Shown: piece after piece, positions 1 to 38,022 of the stretch | Layout of the letters: the number at the start of each line of letters is the position of its first letter | How positions within the stretch are numbered: the first letter of the stretch is position 1 | Virus record (IMG/VR): IMGVR_UViG_3300027734_000153 | Coordinates: 1 to 38,022 of that record | Reading direction: 5' to 3' (one strand) | Length of the DNA: 38,022 nt | DNA from: a virus | Translations under genes and position numbers: made by a program | Notes under the pieces: model-generated | What the model was told of the DNA's origin: nothing | Seen by the model: the letters and a program-made list of their open reading frames with translations, nothing else | The model's database searches: none

Positions 1-369
1 TGCTTTGTGAAGGCGAATACTTTGCCTGAAGCGGAAACCATTGAGCAAACTAAGCTGATTTATCCGACCAGCACAGAGGAGCAAGTTGTAGCCACGCAAC
101 AGATGGAGCAAGCAGTAGCGCAACTCAAGGCGATCAAGGGTCAGATTAAAGAGCTTGAAGGCGCTGAGGAGCAGATAGAAGTAGCGATCAGGAACGCTCT
201 AGGTGACAAATCAGCAGTAGTGAGTGTAGACGGATCAACGCTAGTGACTTGGCGCTCTACTAAGCCCTCTAAGCGCTTTGCTAGTGATCTATTTAAGCAA
301 GCCATGCCTGATATTTATGAGAAGTTTGTGATGGAGCAACCAGGTAGCCGTAGGTTCTTAGTTAAATGA
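1..369 (+). CDS. YqaJ-like exonuclease, C-terminal part (gene split by window ends)
   Basis: This is the 3' part of the gene that begins at 37365. Bases 2-127 equal 37897-38022 and the frame is kept across the join, giving a protein of about 299 aa. The GTG at position 7 is an internal Val codon, not a start. The segment is Glu/Gln-rich and probably helical, followed by a basic C-terminus, as in phage YqaJ recombination exonucleases, where this part follows the nuclease core. The protein would degrade one strand of duplex DNA ends and hand ssDNA to the RecT protein encoded 28 bases downstream. Base 1 (t) differs from its counterpart 37896 (g), so the first codon is unreliable. Confidence 0.85.
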   Translation, partial: CFVKANTLPEAETIEQTKLIYPTSTEEQVVATQQMEQAVAQLKAIKGQIKELEGAEEQIEVAIRNALGDKSAVVSVDGSTLVTWRSTKPSKRFASDLFKQAMPDIYEKFVMEQPGSRRFLVK

Positions 370-397
370 ACAACACTTTATTAACGGGGAAACAATC

Positions 398-1225
398 ATG
401 AGTAACAACTTAATACCTTATGCTGACATGGAGCAGATGGCGCAAGCAATGGTCAAAAGTAATCTATTTGGCATGAAGGATGTAAACCAGGTCATTGCTT
501 TAGGCTTAGTAGCACAGGCTGACGGGATGCCATTTGCTAGTGCAGTACGAGATTACGACATTATTTTAGGTAGACCAGCACTCAAGTCAGCCTCTATGCA
601 AGCACGCTTTCAAGCTGCTGGTGGCAAGGTGGAATGGAAGGTCTATACCGATAGTGAAGTAACAGGTATCTTTTCACACCCTAATGGTGGTAGCTTAGAG
701 CTAACCTGGACTATCGAGCAAGCAACTAAGATTGGTTTAGTTAAACCTAATTCAGGCTGGTCTAAATATCCACGGGCTATGCTTAGGGCACGCTGTTTAT
801 CAGAAGGAATCAGAACAGTCTTTCCAGGGTGCTTAGGCAATATGTATGCTCCTGAGGAAGTGATTGACTTTGAGCCACAGGCAGCACCAAAGCCAAAGAA
901 CATGGGCATTGTCACCAAGCTAGGTGATGAAGTAGTGACTATAGAGAACTTGAAAGAGGACATCATCAAAGGCATACCTATGTATATCCCTGGTAGTGAT
1001 GAACCTTATGCTCAATACCTTACTTCAGATGATTGGATTGATGGCTATGCAGAAATGCACGCCAAGATACACGAATCAACCAAGCTCTCTAAGGAGGAAA
1101 AAGAGGACAAAATTCAATCTTTAAGGCAGTGCAATGATACCTATACGAAAACTTTTGACGGCAATACAGTCGCAAAATTCTTATCCAAGCTCAATATCCA
1201 CAGAAAGGAAATCGCAAATGGCTAG
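398..1225 (+). CDS. recT: RecT-family single-strand annealing protein
   Basis: A 275 aa protein with the RecT pattern: an N-terminal helix with AQAMVKSNLFGMKD, then a core carrying ALGLVAQADGMPFASAVRDY, KSASMQARFQAAGG and SKYPRAMLRARCLSEG. These match the phage RecT/Bet-like annealase family. It would anneal complementary single strands made by the YqaJ exonuclease just upstream, the usual exo-annealase pairing. A ribosome site (aacgggga) lies 5' of the ATG. The last codons overlap the start of the next gene at 1218, suggesting translational coupling. The C-terminal ~90 aa are charged and less recognisable. Confidence 0.9.
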   Translation: MSNNLIPYADMEQMAQAMVKSNLFGMKDVNQVIALGLVAQADGMPFASAVRDYDIILGRPALKSASMQARFQAAGGKVEWKVYTDSEVTGIFSHPNGGSLELTWTIEQATKIGLVKPNSGWSKYPRAMLRARCLSEGIRTVFPGCLGNMYAPEEVIDFEPQAAPKPKNMGIVTKLGDEVVTIENLKEDIIKGIPMYIPGSDEPYAQYLTSDDWIDGYAEMHAKIHESTKLSKEEKEDKIQSLRQCNDTYTKTFDGNTVAKFLSKLNIHRKEIANG

Positions 1226-1481
1226 TTTTATATATCAAGAAGGTAAAGGCGGATTGTTGCAGGAGTTCGACAAAAAGAATCCTGCTGGACCTGATTGGAA
1301 GGGTTCACTAAAACTCAGCAGAGATTATAAGAAGGGCGAGGAAGTACGCATTAGCGCCTGGACTAAGAACAATCCCAAAGGGCAGATCATTAGCCTTAAT
1401 GAGAACAACTGGACACCTAATCCTGATAGTAACTACCCAAAGGAGGTCAATCATGTTAAAGACAGTGATGTTCCTTTTTAG
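1218..1481 (+). CDS. Small SSB-like protein with acidic DSDVPF tail
   Basis: An 87 aa protein starting at the ATG that overlaps the end of recT. It begins MASFIYQEGKGGLLQEFDKK, has a beta-rich middle (GSLKLSRDYKKGEEVRISAW and KGQIISLNENNW), and ends in DSDVPF. That ending closely resembles the DDDIPF tip through which bacterial SSB recruits partner proteins. Position between an annealase and a Holliday junction resolvase, size and tail all suggest a miniature ssDNA-binding protein with one OB-like fold. The fold assignment is inference; no full SSB domain is evident. An upstream in-frame ATG at 1134 lies deep inside recT and is unlikely to be used. Confidence 0.6.
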   Translation: MASFIYQEGKGGLLQEFDKKNPAGPDWKGSLKLSRDYKKGEEVRISAWTKNNPKGQIISLNENNWTPNPDSNYPKEVNHVKDSDVPF

Positions 1482-1605
1482 TATGATTTTAGTGATGATG
1501 CCTATAGCCCAAGCTGGTACTAAATGCGAACCCGTTTCAGGGGGTGGCATTTGCTGTTGGGATGTAGATAAAGAAGGCATCTTTAAACCGATCTCTTGTG
1601 CATGA
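1453..1605 (+). CDS. Tiny secreted Cys-rich protein
   Basis: A 50 aa protein preceded by a perfect AGGAGG at 1441-1446, which decides this start. The N-terminus (MLKTVMFLFSMILVMMPIAQA) reads as a signal peptide with an AQA cleavage site. The mature part is about 29 aa with four cysteines (KCEP, ICCW, ISCA). It overlaps the SSB-like gene by 29 bases in another frame, and its stop overlaps the rusA start. Function is unknown; export to the periplasm is the inference. Confidence 0.65.
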   Translation: MLKTVMFLFSMILVMMPIAQAGTKCEPVSGGGICCWDVDKEGIFKPISCA

Positions 1606-1991
1606 TTATTCTTGATCTTCCCTACCCACCGTCAATCAATAACTATTGGATGACGAGTGGGCATCGTAGATACATTAGTAAGCGAGGCGTAGAGTTTAGA
1701 AAAGCAGTCCTTATGTTTTGCTTAGAGTGGAGAGTGCGTAAATTGGGAGATCAAGCCGTGATGGTTCACATTGTTTTAAAACCGAGATCAAAAAAGCTCA
1801 TGGACATTGACAACTGCGCTAAAGCCATTTTGGATAGTTTAGAGCACGCAGGAGTGATTAATTCTGATGTCCAGGTAGAGCGATTAGTGATTGAAAGGGG
1901 CAAACCCGTCAAAGGTGGCGGTTGCCGTGTCTTAATTGAATTGTTGTCCTCCGATAGCTCAGAGTTGAGCCTTTCACAAGAAGGCAGTTAG
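1602..1991 (+). CDS. rusA: RusA-family Holliday junction resolvase
   Basis: A 129 aa protein with the RusA signature PYPPSINNYW at residues 7-16 and the acidic metal-binding set: D68 and D70 in the DIDN motif, D78 in KAILDSLEHAG and D89 in the NSDVQV segment. RusA-type dimers resolve four-way junctions and D-loops. The ATG overlaps the upstream stop (ATGA); a TTG six bases earlier is less likely. Completing the exonuclease, annealase and SSB-like set, it suggests recombination-driven replication or concatemer processing. Length is typical for the family. Confidence 0.92.
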   Translation: MIILDLPYPPSINNYWMTSGHRRYISKRGVEFRKAVLMFCLEWRVRKLGDQAVMVHIVLKPRSKKLMDIDNCAKAILDSLEHAGVINSDVQVERLVIERGKPVKGGGCRVLIELLSSDSSELSLSQEGS

Positions 1992-2046
1992 GTAAGGTGC
2001 GCCAGCCATCTATTTGGGCAAGCTGGCACTAACTATGGGGATAGCT

Positions 2047-2256
2047 ATGAATGTACCGTACAGAACTAAAACAGGTTTAGAAATTGGCAAGTATTACCAA
2101 AAAGATACTCGCCCAGAAATATCAGAAGATATGGAAGTAATACAGTCGATATTACTTGGAGATTACAAATCTATCAGGCGAAAGAATTTTGAAATGGCAA
2201 TGTATTTTATTGTTCTTTTTGCTGTAATTTTTATTGCAATGGCGTTTTCCAAGTGA
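2047..2256 (+). CDS. Small C-tail-anchored membrane protein
   Basis: A 69 aa protein of unknown function. The first ~48 residues are polar and charged; a single hydrophobic segment (MAMYFIVLFAVIFIAMAFSK) ends the protein, so it would be anchored by its C-terminus with the body in the cytoplasm. The start at 2047 is chosen because a GGGG purine stretch sits about 7 bases upstream; an ATG at 2035 and a TTG at 2014 are alternatives. Its stop overlaps the GTG of the next gene by 4 bases. Confidence 0.6.
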   Translation: MNVPYRTKTGLEIGKYYQKDTRPEISEDMEVIQSILLGDYKSIRRKNFEMAMYFIVLFAVIFIAMAFSK

Positions 2257-2696
2257 AGGGTTCAAATACCTATATAGAGAGGCAAACTGTTGCGAACAGG
2301 GGTGAGGTGTTGTTTGAGCAATATTGCCAGGAAAACCACTATGAATGTAGACGGGTGGGTTTTGATGAGAAAAACAACGCTATAAGCACTTTCTATGATT
2401 TGTCTACCTTATTACGAAATTTGCCAGATTATGTCATGGTGCGCCCTGATAGCACCTATGTGGTCAATGTAAAGGGTACAGCCAACATCAAAAAGAAAGA
2501 GATTGATCTGCTGCCACTGATGATGGAGTGGTTTTCTAGTCGATCAGCGCCCTTGGTCTATGCTTTTTGTTTTGAACATAGTGATCCTTTATTTATTCAT
2601 CCTGAACAGATGATTGACTTGTACCGTAGATCAGTTGATAAACAATGGTCTGATGGGGTGATTTACCGTAATTTGAATTTAATGGAATTTGCATGA
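2253..2696 (+). CDS. Putative PD-(D/E)XK-like nuclease, function unproven
   Basis: A 147 aa protein starting at GTG, overlapping the preceding stop. It has a layout like small nucleases of the PD-(D/E)XK fold: an N-terminal helix NRGEVLFEQYCQENHY, then LPDYVMV, then about ten residues on YVVNVKGT. The expected acidic residue before the lysine is Asn here (N-V-K), so activity is uncertain. Its stop overlaps the ThDP alpha-like gene (ATGA), linking it to the metabolic cassette. It could instead be an inactive homologue or an unrelated phage protein. Confidence 0.5.
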   Translation: MKGSNTYIERQTVANRGEVLFEQYCQENHYECRRVGFDEKNNAISTFYDLSTLLRNLPDYVMVRPDSTYVVNVKGTANIKKKEIDLLPLMMEWFSSRSAPLVYAFCFEHSDPLFIHPEQMIDLYRRSVDKQWSDGVIYRNLNLMEFA

Positions 2697-3310
2697 AACA
2701 CGCTAGTAAAGAAGAACTCATTGCGTTTGAGCAGGAAACAGCGCAGTTGTGGGAAAACGGGGATTTACCGTACCTTATTCACCTATCAGGAGGTAATGAG
2801 GATTTTCTGATTGATTTGTTTGGTGAGGCGAATGAAGGGGACTGGTTCTTTTCTACCCATCGTAATCACCACCACGCCCTTTTAGCAGGGATACCAAAAA
2901 ATGAACTACAAAATTCGATATTGGCTGGAAATTCTATGTTTGTGTATTCTCGCAAGCATCGTTTTTTTACTAGCAGCATCCTTGCTGGCACTTGCTGCAT
3001 TGCTGCTGGCGTAGCCTATGCTTTAAAAGAGGCGGGTAGTAGCAACCGTGTCTGGTGTTTTTTAGGTGACGGGGCTGAAGATCAAGGTCATTTCTATGAA
3101 GCGGTCCGCATGGTAGCAGGGCATGATCTACCGTGTACTTTCATCATTGAGGACAACAATCGCTCAGTAGACACTACTCTAGCAGGGCGTAATCCTTTTG
3201 AGTTTCGGTTTAGGATGCCAGGCTGTGTGATCCGTAATCATTACACCCCAACTTATCCCCATGCTGGTAACGGAACAAAGAAGCACATTATCTTTAAGGA
3301 TGTGAAATGA
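2693..3310 (+). CDS. ThDP-dependent dehydrogenase E1 alpha-like protein (minimal)
   Basis: A 205 aa protein resembling the thiamine-diphosphate-binding (PP) domain of 2-oxo-acid dehydrogenase E1 alpha or the N-half of transketolase. It shows FFSTHRNHHHALLAG (residues 52-66, the HR-H pattern of E1 alpha), AAGVAYALKEAG, and the ThDP/metal motif GDGAEDQGHFYEAV (GDG at 125-127) closing with EDNN at 153-156. Family members usually exceed 300 aa; here N- and C-terminal extensions are missing, so only the cofactor core remains. It would need a pyrimidine-binding partner, which is the gene at 3495. It would cleave and transfer a C-C-bonded two-carbon or acyl unit; the substrate cannot be read from sequence. 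It overlaps both neighbours by 4 bases. Confidence 0.85.
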   Translation: MKHASKEELIAFEQETAQLWENGDLPYLIHLSGGNEDFLIDLFGEANEGDWFFSTHRNHHHALLAGIPKNELQNSILAGNSMFVYSRKHRFFTSSILAGTCCIAAGVAYALKEAGSSNRVWCFLGDGAEDQGHFYEAVRMVAGHDLPCTFIIEDNNRSVDTTLAGRNPFEFRFRMPGCVIRNHYTPTYPHAGNGTKKHIIFKDVK

Positions 3311-3498
3311 ACAATGAACCAGTAGCGTGGACTGTTTGTTTAGATTGTGGCAAAAGAGTTACAGGCGATTCTATTCATACTTGTTCACCACAATTAAAAG
3401 AACTAACAGATGAGGAAATAGATGCTGTTTGGTTTAGTTACAAAGGTGATATTAAAGACTTTGCTAAAGAAATACTAAGAAAGGCACAAGAGAAATGA
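3307..3498 (+). CDS. Small Zn-ribbon-like protein between the ThDP halves
   Basis: A 63 aa protein with CLDCG and HTCSP, a possible Cys/His metal site, then PQLKELTDEEIDAVWFSYKGD and a helical C-terminus (FAKEILRKAQEK). The middle and end resemble a widespread family of small phage proteins with a LTDEEI...FAKEILRKA pattern and no known function. It overlaps both ThDP genes by 4 bases (ATGA), so all three are made together. Whether it takes part in the enzyme is unknown; it may be a passenger. Confidence 0.7.
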   Translation: MNNEPVAWTVCLDCGKRVTGDSIHTCSPQLKELTDEEIDAVWFSYKGDIKDFAKEILRKAQEK

Positions 3499-4010
3499 GC
3501 TATAAAGACGCATTAATTCGTGCCAATACTTATTTGGCTGCTGATCCTAAGACTAGGTTTATAGGCTATGGTTTACTCAAAGGTCGAGCTTTAGGTACGC
3601 TAGTCAATGTGCCAGAGTCGCAAATCATTGAGATGCCAGTAGCTGAGAACCTGATGATGGATATGGCTATTGGTATGGCGCTGGTGGGTTGCAAGCCAGT
3701 GGTGTTCTTAGAACGCATGGACTTTTTAATGAACTGCATGGATGCGCTAGTTAACCATCTAGATAAGATCAGCACGATCTCCCAGGGTGAATTTAATCCA
3801 AAAGTCATCATTCGGTGCATTGTAGGCAACAAAAACAAGCCTTTATACACTGGAGCGACTCATATTCAGGACTTTACCGAAGGTTTACAGGCTATGGTGA
3901 CTATGCCAGTCGTGCAATTAAAAACTGTTGCGGACATCAATTTTTCGTATGAAAAAGCCGACAAAGCCTTATATTCAACGGTTCTAGTGGAATATAAAGA
4001 TCTAATATGA
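3495..4010 (+). CDS. ThDP-dependent E1 beta/transketolase pyrimidine-domain protein (minimal)
   Basis: A 171 aa protein matching the pyrimidine-binding domain of E1 beta or transketolase: an N-terminal MSYKDALIRANTYLAADPKT segment, then IIEMPVAENLMMDMAIGMAL. Glu51 there sits where the catalytic Glu contacts the cofactor aminopyrimidine. Further on are GCKPVVFLERMDFLMN, an Asn-His run, and ATHIQDFTEGLQAMVTMPVV, where H123 matches a conserved E1 beta His. The usual C-terminal transketolase domain (about 130 aa) is absent. With the alpha-like gene at 2693 it would form a complete but stripped-down ThDP active site. It is translationally coupled to neighbours on both sides. Confidence 0.85.
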   Translation: MSYKDALIRANTYLAADPKTRFIGYGLLKGRALGTLVNVPESQIIEMPVAENLMMDMAIGMALVGCKPVVFLERMDFLMNCMDALVNHLDKISTISQGEFNPKVIIRCIVGNKNKPLYTGATHIQDFTEGLQAMVTMPVVQLKTVADINFSYEKADKALYSTVLVEYKDLI

Positions 4011-5101
4011 AAACTAACAAATACTCGGATTTCAAGATTTTTCATGTGGCGGGGAAGGTCAATTCGTTTTTAGAAAACGAGATCATTGCGCCAATCTATG
4101 TTCGTATCAAGCCAATCAATCTTTGCAACCACGGGTGCTTTTTTTGCGCTTATAGCACGGGTTTTCGTGTTAAGGATGGGGGCGAGGAGGAGCATATCCA
4201 TACAGGTATGCACGAAGATATGAAAGAGGATGACACTATCCCTAGAGAGAAGATGTTAGAGATCTTAAATGACCTGCACACCATGGGTGTCAAAGCAATT
4301 ACTTATTCTGGTGGGGGAGAGCCACTCATGCACCCAGACATTGTAGAGATCATGTCTAAGACTTTGGAATACGGCATTGATCTATCCATCATTACTAACG
4401 GTCAAAATTTAGCCAAGGAAAGAGCCGTGGTGCTGCGTAATGCCAAGTGGGTGAGGGTTAGCATGGACTACACCAATGGCGCAGAGATGAAGCGTTTTAG
4501 GAATGTTTCAGAAAAGAGTTTTGATAGTGTGATTAAAAACATCGAGGAGTTTGCTAAACACAAAGCAAAAGACTGTGATCTAGCGGTTAATTATATTGTG
4601 CATCGCAACAATTACGAAAATTTGGGGGTGTTCACCCGCTTATTAAAAAGTATTGGAGTCGAGAATGTGCGCTACAGCCCTATGTATGTACCAGATTTTT
4701 ATGATTATCACAATGCTATTGCTGATTCTGTTAATGCTCAACTCAAAGAAGTTGCCAGCTTGGTTGACGATCATTTTAGTGTTAACAGTACTTACAACAT
4801 TACTCCTGGCAGCAGTCACTCGCCCATCAGGTCCTATAAGCGGTGCTACATCATGCAAACGGTGCCTGTTATCGGGGCTGACCTTGGGGTATACGCCTGT
4901 CATAACAAAGCCTACGACAACACGGGGATGATTGGTTCACTCAAGGATCAGAGCTTTAAAGAACTGTGGTTCAGCCAGGAAGCCAAGGACTATATGATGA
5001 ACTTCAATGCCAAGCGTACTTGTTTACATGAGTGTTCTAATGACCGTAAGAATATTTTGATTAACGAAGTAGTACAAGCCAGTACCGATAACTTTATTTA
5101 G
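4007..5101 (+). CDS. Radical SAM enzyme with SPASM-like C-terminal Cys cluster
   Basis: A 364 aa protein. The radical SAM motif is CNHGCFFC (C40, C44, C47), binding the [4Fe-4S] cluster that cleaves S-adenosylmethionine. The SAM-contacting GGGEP sequence follows in YSGGGEPLMHPD. The C-terminus has four more cysteines (KRC, YAC, RTC, HEC) around a GSLKDQSFKELWFS segment, a pattern typical of SPASM/twitch auxiliary Fe-S domains. Such enzymes modify peptides, sugars or nucleotides by hydrogen abstraction. Its start overlaps the ThDP beta-like stop and a glycosyltransferase follows 8 bases after its stop, so it probably acts in the same pathway. The substrate is unknown. Confidence 0.9.
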   Translation: MKTNKYSDFKIFHVAGKVNSFLENEIIAPIYVRIKPINLCNHGCFFCAYSTGFRVKDGGEEEHIHTGMHEDMKEDDTIPREKMLEILNDLHTMGVKAITYSGGGEPLMHPDIVEIMSKTLEYGIDLSIITNGQNLAKERAVVLRNAKWVRVSMDYTNGAEMKRFRNVSEKSFDSVIKNIEEFAKHKAKDCDLAVNYIVHRNNYENLGVFTRLLKSIGVENVRYSPMYVPDFYDYHNAIADSVNAQLKEVASLVDDHFSVNSTYNITPGSSHSPIRSYKRCYIMQTVPVIGADLGVYACHNKAYDNTGMIGSLKDQSFKELWFSQEAKDYMMNFNAKRTCLHECSNDRKNILINEVVQASTDNFI

Positions 5102-5109
5102 GGATAGAT

Positions 5110-5892
5110 ATGCCACGCAAAAAGAAAGTAGTAGAGCCAGCCACACCCCAAAAAATTAAACTATTTGTTGCAACCCCTATGTATGGGGGGATGGGGGCAG
5201 GGTTTTATATGCAATCTATTTTGCATCTAACTGCTACTTGCCGAGAGCATAATATTGATTTGAGCTTTAGTTTTATGTTTAATGAAAGCCTAATTACACG
5301 GGCTAGAAATGCTTTGACTCACCAATTTCTCAAGAGTGAAAGTACTCATCTGATGTTCATTGATGCTGATATTAAATTTAATGCAGCCGACATTATCCCA
5401 ATGCTTTCGGTTGATAAGGAGATTATCTGTGGCATCTACCCTAAGAAAGAGATTAACTGGGGAAGCGTTAAGAAAGCAATTGATAATGGCGTACCATTTG
5501 AGAATCTCAAAAGCCATACAGGTAGCTTTGTAGTAAACCTGGTAGATTATGTGGGCGAGGTAACCGTGCCTGTGAACAAGCCAGTCGAGATATTTAATGG
5601 TGGTACAGGTTTCATGCTAATTAAGCGAGAAGTCTTTACTAAGTTAGCCGATCATGTACCACAGTACAGCAATGATGTGGCTGATCTATCAGGGCAAATG
5701 CAACAACAAGAAAAGATTTATGAATACTTTGCCACTAGCATTGAGCCTGAAACCAATCGCCTACTGTCAGAGGACTATCACTTCTGCCGTATTTGGAGAT
5801 TGACTGGCGGTAAAGTTTGGGCAGCGCCTTGGTGTCAGCTATCCCACATTGGGACATACGCTTTTGAGGGTAGCTTAACGCCCTCGCCTTGA
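5110..5892 (+). CDS. GT-A fold glycosyltransferase
   Basis: A 260 aa protein. After a basic N-terminus (MPRKKK), residues 15-90 read as a nucleotide-sugar-binding Rossmann-like domain: KIKLFVATPMYGG, NESLITRARNALTHQFL and LMFIDADIKF. D85-A86-D87 is the DxD metal and UDP-sugar motif. FNGGTGFMLIKREVF and SEDYHFCRIWRLTGGKVWAAP near the end are the acceptor-side motifs of GT2-like enzymes. It is the last gene of the plus-strand early operon and would transfer a sugar, possibly one modified by the upstream radical SAM and ThDP enzymes. Its last 18 bases overlap the convergent small gene at 5875. Confidence 0.88.
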   Translation: MPRKKKVVEPATPQKIKLFVATPMYGGMGAGFYMQSILHLTATCREHNIDLSFSFMFNESLITRARNALTHQFLKSESTHLMFIDADIKFNAADIIPMLSVDKEIICGIYPKKEINWGSVKKAIDNGVPFENLKSHTGSFVVNLVDYVGEVTVPVNKPVEIFNGGTGFMLIKREVFTKLADHVPQYSNDVADLSGQMQQQEKIYEYFATSIEPETNRLLSEDYHFCRIWRLTGGKVWAAPWCQLSHIGTYAFEGSLTPSP

Positions 5893-6036
5893 TGGTTTCT
5901 TAGCAGTCTTTGCTGAATCCCTAAAGTCTTTAGCAGTGGGTGCGCCTTTAGTACCTACTGCTCTCATCTTTTCGCCTGAGCCAGCAGCGATCCTAGCTTT
6001 CTTTCGATTGATATTTGCGTATAGTCCGTTTTTCAT
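5875..6036 (-). CDS. Small basic phage protein (53 aa)
   Basis: A 53 aa protein beginning MKNGLYANINRKKARIAAGS and continuing EKMRAVGTKGAPTAKDF. It is Lys/Arg-rich, ends in RRGR, and belongs by eye to a family of tiny basic proteins common in aquatic phages, with no known role. Its ATG overlaps the TGA of the next upstream gene (6033-6036). It is the last gene of the late operon and overlaps the glycosyltransferase end tail-to-tail. Confidence 0.7.
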   Translation of the reverse strand: MKNGLYANINRKKARIAAGSGEKMRAVGTKGAPTAKDFRDSAKTAKKPSRRGR

Positions 6037-6260
6037 CTACTACAACCCCACCTTCCTCTAGCTGCTTTACCTCGTTTACCCTTCCAACCCGCAGACCTAG
6101 CACAAAACGATTTATGCCTTGGTCCTGATTTAGTTGGGGCTTTTAGATCACTGCCTGTAGCACGGTTATATTTGGCACGACCTTTGGCAGTTAAGCCACC
6201 ACCAGCTTTGACTGATAGCTTCTCGCCTCGCCCAACCGATAGATTAGGTTTGCTTGCCAT
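6033..6260 (-). CDS. Small basic phage protein (GGLTAKGRAKYNRATG type)
   Basis: A 75 aa protein with a Gly/Lys-rich core GGGLTAKGRAKYNRATG, LKAPTKSGPRHKSFCARSAGW and a basic tail. The motif recurs in many tailed phages, often late in the structural or lysis operon, and is uncharacterised. Strong net positive charge suggests DNA or RNA binding or packaging with DNA, which is inference. Its stop overlaps the start of the 53 aa gene. Confidence 0.75.
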   Translation of the reverse strand: MASKPNLSVGRGEKLSVKAGGGLTAKGRAKYNRATGSDLKAPTKSGPRHKSFCARSAGWKGKRGKAARGRWGCSR

Positions 6261-6263
6261 ACA

Positions 6264-6380
6264 TTATCGGCTTCTTCTAGACCGTTTAGAACTTTTAACA
6301 ATGCGACTTGTTCTACGAGGCATATTACCCATAGGAGTAACACGCATGATAGGTCTATTAACGCTTAGATTTTCTGGCAT
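6264..6380 (-). CDS. Tiny Arg-rich protein (38 aa)
   Basis: A 38 aa frame starting MPENLSVNRPIMRVTPMG and ending RSRRSR. It overlaps the preceding 51 aa gene by 23 bases in another frame and lies in the same basic-protein run. Very short, with no obvious Shine-Dalgarno, so expression is uncertain. Confidence 0.45.
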   Translation of the reverse strand: MPENLSVNRPIMRVTPMGNMPRRTSRIVKSSKRSRRSR

Positions 6381-6513
6381 TTGTTTTCCCGATTGGTTTA
6401 CGAGCAACAGTTAAGGCAATGGCTACAGCTTGTTTTTGAGGTCTGCCTTCCTTGACCATCTTGCTAATGTTAGCAGAGATAGCGTTCTTTGACTTTGATT
6501 TATTAAGTGGCAT
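6358..6513 (-). CDS. Small basic protein (51 aa, KEGRPQKQAVAIAL type)
   Basis: A 51 aa protein: MPLNKSKSKNAISANISKMV, then KEGRPQKQAVAIALTVARKP. This KSK...N I...GRPQKQAVAIAL pattern recurs in many phage and bacterial small proteins of unknown function. It lies 16 bases downstream of the endolysin gene in the late operon. Confidence 0.75.
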   Translation of the reverse strand: MPLNKSKSKNAISANISKMVKEGRPQKQAVAIALTVARKPIGKTNARKSKR

Positions 6514-6529
6514 GGTTTAATTCCTATAG

Positions 6530-7039
6530 TTAAGTGAACATTTGTTCTGCATTAGCCTCTACTTTATCAGCCCTAGCAAGCCAGCCTTTTTCAAAGTGAG
6601 GATTGTTTAATGATTTATAAAATGCTATTTTTTCTTCGGTGAAATGCTCCACCACATCCATTGGATTAGATTGCCGAATGAGAGCTTGAGTAATTGAACC
6701 CAAGACACCGTCTGCGTCTGCTCCAACGGCTTTTTGCAAGCATTTGATAGATCTTTTGACACCCGCATTGACAGCAAAGTCGAAAACCACATAGTCCACC
6801 CCACTAGGTAAAATATCACATCCTGCTGGATTCCAGTAATTCTGTTTATACAATGGTTTGACCATTACTGGTGTCAAATCTTTAATTTCCTGGACACTAA
6901 CAGGGCGATTGACATAGGCTTTCCAGGTAGCCATAGTTACTCCCCAGTTGGTAGCGCCCCCAGAATCATTGGGGTCCTGAACGAATCCACCTTCGCTTTT
7001 CATTAGCAGGTCAAAGGATTTATTAAAGTTTTCGATCAT
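6530..7039 (-). CDS. Endolysin, GH108 glycosyl hydrolase
   Basis: A 169 aa protein with the GH108 signature: LLMKSEGGFVQDPNDSGG (E16 catalytic) followed by TNWGVT, then QNYWNPAGCD and VDYVVFDFAVNAG. The C-terminal part (AVGADADGVLGSITQALI) is the peptidoglycan-binding portion usual in this family. It cleaves the glycan strand of murein. No signal sequence or SAR segment is visible, so release would need a holin. The start overlaps the Rz stop by 17 bases. Confidence 0.93.
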   Translation of the reverse strand: MIENFNKSFDLLMKSEGGFVQDPNDSGGATNWGVTMATWKAYVNRPVSVQEIKDLTPVMVKPLYKQNYWNPAGCDILPSGVDYVVFDFAVNAGVKRSIKCLQKAVGADADGVLGSITQALIRQSNPMDVVEHFTEEKIAFYKSLNNPHFEKGWLARADKVEANAEQMFT

Positions 7040-7448
7040 TAAAAATGCCTATCTGCTCTTTGAGCCAGCCCTGTAAAGACACCAATTGCTGTGTAGTTAT
7101 CGCACACTTTTCAATAAAGGCAGGGTCGGAGGGGGTTCCATCAGTGCTGCTGGTGGATTTGGAAATGCTTGTTGTTTGATCGGTGTTGGGGAGGCGCATC
7201 CCACCATAAGTAGACTTAATAATAGATAGCTTATTCTGATAGTCATTTTTTACCTTTTCATTTACTTGAACAGCTTCTTTAGCCTTGTATAAATTAATCA
7301 TTTCCTGTTCTTTAGCTTGTGATTCTGCTTTAGATACATAGGCATCGTACTTAACCGACTGATACTTGCCATAGCCAAGACCACCAATAGCTACCAAAGA
7401 TAGGGCAGCATAGATATAAAACTGAATGGGTATTGTTAGTCCAAACAT
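7023..7448 (-). CDS. Rz-like inner-membrane spanin (i-spanin)
   Basis: A 141 aa protein: an N-terminal membrane segment (FYIYAALSLVAIGGLGYGKY), then a long helical periplasmic region (SKAESQAKEQEMINLYKAKE...), ending with a Cys-containing segment FIEKCAITTQQLVSLQGWLK typical of phage Rz proteins. It would join inner and outer membranes with the lipoprotein nested inside its gene (7097-7246). It lies between the holin candidate and the endolysin. Confidence 0.82.
   Translation of the reverse strand: MFGLTIPIQFYIYAALSLVAIGGLGYGKYQSVKYDAYVSKAESQAKEQEMINLYKAKEAVQVNEKVKNDYQNKLSIIKSTYGGMRLPNTDQTTSISKSTSSTDGTPSDPAFIEKCAITTQQLVSLQGWLKEQIGIFNDRKL
7097..7246 (-). CDS. Rz1-like outer-membrane lipoprotein (o-spanin), nested in Rz
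   Basis: A 49 aa frame wholly inside the Rz gene, shifted +1. It starts MTIRISYLLLSLLMVGC, a lipoprotein signal with lipobox M-V-G-C, and the mature peptide is short and Pro-rich (SPTPIKQ..., NPPAAL, EPPPTLP), exactly the composition of Rz1 proteins. The nested arrangement matches lambda Rz/Rz1. It is too short for usual gene-calling limits. Pairing with Rz to fuse the membranes is family knowledge. Confidence 0.82.
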   Translation of the reverse strand: MTIRISYLLLSLLMVGCASPTPIKQQAFPNPPAALMEPPPTLPLLKSVR

Positions 7449-7627
7449 TATCTTTTCATGGGTTGGCTAGTAACGAACCTCAAAATGGCACAGATAATGC
7501 CAATACTAATAAAGATAATGCCGTAATACTTAGGTGGAATGATGTTTTGCAGGTAGGAAAAGTTCTCGTACAGCGAACCAATAATGACTAGTGAAAGTGA
7601 GAACCACATAGTCCTCGACTTCCACAT
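7448..7627 (-). CDS. Putative holin (two membrane segments)
   Basis: A 59 aa protein with two hydrophobic segments, MWFSLSLVIIGSLYENFSYL and YYGIIFISIGIICAILRFVT, and a basic tail (QPMKR). Size, topology and position just before Rz/Rz1 and endolysin suggest a holin. The start is uncertain: ATG 7627 lies after the upstream stop; ATG 7669 and TTG 7696 are in frame but overlap the preceding gene and lack a clear ribosome site. Its stop overlaps the Rz start. Confidence 0.65.
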   Translation of the reverse strand: MWKSRTMWFSLSLVIIGSLYENFSYLQNIIPPKYYGIIFISIGIICAILRFVTSQPMKR

Positions 7628-7643
7628 AGGCTTAGGATGACGG

Positions 7644-7994
7644 TTATAAACCTTCGCCTGGCGTAACATAAACGGCTGAGTTAGCTGAATCACCAATCAC
7701 TCTGGCATATACATTGGCGCTTTGGCTTACTTGTGGACCAGTGATGGTGAAGTAAGCGAATGGCGGTACAGGAATAACATAGCCAGGAGTAAAGTCTGGC
7801 AGCGCCACATTAAAAGTATTGGTTGGGCTAATCCAAACATAAGCAAACGCATTAACACTGTCGTTGGACAAATAGTATTGGTTTACAGGGCTGGTAGCGC
7901 TAATAGTAAAAACATTAGACTCTGTATTAGCAGCGCCATTCGCCACAACTTTGACGGTTTTACCCATCGGCTGAAAAGCGATATTGTTAGCCAT
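7644..7994 (-). CDS. Beta-rich virion-associated protein, unknown role
   Basis: A 116 aa protein, Ser/Thr/Val/Asn-rich with few charges, predicted mostly beta. It contains NGAANTESNVFTISATSP and ends AVYVTPGEGL. It shares design and end (VYVTPGEGL versus VYITPGDGV) with the 108 aa protein at 17060-17386, so the two look like distant paralogues. Such proteins in phages are often capsid or tail decorations, but no function can be assigned. The start overlaps the upstream stop by one base. Confidence 0.7.
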   Translation of the reverse strand: MANNIAFQPMGKTVKVVANGAANTESNVFTISATSPVNQYYLSNDSVNAFAYVWISPTNTFNVALPDFTPGYVIPVPPFAYFTITGPQVSQSANVYARVIGDSANSAVYVTPGEGL

Positions 7995-8242
7995 TAGATA
8001 ATCCGATTCTTTTCAGGCTTTGTCGTTGAGGAGATCTTGCTGTTGTAATCTCCTGATTCAAAGCAAATCACGCTACGAAATCCACCCATCGGAACCTGAC
8101 CTGGACTCCATACTTGGCTACGGACTGTTACATCTGAAGGCTTTTGTGGGCGCATTGCTTTAGGATTATCTTTTTGAGAAAAGTTGTAATCTTTAGCTCC
8201 AGGCACTTCACTCTTGAGTTGAAACTCTTTCATGTCTTTCAT
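7994..8242 (-). CDS. Hypothetical protein (82 aa)
   Basis: A soluble, charged protein starting MKDMKEFQLKSEVPGAKDYN, with a middle VWSPGQVPMGGFRSVICFES. A purine-rich AGAGAG stretch lies upstream of the ATG at 8242; an in-frame ATG at 8233 is possible. It overlaps the preceding membrane protein gene by 35 bases. Function unknown. Confidence 0.6.
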   Translation of the reverse strand: MKDMKEFQLKSEVPGAKDYNFSQKDNPKAMRPQKPSDVTVRSQVWSPGQVPMGGFRSVICFESGDYNSKISSTTKPEKNRII

Positions 8243-8435
8243 TTGTATTTCTCTCTTTAATGTTGATTAGAAGATAACTGAAAATTGAAAAAAATGCCAT
8301 TGTTCCCAGTCGTTCCCACCTTGGATCCCACATAGTCCAACACGCCAGAGAAAAAGAAAGTCCTAGCGCTAAGACTGATAACATACGCTCTGATATGACT
8401 GCTAAAGCTAAACGAACTAATGCGACTGCATCCAT
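8208..8435 (-). CDS. Small membrane protein, holin-like
   Basis: A 75 aa protein with two hydrophobic stretches (VALVRLALAVISERMLSVLALGLSFSLACWTM and LGTMAFFSIFSYLLINI) and a charged C-terminus. An AAGGGG ribosome site precedes the ATG. Location before the lysis genes fits a holin or lysis-accessory protein, but the gene at 7448 competes for that role. Confidence 0.6.
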   Translation of the reverse strand: MDAVALVRLALAVISERMLSVLALGLSFSLACWTMWDPRWERLGTMAFFSIFSYLLINIKERNTNERHERVSTQE

Positions 8436-8469
8436 TGTTAATCCCCTTGTTAATTAAACTATCCATAGT

Positions 8470-8676
8470 TTAATCCTCATCATCTTCTGTTGCAATAAAA
8501 CCGCTACCCCATTCCTCATCGGATAGCTTCTGCTTGAGCTTCTCTATGTTGACTGCACGGTCAATAACCTTGCATTTATCAGTCAAAGAGTAGCTTTCAT
8601 CCTCCATAACAAGCAATAGGAGCTTGCTAACAGCTTCTTCTAGGTCAGGGTTTAAGCCTTTATTCTTTTTAGCCAT
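8470..8676 (-). CDS. Hypothetical helical acidic protein (68 aa)
   Basis: A helical protein starting MAKKNKGLNPDLEEAVSKLL and ending in an acidic tail (ATEDDED). It is one of a line of closely packed late genes, 2 bases after the 603 aa ejection-type gene. No domain recognised. Confidence 0.65.
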   Translation of the reverse strand: MAKKNKGLNPDLEEAVSKLLLLVMEDESYSLTDKCKVIDRAVNIEKLKQKLSDEEWGSGFIATEDDED

Positions 8677-8678
8677 GA

Positions 8679-10490
8679 TTATTTAGTGATTAAATTGTAT
8701 GCGCCAGTAGCTGCGCCTGTACCTACTGCACCATAAACCCCTATTCTGATGCCTTTTCTAATGTATTCTTTTTTCTTTTGAGCATCAGTGATTGCGTTCA
8801 CTTCTCTTAAAAATTGATCTCTTTGCTGAATGTTCATAACACCTGCTTTTTCAAGGCGATTAGCTACTTTAGTAACCTGAGCATTGATTTCATTGATGTC
8901 TTTAGCACGCTCAAGATCACTATTAATCAACATTAGATCGTTCTTTAAGGTTTCTTTTTCTGCTGCCGTAGCAGTTCTAGTAGCGCCCATCTCAGTTACC
9001 TTAGCGCCCCGTTGTTCTGCTGTAATAGCTGCCTTTACATAGTCATCTGCCATTTTTGCGGAATTGGTTTCCTTTAACATAGTTCTGTTATCACGCAAAA
9101 ACTGCTGTAATTGATTGCCTGTCTTTCTGCTTTCAAGCTGGCTTACAAAATAGCGCTGTGCTGACTGCTCTGCTAGTTTGACATCACCACCAAGGGCATC
9201 TATCAAAGCACGGTAATCTTCAGGAGTTTTAAATACTTTTGTTGGTATTGACTGGGCTGGAACTTTAGCGTAGTTAGCGCCTAAACCATACAACTGTGTA
9301 TCTGTTAAAGCCTTACCAACTTTAGTTTGAAACACTCGCATTGGTTCTGAATCTATGCGGTATTGGTCAATAAACTTACGGATGCCAGGAGAGAAATCTT
9401 CCATTACGCCTTCAACAACTTTAGCTAGTCTACCTGCTTGTTGTTGGCTGATCGCATCAAATCCTTCTGCGGGTAAACCCGAAGCCCGATCTCGTAAAAA
9501 CCGTCTTAGGTTCTCTAAACCTTCAAAACTGACTGGTTTTCCTCGCACAATACCTGTAACTGGATCAACTTCTCTAGGATTAATAGCTCTCTTAACTTGT
9601 AACAATTGATTTTTAATTGCGTCAACGGATGCTATAGCTAATTTAGTATCAGGATTAACAATTTCAGCGTTAATTGTTTTTAATGCGTCTTTAAATGCTT
9701 CTGTGTCTGCTACCTTTTGACCAGCTTTTTCTTTATTTAAAGCAAAATTAAATGCCTCAGTTTTGTTGGTTGTTGCATTAGCTTCACGGGTAGCTTTTAA
9801 AGCATTGTATTTTTGGTCAACTATTGACCTAATATCTGAACCAATTTCATTTAATGACTGTGGAATAGCTTTAGTAGCGCCAGCCTCTGTGCTAACAGTA
9901 ACGCCAGGTAGTTGACCATAAGCAGCCTCGCCCTTACCTGCTTCTCGTTGTGCAATTTTTTCTGCTGCACTAGCACGGGACTGGGCAGTTTCCGCTTGAG
10001 TACCTGCGGTAGAGATTTCTTCTTGTAACCTTTTACCTGTTGTTTTTTGGAGTTCTTCAGCAAGATCTTTACCACCAGACATCATCTTGCCAATCTTGCC
10101 AACGCCATATTTTCCTAATTTATATAATGCTGCACCTCCAGCAAGAACGGCAGGGGCAATCTCTCCAGCAGTTTGGTAACCACTTACATCTTCTCTTGGT
10201 TTTGGAATACCTACTGCACCATAAACCCTTTGAATATCTTTAGTGGTTGGCAAATAAGTTTCTCTGCCCATAGGAGCGCCACCTCTAATTTGTTTTGGTA
10301 CAAGAGTTTCTTCAATATCTCCAAGCGATCCCAATGTACTTGTGCCTAATCCATAGGCTACTGCACCTGCTTTTTCTCCAAAGCTAGGTTTTTTCTCTGG
10401 CTCAATAACAATTGAATCTGGATTAAATTTAGCTGTAACCCTACCTTTAGGTTCTTCTGCTAAGGCTGCTGTTGAAGGGTCAAATGCCAT
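8679..10490 (-). CDS. Large helical internal virion / DNA ejection protein candidate
   Basis: A 603 aa protein rich in Ala, Lys, Glu and Gln, with long predicted helices (AQSRASAAEKIAQREAGKG, TNKTEAFNFALNKEKAGQ) and a Gly/Ala hydrophobic stretch near 110-125 (AGEIAPAVLAGGAALYKLGK). The C-terminus again has a Gly/Ala segment (GIRIGVYGAVGTGAATG). With the next three genes upstream it forms a block of large proteins where podoviruses place ejection proteins (T7 gp14-16, P22 gp7/16/20). No direct family match was recognised, so this is a positional and compositional call. Confidence 0.6.
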   Translation of the reverse strand: MAFDPSTAALAEEPKGRVTAKFNPDSIVIEPEKKPSFGEKAGAVAYGLGTSTLGSLGDIEETLVPKQIRGGAPMGRETYLPTTKDIQRVYGAVGIPKPREDVSGYQTAGEIAPAVLAGGAALYKLGKYGVGKIGKMMSGGKDLAEELQKTTGKRLQEEISTAGTQAETAQSRASAAEKIAQREAGKGEAAYGQLPGVTVSTEAGATKAIPQSLNEIGSDIRSIVDQKYNALKATREANATTNKTEAFNFALNKEKAGQKVADTEAFKDALKTINAEIVNPDTKLAIASVDAIKNQLLQVKRAINPREVDPVTGIVRGKPVSFEGLENLRRFLRDRASGLPAEGFDAISQQQAGRLAKVVEGVMEDFSPGIRKFIDQYRIDSEPMRVFQTKVGKALTDTQLYGLGANYAKVPAQSIPTKVFKTPEDYRALIDALGGDVKLAEQSAQRYFVSQLESRKTGNQLQQFLRDNRTMLKETNSAKMADDYVKAAITAEQRGAKVTEMGATRTATAAEKETLKNDLMLINSDLERAKDINEINAQVTKVANRLEKAGVMNIQQRDQFLREVNAITDAQKKKEYIRKGIRIGVYGAVGTGAATGAYNLITK

Positions 10491-11779
10491 TATTGATCCT
10501 CCCAGTTTCCATTTCCTAAATACTTAGCTTTATTTCCAGAGCTATCTGTATATACTTTTCCAGTCACATACTTATCTTGAGTTCCACCACCAGTAGGAGC
10601 ATTGCCATAAGTAGCAGTAAAGCTAACTGGTTCAGCATCAGGCAAACGGTAGCCAGAAGATTCAAATGCTCGTCTACGCTGACCTGCTGTATCTAAAGTG
10701 TAATCAATTTGATCTTGAATCATATTTTGAACAACTTTAGGCTGGTCGCTTTTCTTAGCAGTAAATTCTTGATAGTTTTTAAGCTCGTTACCAGTTAAGG
10801 TAGCACCAAACAGGGCATGACGATTAGGTGCTTGTAAGCGTTGGTAATCTGACCACCATGAGATTGCTTTTCTACCTTCTTCATCGCCAAATCTACGCAG
10901 TGCTTCAGCTTGTAAATCAGCACCAAAACCAAATAAACCCAAACTAGCGTACTCAGGTTTAAACTTGTTTTTAAGGTTCATTAAGCCATTAGCAAGGGAT
11001 TCAAGCCCTGTAATGCTATTAATTTCTTTATCTTTTAATGGTTTTCCAGCATCTCTAGCGTTAGATTTCATCATGGCAAGACCTAAATCTTGTGCCATCC
11101 TGTCTGCTTTTAACTGGGCATCCATAAACTTATATAGATCTTCTTTAACTCCAAGAGCGCCCTTAGTATTGTAAGAAGCCTTTAAGAAGTCGCTTCCTGA
11201 CGCTGCTACAGCAACAGCACGATCAGCGCTTGCTTTTGCTGAATCAATTAAAGCAGTCTTATCCGCTAGTTCTAGCTCTTTATATAAACGATCTTGAGTA
11301 GCTTTTAAAGAAGCCATTTCTTTGTCAAACTGGATCTGTTCCCGTCTAAAGACATCTTGTCTACCAGTTTGGTAGCCCTTCATCATGCCTGTCATGGCAT
11401 CAATTGCGCCTCTACCTGAACTTGCGCCATATTTTCCTGATGCTGTACCAATAAAGGCAATCAATCCAGCTAAAGAGGACATACCAATAAAGGTTTCCTG
11501 AGTAGGTTTAAAGTCAACCCCTTTAGATACAGTGCTGAGTTCTTTTAAGATAGGTTCTCTAGCTGCACGCTGTATATCTGATGTTTGATACGCTGCATCA
11601 CGGGTAGCTTGTGCTTCACCAATAGATTTTTGAACAGCAGCCTCACCTTCAGCTTTGTACGCATCACTTGTAGCTTGACTAGCTTGGCTTAAATCACCCA
11701 TGCTAATACGAGGCGCTTTAGGTGCTTTTGGAACAACAGGGTTTGAGAAGTTGCCTAATGTTTCAGGATTAATAGACAT
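10490..11779 (-). CDS. Internal virion / ejection protein candidate
   Basis: A 429 aa protein. The N-terminus is Pro/Lys-rich (VVPKAPKAPRISMGDL), then Ala/Gln-rich helices (SQATSDAYKAEGEAAVQKSI), a short Gly/Ala hydrophobic part (GMSSLAGLIAFIGTASGKYG) that could insert in a membrane, then a coiled-coil region (QFDKEMASLKATQDRLYKEL). Its stop overlaps the start of the 603 aa gene by one base. No enzymatic motif was seen. The ejection role rests on position and composition. Confidence 0.6.
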   Translation of the reverse strand: MSINPETLGNFSNPVVPKAPKAPRISMGDLSQASQATSDAYKAEGEAAVQKSIGEAQATRDAAYQTSDIQRAAREPILKELSTVSKGVDFKPTQETFIGMSSLAGLIAFIGTASGKYGASSGRGAIDAMTGMMKGYQTGRQDVFRREQIQFDKEMASLKATQDRLYKELELADKTALIDSAKASADRAVAVAASGSDFLKASYNTKGALGVKEDLYKFMDAQLKADRMAQDLGLAMMKSNARDAGKPLKDKEINSITGLESLANGLMNLKNKFKPEYASLGLFGFGADLQAEALRRFGDEEGRKAISWWSDYQRLQAPNRHALFGATLTGNELKNYQEFTAKKSDQPKVVQNMIQDQIDYTLDTAGQRRRAFESSGYRLPDAEPVSFTATYGNAPTGGGTQDKYVTGKVYTDSSGNKAKYLGNGNWEDQ

Positions 11780-11781
11780 AA

Positions 11782-13059
11782 TTAAATCTCTCCTTTTTGT
11801 TCTGTCAAGGTATTGCTATAGTTTCCACCACCAGTGAGCAAATCTGAACCAGCATTGGCGATAGTATCAATTACTCCTGGACTTTGTCTTGATCCTGGAA
11901 CGCCTGAAGGTAAGTTAGGGCTATAACCCAATACCATTGGTGCAAGCAAAGTTCCTAATTGTTTAGCAAAGTCTGCTTGACTTGCTGCCAAAGCATTATC
12001 AGCAACCATACCTGCTTGGATAGCGTTAATAGCGTAGTTATCACCAATGTTAGCAATCTTGATACCTTGAATTAACTGGTTATCTAGGAGGCGTGCTTCC
12101 AAATCAGCAATACTGTTAGCGCCTTGTAAGACTCCTACGCCACCTGTACGGCTAATGTTTTGGGCTGCCATTGCTCTAGCTGCCTTAACTGCTTGAAGGT
12201 TACTAGCACTTAGATTACCTGCTTGAGCACCAGCAATTAAACCTTTTCCAATGCCTTGATACGGAGCAGCAATAGCATTTCTTTCATTCTTAGCAGTTTG
12301 AGCTTGTTCTTCTGCTTTCTTAGCAGCAGGTTGTTGAACACCTCTAGATAAAGCATAAGCTGTACCAGCACCTAAACCTAAGCGTAGTAACTGACTTAAA
12401 AGATTAGAATAATCCTTCTCTTTTTGTTGTTGTTCCTTAGTTTTAGGTCCTCCAGCCGTTGAAACAGGAGTTAAATTTTGATAATACGATCTTCCGTCAG
12501 GCGTATAAACAGTTTCCTGACCTTCAGTTGGCAACACACCGCCTGGATATAACTGAGGATAAGCTGCTGCTGCTTGCTCTGGGGTTAACTGAGTTGGTAT
12601 TCCTTGTTCATTTAAAGGATACAAAGTTGAGCCAAAATCTCCATAATTAGGAGCATTAGGTTCTATTTGTCTTGCGCTTGGTGTATACCCCATTTCCTCA
12701 TAGGTAGGACCAGCTTGTTCTGGGTAATAAGTTTGTGGCGTGTAACCCATTTCGTTATAAGTTGGACCAGCTTGTTCTGGATAAACTTGTTCTGGTACAT
12801 ATCCCATTTCTTCATAAGTAGGACCAGCCTGTTCTGGATAATAAGTATCAGGTTCATAATTTGTATCTTCACCGTCATAGTATTCTAATAAGCCAGTATC
12901 AGGATTAATTGTTCCAGCACCACCACGCCTTTTAAGTAAAGCAGCCTCTCTAGGAGTAATGTGGGCAAGAACTGTATCTTTACCCCGACCTTTAGCACGG
13001 ATCATTTCTGCCAATGCTGGCAATCCCAAGCCAAGCGTTTTTGATAAAGTATTGTTCAT
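11782..13059 (-). CDS. Virion protein with 19-residue tandem repeats, ejection-protein candidate
   Basis: A 425 aa protein. Residues 73-125 hold three copies of a YPEQAGPTYEEMGY unit spaced 19 residues apart, in a Tyr/Pro/Glu-rich, probably extended region. The later half is helical and Ala/Gln-rich (KKAEEQAQTAKNERNAIAAP, GKGLIAGAQAGNLSASNLQ). It sits between the DUF4214-like protein and the 429 aa protein. The repeat could bind a partner virion protein; that is inference. Confidence 0.6.
   Translation of the reverse strand: MNNTLSKTLGLGLPALAEMIRAKGRGKDTVLAHITPREAALLKRRGGAGTINPDTGLLEYYDGEDTNYEPDTYYPEQAGPTYEEMGYVPEQVYPEQAGPTYNEMGYTPQTYYPEQAGPTYEEMGYTPSARQIEPNAPNYGDFGSTLYPLNEQGIPTQLTPEQAAAAYPQLYPGGVLPTEGQETVYTPDGRSYYQNLTPVSTAGGPKTKEQQQKEKDYSNLLSQLLRLGLGAGTAYALSRGVQQPAAKKAEEQAQTAKNERNAIAAPYQGIGKGLIAGAQAGNLSASNLQAVKAARAMAAQNISRTGGVGVLQGANSIADLEARLLDNQLIQGIKIANIGDNYAINAIQAGMVADNALAASQADFAKQLGTLLAPMVLGYSPNLPSGVPGSRQSPGVIDTIANAGSDLLTGGGNYSNTLTEQKGEI
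12685..12843 (-). repeat. 57-bp tandem repeat, three copies, inside the 425 aa virion gene
   Basis: Three imperfect in-frame units of 57 bp encode the YPEQAGPTYEEMGY repeat. On the plus strand they are seen as recurring gaccagc(t/c)tgttctgg and cccatttc blocks. Copies differ mostly at silent positions, so the protein repeat is conserved while the DNA has drifted. Confidence 0.85.
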
Positions 13060-13061
13060 AT

Positions 13062-15032
13062 TTAACTCCCTATTTCATCCAGATCTCGTAAAGATTGGGC
13101 ATTAACCCACTTCTTCTTAGGTGCTGCTCCTGATTCTTCGCTAAGTTCTTGCCCACTTGAACCTTGATCTCCACCGCCACCGCTTGCCAATGCTGCATTA
13201 CCAATGTTTAAGGCTTGCCCTAGGGCTGCTGTGCTAGGTCCAAAGTATGAACTAGTTGCTGGACTTGCGCCACTACTTGCGCTACCAGTTGACATCATAG
13301 GAGTTGCTGTACTTTGATTTGGTTGATTTGTTTGTCTTACAACTTCTTTTGCTCCTGTACTAGGAGTAACTGTTCTGCCACTAGTAGGAGCGCTTCCAGT
13401 AGAAGGCTTGGTACTTGGGAAAAAGTAAGAAGATAGTGCGCCAGCCAAGGTAGTTGCCGTAGTACTCGCTAACTTTTCACCAATAGTTCTTTCTTCTACT
13501 GGCAATCCTTCAGGATATAGCTCAGGATATTTGACTGATACCTCATAAGGTGTTAAATAACGCTGTTCCTCAGTATCAAATACTTGATCGTCACCCTGTA
13601 AATCATAGCCATCTGTCTGAATATCTTTAACTGCACCACCAACAGCGCCACTAATAGCACCTCTAATACCCCCTGTTATGGGATCTTTTCCACTTAAAAG
13701 AGCCGTGACCGATCCAGTCGTTCCTCTAGCAAGAGCGCCAGAAGCAGTTGCTGGTAAATCTTTTGGTAAGGCAGCGTTAATTTCACTTGAGATACCAGAG
13801 GTTACGCCAGCAGTAGCAGATGCTATAGCAGCAGCTTCAGCAATTTTGTTAAAATCTCCGCCCTGTAAAGCGGTATTAAGTGCGCTTGAACCACCAGCAG
13901 ATATTGCTGAAGCAGCAGCATTAACGGCTGTCGCTCCATAAGCTGCGGTTAATTCAGCAGCAGTCATTGCAGTAGCAGATTCTAAAATTGCCATTCCAAC
14001 TGGAGCAAAAGCTGCACTCGCTATAATTGCTGCGCCAATTTTAATGACAGTGTCAAATACTTGAAAGGTTTGAGAGTCTTTTTGTTGAGGGGATACTTCC
14101 TGAATGGTGTAAGTACGATTTCCTTTAGTTGGATCAGTAAATACTTTTCCTTGAGAATTTAATAATAATTCTTGTTTTTTAACAGTAACAGGTTGACCAT
14201 TAATTGTGATTTCATCTGGCGCAGTTGAACCTGCATAAGCATAATTACGATAACCCAAGCGCATATTGGCAGGATCTTCATAAGTTGAAAGTGCTGGACT
14301 AACGCTTTCAATCATTTGCGCCCAAGGTAAACCATAATCTCCAAAAGTAGCTGAAGCTCCATTGGCATAGGTAAAGGTATACTGTCCATTGCTTCGGTCT
14401 GTTCTAACAGCGCCATTTTGAGGATTGTTTATATCAAAAGTAAAGCCATACTGAGCAATATCATTACTGGCAGCAGCTTGTTTTGCATCCTGTTTATTTA
14501 AAAACTCTCGACTAGTAGCAATTGTTCTGATGGCTTGCGCTGCATCCATGCCACGAAAGGTATTCATTCCATCAGGGTCAGGATCTCTACCTAAATAACG
14601 GTTATAAAGTTGCTTTACTTGTGCATCATTTAAACCAGATTGAGGTTGCTGTGTTTCAGGGGTTTTAGCAGGTTGTTGGCTTGTTATGCGCTGTGCATAC
14701 TCTCCGCTTCCAAGGATTCCCTGAAGTACCTGTTCATAACTTTGTCCACGCCAAGTATTTAGTCCGCCTGGGTCAGCATCTCGCCCTAAATACTGCTGAT
14801 ATAACTGGCGAATAGCGTTGTCATCTAAACCAGATGGCGCTTGTGGCTGTTGTTGCTCTGGTGCTGGCTGCTGTTGTTGTCCAGATTGATTACGGAAGTT
14901 ATTAGCTTCTTCGCTATTAGCAATGCCATTTTCAATGGTTCCATCATCGTACTGTAGCCAGCTTTCAGCACCTGGCTCTGGATCACGCCCTAAATATTGT
15001 CTATAAAGACTAGCTAATCTGCCGTAATCCAT
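13062..15032 (-). CDS. Large virion protein with three DUF4214-like repeats
   Basis: A 656 aa protein. The N-terminus carries three DUF4214-like units at about residues 7-46, 75-117 and 138-180, each beginning LYxxYLGRDPDP and continuing GxNTW or similar, with a following helix ending near EYAQR or EFLNK. Gln/Pro linkers join them. A middle region (~330-480) is Ala/Gly-rich and hydrophobic (IKIGAAIIASAAFAPVGMAIL). The end is Ser/Thr/Gly-rich (SSGASPATSSYFG). DUF4214 occurs mainly in secreted bacterial surface proteins and adhesins. Here it heads the ejection-protein block. Confidence 0.7.
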   Translation of the reverse strand: MDYGRLASLYRQYLGRDPEPGAESWLQYDDGTIENGIANSEEANNFRNQSGQQQQPAPEQQQPQAPSGLDDNAIRQLYQQYLGRDADPGGLNTWRGQSYEQVLQGILGSGEYAQRITSQQPAKTPETQQPQSGLNDAQVKQLYNRYLGRDPDPDGMNTFRGMDAAQAIRTIATSREFLNKQDAKQAAASNDIAQYGFTFDINNPQNGAVRTDRSNGQYTFTYANGASATFGDYGLPWAQMIESVSPALSTYEDPANMRLGYRNYAYAGSTAPDEITINGQPVTVKKQELLLNSQGKVFTDPTKGNRTYTIQEVSPQQKDSQTFQVFDTVIKIGAAIIASAAFAPVGMAILESATAMTAAELTAAYGATAVNAAASAISAGGSSALNTALQGGDFNKIAEAAAIASATAGVTSGISSEINAALPKDLPATASGALARGTTGSVTALLSGKDPITGGIRGAISGAVGGAVKDIQTDGYDLQGDDQVFDTEEQRYLTPYEVSVKYPELYPEGLPVEERTIGEKLASTTATTLAGALSSYFFPSTKPSTGSAPTSGRTVTPSTGAKEVVRQTNQPNQSTATPMMSTGSASSGASPATSSYFGPSTAALGQALNIGNAALASGGGGDQGSSGQELSEESGAAPKKKWVNAQSLRDLDEIGS

Positions 15033-15388
15033 TATTGATCTCCCATTAGCATTTGGGCTAATTTACCTGCTGAAATAATTGCACCAATAAAACGGTAATC
15101 AAAGCCTTCTTGGATTTCTGCTGCCTGAGCCATCTTAGATTGAATCGCTTGTTGCTTAACCATCGGATATAAGGTTTTATCCCGCAATGATTTTTCAGCC
15201 ATTTGACCTATTTGAACCACTAGGCTAGGGTTGATGTTGTCCTTAGCTAGAACAGCTTTTAACTGTTGTTTAGCTTGCTCAACTTCAGGGGATTGAGTAA
15301 CTTGTCCTTTGTTTTGCATAGCCGTCATCACTTCACCATCAGGAAAATCCATTTTTTTTTGGGGCGGGGAAAGTGGATTCGTTGCCAT
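15032..15388 (-). CDS. Hypothetical virion-block protein (118 aa)
   Basis: Start chosen at ATG 15388, giving MATNPLSPPQKKMDFPDGEV; it overlaps the upstream stop by one base, while an extension to 15448 would run deep into that gene. The protein is helical and Gln/Lys-rich (EVEQAKQQLKAVLAKDNINP) with a mildly hydrophobic end (FIGAIISAGKLAQMLMG). It may be a small ejection or chaperone protein; unknown. Confidence 0.65.
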   Translation of the reverse strand: MATNPLSPPQKKMDFPDGEVMTAMQNKGQVTQSPEVEQAKQQLKAVLAKDNINPSLVVQIGQMAEKSLRDKTLYPMVKQQAIQSKMAQAAEIQEGFDYRFIGAIISAGKLAQMLMGDQ

Positions 15389-15729
15389 TAAGTAAGTCCT
15401 AAAGTACCAGCAATTTGTTGATGAATATACAAGTGGGAAGCGATCCAATCGTAAAAATCATTTTCCACATTCCAGTCTACATCGAGCATATTAAAGGGGT
15501 TACTAAGCTCCAAAAGGTTTGCAAAACTCTGATGTTCGACCTGATGGGCGAGTAACCAGTCGTCTAAAAAGTCGGTATCTGCCTCTGCAATAGGGAAAGC
15601 TGGCACTAATATGCCTTGATCTAGGAATGTTTCCCTAAATACCTGGTGTTGTTGAGCATTAACGAACAAAAAGTCCTTTAATGAGTCAAGGTTGCCATAC
15701 TCTACCGTTGAGAGGGTATCAAAGTCCAT
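15388..15729 (-). CDS. Hypothetical acidic protein (113 aa)
   Basis: An acidic protein with two similar halves: LKDFLFVNAQQHQVFRETF and LDDWLLAHQVEHQSFANLL, then FYDWIASHLYIHQQIAGTL. So there are three copies of a D-(F/W)-hydrophobic-x-H-Q-x-H/Q helix. It is probably a helical repeat protein. Uncharacterised small proteins of this kind occur near tail genes of podoviruses. Confidence 0.65.
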   Translation of the reverse strand: MDFDTLSTVEYGNLDSLKDFLFVNAQQHQVFRETFLDQGILVPAFPIAEADTDFLDDWLLAHQVEHQSFANLLELSNPFNMLDVDWNVENDFYDWIASHLYIHQQIAGTLGLT

Positions 15730-15950
15730 TACCGATTAGCCTTATCTCTTAACTCTTTATAAATCTCTGCCAACATCCCTTTGATCTCAGTAATATCTGC
15801 TCTGTAGTCATCTTTAGTGACATACATGAGGGGCATCTCCCTGACATCTTCGTCTAGTCTATTTAGGCTTTTACTAATGTTATTTAGCACCCAACCTCCT
15901 AGGAATCCAGCTATAGCAATCGCAATATTGAAAAGATTTTGAGTATCCAT
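15729..15950 (-). CDS. Membrane-anchored coiled-coil protein (73 aa)
   Basis: One N-terminal membrane segment (LFNIAIAIAGFLGGWVLNNI) followed by a charged coiled coil (SKSLNRLDEDVREM..., ITEIKGMLAEIYKELRDKAN). The topology resembles small XhlA-like or holin-associated proteins, but it lies in the fibre region, away from the lysis genes. Function unknown. Confidence 0.6.
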   Translation of the reverse strand: MDTQNLFNIAIAIAGFLGGWVLNNISKSLNRLDEDVREMPLMYVTKDDYRADITEIKGMLAEIYKELRDKANR

Positions 15951-15953
15951 GAA

Positions 15954-17057
15954 TTAGATCGCATAGTAAGGAATTTTGACATTGATACTGTTTACATTAG
16001 CAATAATGTAGCCAGCAGGAATCAGCATCATGGTCGCTGAACTAAAAGTAGCGTTAGAAGCAATATTAGAGGTATATCTAAAGGTGGTTACATTCTCTGT
16101 ACCACTCGTAATAGTCACATTAGCTAAGGTAAGGTTTCCTAAGCTAGTAATCGTAGAACCTAGAGTAACTAGGGTATTTCCTAATGTAGCACTTGAATTA
16201 GCCAGAAAACTGTTAGGAAAGGTTGTTGCTACGCTTTGAATATTAGCATTTTGAAGGGCTAGATTGCCTACTGTAGTAGCGGTGTTTCCAAGTCCTATGG
16301 TGGTATTGCCAATGGTGATATTGCCACTGGTAATGGCTGTATTGGCTACAGTAATGAGAACATTGGATGCGCTAGTTACCCGACCTTTAGCATCGACAGT
16401 AACTTGAGAAACTGCGCTTGTATTGCCATACACACCTGCAACAACGCCACTAGTATTAAGTGTAGGATTTGGATAAGTCCCAGTAAGGTCACCGCCAGCA
16501 ACGCCACCAGGAGAAGTGCCAGAAATCGTAACATTAGCAACATTGGTTAATTGTCCTTGTGAGTTAACGGTAACTTGTGCTACTTGCGTAGAATTACCAT
16601 AAACACCTGAAGTAACAGCCGTGTTTGCTATAGCTAAAGTGACATTGGCTGCTAAATTACCACCACCAGATAAGCCTGTACCTGCAATAATGGTTCTAGT
16701 ATTGGCTACTGCACCCGTGACATTGGCTACTGGAATAGTAGTTGAGGCTGTAACAAGATTAGAGCCATTGGCATACATATAGCCAGTAAGATCAGTAACG
16801 GTAATGTTAGTAAAGGATTCAGTGCTACCACCTAATACTTTTTCCCATGTTGTGCCATTAAAGATAGCCCAATCACCCTCAGACCAGATGCTAATGCCGT
16901 CTAAATTGGTTGTTCCTGCAACGGAAACAATATAGTAATTATTAGTCGTTCCAACGCTACTTACTAAAGTAGGCGTATTGGTCGCAGCGTTCCATGTGCC
17001 TTGATAACTCAAGCCACCACTACTACCGCCACTAGCCGAAACGACTTTAAGAACCAT
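15954..17057 (-). CDS. Tail fibre-like protein
   Basis: A 367 aa protein. The N-terminus ([18 protein letters not shown], then [17 protein letters not shown]) is a common phage fibre module. The middle has repeats of the type [20 protein letters not shown] and [20 protein letters not shown], and the end has TLGNT and GNL beta repeats. Low charge and Asn/Thr/Val richness suit a trimeric beta-helix fibre. Part of the C-terminal repeat region is duplicated in the 225 aa fibre at 19985. Confidence 0.78.
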
Positions 17058-17059
17058 GA

Positions 17060-17386
17060 TTACACTCCATCGCCAGGGGTAATATAAACAACAGCAGTTG
17101 TAGTGCTGTAGCCTGTAAAATACGCATTAGGAGCAAATGTCAGAATCTCGTCTGTACCTGCAAGTAATGGAAATGCTGCTTGAGAACTGGTAACAGCAAC
17201 AGCCGTAGCTGTAGCATTAGCAGCGCTAGTACCATATCCTAAAAATACCGTAGTTGTACCTGCATTAATAATGCGATATTGATTACCACCTAAAGTGGTA
17301 GAACTACATAGCACAGGAGTAGGTGGAGTAGATGCAGCCGTAAAAACAACGGTGTTACCTGTTTTACAAAAGGCATTGATACCCAT
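17060..17386 (-). CDS. Beta-rich virion protein, unknown
   Basis: A 108 aa protein with [38 protein letters not shown] and the end [10 protein letters not shown]. The pattern recurs in small phage structural proteins located near fibres. It is related in design to the 116 aa protein at 7644. Function unknown. Confidence 0.7.
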
Positions 17387-17387
17387 T

Positions 17388-17780
17388 TTATGCTCCTACG
17401 GGGGCTTCTACCCACGATAAAGTTGCCTCATCCCACGCCCAAGGTCCACCTGTAGTTGGCATAGGTCCTGGAGGCGTTGGCGCTTCCCATAAGTAAGTAG
17501 CTGGATCTAACACCCATGAAGGATAAGGTTGCGGGGCTGCAAAGCCTGTACCATTCCATGAATAGCCAATACCAGCATAGTTGTAATTAAGCGGAGTGCC
17601 ACCATCAGGAGTCATTGGCTCGGCAGGAGGGCTAGGTGCGTAATGCACATTTCCGTAAGTGTTATACGAAGTTTGAACCCATAAAGCTGGATCTCCCAAA
17701 ACTCCGCTATCAATAAATGTTTGATCGGCAACAATTACATCTGTAACGATGCCGTTTTCTACTTTTGCAAAATGTGCCAT
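17388..17780 (-). CDS. Virion-associated protein with Trp/Pro repeats
   Basis: A 130 aa protein: MAHFAKVENGIVTDVIVADQ, then LNYNYAGIGYSWNGTGF, PYPSWVLDPATYLWEAPTPP and PWAWDEATLSWVEA. This aromatic, Pro-rich design (MAHFAK.....V..VI) is widespread in aquatic phages, where related proteins are found as structural or host-range components. The exact role is unknown. Confidence 0.72.
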   Translation of the reverse strand: MAHFAKVENGIVTDVIVADQTFIDSGVLGDPALWVQTSYNTYGNVHYAPSPPAEPMTPDGGTPLNYNYAGIGYSWNGTGFAAPQPYPSWVLDPATYLWEAPTPPGPMPTTGGPWAWDEATLSWVEAPVGA

Positions 17781-17782
17781 AT

Positions 17783-19984
17783 TTAAATTCCTGACGATAA
17801 TGAGAATGGAGAAACTATAGCCGTTGTTAAACTACCATTGTTAGTAATAGTTAAAGCATTGATCGAATTATCAATAATAGTGCTGTTTTGTAATGTTAAT
17901 AATGCTGTATTAGTAATTGCAGTTAATGGTGAAGTTGGAGGTGTAAAGTTCGCTGTATAAACAGCAATACCTTTTACTACACGCAGATTAGAAATATAGC
18001 CATTAACGGTATATGTTGCGGTACCCGCACCAAATGCGTTTGTTCCAATATACGGTGATGATCCACTATTTAAGTATGTAACCGTATCCGCAGCGCTTCC
18101 AACGGAAATACCGTTTAAATAAGCTGTAATTGTTGAACCATTTTTTACCCAAGCAAGATGATTCCATTTATTTGTAGAAACTAATCCTGCTGCACTAACA
18201 ATAGGTTCTGCAGCATTTACTGCAAATCTAACTGCGCCATCATTTCCAACAGAGCAGGTTGGGTATGCTCCGTTTGTACTTGCTGGTCTTCCTTCATATA
18301 GAACTTGGAATGTAGTAAATGCAATAGCGTAGTACCACATTTCAATAGTCCAAGAACCAGATCCTAAAGCTAATGCTGAAGGTCCACCAAGAGTTAAATA
18401 ATTTGTTCCGCTATAAAAACCACCATAGGTAACATTACCTTTAAGGCTTCCACTACTGGTAAACGAATGTATGGTATTTCCACCAGAAGATGTAACAGTA
18501 CCGCCTGAGAATTGTTGGCTACCAGCGTATGAAATGATGACGATGCCAGAACCGCCTGAACCGCCTGGTGAACCAGAACCTAATCCACCGCCACCACCAC
18601 CTGTGTTAGCAGTACCATTAACTCCAGTACCAGCACCACCGCCACCTAAACCACCAGATCCCACAGTGCCACTAAATATTTGTCCACCACCGCCACCAGC
18701 ATAAGTTACAGATGAGCCTGTAATAGAGGATGCTGTACCAGCGCCACCATTACCACCATTAGTAGTTGTTCCGTTTACGCCAACAGCACTTGCTCCTCCA
18801 CCACCCCCAGATCCAAAGTTTGGAGTTACGGTTCCAATTCCACCATCATTACCTTGTCCTGCTGTACCTAATCCAGCAGTTCCGTTATAGTGCGCTCCAC
18901 CGCCAGAACCACCATTATTTCCATTTGCTTGACCTGTGGCATCATTTGCACCACCACCGCCACCGCCTATAACAGTTGTTGTAACTATACTAATTGTGGA
19001 ATTTGATCCATTACCACCATGTCCATTAACGCCAGTAGTTCCATCTCCTGCCACTCCACCTGCACCTACGGTTACTGTATATGTTGAATTAATATCTAAA
19101 GTAGCAGTAGAAGTAATTAATCCACCAGCGCCACCACCCGCACCACGACCACCAGAACTTGCTCCACCACCAGCACCACCAGCTACGATGAGATAGCTTG
19201 CAGATAAAGAACTTAAAGGACTTAGTACACCACTAGAAGTAAATGTGTGGATAGTGTTGCCACCGCTTGATGTGACTGTGCCACCACCAAATTTTTGTGC
19301 GCCTGCGTAAGATATGATTACGATGCCTGAGCCACCAGCAGCTTGACCAGAAAAGAAAATACCACCACCACCGCCACCAGTATTTGCTGTTCCAGCAGTT
19401 GCGGTAGTAGTTGCTCCAGCACCACCGCCACCAGATCCTCCAGCGCCACCAGAGGTAGTACCGCCACCACCACCGCCACCAGCATAAGTTACAGATGAAC
19501 CAGAAATTGAAGAAGTAGATCCAGCACCGCCAGCACCACCAGCGCCACTTGTAGAATTTGCTCCAACTGCGCTTGCACCACCGCCTCCACCACTAGCAGC
19601 TACAGAACTTGTACCTTGACCACCATTATTGCCTTGTCCAGCAGTTCCAGTACCAAAGGATGAAGGTGCTCCATTATCTGCACCTCCACCAGAACCACCA
19701 TTACCGCCACCACCCTTACCACCACCTACAGAAGCAGTTAAACCTGTTATAGAAGAATTGCTGCCAATAGTATTTGAAGCTCCACCTGCGCCAACGGTTA
19801 TAGTGTAAGAAGTGGTTAAAACTAAAGATGTTGTACTAGCTTGATAACCTCCAGCGCCACCTCCACCTCCATTACCGCCTCCGCCACCAGCAACAATAAG
19901 GTAACTAGCCGACACACCGCCAGCACCAGCAGTCCATCCAAAGGCTGCTAAGGCTGCTGCACCGATTTTAGATAAGCGTGGCAT
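17783..19984 (-). CDS. Gly-rich adhesin-like tail protein with LamG-type C-terminal domain
   Basis: A 733 aa protein. Two tandem Gly-rich domains each start SYLIVAGGGGG or SYLIVAGGAGG, continue with YTITVGAGG or YTVTVGAGG, contain many GGGG(A/S) runs and close with GSGIVIISYAG. About residues 520-720 form a concanavalin/LamG-like domain: WTIEMWYYAIAF, WNHLAWVKNGSTITAYLNG and YISNLRVVKGIAVYT. LamG-like domains bind glycans, so this is a likely receptor-binding or fibre-tip protein. Gly-rich composition makes the opposite strand appear Pro-coding. Confidence 0.8.
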   Translation of the reverse strand: MPRLSKIGAAALAAFGWTAGAGGVSASYLIVAGGGGGNGGGGGAGGYQASTTSLVLTTSYTITVGAGGASNTIGSNSSITGLTASVGGGKGGGGNGGSGGGADNGAPSSFGTGTAGQGNNGGQGTSSVAASGGGGGASAVGANSTSGAGGAGGAGSTSSISGSSVTYAGGGGGGGTTSGGAGGSGGGGAGATTTATAGTANTGGGGGGIFFSGQAAGGSGIVIISYAGAQKFGGGTVTSSGGNTIHTFTSSGVLSPLSSLSASYLIVAGGAGGGASSGGRGAGGGAGGLITSTATLDINSTYTVTVGAGGVAGDGTTGVNGHGGNGSNSTISIVTTTVIGGGGGGANDATGQANGNNGGSGGGAHYNGTAGLGTAGQGNDGGIGTVTPNFGSGGGGGASAVGVNGTTTNGGNGGAGTASSITGSSVTYAGGGGGQIFSGTVGSGGLGGGGAGTGVNGTANTGGGGGGLGSGSPGGSGGSGIVIISYAGSQQFSGGTVTSSGGNTIHSFTSSGSLKGNVTYGGFYSGTNYLTLGGPSALALGSGSWTIEMWYYAIAFTTFQVLYEGRPASTNGAYPTCSVGNDGAVRFAVNAAEPIVSAAGLVSTNKWNHLAWVKNGSTITAYLNGISVGSAADTVTYLNSGSSPYIGTNAFGAGTATYTVNGYISNLRVVKGIAVYTANFTPPTSPLTAITNTALLTLQNSTIIDNSINALTITNNGSLTTAIVSPFSLSSGI

Positions 19985-20662
19985 TTATGCGAATTTAGTT
20001 TGAGAGGCTAAGATTGTGTAAGTATTTGCTGCACTTTTCATAACAACATAAACATAAGTATCAGTTGAGTTAGCATTTCCAGTTGTGGGCGCTGTTCCGC
20101 CTTGCCACTTGGGGGTAACCGTACTACCGTCAACTTGTACAAGACTATTGTAATAAGCCGTAGCGCCTTGAGCAGTCACTAAACTAGCTGAAACGGAAAC
20201 ATTAGCTGGCACTGCATTATTAAAGGTTGTACCTGCATTTCCACGGAAATTAACCGTAAAGTTACCAGTAGCGTTGGCTGTGCAATAGACCACCACATTA
20301 GACAAAATATCAATGTTGATTGTGGCGTTGGCTGCTGTAGCCGTAATGTTTGCTGGCTCTTGAATATTCTCAATCGTAGCGTTGTTGAGCGCTAAATTAC
20401 CAACTGCCGTGGTTGAGCTTCCTAGCGTTAAAGTAGCATTACCTAAAGTAGCTGTGCTATTGGCTAAAAAGCTATTGGGAAAGGTAGTCGCAACACTGGT
20501 AATCAGGACATTACCTAGGCTTAAATTACCAACAGTTGTAGTAGTATTGCCAAGCCCAATGGCTGCGTTACCTAGCGTTGCTGTAGTATTAAAGTCTGCG
20601 TCTAGATTAGTTAATGGTATTGCCGTAGTTGCATTACCAAATGTAAAGGGAACTCCTGGCAT
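19985..20662 (-). CDS. Tail fibre-like protein (225 aa)
   Basis: Asn/Thr/Ala-rich with TLGNA, TVGNL and LANSTATLGN beta repeats. Residues ~50-95 closely match the C-terminal repeat region of the 367 aa fibre ([13 protein letters not shown] in both). The rest (VVYCTANATGNFTVNFRG... and VYVVMKSAANTYTILASQTK) resembles fibre C-terminal domains found in cyanophages and related phages. It probably assembles next to the Gly-rich adhesin. Confidence 0.75.
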   Translation of the reverse strand: MPGVPFTFGNATTAIPLTNLDADFNTTATLGNAAIGLGNTTTTVGNLSLGNVLITSVATTFPNSFLANSTATLGNATLTLGSSTTAVGNLALNNATIENIQEPANITATAANATINIDILSNVVVYCTANATGNFTVNFRGNAGTTFNNAVPANVSVSASLVTAQGATAYYNSLVQVDGSTVTPKWQGGTAPTTGNANSTDTYVYVVMKSAANTYTILASQTKFA

Positions 20663-20663
20663 T

Positions 20664-22652
20664 TTAGAACCTCACTCTCAATTCATGTTCAAATTCGTAT
20701 GTGTTAACAACAAATCCAGCCGAGTTGGAAGTTTGGGTTAACCCTAAATATTTTCCCCATTGCATAGCGTCAGACTTGTAAAGGGTATAGCCAGTCCCAC
20801 CTAACCACGATATTACTGTAGAACTACTATTTGTCCAAGCAATAGTTTGATTGGAATTATTGATCCAAGTAATAAAGTTTTGCAGAGTATAGACAGGGCT
20901 AGAACCATTTTCAGAATCTACTGTGACATCTAAAACAGCGCCTTGGGTAAGTGTTGCTTCAATACCAAATTTTAAAGCCTGTTTGGTACGGATTGGATCA
21001 GTCAAAGGCAATAAAGCGGTTTGGATTCGACTGGTAATCGGTTCTGTAGTATTGGCATACAGCTTATGCAAAGCATTATTAGTGACCCCATAAAGACTGA
21101 CTTTTCCATTAAACGGAACCGTAGCAATAAACTTTAAGTCATTATCTTGGCTAGTTAAGAACCAGCGTTTTTCAAAGAAAACAGCTTGAATATAACGGTA
21201 ACTATCAGTAAATATATTGTCGTAATAACGGAAATTAAAGGCAGCGCACAGGATATTATTAATTAGAACCTGACCTGCATAAACAGGGCTAGTAAAGTCA
21301 ATATTGGCAAACATTCCATCTAGGCTATCTGAGAGCTTAGAAGTGGTAGAGCCAACCAGGGCGTAAACCCCATAATCGTTCATAAACAGCACAGATCTAA
21401 AGTACGGGAATATAGCGTAAGAATTCTTAGAGCCTACTGATGCGCTCACATTGGTATTGGTAAATAAGGTCGTACCAGCCGTAGTTACCCGTACATCAGA
21501 GAACACATTGATAGAGTCATCGCCAAAGACATATAAAAAGTTATTAGCAGCAACGATTTGCTCAATATTGCCATGCAAAGTAGAGTCTGTAATGACGATT
21601 GTGCCAGCCGATACGCTAGTAAAATCGCTATAAGAACCTGCAGCAGAGTAAGCTACTGAGCGCCCAAAGGCAACCCAGACCCTGCCAGAAAATGAGGAAA
21701 CTCCCACATTAGGCTCGTTATTGATAACAGGAACTAAATTAGCGCCAGAGCCACCAGCCGAGATCGTAGCAGTAATGTTGGCGTTATTGGTATAGTTTTG
21801 ACCATAATTGGTCATCACCACTACAGATACGGCATTGTTACGAATGATCGCTGTAGCTGCTGCATCCGTGCCACCGCCACCGCTAAAGGTAACAGGCGTT
21901 GTGCCGTTGGTATAGCCTGATCCGCCATTGACTACCGCAGTAGCCACCGTGCCTTGCCTAAAAGTTAAAATTTCTGCAATAGCGCTGGCATTAGAACCAC
22001 CGCCACCAGCAAAGGTTACGGTAAGGTTACTGGCATTGGTGTAACCCGATCCTGCATTAGTTAAGGTTACATAAGTAACAGCATTACCAGTAACAGCGCA
22101 AACAGCTTCAGCCCGAACACCGCCAACTTCATCTGGTCCTGAAATGGTTACCGAAGGAGCCGTATTGTAGCCAGAACCATAATTGACCATGGCTACTAAA
22201 CCAACTGAGCCAATACTAGTGGTGTTGTTGCCATCCCATTGGTATAAACCCTTAGACTGATCTAAGATTAAAACATGGTCATTGTTGTATTGGCTAACCT
22301 GAATACCTGCATTAGAAAAGGTACCAGCTACAGCTACAGTGCCTTTAGTGCTGGTTGTAACATTGTAATATTCGGCTGAACCGTTTGATAAAAAGGCTAA
22401 AACATAGTCTGTAATATTTAAGCTGGCAGAAGCAAAATGGGTTACGGTATTGGAAAAAACCACCGCATTGTTGCTAGAATCTCGAACAACAGCTTGGGTT
22501 GGAGTAATCTTTAAGTTGCCAAAACCAACAGGTTGAGCATTTTCTAGCCATGAAAACTCATCCTCACCAATGGCAGTTCGGTTTGCTTTGGTATTAAGCC
22601 CTTTAAACTGCTTAATAACCTGGTAGGACTTTTTCTGTTCTGCCGAAGCCAT
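20664..22652 (-). CDS. Tail tube / tail needle-platform protein, P22 gp10-like
   Basis: A 662 aa protein. The N-terminus (KSYQVIKQFKGLNTKANRTAI, then EFSWLENAQPVGFGNLKITP) is typical of podovirus tail proteins that cap the portal-adapter complex. Residues ~170-290 insert Gly-rich beta repeats of the YGSGYNTAP / NAGSGYTNAS / NGGSGYTNGT type. The C-terminus is a propeller-like beta domain (DSINVFSDVRV, SYAIFPYFRSVLFMN). It follows the gp4-like adapter in the order expected. The P22 comparison is by position and N-terminal pattern. Confidence 0.75.
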   Translation of the reverse strand: MASAEQKKSYQVIKQFKGLNTKANRTAIGEDEFSWLENAQPVGFGNLKITPTQAVVRDSSNNAVVFSNTVTHFASASLNITDYVLAFLSNGSAEYYNVTTSTKGTVAVAGTFSNAGIQVSQYNNDHVLILDQSKGLYQWDGNNTTSIGSVGLVAMVNYGSGYNTAPSVTISGPDEVGGVRAEAVCAVTGNAVTYVTLTNAGSGYTNASNLTVTFAGGGGSNASAIAEILTFRQGTVATAVVNGGSGYTNGTTPVTFSGGGGTDAAATAIIRNNAVSVVVMTNYGQNYTNNANITATISAGGSGANLVPVINNEPNVGVSSFSGRVWVAFGRSVAYSAAGSYSDFTSVSAGTIVITDSTLHGNIEQIVAANNFLYVFGDDSINVFSDVRVTTAGTTLFTNTNVSASVGSKNSYAIFPYFRSVLFMNDYGVYALVGSTTSKLSDSLDGMFANIDFTSPVYAGQVLINNILCAAFNFRYYDNIFTDSYRYIQAVFFEKRWFLTSQDNDLKFIATVPFNGKVSLYGVTNNALHKLYANTTEPITSRIQTALLPLTDPIRTKQALKFGIEATLTQGAVLDVTVDSENGSSPVYTLQNFITWINNSNQTIAWTNSSSTVISWLGGTGYTLYKSDAMQWGKYLGLTQTSNSAGFVVNTYEFEHELRVRF

Positions 22653-22658
22653 GATAAA

Positions 22659-23528
22659 TTAAGGTGTATTAAATGCGGTTGGAATCCTGCGAGTAAAGGT
22701 GCTATTCAAAATTGAGTTAGCTTGTTTTAAATACTCTTGTTTAAAAATTTCTGATTCGCCATAGCTTTGCTCATAAAACTTAGCAAGATATGCTGCGTAA
22801 AACTTGACCGCAGAGGTATAAGGGTCAGCAATCGGATCAACTGCTGTAGGCGCTGTTTGCACTAAAGCCGTTGGCAAAATAACCGTATCTAGCTCAATTT
22901 GATAGACTTGATCTGGAGCAGGACCTACATAGATATTGCCTTGTCCATAAATACTAAAAACAATTGGTCGGCTGACATTGTTTTGCCAAATCCGCATCCT
23001 AGCGTTAAAGTTAGACCAAGCCATGTAATCCATTGGAATACGAGAGTTACCCCAATATAGGTTAATGTTAACAATATCTAGGGTATTTAAACCTTGTGGC
23101 AAAGAAGCGTAGTAAACATTTTCTGTATCGCCAACATATTGCAAAGTAGCAGTGCCATCAGCAAAGGCAGTGCTTGGTGGGTAATTGTAGCCACTAGCAG
23201 GATAAGCAGGTGGAGTAGAACTTGAAGTTCCACCTGTAATGTATTGATATATATAGATATTGCTATAAACAAAAGTATTGGCAACGACAACGGTATCCGC
23301 TACCCAAGGAGTCGGATTAGCAGGTGTTGCACCATTAATAGTATTGCCAGGAGGTACAGCGCAAGGAACTTGAGTTACTTGAATTGTTCTAAGACACCCT
23401 GTATCACGGACAACTCGTTCCCGTGCAGAGTTAATGTAGTCGGTTAACTGTGCGGTGCTATAAAAGTTAGCGTTTGCATCATGCAGTAATCTCTGCACTT
23501 CAGTAATGTAGGAATTGAGCGTAGCCAT
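22659..23528 (-). CDS. Head-to-tail adapter, P22 gp4-like
   Basis: A 289 aa protein beginning MATLNSYITEVQRLLHDANA and continuing AQLTDYINSARERVVRDTGC, the recurrent start of podovirus adapter proteins that bind below the portal ring. The middle has PMDYMAWSNFNARMRIWQNN and the end is helical (AVKFYAAYLAKFYEQSYGES). It sits between head and tail genes as expected. Confidence 0.8.
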   Translation of the reverse strand: MATLNSYITEVQRLLHDANANFYSTAQLTDYINSARERVVRDTGCLRTIQVTQVPCAVPPGNTINGATPANPTPWVADTVVVANTFVYSNIYIYQYITGGTSSSTPPAYPASGYNYPPSTAFADGTATLQYVGDTENVYYASLPQGLNTLDIVNINLYWGNSRIPMDYMAWSNFNARMRIWQNNVSRPIVFSIYGQGNIYVGPAPDQVYQIELDTVILPTALVQTAPTAVDPIADPYTSAVKFYAAYLAKFYEQSYGESEIFKQEYLKQANSILNSTFTRRIPTAFNTP

Positions 23529-23545
23529 AGTTTAGTATCCATAGT

Positions 23546-23884
23546 TCATGCTACAGCCTGTAGGACTTTTCCCCCACCCCTCTTTGAAGAAGGGAGAGGT
23601 ACTCTTTCCACCAACGGGGATAACGATTGGTTCTTTTTTGGCGGTTCATCAGATAGCTCCCATTTAGACAAGATTTCAAAACCTGTATCTAAATCATTGG
23701 AAGTTTTTATCCATCCTAACCGTGCCAAGTAAACTTCTTTGTTTTCTTCTTTATAACCAAAAATATGCTTAGCAGTTTCAATTGGAATTTCAACAGTTGT
23801 GCCAGGTAAAAAATTATAAACCACTCCAGCAAAGCCATCTTTCAATGGTTTGTCGGAATGGTTGGTTACAAATATACTAGACAT
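23546..23884 (-). CDS. Hypothetical head/neck protein with odd C-terminal tail
   Basis: A 112 aa protein: TNHSDKPLKDGFAGVVYNFL, PGTTVEIPIETAKHIFGY and ARLGWIKTSNDLDTGFEIL are a recognisable phage structural pattern between capsid and adapter genes. The last ~25 residues (SPLVERVPLPSSKRGGGKVL) differ in character: basic, Pro/Gly-rich, and encoded by a GC-rich, palindrome-like stretch. This could be an inserted repeat-derived extension. Confidence 0.7.
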   Translation of the reverse strand: MSSIFVTNHSDKPLKDGFAGVVYNFLPGTTVEIPIETAKHIFGYKEENKEVYLARLGWIKTSNDLDTGFEILSKWELSDEPPKKNQSLSPLVERVPLPSSKRGGGKVLQAVA

Positions 23885-24345
23885 TAGAAGTTGACTACAT
23901 CACCATAAACACTAATGTTGACGGTGTTTGCATTACCTGAAGCAGTGTTAACTTTAACAAATAAAGTTGAAGTCGTAGATCCAGAAATAACGGTATTAGC
24001 ACCATAAGCGCCAGTAATCGGAACATCAAGATAACGACCTGCTGCGGACAGTACAGTTAAAGCAGTATTTGCAGTAATTAAATTAGCATCATTACCATTG
24101 TTGCTAGTATAAATTCCCACATTTCCTGAAGAAACTGAACCAACTGGGCTAGTGATTACAATTTTTCTTACAATCACTGAACCCGAATTAGCTACTGCCC
24201 CACCGTTTGTTAAGCCACCATTTGCAAATGACAAATTGGCTACCGCATTACCTGTTGCAGATAAAGATACAGCTTCAGCAAAAGCAATGCGGACATTACC
24301 AAAAGAACTTAAATACAGATTAGCAACTGCATCTTGGTTAGCCAT
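23884..24345 (-). CDS. Beta-rich head protein, decoration candidate
   Basis: A 153 aa, low-charge protein starting MANQDAVANLYLSSFGNVRI with Asn/Ser/Val-rich strands (SGSVIVRKIVITSPVGSV, GNVGIYTSNNGNDANLIT). Position two genes after the capsid protein suggests a decoration or head-fibre protein; that is inference. The stop overlaps the next start by one base. Confidence 0.68.
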   Translation of the reverse strand: MANQDAVANLYLSSFGNVRIAFAEAVSLSATGNAVANLSFANGGLTNGGAVANSGSVIVRKIVITSPVGSVSSGNVGIYTSNNGNDANLITANTALTVLSAAGRYLDVPITGAYGANTVISGSTTSTLFVKVNTASGNANTVNISVYGDVVNF

Positions 24346-24356
24346 TATCTTTCCCC

Positions 24357-24698
24357 TTAACTAGCGTAGGTACTTGAAACAGCTTGACCGCCATTGACAG
24401 TAATCAATTGCACTGAAGTATTAGTGGTTGCCAATAGTTGCACATTAATACCGTCAGAAATGATAACGCCACCAGAGTTAATGGGGTATACATTTGAGAA
24501 TGTAGCCACATTAGAAGTAGCGTTGTAATTCGATACAGCTTGAATTACCACATTGGCGGTTGCAAATGCCATGTAAGTACCAGCAGGAACCACATTACCA
24601 GCCGTAGTGACGGTAATATTGGAAACTGCTTGGTAGTATGCAGCAGCAGTATTTGCATAAGTGCCTGTTACTAAAATCTTATTTAGACCGAGTGCCAT
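24357..24698 (-). CDS. Small beta-rich head protein, decoration candidate
   Basis: A 113 aa protein directly downstream of the capsid gene. It begins MALGLNKILVTGTYANTAAA and has YQAVSNITVTTAGNVVPAGT and VIISDGINVQLLATT. It resembles the beta-sandwich decoration proteins common next to HK97-fold capsid genes. No specific family was recognised. Confidence 0.68.
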   Translation of the reverse strand: MALGLNKILVTGTYANTAAAYYQAVSNITVTTAGNVVPAGTYMAFATANVVIQAVSNYNATSNVATFSNVYPINSGGVIISDGINVQLLATTNTSVQLITVNGGQAVSSTYAS

Positions 24699-24710
24699 GA
24701 CTAGTTCTCC

Positions 24711-25721
24711 TTATAATGAAATAGAGTTGTAGCCAGATACCCTGGTCATTGACTTTGGCTTAACGCTTACCAATTCGGCAATCATCAAGACAGCGCCAAC
24801 ATAACCAATCTGCCAATTAGGGAGAGTCGATTCAAAGCCAGTAAATACGAATGAACCTTGATCGTGAATGTAAAGACTCAAGTAATTCGAGTTAATGAAA
24901 TAAACCGTACCTTCTGGACAGTAAGGATCTGGATAAACAGGAACACCAGCGACCATCAAAGCACGGAAAGCTGCTGAAGGACCGTTAGCATCTGAATCGA
25001 AACCGTTACCTGGGGTAATAACATATTGCTCTTGACCCACATAATCTTGGGCTAAAAGTGTCCATGTACCAAATCCGCATACGCCAAAAGTAGGAACTTC
25101 AGCGCCATTCTTTACAGTACCTGAAATGTACTGGAGAATGTTTTGACGAGTTGGGTTCACAGAACCTGCGTTATACACCTTAGATTTCCACCAAGTATAG
25201 GTAGTTCTATTGATGTTACCGTAGGTAACCATGTTAGTACCGTCATCAATTGCACCAGGCAAACCAATAAACTGTTGAGTGTTCGTAGTATTGGTATACA
25301 GGGCAGTAGCCATAGCATCCATCATCACATTGGTAGCATCATTCATGCGTGCTTCAATGAGAGGAATAATTGCATAGTCTTGCTGAACTGCACCTTCCAT
25401 TCCGAGGAATGGTACTGGAGCAATCATCAGTTTAAGGTTGAACTCAGCATTGAAAGCACCTTGCTGAACTGACGGCTGGTTAAACGAACCAGAATAGTCA
25501 GACCATTGGGCATTAACAAACTGTGCGCCTTGAACTGGAACGGTTACTTGGGATACACCACCAGAGGCTTGTTGACTGTTAGCAATCAAAGCAGCCATCA
25601 GGGGTGTGCTGTTATAAAGTTGTACTACCAGCTTGGGGATAAACGCTCTACGAGTAACATAAGTCAACTCATTGTATTGCGAAGAACCTGACGCTGGAAG
25701 AATTCCGCCACCTATAGGCAT
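24711..25721 (-). CDS. Major capsid protein
   Basis: A 336 aa protein. It begins MPIGGGILPASGSSQYNELT, then YVTRRAFIPKLVVQLYNSTP, VTVPVQGAQFVNAQWSDYSG and IPLIEARMNDATNVMMDAMA, and ends LVSVKPKSMTRVSGYNSISL. The pattern of an N-terminal arm, long spine-like helix and beta strands, with length and position after the scaffold, fits an HK97-fold capsid protein of podo- or siphoviruses. It would be the most abundant late product; a clear ribosome site (TTGGAGATAAACC) precedes the ATG. Confidence 0.88.
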   Translation of the reverse strand: MPIGGGILPASGSSQYNELTYVTRRAFIPKLVVQLYNSTPLMAALIANSQQASGGVSQVTVPVQGAQFVNAQWSDYSGSFNQPSVQQGAFNAEFNLKLMIAPVPFLGMEGAVQQDYAIIPLIEARMNDATNVMMDAMATALYTNTTNTQQFIGLPGAIDDGTNMVTYGNINRTTYTWWKSKVYNAGSVNPTRQNILQYISGTVKNGAEVPTFGVCGFGTWTLLAQDYVGQEQYVITPGNGFDSDANGPSAAFRALMVAGVPVYPDPYCPEGTVYFINSNYLSLYIHDQGSFVFTGFESTLPNWQIGYVGAVLMIAELVSVKPKSMTRVSGYNSISL

Positions 25722-25761
25722 GGTTTATCTCCAAACAAAAATTAAAATATCCCCTCTACTA

Positions 25762-26292
25762 CTAATACCCTATTGGGCGAGTGTTTTTACGCAACTCACC
25801 TAATGCTTCTGCTGCCACATTGCGTGCTGCACTTTTTGGATCTTTCCAAAACTTAGAAAGGTCAAAACCTTTCAATGGATTAGGATTGTAGCCTGAAGGT
25901 GTTGGCACGGCAGCTTGTTTCATCCAATCAAAATACTCTGCTGCTGTTTCGTGATTGGTCATTCCTTTGCTGAGCATTAGCTTTTCGATTTCTTGTATAT
26001 CTTCTTCAGAATGGGCTAAACCCTTCTTAAACAAGTTATCTCTACGCATTTTAAGCTCACCAATAGCATCTTTTTCACGCAACTTAGCTTCTAACTGCGC
26101 TACCCGTTCTTCTGCATTGTTGATTTTCTTTTCAGTGTAATCTTCAATCTCCAGTTCAGGAATTGGCATATTAGGGCGGAGCTTCTTAGTCAAACGCAAT
26201 ACTTCCTTGCGAGTGGATGGATTCTCAGCCATATCCTTCATTAGCAAAGCTAATTCGTCACGCTGTTCAAAACTTAGATCTTCTAAAGACAT
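25762..26292 (-). CDS. Scaffolding protein candidate
   Basis: A 176 aa, highly charged helical protein (LEDLSFEQRDELALLMKDMA, KKINNAEERVAQLEAKLREK) with a basic C-terminus (KFWKDPKSAARNVAAEALGE). Coiled-coil character, lack of cysteine and position immediately before the capsid gene are those of scaffolding proteins, whose basic end binds the capsid. Confidence 0.75.
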   Translation of the reverse strand: MSLEDLSFEQRDELALLMKDMAENPSTRKEVLRLTKKLRPNMPIPELEIEDYTEKKINNAEERVAQLEAKLREKDAIGELKMRRDNLFKKGLAHSEEDIQEIEKLMLSKGMTNHETAAEYFDWMKQAAVPTPSGYNPNPLKGFDLSKFWKDPKSAARNVAAEALGELRKNTRPIGY

Positions 26293-26309
26293 TTTTATCC
26301 CCTAATTCG

Positions 26310-26495
26310 TTAAATGACTTTTTTCGTATCGCCAGGCTTGCTCATCGTCATCATGTTCTTAGAGCCAGCTTTGTTTGAAGCAGTTAAACCACCAAACTCT
26401 GAGTAACGAGGAGTATTGATAATTTGACCATTTTTTTGGTTGTTGTCAGTTGGGTTGCGAGGAGCAGAAGCGCCACGGGGTTTAAACAGATCCAT
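26310..26495 (-). CDS. Hypothetical basic protein (61 aa)
   Basis: Starts MDLFKPRGASAPRNPTDNNQ and is Asn/Lys/Gly-rich with little predicted structure. It lies between the 180 aa Pro-rich protein and the scaffold. An AAAGGAAAAT ribosome site precedes the ATG. No function recognised. Confidence 0.6.
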   Translation of the reverse strand: MDLFKPRGASAPRNPTDNNQKNGQIINTPRYSEFGGLTASNKAGSKNMMTMSKPGDTKKVI

Positions 26496-26506
26496 ATTAT
26501 TTTCCT

Positions 26507-27049
26507 TTACATGGGGGGTGGTAATGGTGGAGGTACAGGTGCGCCAGGGGGTACTGCACCGCCACCTGTAGGTGGAGGCATTGGCAAGGCTGGTGGTGGT
26601 CCTTCTGGAGCCATACCAGGTATTGCTGGTGCTGACATCATCGCCTTACTTTCAGGAGAAGCACCGCCAGCTTGAGGTAAACTTTGTAACATCTGCAATA
26701 TCTCAGCAGGTTGCAATTCAGCAGTGCTGGCTTTCTTAACGCCTAGTACACCGATCATGCTACGAATAGCCGACAAAATTTGCTTTCCTTCGGCTGATTC
26801 ACTACCGATTGCAGGTAAAGATTGCTCTAACAAGTCCATTGCCATTGATACATTAATCAGGGCTGCTTCACGATTGCCCATCTTTGGTTCTGGAGTTGAC
26901 ATTGGAGCAGCCATTGGTGGGCTATTAGGATCTGAGATCCCCATATCTCCAGCACCTGTTGGCACATCAGGTATTCCATTAGGAGTAGCGCTATCACGCT
27001 GACTCTTAATCATATTCATTAATTCTTCGGAAGGCACGCCCATAGACAT
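26507..27049 (-). CDS. Pro/Met-rich protein of head operon
   Basis: A 180 aa protein. A short helical N-terminus (GVPSEELMNMIKSQRDSATP), a helical centre (REAALINVSMAMDLLEQSLP, GKQILSAIRSMIGVLGVKKA), then a Pro/Met/Gly-rich tail ending VPPPLPPPM. It may be a scaffold partner or minor head protein; only position supports this. A 105-base gap with a perfect -35 TTGACA lies upstream. Confidence 0.62.
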   Translation of the reverse strand: MSMGVPSEELMNMIKSQRDSATPNGIPDVPTGAGDMGISDPNSPPMAAPMSTPEPKMGNREAALINVSMAMDLLEQSLPAIGSESAEGKQILSAIRSMIGVLGVKKASTAELQPAEILQMLQSLPQAGGASPESKAMMSAPAIPGMAPEGPPPALPMPPPTGGGAVPPGAPVPPPLPPPM

Positions 27050-27091
27050 TTCCTATTAAGTTATTGCATAGCCTAAACTAAAACTATCAAT

Positions 27092-27097
27092 TGTCAA
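27092..27097 (-). promoter_or_regulatory. Candidate -35 element (TTGACA) for internal late promoter
   Basis: Read on the minus strand, TTGACA lies about 43 bases before the 27049 start, in the only sizeable gap (27050-27154) of the head operon. The expected -10 is poor (AGGCTA or GGCTAT at 17-18 spacing), so a host sigma-70 promoter is only possible. The same gap has a GGGGG...CCCCC pairing with a 17-base loop just upstream, without a T-run. Confidence 0.3.
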
Positions 27098-27154
27098 GTA
27101 GGGGGATTTATTTTATTTCCACCCCCCCAAGGAACTTTCCCGTGAAGGAGAAAA

Positions 27155-27196
27155 TTATCTGCGAGATTTACGAGTTTTACGAGTTTTACCGTACAT
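27155..27196 (-). CDS. Possible 13-residue basic peptide
   Basis: MYGKTRKTRKSRR followed by TAA, preceded by a perfect AAGGAG ribosome site 6 bases from the ATG. Extremely short, but the ribosome site, the K-T-R-K repeat and place in a tightly packed operon make it more than chance. It could alternatively be a decayed end of a longer basic protein. Confidence 0.4.
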   Translation of the reverse strand: MYGKTRKTRKSRR

Positions 27197-27212
27197 ATTG
27201 GACTCCTTTTGG

Positions 27213-27386
27213 TTAACTACGAACAGATCTAGGAGCAGCACGGGTTTTCATGCTGCGATCAAAACTAGGTGTTGCTTGATTGCGATATTGCACACTAGCA
27301 GGTTGTTGACCACGATCTAAAGACTCAGTGCTTACTCTAGGCTGGTCAGAAGTCGATTGGGTCATTGGAACAGTATTGGAAGGCAT
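27213..27386 (-). CDS. Small hypothetical protein (57 aa)
   Basis: Starts MPSNTVPMTQSTSDQPRVST; polar, Ser/Gln/Arg-rich, ending AAPRSVRS. It is 2 bases from the preceding gene's stop with GGAAAGAG upstream of the ATG. Probably unstructured; unknown role in the head operon. Confidence 0.6.
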   Translation of the reverse strand: MPSNTVPMTQSTSDQPRVSTESLDRGQQPASVQYRNQATPSFDRSMKTRAAPRSVRS

Positions 27387-27388
27387 GA

Positions 27389-27562
27389 TTATCTCTTTCC
27401 TTTACGCATATTACGCATTTCATTTTTAGTCACTGAAGCGCCCATATTACGATAAATAGTTTTAGGTTCTACTCGCTCTGACTCTCCTGCTTCCATACGC
27501 TTTTCCCGTGGACTCATTAGCGCCATTGCGGGTTCATTTTCTCTTTGTTCAGGGTTCTTCAT
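27389..27562 (-). CDS. Small hypothetical charged protein (57 aa)
   Basis: Starts MKNPEQRENEPAMALMSPRE and ends MRNMRKGKR. Strongly charged, Met-rich, basic C-terminus. It begins 3 bases after the portal stop. No domain recognised. Confidence 0.62.
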   Translation of the reverse strand: MKNPEQRENEPAMALMSPREKRMEAGESERVEPKTIYRNMGASVTKNEMRNMRKGKR

Positions 27563-27565
27563 GCT

Positions 27566-29176
27566 TTATCCTTTTGGTGGAGGTGGCGGGGGAGCCATAG
27601 CTTGCATAGCTTCGTTCTTTTCTTCTCGCTTCTTTAACTTATCTTTAAGTAATTGTTTCATTGGTGGTTCTAGTAAGTCAAGCAAATCTTCACGATCAAT
27701 TGCTTCGGCTTTAAAGAGGCTAAAGGCTAGGTCTTTTAAGTCCTCTGTAAAAATGGGCGAATTAGAGTGAGCATCGACCTTAACCACAAAATCTTTAGTG
27801 AATTGGTTGGCAATAAACGGTTGATCGTTAACATCATGAAAATGAGTCGGATCGTAGGCTTGGATGAGTTTAAGATAAAGGGTTGCCACTTTTTCAAGAG
27901 AGTCCTCCACAATCAAAGCCCGCTTCTTAGCACGGGAACTACCCAATCTAGCCAATTGACTAGCATGACCTGCTGAACGCACCCCGACTTCGCCTTTACC
28001 TTCAAGCACATTACTAATGCCTGATACTTCAGCAAACATGGCATCAATCTCATGGATCACTTCAAATAGATCAGGTGGCATATTAGGAGCCATCCGATCT
28101 ACCTTAGCATTAGGCATATCTGAAGCCAGTAGCCCACCTGGGCGGTTTAGAGCAAAGTTCTTCTCATCCAAAATGCCCATAAAGCCTGAGAGAGCAGTTG
28201 GTGGATTGACTTGTTTACTGAGTAACTCAAGGATCTCAGCCATACGCTGATTGCGTAACTGTTGCAATAAAACTAGCTTTTGACACTCAGACGCACCCCA
28301 GTAGTAATCGTATAAAGGGTTAGGACAAATTTGCACAAAAGGACATTCGCCTTTTAGGAACATGGATTCGCCAGAACGGTCATAAATAATCACATCAGGA
28401 CTGGCAATCGTGACTACTTGATAATCGTTAGTAGCATCATTCCAAACCCACAGTTCGTGCATCTCTACGGTTTCTTCTGACACCCGTGCCTTATAACGAT
28501 TGATGTCATTGAGTTGCAAGTTCACATTGCCATACATTTGTGGACCTGTTTGCGATACCAGTAAACGGTTAATGCCTTCAGGAATGTCAGTTTGAACTTC
28601 GTTATAGCTCGCACTCACCCGTTCTACAATCTTTTCCCGCTTAGGATGTGAATATAGCCGTGCATATAGCTCTGACTTGGTAATGTAATAGGTCTGAACA
28701 ATCGCTTCTTGCCGACTGGTATACGGACTATCTTCTCGCAACACCCCTACCGTGCAAGGATCAATCATATAGGGATGGATGCCATCATTAAAAATGAGCT
28801 TGACATAAGTTGTGCCATAAACCAAAGCCCAGTTTAGAGCCGTGGAGAACACCTGATCCGCATTAGAATTAAGCCACTCATCATTAATCGCCTGGGTTAG
28901 CGCAGGTGATTTATATTGATTGACCGCATTAACGCCAGCGCCTAGTGAAATCGAGAAGCGAGTGGTTTCAGCAGAGTACAAAAAACTGGTTAACTGATCT
29001 AAATGCGGATTAATTTTATTGAAGTACGCTGGTGGTTCTTCAGGTCCTGAGCCAAATAAGTAATACGATCTGAGGGATGAGTAGTCAGCACTTCTTTCCT
29101 CTTTGGATACTAAGCATTTTTGCATTAGCTCCAAATAAAAGTTTTCTCTATCGTTATCGTTATCTGGGATTCTCAT
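27566..29176 (-). CDS. Portal protein
   Basis: A 536 aa protein. The N-terminus is helical (DRENFYLELMQKCLVSKEER). The core has YFNKINPHLDQLTSFLYSAE, TALNWALVYGTTYVKLIFND, PYMIDPCTVGVLRED and EMHELWVWNDATNDYQVVTI. A long stem-like helix region follows (LVLLQQLRNQRMAEILELLS, VRSAGHASQLARLGSSRAKK), then an acidic crown region with a poly-Pro end. These are the features of podovirus-type portals that form the dodecameric DNA channel. The start overlaps the preceding gene by 4 bases. Confidence 0.85.
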   Translation of the reverse strand: MRIPDNDNDRENFYLELMQKCLVSKEERSADYSSLRSYYLFGSGPEEPPAYFNKINPHLDQLTSFLYSAETTRFSISLGAGVNAVNQYKSPALTQAINDEWLNSNADQVFSTALNWALVYGTTYVKLIFNDGIHPYMIDPCTVGVLREDSPYTSRQEAIVQTYYITKSELYARLYSHPKREKIVERVSASYNEVQTDIPEGINRLLVSQTGPQMYGNVNLQLNDINRYKARVSEETVEMHELWVWNDATNDYQVVTIASPDVIIYDRSGESMFLKGECPFVQICPNPLYDYYWGASECQKLVLLQQLRNQRMAEILELLSKQVNPPTALSGFMGILDEKNFALNRPGGLLASDMPNAKVDRMAPNMPPDLFEVIHEIDAMFAEVSGISNVLEGKGEVGVRSAGHASQLARLGSSRAKKRALIVEDSLEKVATLYLKLIQAYDPTHFHDVNDQPFIANQFTKDFVVKVDAHSNSPIFTEDLKDLAFSLFKAEAIDREDLLDLLEPPMKQLLKDKLKKREEKNEAMQAMAPPPPPPKG

Positions 29177-29721
29177 TTTTTAATCTGTAAGTTATCAGGA
29201 TCTCGCATCGTTGAGCTTGGGTCAGTTCTAGGTCCTGATTTTATACCTGCTTCTCTTGGTGTCAAACCAACTTGTTCGCCTTTAATGGATTGAACGCCTC
29301 TGCCAGCTAATAGACTTTGCATATTCAATCCTTGAAAGCCCCCGCCCCATATCGCTGAATCTCCTGCTCTAGCTTCTCTTTGTACTGGCGGGAGATCGGG
29401 CTTGATTTTGTCCTTGTTGCCTTTTTTACGGGTGGCGAACTTTTCGGCTTCTGCGTATTCTTTTTCGGAGAACTTGTTGTTACGGGTGAGGTAACCCGCC
29501 TGGTTCTCGCCTTCACGGGCTGTTTTGATGTCGGACATTCCAAACTCGATAGCCAATTGCTTAGTGCTCTTGTCGGTGAAGCGAGTTTTTGCAGACACCA
29601 TACTGGGGGCTTGCAGAAAAACAATAAAAACTTCTTCATGGCAATCCTTCATTGGACATTCGGCTTTTCTACTTTCAAAATAGCCGTGCTTTGGACACTT
29701 ATAATCATTTACTACTGCCAT
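29173..29721 (-). CDS. Zn-ribbon-containing protein of packaging block
   Basis: A 182 aa protein. The N-terminus carries a CPKHGYF...ECPMKDCHEEV metal-binding pattern (four Cys), followed by a charged helical middle (FSEKEYAEAEKFATRKKGNK) and a Gly-rich flexible end (DSAIWGGGFQGLNMQSLLAG). The family recurs between terminase and portal genes of uncultured podoviruses. Function unknown; a head-assembly accessory role is plausible. Confidence 0.68.
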   Translation of the reverse strand: MAVVNDYKCPKHGYFESRKAECPMKDCHEEVFIVFLQAPSMVSAKTRFTDKSTKQLAIEFGMSDIKTAREGENQAGYLTRNNKFSEKEYAEAEKFATRKKGNKDKIKPDLPPVQREARAGDSAIWGGGFQGLNMQSLLAGRGVQSIKGEQVGLTPREAGIKSGPRTDPSSTMRDPDNLQIKK

Positions 29722-29723
29722 TG

Positions 29724-30128
29724 TTATCTCCCCTTCAACTGTTCGTCAAGTGTTAAATCGTTATATTCATATTTTGGTTTAATTCCGAGCTTAATTTGAA
29801 TCCTGCCATCAACCACCTCTAATTTGCTGGTTCTTTCAAATTGTGGCTTTGGTTCTTTGCGATACTGAACAAAACGGGTATTGTTACGATTTTGCATAAT
29901 GGCTAGTTCGCCACGGCAATACTCTTGATATGCCTTAGATACCCGTATTTGCATCATTTCTGTCAATGGTTCGTTCAAATACTTGAAAATATCGTAAAAA
30001 TGGGATTCCGATAAGCCAGCATGGTTAGCAAACAGCTTTAGCGAAATTCCACGGTTTTTATCGTCAATAAAGCGCCTCATGATGCGTTTTAGCTCTAATT
30101 TAGTGATTGCTGTGTTAACCCTGCCCAT
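29724..30128 (-). CDS. Helix-turn-helix protein, possible small terminase or regulator
   Basis: A 134 aa protein. The region GISLKLFANHAGLSESHFYD is a good helix-turn-helix, followed by a helix (LTEMMQIRVSKAYQEY). The C-terminus is basic then acidic. Placed directly after the large terminase gene (overlap 14 bases), it could be the small terminase subunit in an unusual position, or a DNA-binding regulator. No other small-terminase candidate has an evident HTH. Confidence 0.6.
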   Translation of the reverse strand: MGRVNTAITKLELKRIMRRFIDDKNRGISLKLFANHAGLSESHFYDIFKYLNEPLTEMMQIRVSKAYQEYCRGELAIMQNRNNTRFVQYRKEPKPQFERTSKLEVVDGRIQIKLGIKPKYEYNDLTLDEQLKGR

Positions 30129-31881
30129 AAACCCCTATTGCCTTCAAATAATCAGATACATTGCGCCCAACCGTGAGTTGTTCAGGGGTAAAGTCATCTT
30201 GTACCCGTGAAACGGTCCTAGAAATCTGAGTTGCGATCAATCTAGGCTGAACTTGCTCTGCAAACGCTGCCGCTGCCAAGGCGCAAGCAATCACACGGTC
30301 ATCTTTGTTCCTACCTGCTGCTTCTATGGAGCCACCGTTACGAACCATGGTTTTCATCTCCTCAATGGTGTCCATATCGTTAATTTCCATCATGCCACGC
30401 TCAAAAAAGTCCTTCATGTAGGTCAGCATCCTCTCTTTGGTAGCAGAAGTAGTTAACCAACCAATCGAATTGCTCATACCGCCCAAGGTATCGTTCCTGC
30501 GCCAGATATAGTTCTGCATATTGGCATAAACATCCATCAGATCCTTACCCATAGCGCTTCCCATGTGGGCAGCCTGTCTTTTCAGGTTCTTTAACTCATT
30601 AATCACTGCTTGACCTGGACCATTGACCTCTAAATTGAGGGTAGAGTTCTTGTAAGCACCTGCTAAGTGGGCGATTACCCAAGCAAACTGGTAGGTATTC
30701 ATCTCAGAGGTAGCAAAAGAAGCGACTTGCTCTAAGCCATCTGAGTAGACTCTGAACACCTGGATACAAAAACGATCTGCCCAGTCAGAGCTTCCGTAGG
30801 CTGGATCAGCGCCCAAAACATAATAAGCCGTGTCTACAGGTTCTTCCCAAACCTTTAAAGTGCATAACCTATCGGTAGACTTGATGACTTCGGTATCTTG
30901 GAAGTTTGTACCAAAGACATAACGGTAAGATGCAAAGGTTTTCTTCTTTAAAGACTTGACGGCATCGGTGCAACGGGCATTGGAAAAGAAACTAGTCCCC
31001 GTCATAATGAAAGCGTAGTCCTCAGTAGGCGGAAACTCCTGATACATCAGGCTATCGTCTTTGATTCCTTCAAATAACTTCCAACGCCACCAGGCTATTT
31101 GCCGTGAATTGATGTCAAAGTCATAGAGCTTTTTAATATCCTTGACCCATTCCTTTTCTTCGCCTGTGAGCTTGCCATCCCAGTACACCTTGTAGGTGTT
31201 GCCATTGGAATCTAGGCTATAGAGTTCATTACGCCACCAGCCACAGAAGATCGCTCTTTGGGTTCTAGCCCGTTTAGCGGTGGTGTACATATCGTGGAAC
31301 ATATTAAAACCACGGGCAGTCGATTCAAACAAGTACAGCCGATCAGGATTGGTTTCAGCCAAAGACGCTAAGAGAGAAGCAAGTCCTTCCTCATCTCCCC
31401 AAGAGCTTGTTTCGGTACCATGTAAGTATGTAATAGCCTTGCCACGACCCAAAGATCCTTTCGCTCTAAGCCCTGCGACTTGATAAAAGAGTCGAGAGCG
31501 ATTTTTGAGGGAAAGCTGGTTCCGATTATGGGCAAGCAAGGGGATACGGTACTCTTTGGGTAAACCATCCATATACATGGCAAGGGTTGATCGGAACATA
31601 TCCCGATTTTCTTCCGTATCCGTTGTAAGTGTGCCTTGCAACCCTGGGTGGATAAAGTGCCAGTAGAGATCAAGGGCGAGTGAGATTGTGGTGATTCCAA
31701 GCTGCCTTCCTTTCAAAATAACAAAAAAATGAACGCCCTCATCCAAACCTTTTTTGACTTCATTCATTACATAAGTCTGGCTACCCAAAAGCGTACCCAT
31801 CTTTTTTAAGCCCTGCTCCTTAGTTTCAATCTGGAGTTGGGCGCAAAAATTGTAAAAGTGTTTTAGATTAAATCCGTTCAT
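30115..31881 (-). CDS. terL: Terminase large subunit
   Basis: A 588 aa protein. Walker A variant KGRQLGITT at 57-65; Walker B region AITYLHGTETSSWGDEEG at ~149-166 with Glu; coupling motif YLFESTARGFN. The nuclease half shows VLGADPAYGSSD (Asp), LNLEVNGPGQ (Glu) and KDDRVIACALA (Asp), the RNaseH-like metal site. It packages concatemeric DNA into the prohead. The lysine-arginine Walker A and GTE Walker B are atypical but common in podovirus terminases of this lineage. Its start overlaps the glycosyltransferase gene by 4 bases. Confidence 0.93.
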   Translation of the reverse strand: MNGFNLKHFYNFCAQLQIETKEQGLKKMGTLLGSQTYVMNEVKKGLDEGVHFFVILKGRQLGITTISLALDLYWHFIHPGLQGTLTTDTEENRDMFRSTLAMYMDGLPKEYRIPLLAHNRNQLSLKNRSRLFYQVAGLRAKGSLGRGKAITYLHGTETSSWGDEEGLASLLASLAETNPDRLYLFESTARGFNMFHDMYTTAKRARTQRAIFCGWWRNELYSLDSNGNTYKVYWDGKLTGEEKEWVKDIKKLYDFDINSRQIAWWRWKLFEGIKDDSLMYQEFPPTEDYAFIMTGTSFFSNARCTDAVKSLKKKTFASYRYVFGTNFQDTEVIKSTDRLCTLKVWEEPVDTAYYVLGADPAYGSSDWADRFCIQVFRVYSDGLEQVASFATSEMNTYQFAWVIAHLAGAYKNSTLNLEVNGPGQAVINELKNLKRQAAHMGSAMGKDLMDVYANMQNYIWRRNDTLGGMSNSIGWLTTSATKERMLTYMKDFFERGMMEINDMDTIEEMKTMVRNGGSIEAAGRNKDDRVIACALAAAAFAEQVQPRLIATQISRTVSRVQDDFTPEQLTVGRNVSDYLKAIGVYGQG

Positions 31882-32585
31882 GTCAGGATCCAGGGAAGAT
31901 TGCCATTAAAACGCCTTAATATTTCCTGATTGCCGATTTCAAAGAATTCCTTTTGCACCCCGCAACTACCACCAAGCCTAAAATTAAAGGTATGTTGTTT
32001 AGTGCTGGTAAAGTTCGGAAAGACTTGTTTTGCAGTAGCGTAGAACATACGATCTACTTGTGGGCTGGAATCATTTAAAACAATCGCAATTTGTTTTAAA
32101 AGAGGGGTTTTCATGCCCCACATACACCAGTCAACAAAGTGGTGATTAGGTATATTCCAAACGGAGCTTTCCTCCCCAAGGGCTTCGCAATTATCAAAAA
32201 GAAGAAAATTGCCTTTCTCATCGTGTATCTTGCGAAAAGAGTAAGCCCAGTCATACCCTTGCTCGATCTTCTCCATAATGGTCTGGACATGATTTTGTTC
32301 GTACCAATCGTCATCGTTGCAAAAGAAAGTGACATCTTCAGTAATTAACTGAGGCGCAGCAGCTAACCAACGCTGACCAGCCCACCCATCGCCACCAATA
32401 GGAGCATCCCAATAGCAAACTTTAGCTGATGTGGATTGGCAAATCTGATTAAATACTTTCCAATCCCCGTCACACAAAATGTAGTGTTGGCAAGGATAAG
32501 TTTGTTTTTCAATACTTTCCATGCACTTTTTTAACTGCTCTGGGCGTTTCCCGTTGGTAACAGTTACTACGGCTGCGGTTTTCAT
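31878..32585 (-). CDS. GT2-like glycosyltransferase in the packaging operon
   Basis: A 235 aa protein. The N-terminus is MKTAAVVTVTNGKRPEQLKK with ESIEKQTYPCQHYILCDGDW, the standard GT2 start. DDDW at 91-94 (TFFCNDDDW) is the DxD-type metal motif. The C-terminus has EESSVWNIPNHHFVDWCMWG and DRMFYATAKQVFP, consistent with an acceptor region. It lies directly before terL with 4-base overlaps on both sides, so it is co-expressed late. It may modify a virion protein or host surface sugar. Confidence 0.85.
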   Translation of the reverse strand: MKTAAVVTVTNGKRPEQLKKCMESIEKQTYPCQHYILCDGDWKVFNQICQSTSAKVCYWDAPIGGDGWAGQRWLAAAPQLITEDVTFFCNDDDWYEQNHVQTIMEKIEQGYDWAYSFRKIHDEKGNFLLFDNCEALGEESSVWNIPNHHFVDWCMWGMKTPLLKQIAIVLNDSSPQVDRMFYATAKQVFPNFTSTKQHTFNFRLGGSCGVQKEFFEIGNQEILRRFNGNLPWILT

Positions 32586-32821
32586 CTATGCCCATTCTGC
32601 TTTTTAATCTCAAAGTGCTCTAGATCCCAGTCCGCCACTTTTAACCTAGCCTGATGGTTACGGGCTAGATCAATCAAGGCGGTATAGGTCATTTCACTAT
32701 AGGCGTTTTTCCAAGACCCTGCCAACTTGATTTTTTGCTTCTTAGTTCGACAGGCTATGGCTTTATTCATCTGCTCTTTAAACAACAAACGCTCTAGTTG
32801 CAAGCGCTCAATGTCTTGCAT
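32582..32821 (-). CDS. Hypothetical helical protein (79 aa)
   Basis: Starts MQDIERLQLERLLFKEQMNK; Lys/Leu-rich helices. The start at 32821 is preferred because GAGG lies 7 bases upstream; an ATG two codons earlier is too close to that site. Overlaps neighbours on both sides. A small-terminase role cannot be excluded. Confidence 0.62.
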   Translation of the reverse strand: MQDIERLQLERLLFKEQMNKAIACRTKKQKIKLAGSWKNAYSEMTYTALIDLARNHQARLKVADWDLEHFEIKKQNGHR

Positions 32822-33041
32822 CCGCATCCTCTGGGCTATCCAAAATAGACTTTAAATAAGTGATCTCAGCCGTAGCTTGGGCTAAGAGCTTGGAGGACTC
32901 CCCATGCACCCGCATCAATTCGTGAAAGATCTGATCTTTACTCATTTCCCAGATCCGTTGCATATACATTTTCTTAGCCTGGTCATTGGCTGTTTCAATG
33001 TACTCTACTGCGCTCATTTGACCGTTTACTTTTTCGCTCAT
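32808..33041 (-). CDS. Hypothetical helical protein (77 aa)
   Basis: Starts MSEKVNGQMSAVEYIETAND at ATG 33041, which overlaps the upstream stop (ATGA) and has GGAG at good spacing; an ATG at 33053 is less likely. Coiled-coil-like (HELMRVHGESSKLLAQATAE). Second gene of the late operon; unknown role. Confidence 0.62.
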   Translation of the reverse strand: MSEKVNGQMSAVEYIETANDQAKKMYMQRIWEMSKDQIFHELMRVHGESSKLLAQATAEITYLKSILDSPEDADARH

Positions 33042-33250
33042 TCTATTCTCCATACTCTAACTCCGTTGCCTTCCCGCCTAGCGGTAAATTTCATGCCTGT
33101 TCTTTTTTGTGCCTTGTAGTTCGCATTACAAATAATTTGAATCTTAGACTCTGGCACAAAGAAGCACTCACCCAACTCCATCTCTTTGTAAGGGTATCTT
33201 TTAGTCCTTTCCGAAGGTAATGGAATATTACTTTCCACTGCAATTGACAT
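33038..33250 (-). CDS. Small conserved phage protein ending GVRVWRIE
   Basis: A 70 aa protein with YPYKEMELGECFFVPESK, an internal basic stretch (YKAQKRTGMKFTARREGN) and the end GVRVWRIE. This combination (FFVP...KFTAR...GVRVWR) marks a widespread, uncharacterised family of small phage proteins, often located among replication or regulatory genes. It is the first gene of the late operon, with AAGGAGAG before the ATG. Confidence 0.75.
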   Translation of the reverse strand: MSIAVESNIPLPSERTKRYPYKEMELGECFFVPESKIQIICNANYKAQKRTGMKFTARREGNGVRVWRIE

Positions 33251-33273
33251 ATACTCTCCTTAATCTATTTAAT
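33244..33273 (+). promoter_or_regulatory. Plus-strand promoter candidate for the GT9-like gene
   Basis: TTGACA at 33244-33249, 18 bases, then TTTAAT at 33268-33273: 6/6 and 5/6 matches to the sigma-70 consensus. Transcription would start only about 9 bases before the ATG at 33289, so the message would be nearly leaderless, which agrees with the lack of a ribosome site there. Confidence 0.5.
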
Positions 33274-33276
33274 CCA

Positions 33277-33305
33277 ATAATACACACTATGTTAGAAACA
33301 TACAA
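33277..33305 (-). promoter_or_regulatory. Minus-strand promoter candidate for the late operon
   Basis: On the minus strand: TTGTAT (33300-33305), 17-base spacer, TATTAT (33277-33282; 5/6 match). It would start transcription about 20 bases before the first late gene (33250). It overlaps the first codons of the divergent glycosyltransferase, so the two promoters would compete. Confidence 0.45.
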
Positions 33306-33999
33306 TGAGTATCACCTTGGTGATAACCTTATACACCTTAATTATCTAAGGCGCTTGCAACTCCCCTTGGGGGAGGACATTGTCCACCACTGCAATCCGA
33401 TGCACCATGAGCAGCTATTACCCTTGACCGAGGGTACAGCGATCACCTTAGCGGATCTGTACATACCACCTAGTGCAGTGAACGCCTGGATTGGGAGAGA
33501 TAACTACTTCTATACCCACCCACTACAGGCTAATTGGGTGCTGTTTCATCTATCCTGGTTCGATCATTTGTCTAATCTCTTAGGGGTAGACAACCCCATA
33601 GCTTGCAGAGAAGATTTACTCTTTGAGTACCCTGCCTTAAACGCTCCCCTACCCATGTCTTTTGACACCCTGCTGATTAACGCAGAGCCAAAATCAAACC
33701 AATTGCCAACCTTCTCCCATGAATTCTTTAACAGGCGGGTAAAAGAGCTATTAAACGCTGGCAAGAAGGTGATTACTACCAATCCCACAGGGATGTGCCT
33801 ATCGACTTTAGAAATGGGGATGGATGTGACTGACATTGGTTGCCTATCCAAATACTGTACCGCCATAGAAGGGGTGGCTACAGGTCCTATTTGGACTACC
33901 TTCAATGTCTTTAATTTAGAAAATATCAAGAGTAGGGTTTTGTACTGCGATATTCAAACAGTCAATTTGACGGATAACACCGTAACCAAAAAACTGTAA
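33289..33999 (+). CDS. GT9-like (GT-B) glycosyltransferase
   Basis: A 236 aa protein. It begins MLETYNEYHLGDNLIHLNYL, resembling the GD-N/A start of heptosyltransferase-type enzymes, and its C-half holds AGKKVITTNPTGM and VTDIGCLSKYCTAIEGVATG, the nucleotide-binding side. It is shorter than bacterial GT9 enzymes (about 330 aa) and lacks part of the middle. It is single, on the plus strand, divergent from the late operon. A longer in-frame start at 33220 would run into the first late gene and its promoter. Confidence 0.7.
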   Translation: MLETYNEYHLGDNLIHLNYLRRLQLPLGEDIVHHCNPMHHEQLLPLTEGTAITLADLYIPPSAVNAWIGRDNYFYTHPLQANWVLFHLSWFDHLSNLLGVDNPIACREDLLFEYPALNAPLPMSFDTLLINAEPKSNQLPTFSHEFFNRRVKELLNAGKKVITTNPTGMCLSTLEMGMDVTDIGCLSKYCTAIEGVATGPIWTTFNVFNLENIKSRVLYCDIQTVNLTDNTVTKKL

Positions 34000-34090
34000 T
34001 TTTCTATGGGGGGAGAACGGAATAGGGCACGCACAAACCCCACTCCCTGCCCAATTGAAGTGCCAAACTTTTACGCAATTCTACGCTGCT

Positions 34091-34107
34091 GGTTAGGTTA
34101 CCTGACC
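34091..34107 (+). other. Stem-loop: 7 bp with one G-U, loop TTA
   Basis: GGTTAGG pairs with CCTGACC. An alternative CTGGT/ACCAG pairing (34089-34118) encloses it. Confidence 0.45.
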
Positions 34108-34125
34108 AAATTACCAGGCTAGTGC

Positions 34126-34141
34126 AGTGTTGCTCAACACT
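34126..34141 (+). other. Perfect 7-bp inverted repeat, loop CT
   Basis: AGTGTTG CT CAACACT. With a 2-base loop it is more likely a protein-binding palindrome or cruciform than an RNA hairpin. Confidence 0.5.
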
Positions 34142-34199
34142 CCGATCAGTAGAGTACCCATGTCAGTACACCTAATGACTAACGATCACTTAACCCTGC

Positions 34200-34222
34200 C
34201 CATGATGTTACCCGTATCATGG
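34200..34222 (+). other. Perfect 7-bp inverted repeat, 9-base loop
   Basis: CCATGAT, then GTTACCCGT, then ATCATGG. Possible protein-binding palindrome or hairpin; no T-run follows, so not an intrinsic terminator. Confidence 0.5.
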
Positions 34223-34320
34223 TAAACCCTTGCACGGTGTAAGTTGCCATTGATCCTACTTTTCCAATAGTCACTCTATTTACTTATATACCTATTTTAT
34301 AAAGTAACAATTTATCAATT

Positions 34321-34423
34321 ATATTAATTGTATTAATAGGATCACTATAGAAAAAAGCTATCAATTTGTCAATCTTAATTAAAATATTTATTTAAACATT
34401 ACTAGTATTAATAGTATTAATAG
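34321..34423 (+). repeat. Iterated GTATTAATAG motif in AT-rich DNA
   Basis: GTATTAATAG occurs at 34330-34339, 34405-34414 and 34414-34423, the last two in direct 9-base tandem, and a variant ATATTAATTG at 34321-34330. Spacing of about 75-84 bases separates the pairs. It may be an iteron set for initiator or host protein binding, or repeated operator sites before the small plus-strand genes. Confidence 0.5.
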
Positions 34424-34474
34424 CATTAGAATCAAACTGTAGTAAACAAAAACCTAACCTAAAGAGGCATCAAG

Positions 34475-34582
34475 ATGAAAAAAACAATTCAAGCAATACT
34501 AGATAGCGATTACACATTCCTTGTGCTTGTGCTATCAATTCCAGGCGTATCAATTATTCGCGGCATCTTATCTTTTATCTAA
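34475..34582 (+). CDS. Small membrane peptide (35 aa)
   Basis: MKKTIQAILDSDYTFLVLVL, then SIPGVSIIRGILSFI. One hydrophobic segment. An AAAGAGG ribosome site lies 7 bases before the ATG, and the next gene has the same leader (AAAGAGGCAATCAA). It is the first gene of the ArdC operon; unknown role. Confidence 0.55.
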   Translation: MKKTIQAILDSDYTFLVLVLSIPGVSIIRGILSFI

Positions 34583-34599
34583 TCTAAAGAGGCAATCAA

Positions 34600-35460
34600 A
34601 TGAGCATAGAAAATAAAGTGTATCAACAAGTAACAGATAGAATCATTGAAGAACTAGAAAAGGGTGCTGCTCCCTGGATTAAGCCCTGGAAAGCTGGCAG
34701 CAATGAAGATCAAAACATTGTTACCAAAAAAGGATATAACGGGATCAATCGTTTAATTCTAGGAATGTCAGGGTTTGCTGCTCCTTATTGGGGATCATTC
34801 AAGCAATGGCAAGCATTAGGCGGGAATGTTAAAAAAGGTGAAAAAGGCACAATGATTGTTTTTTATTCACCTATAGTTAAAGATGCTATCAACCCTGCCA
34901 CTGGTAACAATGAACAATCAATGTATCACTGCCTAAAATCCTACTATGTTTTTAATATCTCACAAGTTGATGATATTGATTATGAGCAGCCAGCACCAGT
35001 GTTGCCTAATTTCAATCCTATTCCTGCTCTTGAAGATCGTATCCTAAAAACTGGAGCTAACATTAAGCACAATGGCAGCCAGGCATTTTATAGACCTAGT
35101 GACGATAGCATCACAATGCCAGCTAAAAACACCTTCATCAGTGAAGATCACTATTACGCTACTGTTTTGCATGAGATCACACACTGGTCAGGTGCTAAAC
35201 ATAGACTAGATCGTACTAAGGGCAAGCGATTTGCTGATAGCGCTTATGCTTTCGAGGAATTAGTAGCAGAGATGGGCGCTGCTTTCTTATGCCAGGATCA
35301 CGGAATACAGGGTGATTTGCGTCATGCTGACTATATCGGATCATGGCTCAAGTGCTTAAAAGATGATAACAAGGCAATATTTAATGCAGCAGCACTTGCT
35401 CAAAAGGCAGCTACTTATATCAACGGTTTAGATGCACTGACAAACCAAGCAGCAGCCTAA
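34600..35460 (+). CDS. ardC: ArdC-like antirestriction protein
   Basis: A 286 aa protein. The N-terminal domain (MSIENKVYQQVTDRIIEELE, GAAPWIKPW, GYNGINRLIL, WQALGGNVKKGEKGTMIVFY) is the ssDNA-binding ArdC domain. The C-terminal domain is a zincin-like metallopeptidase: HEITH at 191-195 with WSGAKHRLDR after it, and E224 in ELVAEMGAAFL as likely third ligand. ArdC of plasmid pSA protects incoming DNA from restriction, chiefly by coating single strands. In this phage it may shield DNA on entry. An AAAGAGG ribosome site precedes the ATG. Length agrees with the family. Confidence 0.9.
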   Translation: MSIENKVYQQVTDRIIEELEKGAAPWIKPWKAGSNEDQNIVTKKGYNGINRLILGMSGFAAPYWGSFKQWQALGGNVKKGEKGTMIVFYSPIVKDAINPATGNNEQSMYHCLKSYYVFNISQVDDIDYEQPAPVLPNFNPIPALEDRILKTGANIKHNGSQAFYRPSDDSITMPAKNTFISEDHYYATVLHEITHWSGAKHRLDRTKGKRFADSAYAFEELVAEMGAAFLCQDHGIQGDLRHADYIGSWLKCLKDDNKAIFNAAALAQKAATYINGLDALTNQAAA

Positions 35461-35470
35461 ATGTACTCTC

Positions 35471-35496
35471 TAAGGCGCTTATTTATAGGCGCTTTA
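35471..35496 (+). terminator. Weak terminator-like hairpin after ardC
   Basis: TAAGGCGC (35471-35478) pairs with GCGCTTTA (35489-35496), 8 bp with one G-U and a 10-base loop. The following bases (ggggtttacatttt) are not a clean T-run, so termination would be partial at best; the downstream small genes may be read through. Confidence 0.35.
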
Positions 35497-35540
35497 GGGG
35501 TTTACATTTTGTAAGCCAATACCTAACCAAGCGAGGATAT

Positions 35541-35699
35541 ATGACTATCACAAGATTTGATAAACAAGCACAAATTGAGCGATTATGGGAGGCTCTCGAA
35601 TGTTATCGGGAAAACTCTATTAGTGGATCGGAACATGATCTTGAATGGGATGAGTTATGCACAATCATGGCGTGGATCACTGAAGATTTGGAGGCTTAG
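35541..35699 (+). CDS. Small acidic protein (52 aa)
   Basis: MTITRFDKQAQIERLWEALE, then DLEWDELCTIMAWITEDLEA. Acidic and Trp-rich, helical. GCGAGGATAT upstream provides the ribosome site. The TAG is followed immediately by the next ATG (overlap of none, TAGATG). Acidic small proteins of phages sometimes mimic DNA or inhibit host enzymes; nothing here proves that. Confidence 0.6.
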   Translation: MTITRFDKQAQIERLWEALECYRENSISGSEHDLEWDELCTIMAWITEDLEA

Positions 35700-35813
35700 A
35701 TGAGTGCTAAAGATAAATATAGTGCTTATTGCTATTGGAGCGCTAAGCAAGGGCTCACGCCATTAAGTTTTAATGCTTGGAATTCTACGGTTAAACAAGG
35801 GAGGGTTTATTAA
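35700..35813 (+). CDS. Small hypothetical protein (37 aa)
   Basis: MSAKDKYSAYCYWSAKQGLT, then PLSFNAWNSTVKQGRVY. Aromatic-rich. Start directly follows the preceding TAG, GGAGG 12 bases upstream (gatttggaggcttag). Its TAA overlaps the next ATG (TAATG). Unknown. Confidence 0.55.
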   Translation: MSAKDKYSAYCYWSAKQGLTPLSFNAWNSTVKQGRVY

Positions 35814-36070
35814 TGAAAACATTTAGCGATATAAAGCGTAAATTAGTAGAAGGTAATTCTTTAACCATGACTAGGCATGACTGGTATCCACAAGGAAAGT
35901 TAATTGGGGTTACTAGGGATATAGTTAAGCGTCAATCTAACGCTATTCAATTAGAAGGCGGATCATGGCTATATTTAGATAAACCCGCTAAAGAGTACAT
36001 TCCCACTAGCGAAAATACATTTTTAGTATTTTTAGACAATGATAAATTTATGGAATATAGGATCAATTAA
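35813..36070 (+). CDS. Hypothetical protein (85 aa)
   Basis: MKTFSDIKRKLVEGNSLTMT, then HDWYPQGKLIGVTRDIVKRQ, NAIQLEGGSWLYLDKPAKEY and a C-terminal strand. Alpha/beta, probably a small globular protein; the GVTRDIVKRQSNAI...W...P pattern is seen in other phage small proteins of unknown function. GGGAGGG lies upstream of the ATG and the start overlaps the preceding stop. Confidence 0.68.
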   Translation: MKTFSDIKRKLVEGNSLTMTRHDWYPQGKLIGVTRDIVKRQSNAIQLEGGSWLYLDKPAKEYIPTSENTFLVFLDNDKFMEYRIN

Positions 36071-36072
36071 TC

Positions 36073-36165
36073 ATGAATTATAAAGACACTCTATTAGATA
36101 AGATCATTCTAGTGATCTCTTTATTCTCTTTAATACCTCTTATTTGGCTAGTATTGGGGCTGTAG
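36073..36165 (+). CDS. Small membrane peptide (30 aa)
   Basis: MNYKDTLLDKIILVISLFSL followed by IPLIWLVLGL. One hydrophobic segment; 2 bases after the preceding stop. It ends 18 bases before a strong terminator. Similar in style to the 35 aa peptide at 34475, so the operon is bracketed by two tiny membrane peptides. Confidence 0.5.
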   Translation: MNYKDTLLDKIILVISLFSLIPLIWLVLGL

Positions 36166-36183
36166 CGATCTTTTAACACTCAT

Positions 36184-36210
36184 TAGGGGCATAACAGCCC
36201 CTATTTTTTT
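36184..36210 (+). terminator. Strong rho-independent terminator
   Basis: TAGGGGC (36184-36190), loop ATAACA, GCCCCTA (36197-36203), then a run of seven T. A perfect 7-bp GC-rich stem. It closes the plus-strand ArdC operon. Confidence 0.88.
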
Positions 36211-36670
36211 AAGCGCTTACAAGGCGTTTTAATCATTCTATTAAATTTCAATCTACTTTCCCTATGTTTTAACTCTTTTTTGAGAGAGATTGTTTTGCTT
36301 ATTCTCATAAAAGTCACGATCAAAAATTCAGTTGCGTGTATGCACAGGCGAGAGTTTTACTAGGGTGGTTTAGCTGGCAATCCATTACAGCAGTCAGCAG
36401 CAGGTAAGTTGGCAACACTAGCAGGGTGGGAAAACAATTAGCTTACCCCAATTAGATTACCCCATAAAAAAATGAGTGAGCATCTAACCCGCTATTCATA
36501 TAGGGGTGATCGCTTTTAAGCGGTAGCTATCGTTTATCTAAGTGCTTAACTAAAGAGGTGCAGCCCTGTTAGAGTCCTCTAGATACTAGCCACTATGTTT
36601 ATTCCCTTTGGCGCTACACCATACGGGAGGGGTGGGTAATGCCCCCGTTACGGGGAACAGGCAAACAAAA

Positions 36671-36756
36671 AGGGTTTAGGGGTAATTCTGTGATTGATCG
36701 GCTTAAGTAAATGTTCAAGATACTTACCTAAACCCACAAAACTACCTCTAAACCCT
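36671..36756 (+). repeat. 22-base imperfect inverted repeat with 42-base loop
   Basis: Arms 36671-36692 and 36735-36756 are complementary at 19 of 22 positions; one of the three differences is a G-U pair in RNA. Core: AGGGTTTAG against CTAAACCCT. A further CCTAAACCC lies at 36728-36736. Could form a large stem in RNA or be a paired protein-binding site. Confidence 0.6.
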
Positions 36757-36826
36757 AATCTGAGTGATCAATTCCTCAATGCAAAAATTACACCACATAA
36801 AAATAAATTACGCAAGCATTGTTTTA

Positions 36827-36893
36827 ATACAACACATTAACAAATAGTGTATTGCATTAAGATTATTAATCCTTTACATTAGAGTTGTTGTAT
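36827..36893 (+). promoter_or_regulatory. Early-operon promoter candidate flanked by ATACAACA inverted sites
   Basis: ATACAACA (36827-36834) and its reverse complement TGTTGTAT (36886-36893) bracket a weak sigma-70-like pair, TTGCAT (36852-36857), 17 bases, TACATT (36875-36880). The first early gene starts at 36923 with AAAGGAG. The layout is that of an operator-controlled promoter, but the promoter match is modest. Confidence 0.35.
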
Positions 36894-36922
36894 CCGATTG
36901 ACCTAACTAAAGGAGTACCAAC

Positions 36923-37153
36923 ATGAAGTTCTGCATTGATTGTATTCACTACGAAGATCTGACAGGCTTATGCCTCAAGACTAATTACCTAGACCTAGTG
37001 ACAGGCAAGACTGAGTATCGTAATGCTCACACTGAGCGAACCCTAGACCTTACTGGTTGCGGTAAAGAGGGTAAGTTTTACAAACCACAGCGCACACCCA
37101 TTTACACGGCTGATGATCTAGACGATTTATCCAACATTCCTTTTGGGAGATAA
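36923..37153 (+). CDS. Small Cys-rich, putative metal-binding protein
   Basis: A 76 aa protein: MKFCIDCIHYEDLTGLCLKT, with C4, C7, C17 and C46 as a possible zinc or Fe-S site, and an acidic tail DDLDDLSNIPFG. Excellent AAAGGAG ribosome site 8 bases before the ATG. Related small proteins with MKFC..C start occur in many phages; role unknown. First gene of the early recombination operon. Confidence 0.75.
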   Translation: MKFCIDCIHYEDLTGLCLKTNYLDLVTGKTEYRNAHTERTLDLTGCGKEGKFYKPQRTPIYTADDLDDLSNIPFGR

Positions 37154-37155
37154 GC

Positions 37156-37365
37156 ATGGCAACAAGAAAAGCAGCAGTAAAGAAAGTTAATCCCTCTGAA
37201 CTTTATAAAGAAATACAGCGCTTAGAGAACCTGATTGCAAGGCAAGACGATCAACTATTTCAGTTATCTGATGAGCTAAAAGATGCTAAAGAACAATCTG
37301 AGTTCTGTCGTAAGCAGATTAATCATTACATAGCATTAATCAATATATTAACAAGGGGAGCATGA
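37156..37365 (+). CDS. Small coiled-coil protein (69 aa)
   Basis: Basic N-terminus (MATRKAAVKKVNPSELYKEI), then a heptad-rich helix (QRLENLIARQDDQLFQLSDE). It starts 2 bases after the preceding stop and its TGA overlaps the exonuclease start region. Unknown role; a scaffold or adaptor for the recombination proteins is conceivable. Confidence 0.68.
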   Translation: MATRKAAVKKVNPSELYKEIQRLENLIARQDDQLFQLSDELKDAKEQSEFCRKQINHYIALINILTRGA

Positions 37366-38022
37366 TGAACAATCAAGCAGACTTTGCAGACGAGGTTAGA
37401 AATAGCGCCTGGTGGAGTGGTGATAGTCGTAAGGCTGCCAATGGTAGAGCAGTAGATGCAATCCTCACTAAACAAGGCAAAATGCCTATTCCTGATCTAT
37501 CGCAAGTTGAAGTAGTGCAGATGGGTCATGTGATGCAACCGATCATTGGCAAACTAGCCCAAGAGAAGTTACGCATTGAACTCAAAGAGGCTGACTATGC
37601 TATGACTCACCCCAAGCATGACTGGTTTAGATCACACTTTGATTTCATATCGGCTGATGGTAAGACGCTAGTAGAGGCTAAGAACTACAACGCTGGTACT
37701 AGGGTGAAGTTTGATGCTGACACCAATACGATCCCGCTTGCTGACTATGCCCAGTTAGTGCATGAAGCTGCTTGTCATGGAGTTGAGCGTATTGTCCTGG
37801 CGGTTCTATTTGGTGGTCAAGAGTTTCAGACCTTTGAATTTAAGATTAGTGAGGCTGAGAAGGATGAATTCATACAAAAGATGGCTGTGTATTGGGGCTT
37901 TGTGAAGGCGAATACTTTGCCTGAAGCGGAAACCATTGAGCAAACTAAGCTGATTTATCCGACCAGCACAGAGGAGCAAGTTGTAGCCACGCAACAGATG
38001 GAGCAAGCAGTAGCGCAACTCA
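37365..38022 (+). CDS. YqaJ-like recombination exonuclease, N-terminal part (runs off the window)
   Basis: Continues at base 2 of the window in the same frame (total about 299 aa). The core shows VVQMGHVMQPIIGKLAQEKL, then SHFDFISADGKTLVEAKNY with the nuclease Asp and E-x-K, and LADYAQLVHEAACHGVERIV with the conserved Gln. These are the YqaJ/lambda-exonuclease motifs. The first motif has Gln where an acidic Glu is common (GHVMQPI), a possible oddity. AGGGGAG sits before the start; ATG 37362 is one codon earlier and equally possible. Confidence 0.9.
   Translation, partial: MNNQADFADEVRNSAWWSGDSRKAANGRAVDAILTKQGKMPIPDLSQVEVVQMGHVMQPIIGKLAQEKLRIELKEADYAMTHPKHDWFRSHFDFISADGKTLVEAKNYNAGTRVKFDADTNTIPLADYAQLVHEAACHGVERIVLAVLFGGQEFQTFEFKISEAEKDEFIQKMAVYWGFVKANTLPEAETIEQTKLIYPTSTEEQVVATQQMEQAVAQL
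37897..38022 (+). repeat. 126-base terminal direct repeat of the window (matches 2-127)
   Basis: Bases 37897-38022 equal 2-127 exactly. The repeat lies inside the exonuclease coding sequence, which argues for overlap of a circular or circularly permuted assembly rather than a true phage end repeat. Confidence 0.9.

Follow-up and report, generated by a model that had tools for sequence, protein, structure and literature searches.

A split ThDP enzyme lacking the TKC domain and its oxidoreductase partners in a candidate glycan-modifying cassette of phages

Two short proteins, alpha and beta, encoded in a 38,022-nucleotide stretch of viral DNA (IMG/VR record IMGVR_UViG_3300027734_000153, positions 1 to 38,022; hereafter the window) are predicted by sequence comparison to make up, together, a single minimal ThDP enzyme that has a PP and a PYR domain and no TKC domain. 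Relatives of the pair are widespread, with many in freshwater and marine phages, where they are accompanied by one of two kinds of oxidoreductase, a radical SAM enzyme (rSAM) or a zinc ADH. This pairing and the usual setting of the genes among sugar genes suggest that the phage cassettes build an unusual sugar decoration. The reading that we favor, at a probability of a little under one half (roughly 0.48), is an optional glycan-modifying cassette in which the oxidoreductase would form a keto sugar, the ThDP enzyme would supply a short carbon unit and a glycosyltransferase (GT) would attach the product to a glycan. If correct, phages carry carbon-carbon bond-forming glycan chemistry as an optional cassette. 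The cassette was not found in the literature searched on phage radical SAM and ThDP genes, a search that covered few subscription papers.

Gene content of the window

The four genes of the original prediction (alpha, beta, rSAM, and GT) were all found as open reading frames (ORFs) in the window, downstream of a set of recombination genes:

7..2696, + strand: RecE-like, RecT-like, ssb-like, and RusA-like genes and two small ORFs (ORF list, PHROG)
2693..3310, + strand: alpha, 205 aa (Pfam E1_dh, 2.6e-18; PHROG 34187)
3307..3498, + strand: 63-aa ORF between alpha and beta (ORF list)
3495..4010, + strand: beta, 171 aa (PHROG 34187; conserved Glu51 and His123)
4007..5101, + strand: rSAM, 364 aa (Pfam Radical_SAM, 1.2e-18; SPASM, 1.1e-5)
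5110..5892, + strand: GT, 260 aa (PHROG 1574, 5.7e-47; D-A-D motif)

PHROG matches cover the upstream RecE-, RecT-, and RusA-like genes, and "ssb-like" is a label without a family match. The last small upstream ORF overlaps alpha by 4 bases, further 4-base overlaps chain alpha, the 63-aa ORF, beta, and rSAM, and GT starts 8 bases after the end of rSAM. These joins and the 8-base gap had been described correctly, but the adjacency of alpha and beta had not, as the 63-aa ORF lies between them. That ORF has no Pfam match above cut-off and is mostly unconserved at the alpha-beta junction, being found by tblastn (E<=1e-5) among 129 loci only at L110, L113, and, in identical form, L006. Along with the zinc ADH exchange and the fused form of the enzyme described below, it was absent from the original prediction.

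The glycosyltransferase had been taken as a fixed part of the cassette. Its only Pfam match is Anp1 at 3.5e-5, under the cut-off of that family, and no PDB sequence matched it at E 0.1. GT genes 69-70% identical to that of the window occur in two related circular phages, MW202753 and MW202825, which keep the order RecE-RecT-ssb-GT without alpha, beta, or rSAM. Searches by tblastn with these three proteins matched other records in the same collection and neither of these two, and a profile search of both whole records, which had no internal positive control, found no cassette genes. The two phages rule out GT as an inseparable fourth gene and therefore lead us to view the cassette as an optional extra beside a glycosyltransferase that was already there. 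Phages that share one gene order but differ in whether they have the cassette also offer ready-made comparisons.

The ThDP enzyme halves

Alpha matched positions 9-198 (2e-68) and beta positions 237-402 (1.6e-45) of the 405 positions of PHROG 34187, a fused phage family listed as "unknown function" for which the present analysis offers a functional proposal. Up to 464 relatives occur in viral contigs. Both halves also match one gene of S-SM2 and one of P-TIM68, the cyanophage "transketolase central region-containing protein," which is fused, has a zinc ADH in front, and is inferred to belong to the same PHROG. The PP-domain motif GDx(25-30)N, as defined in PMC2831816, is present in alpha, where G125 and D126 were conserved in 55/55 aligned rows and G127 and N155 in 54/55. 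In beta, the catalytic Glu51 and His123 were conserved in 54/54 rows.

Profile searches proposed at the outset returned E1_dh for alpha and both Radical_SAM and SPASM for rSAM (values above); for beta, Transket_pyr was matched at 5.3e-6 and 26.6 bits, just under its cut-off of 27. At the level of curated NCBIfam models no cut-off was reached by either ThDP half or by rSAM: beta matched an E1 beta subfamily at 1.6e-11, below its cut-off, and the PDH E1 equivalog TIGR03182 scored 96.8 bits vs. a cut-off of 393.85. The sequences of the halves are closer to PDH E1 than to transketolase, and they bear a distant resemblance to AcoA of ordinary E1 enzymes.

As had been proposed, both proteins are reduced to their cofactor-binding domains, with PP and PYR kept and beta ending at 171 aa with the TKC domain missing. 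A model of the fused protein of L062 spans at most residues 17-477 of human transketolase and residues 1-176 of E1 beta 1w85_B. That the halves form one pair agrees with natural alpha-beta gene fusions in cyanophages, IMG/VR contigs, MAGs, and one archaeal genome. A cofactor site shared by the two halves, as the original prediction required, was probed indirectly, by way of these fusions and a single-chain model. As far as we know, the enzyme may be the smallest of the E1/transketolase type. A split-gene transketolase, ChTK of Carboxydothermus, is described as having PP and PYR on separate chains and a TK-like fold (PMC7661550).

The radical SAM protein

The CX3CX2C motif for the SAM cluster (C40, C44, and C47) was invariant in 25/25 aligned rows, as were exactly four further cysteines (C280, C298, C339, and C343). 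The structure model of rSAM (pLDDT 88.5) had as its best PDB matches DesII (Z 25.3, rmsd 4.0, 322 aligned), SkfB (Z 24.1, rmsd 3.6, 296 aligned), and BlsE (Z 23.1, rmsd 4.2, 297 aligned), with BtrN lower (Z 17.2), SuiB and PqqE also high-scoring, and anSME among the structural matches. The fold match to DesII, BlsE, and BtrN, radical SAM enzymes of sugars or aminocyclitols, extends over most of rSAM at an identity of 15-24%, and the DesII and BlsE equivalog cut-offs were missed (TIGR04426, 36.9 bits vs. 450; TIGR04466, 52.4 vs. 400). DesII and BlsE act on sugars; DesII can oxidize a hydroxyl to a ketone and also dehydrogenates TDP-quinovose. SkfB acts on peptides. According to PMC9012708, the dehydrogenase BtrN can oxidize a hydroxyl to a ketone and has an auxiliary cluster ligated by four Cys, and PqqE and SuiB have peptide substrates. 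It is only from the exchange with ADH that we infer a two-electron oxidation of a sugar-like alcohol by rSAM.

Partner genes and their exchange

We collected 294 loci, with viral scans taking the best 80 loci each of the up to 464 viral relatives; the cluster counts omit 19 loci in which no alpha ORF reached E<1e-20. The 275 alpha ORFs fell into 54 clusters, every one with at least one member fetched with alpha as query, and all 54 had a partner within 3 kb on the same strand (rSAM in 25, zinc ADH in 29). At the level of single loci the partner was seen at 262 of 275, the remaining 13 being near contig ends. Among the 54 representative loci, 59 rSAM or ADH profile matches fell in the 360 kb within 3 kb of alpha vs. 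one in 460 kb farther away, and the proximity of alpha and its partner exceeds chance. Scattered, unlinked genes in related phages, named beforehand as evidence against the original prediction, were looked for; since the ThDP-rSAM linkage is tight in distant phages, that comparison did not overturn it.

On the alpha tree, beta-ADH-alpha of L081 lies on the rSAM side and a fused alpha-beta with rSAM at L216 lies on the ADH side. At least three partner changes are counted, two of them forced by starred branches, on what is a quick tree without bootstrap, rooted at its midpoint and with long branches at L081 and L290. Because the swaps run in both directions, rSAM and zinc ADH are probably interchangeable, providing a carbonyl-forming step. 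The exchange suggests equivalent roles without specifying which oxidation, and that oxidation may instead follow the ThDP reaction. That nature swaps a radical SAM enzyme for a zinc dehydrogenase offers an unusual hint at the role of the former.

Gene surroundings and proposed function

The nearest 140 each of 284 ADH-type and 176 rSAM-type neighbor proteins were taken, and 128 and 125 of these, with some short or overlong ORFs left out, were compared to Pfam. ADH-type neighbors included PfkB kinase (18/128), SDR (13/128), and epimerase (12/128) proteins, and rSAM-type neighbors included Glycos_transf_2 proteins (11/125). The neighborhoods are thus rich in glycosyltransferase, nucleotide-sugar, and, for the ADH type, sugar-kinase genes, in line with the earlier preference for glycan over DNA. 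Placement in an early operon, also part of that prediction, was seen in the window's own clade only; among the other phages read, head and packaging genes surround the cassette in several, based on ten proteins chosen as likely structural genes, and others have it in sugar clusters. Overall, the earlier interpretation is partly supported.

In the proposed scheme the oxidoreductase, rSAM or zinc ADH, would oxidize a sugar hydroxyl to a carbonyl and the ThDP enzyme would decarboxylate a 2-oxo acid, with pyruvate as the obvious donor. With no E2 partner in sight among the first 25 neighbor families listed for each type, the ThDP enzyme would then join the two-carbon unit to the sugar carbonyl to form a branched or lengthened sugar, and the glycosyltransferase would attach the sugar, before or after the C2 addition, to a virion glycan or a host-surface glycan, either of which is a likelier target than DNA. 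A scan of 20 window proteins met no sugar-nucleotide gene, and this putative chemistry would thus rely on a donor from the host.

The scheme would tie phages to the kind of branched-sugar chemistry that has been described for antibiotics and O-antigens. In PMC4425429, PMC4802897, and PMC10338323, the E1-like pairs AviB1/AviB2 (avilamycin), Pau11/Pau12 and Plm8/Plm9 (paulomycin), and EvdU5/EvdS3 (everninomicin) are proposed to use pyruvate as the source of a C2 unit that they add to a keto sugar. By description they resemble the window pair in being PDH E1 alpha/beta-like. They differ from it in size, with 325 and 345 aa for Pau11 and Pau12 vs. 205 and 171 here, without a TKC domain, and the window pair is carried by phages. 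There, SDR-type enzymes or 4,6-dehydratases form the keto sugars, whereas here the step would fall to the rSAM or zinc ADH partner present in every cluster. More tentative is a broader reading, that there is a virus-enriched group of TKC-less ThDP ligases which, with interchangeable partners and as an optional cassette, would decorate virions or infected hosts with branched or lengthened sugars.

Alternative explanations

Heptose-type genes adjoin many copies and fit a transketolase-like role too. A minimal transketolase would carry out ketol C2 transfer to give a heptulose or other ketose phosphate in a nucleotide-heptose pathway, with the oxidoreductase acting elsewhere in the pathway, and the fused model does align with transketolase 3ooy_A (Z 21.6, rmsd 3.5, 350 residues). 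Heptose-type gene sets adjoin the cassette at L303, L308, and L309, GT9 genes lie near it in some loci, and there are neighbors resembling RfaE-domain kinases and heptose 6-epimerases, both below cut-off. We nevertheless consider this role unlikely: the ThDP sequences are nearer to PDH E1, the oxidoreductase is left unexplained, and the kinase/nucleotidyltransferase component is found at 19 ADH-type loci vs. one rSAM-type locus, with no such gene among the window proteins scanned. Only this component was used, since neighbor components merge some unrelated or bifunctional proteins. A 253-aa neighbor family in the beta-rSAM-alpha phages was tried as a further GT9 candidate and, given a merely suggestive profile match (probability 67.7, E 4.9e-5, 80 columns) and one member without a Pfam match, was not counted as GT9.

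SPASM proteins often act on peptides, the structural matches of rSAM include SkfB, SuiB, PqqE, and anSME, and in several phages the cassette has head genes around it; all this is consistent with rSAM modifying a virion protein and the ThDP enzyme supplying an acyl or aldehyde group. Peptide or protein modification is improbable given the swaps between rSAM and zinc ADH, the sugar-gene surroundings in phages and cells, and the fact that two of the three best structural matches are sugar enzymes. We give a similarly poor chance to an acetoin- or 2-oxo-acid-type auxiliary metabolic set altering redox or carbon flow during infection. Acetoin operons pair an E1 with a zinc dehydrogenase, and the distant AcoA similarity points the same way, but the swap with rSAM and the glycosyltransferase context argue against small-molecule metabolism, as does the absence of E2 and E3 families among the first 25 of 57 and 70 neighbor families. 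Hypermodification of phage DNA with an odd group, to which the window copy behind recombination genes might point, is very improbable because of the surroundings elsewhere, other phages' copies lying among head genes or in sugar clusters and cellular copies among polysaccharide-type genes, and neither the 20 window proteins scanned nor the original prediction yielded a base-modification gene.

Cellular and plasmid relatives

A plasmid search with a cellular alpha returned 162 records, all below 60% identity, and the 15 listed of these were mostly annotated as ordinary E1. Cellular genome contigs contained at least eight further alpha copies, of which five have an rSAM of the cassette family near. 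The distant cellular copies at L304, at L309, and in the second pair of L305 lack any rSAM or ADH profile match nearby; at L309 and L305 a B12-binding radical SAM gene lies close by instead. Two rSAM genes occur together at several cellular loci.

Gene organization and ThDP enzyme anatomy

Four cassette-region genes had been called in the original prediction, and each was found at its predicted position; the list also gives a 63-aa ORF that the prediction had missed:

2693-3310, alpha, PP-domain half of the minimal ThDP enzyme (205 aa)
3307-3498, 63-aa ORF between alpha and beta
3495-4010, beta, PYR-domain half of the same enzyme (171 aa)
4007-5101 (+), radical SAM gene (rSAM)
5110-5892 (+), glycosyltransferase-like gene (GT)

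The proposed gene run with 4-base overlaps holds for alpha, the 63-aa ORF, beta and rSAM, but alpha and beta, taken to be adjacent, are split by this ORF. GT starts 8 bases past the rSAM end, and RecE-, RecT- and RusA-like genes precede the cassette (alpha, beta and an oxidoreductase partner). Pfam, PHROG and NCBIfam bore out the E1-type PP and PYR halves, with the beta Pfam match narrowly below cut-off, and a radical SAM protein that ends in a SPASM-like region; GT matches PHROG 1574, with its Pfam match below cut-off. Elsewhere in the window, at positions 18001-20000 within a 733-aa ORF (17783-19984), GC skew runs from -0.22 to -0.26 while GC reaches at most 0.496.

Residues His56, His61, G125, D126 and His190 of alpha are kept in 55/55 aligned rows and G127 and N155 in 54, as are Glu51 and His123 of beta in 54/54. 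The predicted model of a fused relative, from locus L062 (pLDDT 93.8), aligned with transketolase 3ooy_A over 350 residues (Z 21.6, rmsd 3.5), and its PYR portion aligned over 170 with E1 beta 1w85_B (Z 22.0, rmsd 1.7). The alignment stops short of the transketolase C-terminal domain (TKC); excerpts of PMC7661550 describe TK-like enzymes as PP, PYR and TKC, the last thought to be a later addition. The two halves of PHROG 34187 (405 positions, unknown function) are matched by alpha and beta. As a single chain of this family matches both E1 alpha and E1 beta, it is a ThDP enzyme in fused form, and the family might be renamed accordingly.

Relatives and cassette-free phages

Among annotated phages, alpha has relatives at 50-53% identity in S-SM2, P-TIM68 and the 735-kb phage LR756501, and also matches some ordinary E1 proteins at 27-29%. 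In the cyanophages S-SM2, for which excerpts of PMC3037559 describe large LPS gene clusters, and P-TIM68, alpha-beta is a single gene directly 3' of a zinc alcohol dehydrogenase (ADH) gene, within a nucleotide-sugar and glycosyltransferase cluster. The order in LR756501 is beta, rSAM (46% identical), alpha, in a run with two Glycos_transf_2, one epimerase and one C-methyltransferase gene (Pfam-confirmed) and further genes that resemble such sugar genes by eye. In IMG/VR we found 61 rSAM relatives and 118 (single-sequence search) and 464 (profile) alpha relatives, the best 80 of each alpha search being taken; two further profile scans gave 403 and 371 relatives. In L088, which is closely related to the window phage, alpha and beta are separated by a DNA methylase gene (L088:6392-7489, N6_N4_Mtase 1.9e-52).

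The circular phage records MW202753 and MW202825 (the second marked UNVERIFIED), both from Manatee Spring, hold RecE, RecT, ssb and GT in window order, with GT 69-70% identical and, in MW202753, RusA immediately before it. There is no alpha or rSAM match across either whole record, and neither was among the matches listed by tblastn with alpha, beta and rSAM. Alpha-beta-rSAM is therefore an optional unit ahead of GT, which also exists without it.

Linkage to exchangeable oxidoreductases

From 294 loci, 275 with an alpha ORF were grouped at 85% identity into 54 clusters. Their members come from phage records, from IMG/VR contigs and from seven MAG or single-cell contigs, and five of the clusters are cellular only. 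By an id list compiled by hand, loci fetched with an alpha query make up 247/275, at least one in every cluster. A partner lies on the same strand within 3 kb in 54/54 clusters, rSAM in 25 and ADH in 29. The types are fused with ADH (27), split with rSAM (24), split with ADH (L081 and L271, the latter cut by a contig end) and fused with rSAM (L216). A partner was seen in 262/275 loci; the other 13 are close to contig ends (least clear, L011, 1.5 kb past alpha). In the 54 representative loci, rSAM/ADH profiles, trained on near copies, gave 59 matches in 360 kb near alpha versus 1 in 460 kb elsewhere. A quick tree of alpha separates an ADH side from an rSAM side. L081 and L216 are partner swaps in opposite directions on it, and at least three changes are needed, two forced by starred branches.

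Radical SAM anatomy and proposed reaction

C40, C44, C47 and exactly four more cysteines (C280, C298, C339, C343) are common to 25 aligned rSAM relatives; the auxiliary cluster of BtrN is ligated by the same number, four, according to excerpts of PMC9012708. The predicted window rSAM model (pLDDT 88.5) best matched DesII (Z 25.3, rmsd 4.0, 322 aligned), then SkfB (24.1, 3.6, 296) and BlsE (23.1, 4.2, 297), followed by SuiB, PqqE and MoaA; BtrN gave Z 17.2, rmsd 3.2 over 223. Excerpts of PMC11434129 give two reactions for DesII, deamination of a TDP-sugar and dehydrogenation of TDP-quinovose.

Because the partner is conserved yet exchangeable, the simplest reading is that rSAM and ADH make the same carbonyl. 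For a ThDP enzyme that works without E2, a carbonyl is needed as acceptor. PDH E1-like pairs of avilamycin, paulomycin and everninomicin are proposed to act likewise on keto sugars, and for avilamycin, attachment of the 4-keto sugar to the chain is said to come first (excerpts of PMC4425429, PMC4802897 and PMC10338323). An attachment-first order would suit the window, in which the proteins scanned included no sugar-nucleotide gene. The donor, acceptor, order and target of the cassette reaction are what we infer.

Genomic surroundings and cellular copies

Pfam on 128 neighbors of ADH-type copies gave PfkB (18), short-chain dehydrogenase (13) and epimerase (12), and on 125 neighbors of rSAM-type copies Glycos_transf_2 (11) and Anp1 (8); one kinase resembles heptose-7-phosphate kinase and one epimerase heptose 6-epimerase, both below cut-off. 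In several phages the cassette has a head-gene setting: alpha overlaps the terminase gene end in L048, where rSAM and one ORF precede the portal gene; terminase directly follows rSAM in L156 and lies downstream in L062; and L065, L264, L272, L288 and L292 have an upstream match to a major-head or virion-structural protein. Head or packaging matches were obtained for 9/10 proteins preselected as likely structural genes, which is not a rate. Record MW202801 (10598-16658), with no alpha match anywhere in it, has a capsid gene followed by rSAM of the window family, two GTs, PhyH, methyltransferase and NodB-like genes (as annotated), and is another glycan island among structural genes.

Alpha relatives are sparse in sampled cells (E<=1e-40, center genome included each time): 2/291 genomes of one class, and 1/379 and 7/371 of two phyla. 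The seven cellular contigs carry rSAM (L131-L133, L137) or ADH (L134-L136). Among eight further copies, five are with rSAM of the window family (L303, the first pair of L305, L306-L308), and three, all distant (L304, L309, the second pair of L305), have neither rSAM nor ADH profile match. Distant alpha-beta pairs have genes with B12-binding and Radical_SAM domains nearby in L309 (4513-9960), which also has GHMP kinase and nucleotidyltransferase genes, and in L305 (4502-5977), an archaeal contig with two alpha-beta pairs, one distant, in 2372-14032; such genes are possibly a third kind of partner. Because these copies are distant, the three cases with neither match and the B12-type neighbors leave the odds of the proposed mechanism unchanged. 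In the archaeal contig L303, fused alpha-beta, rSAM, SDR and GT9 adjoin PfkB-SIS fusion, cytidylyltransferase-like, epimerase and HAD-type genes.
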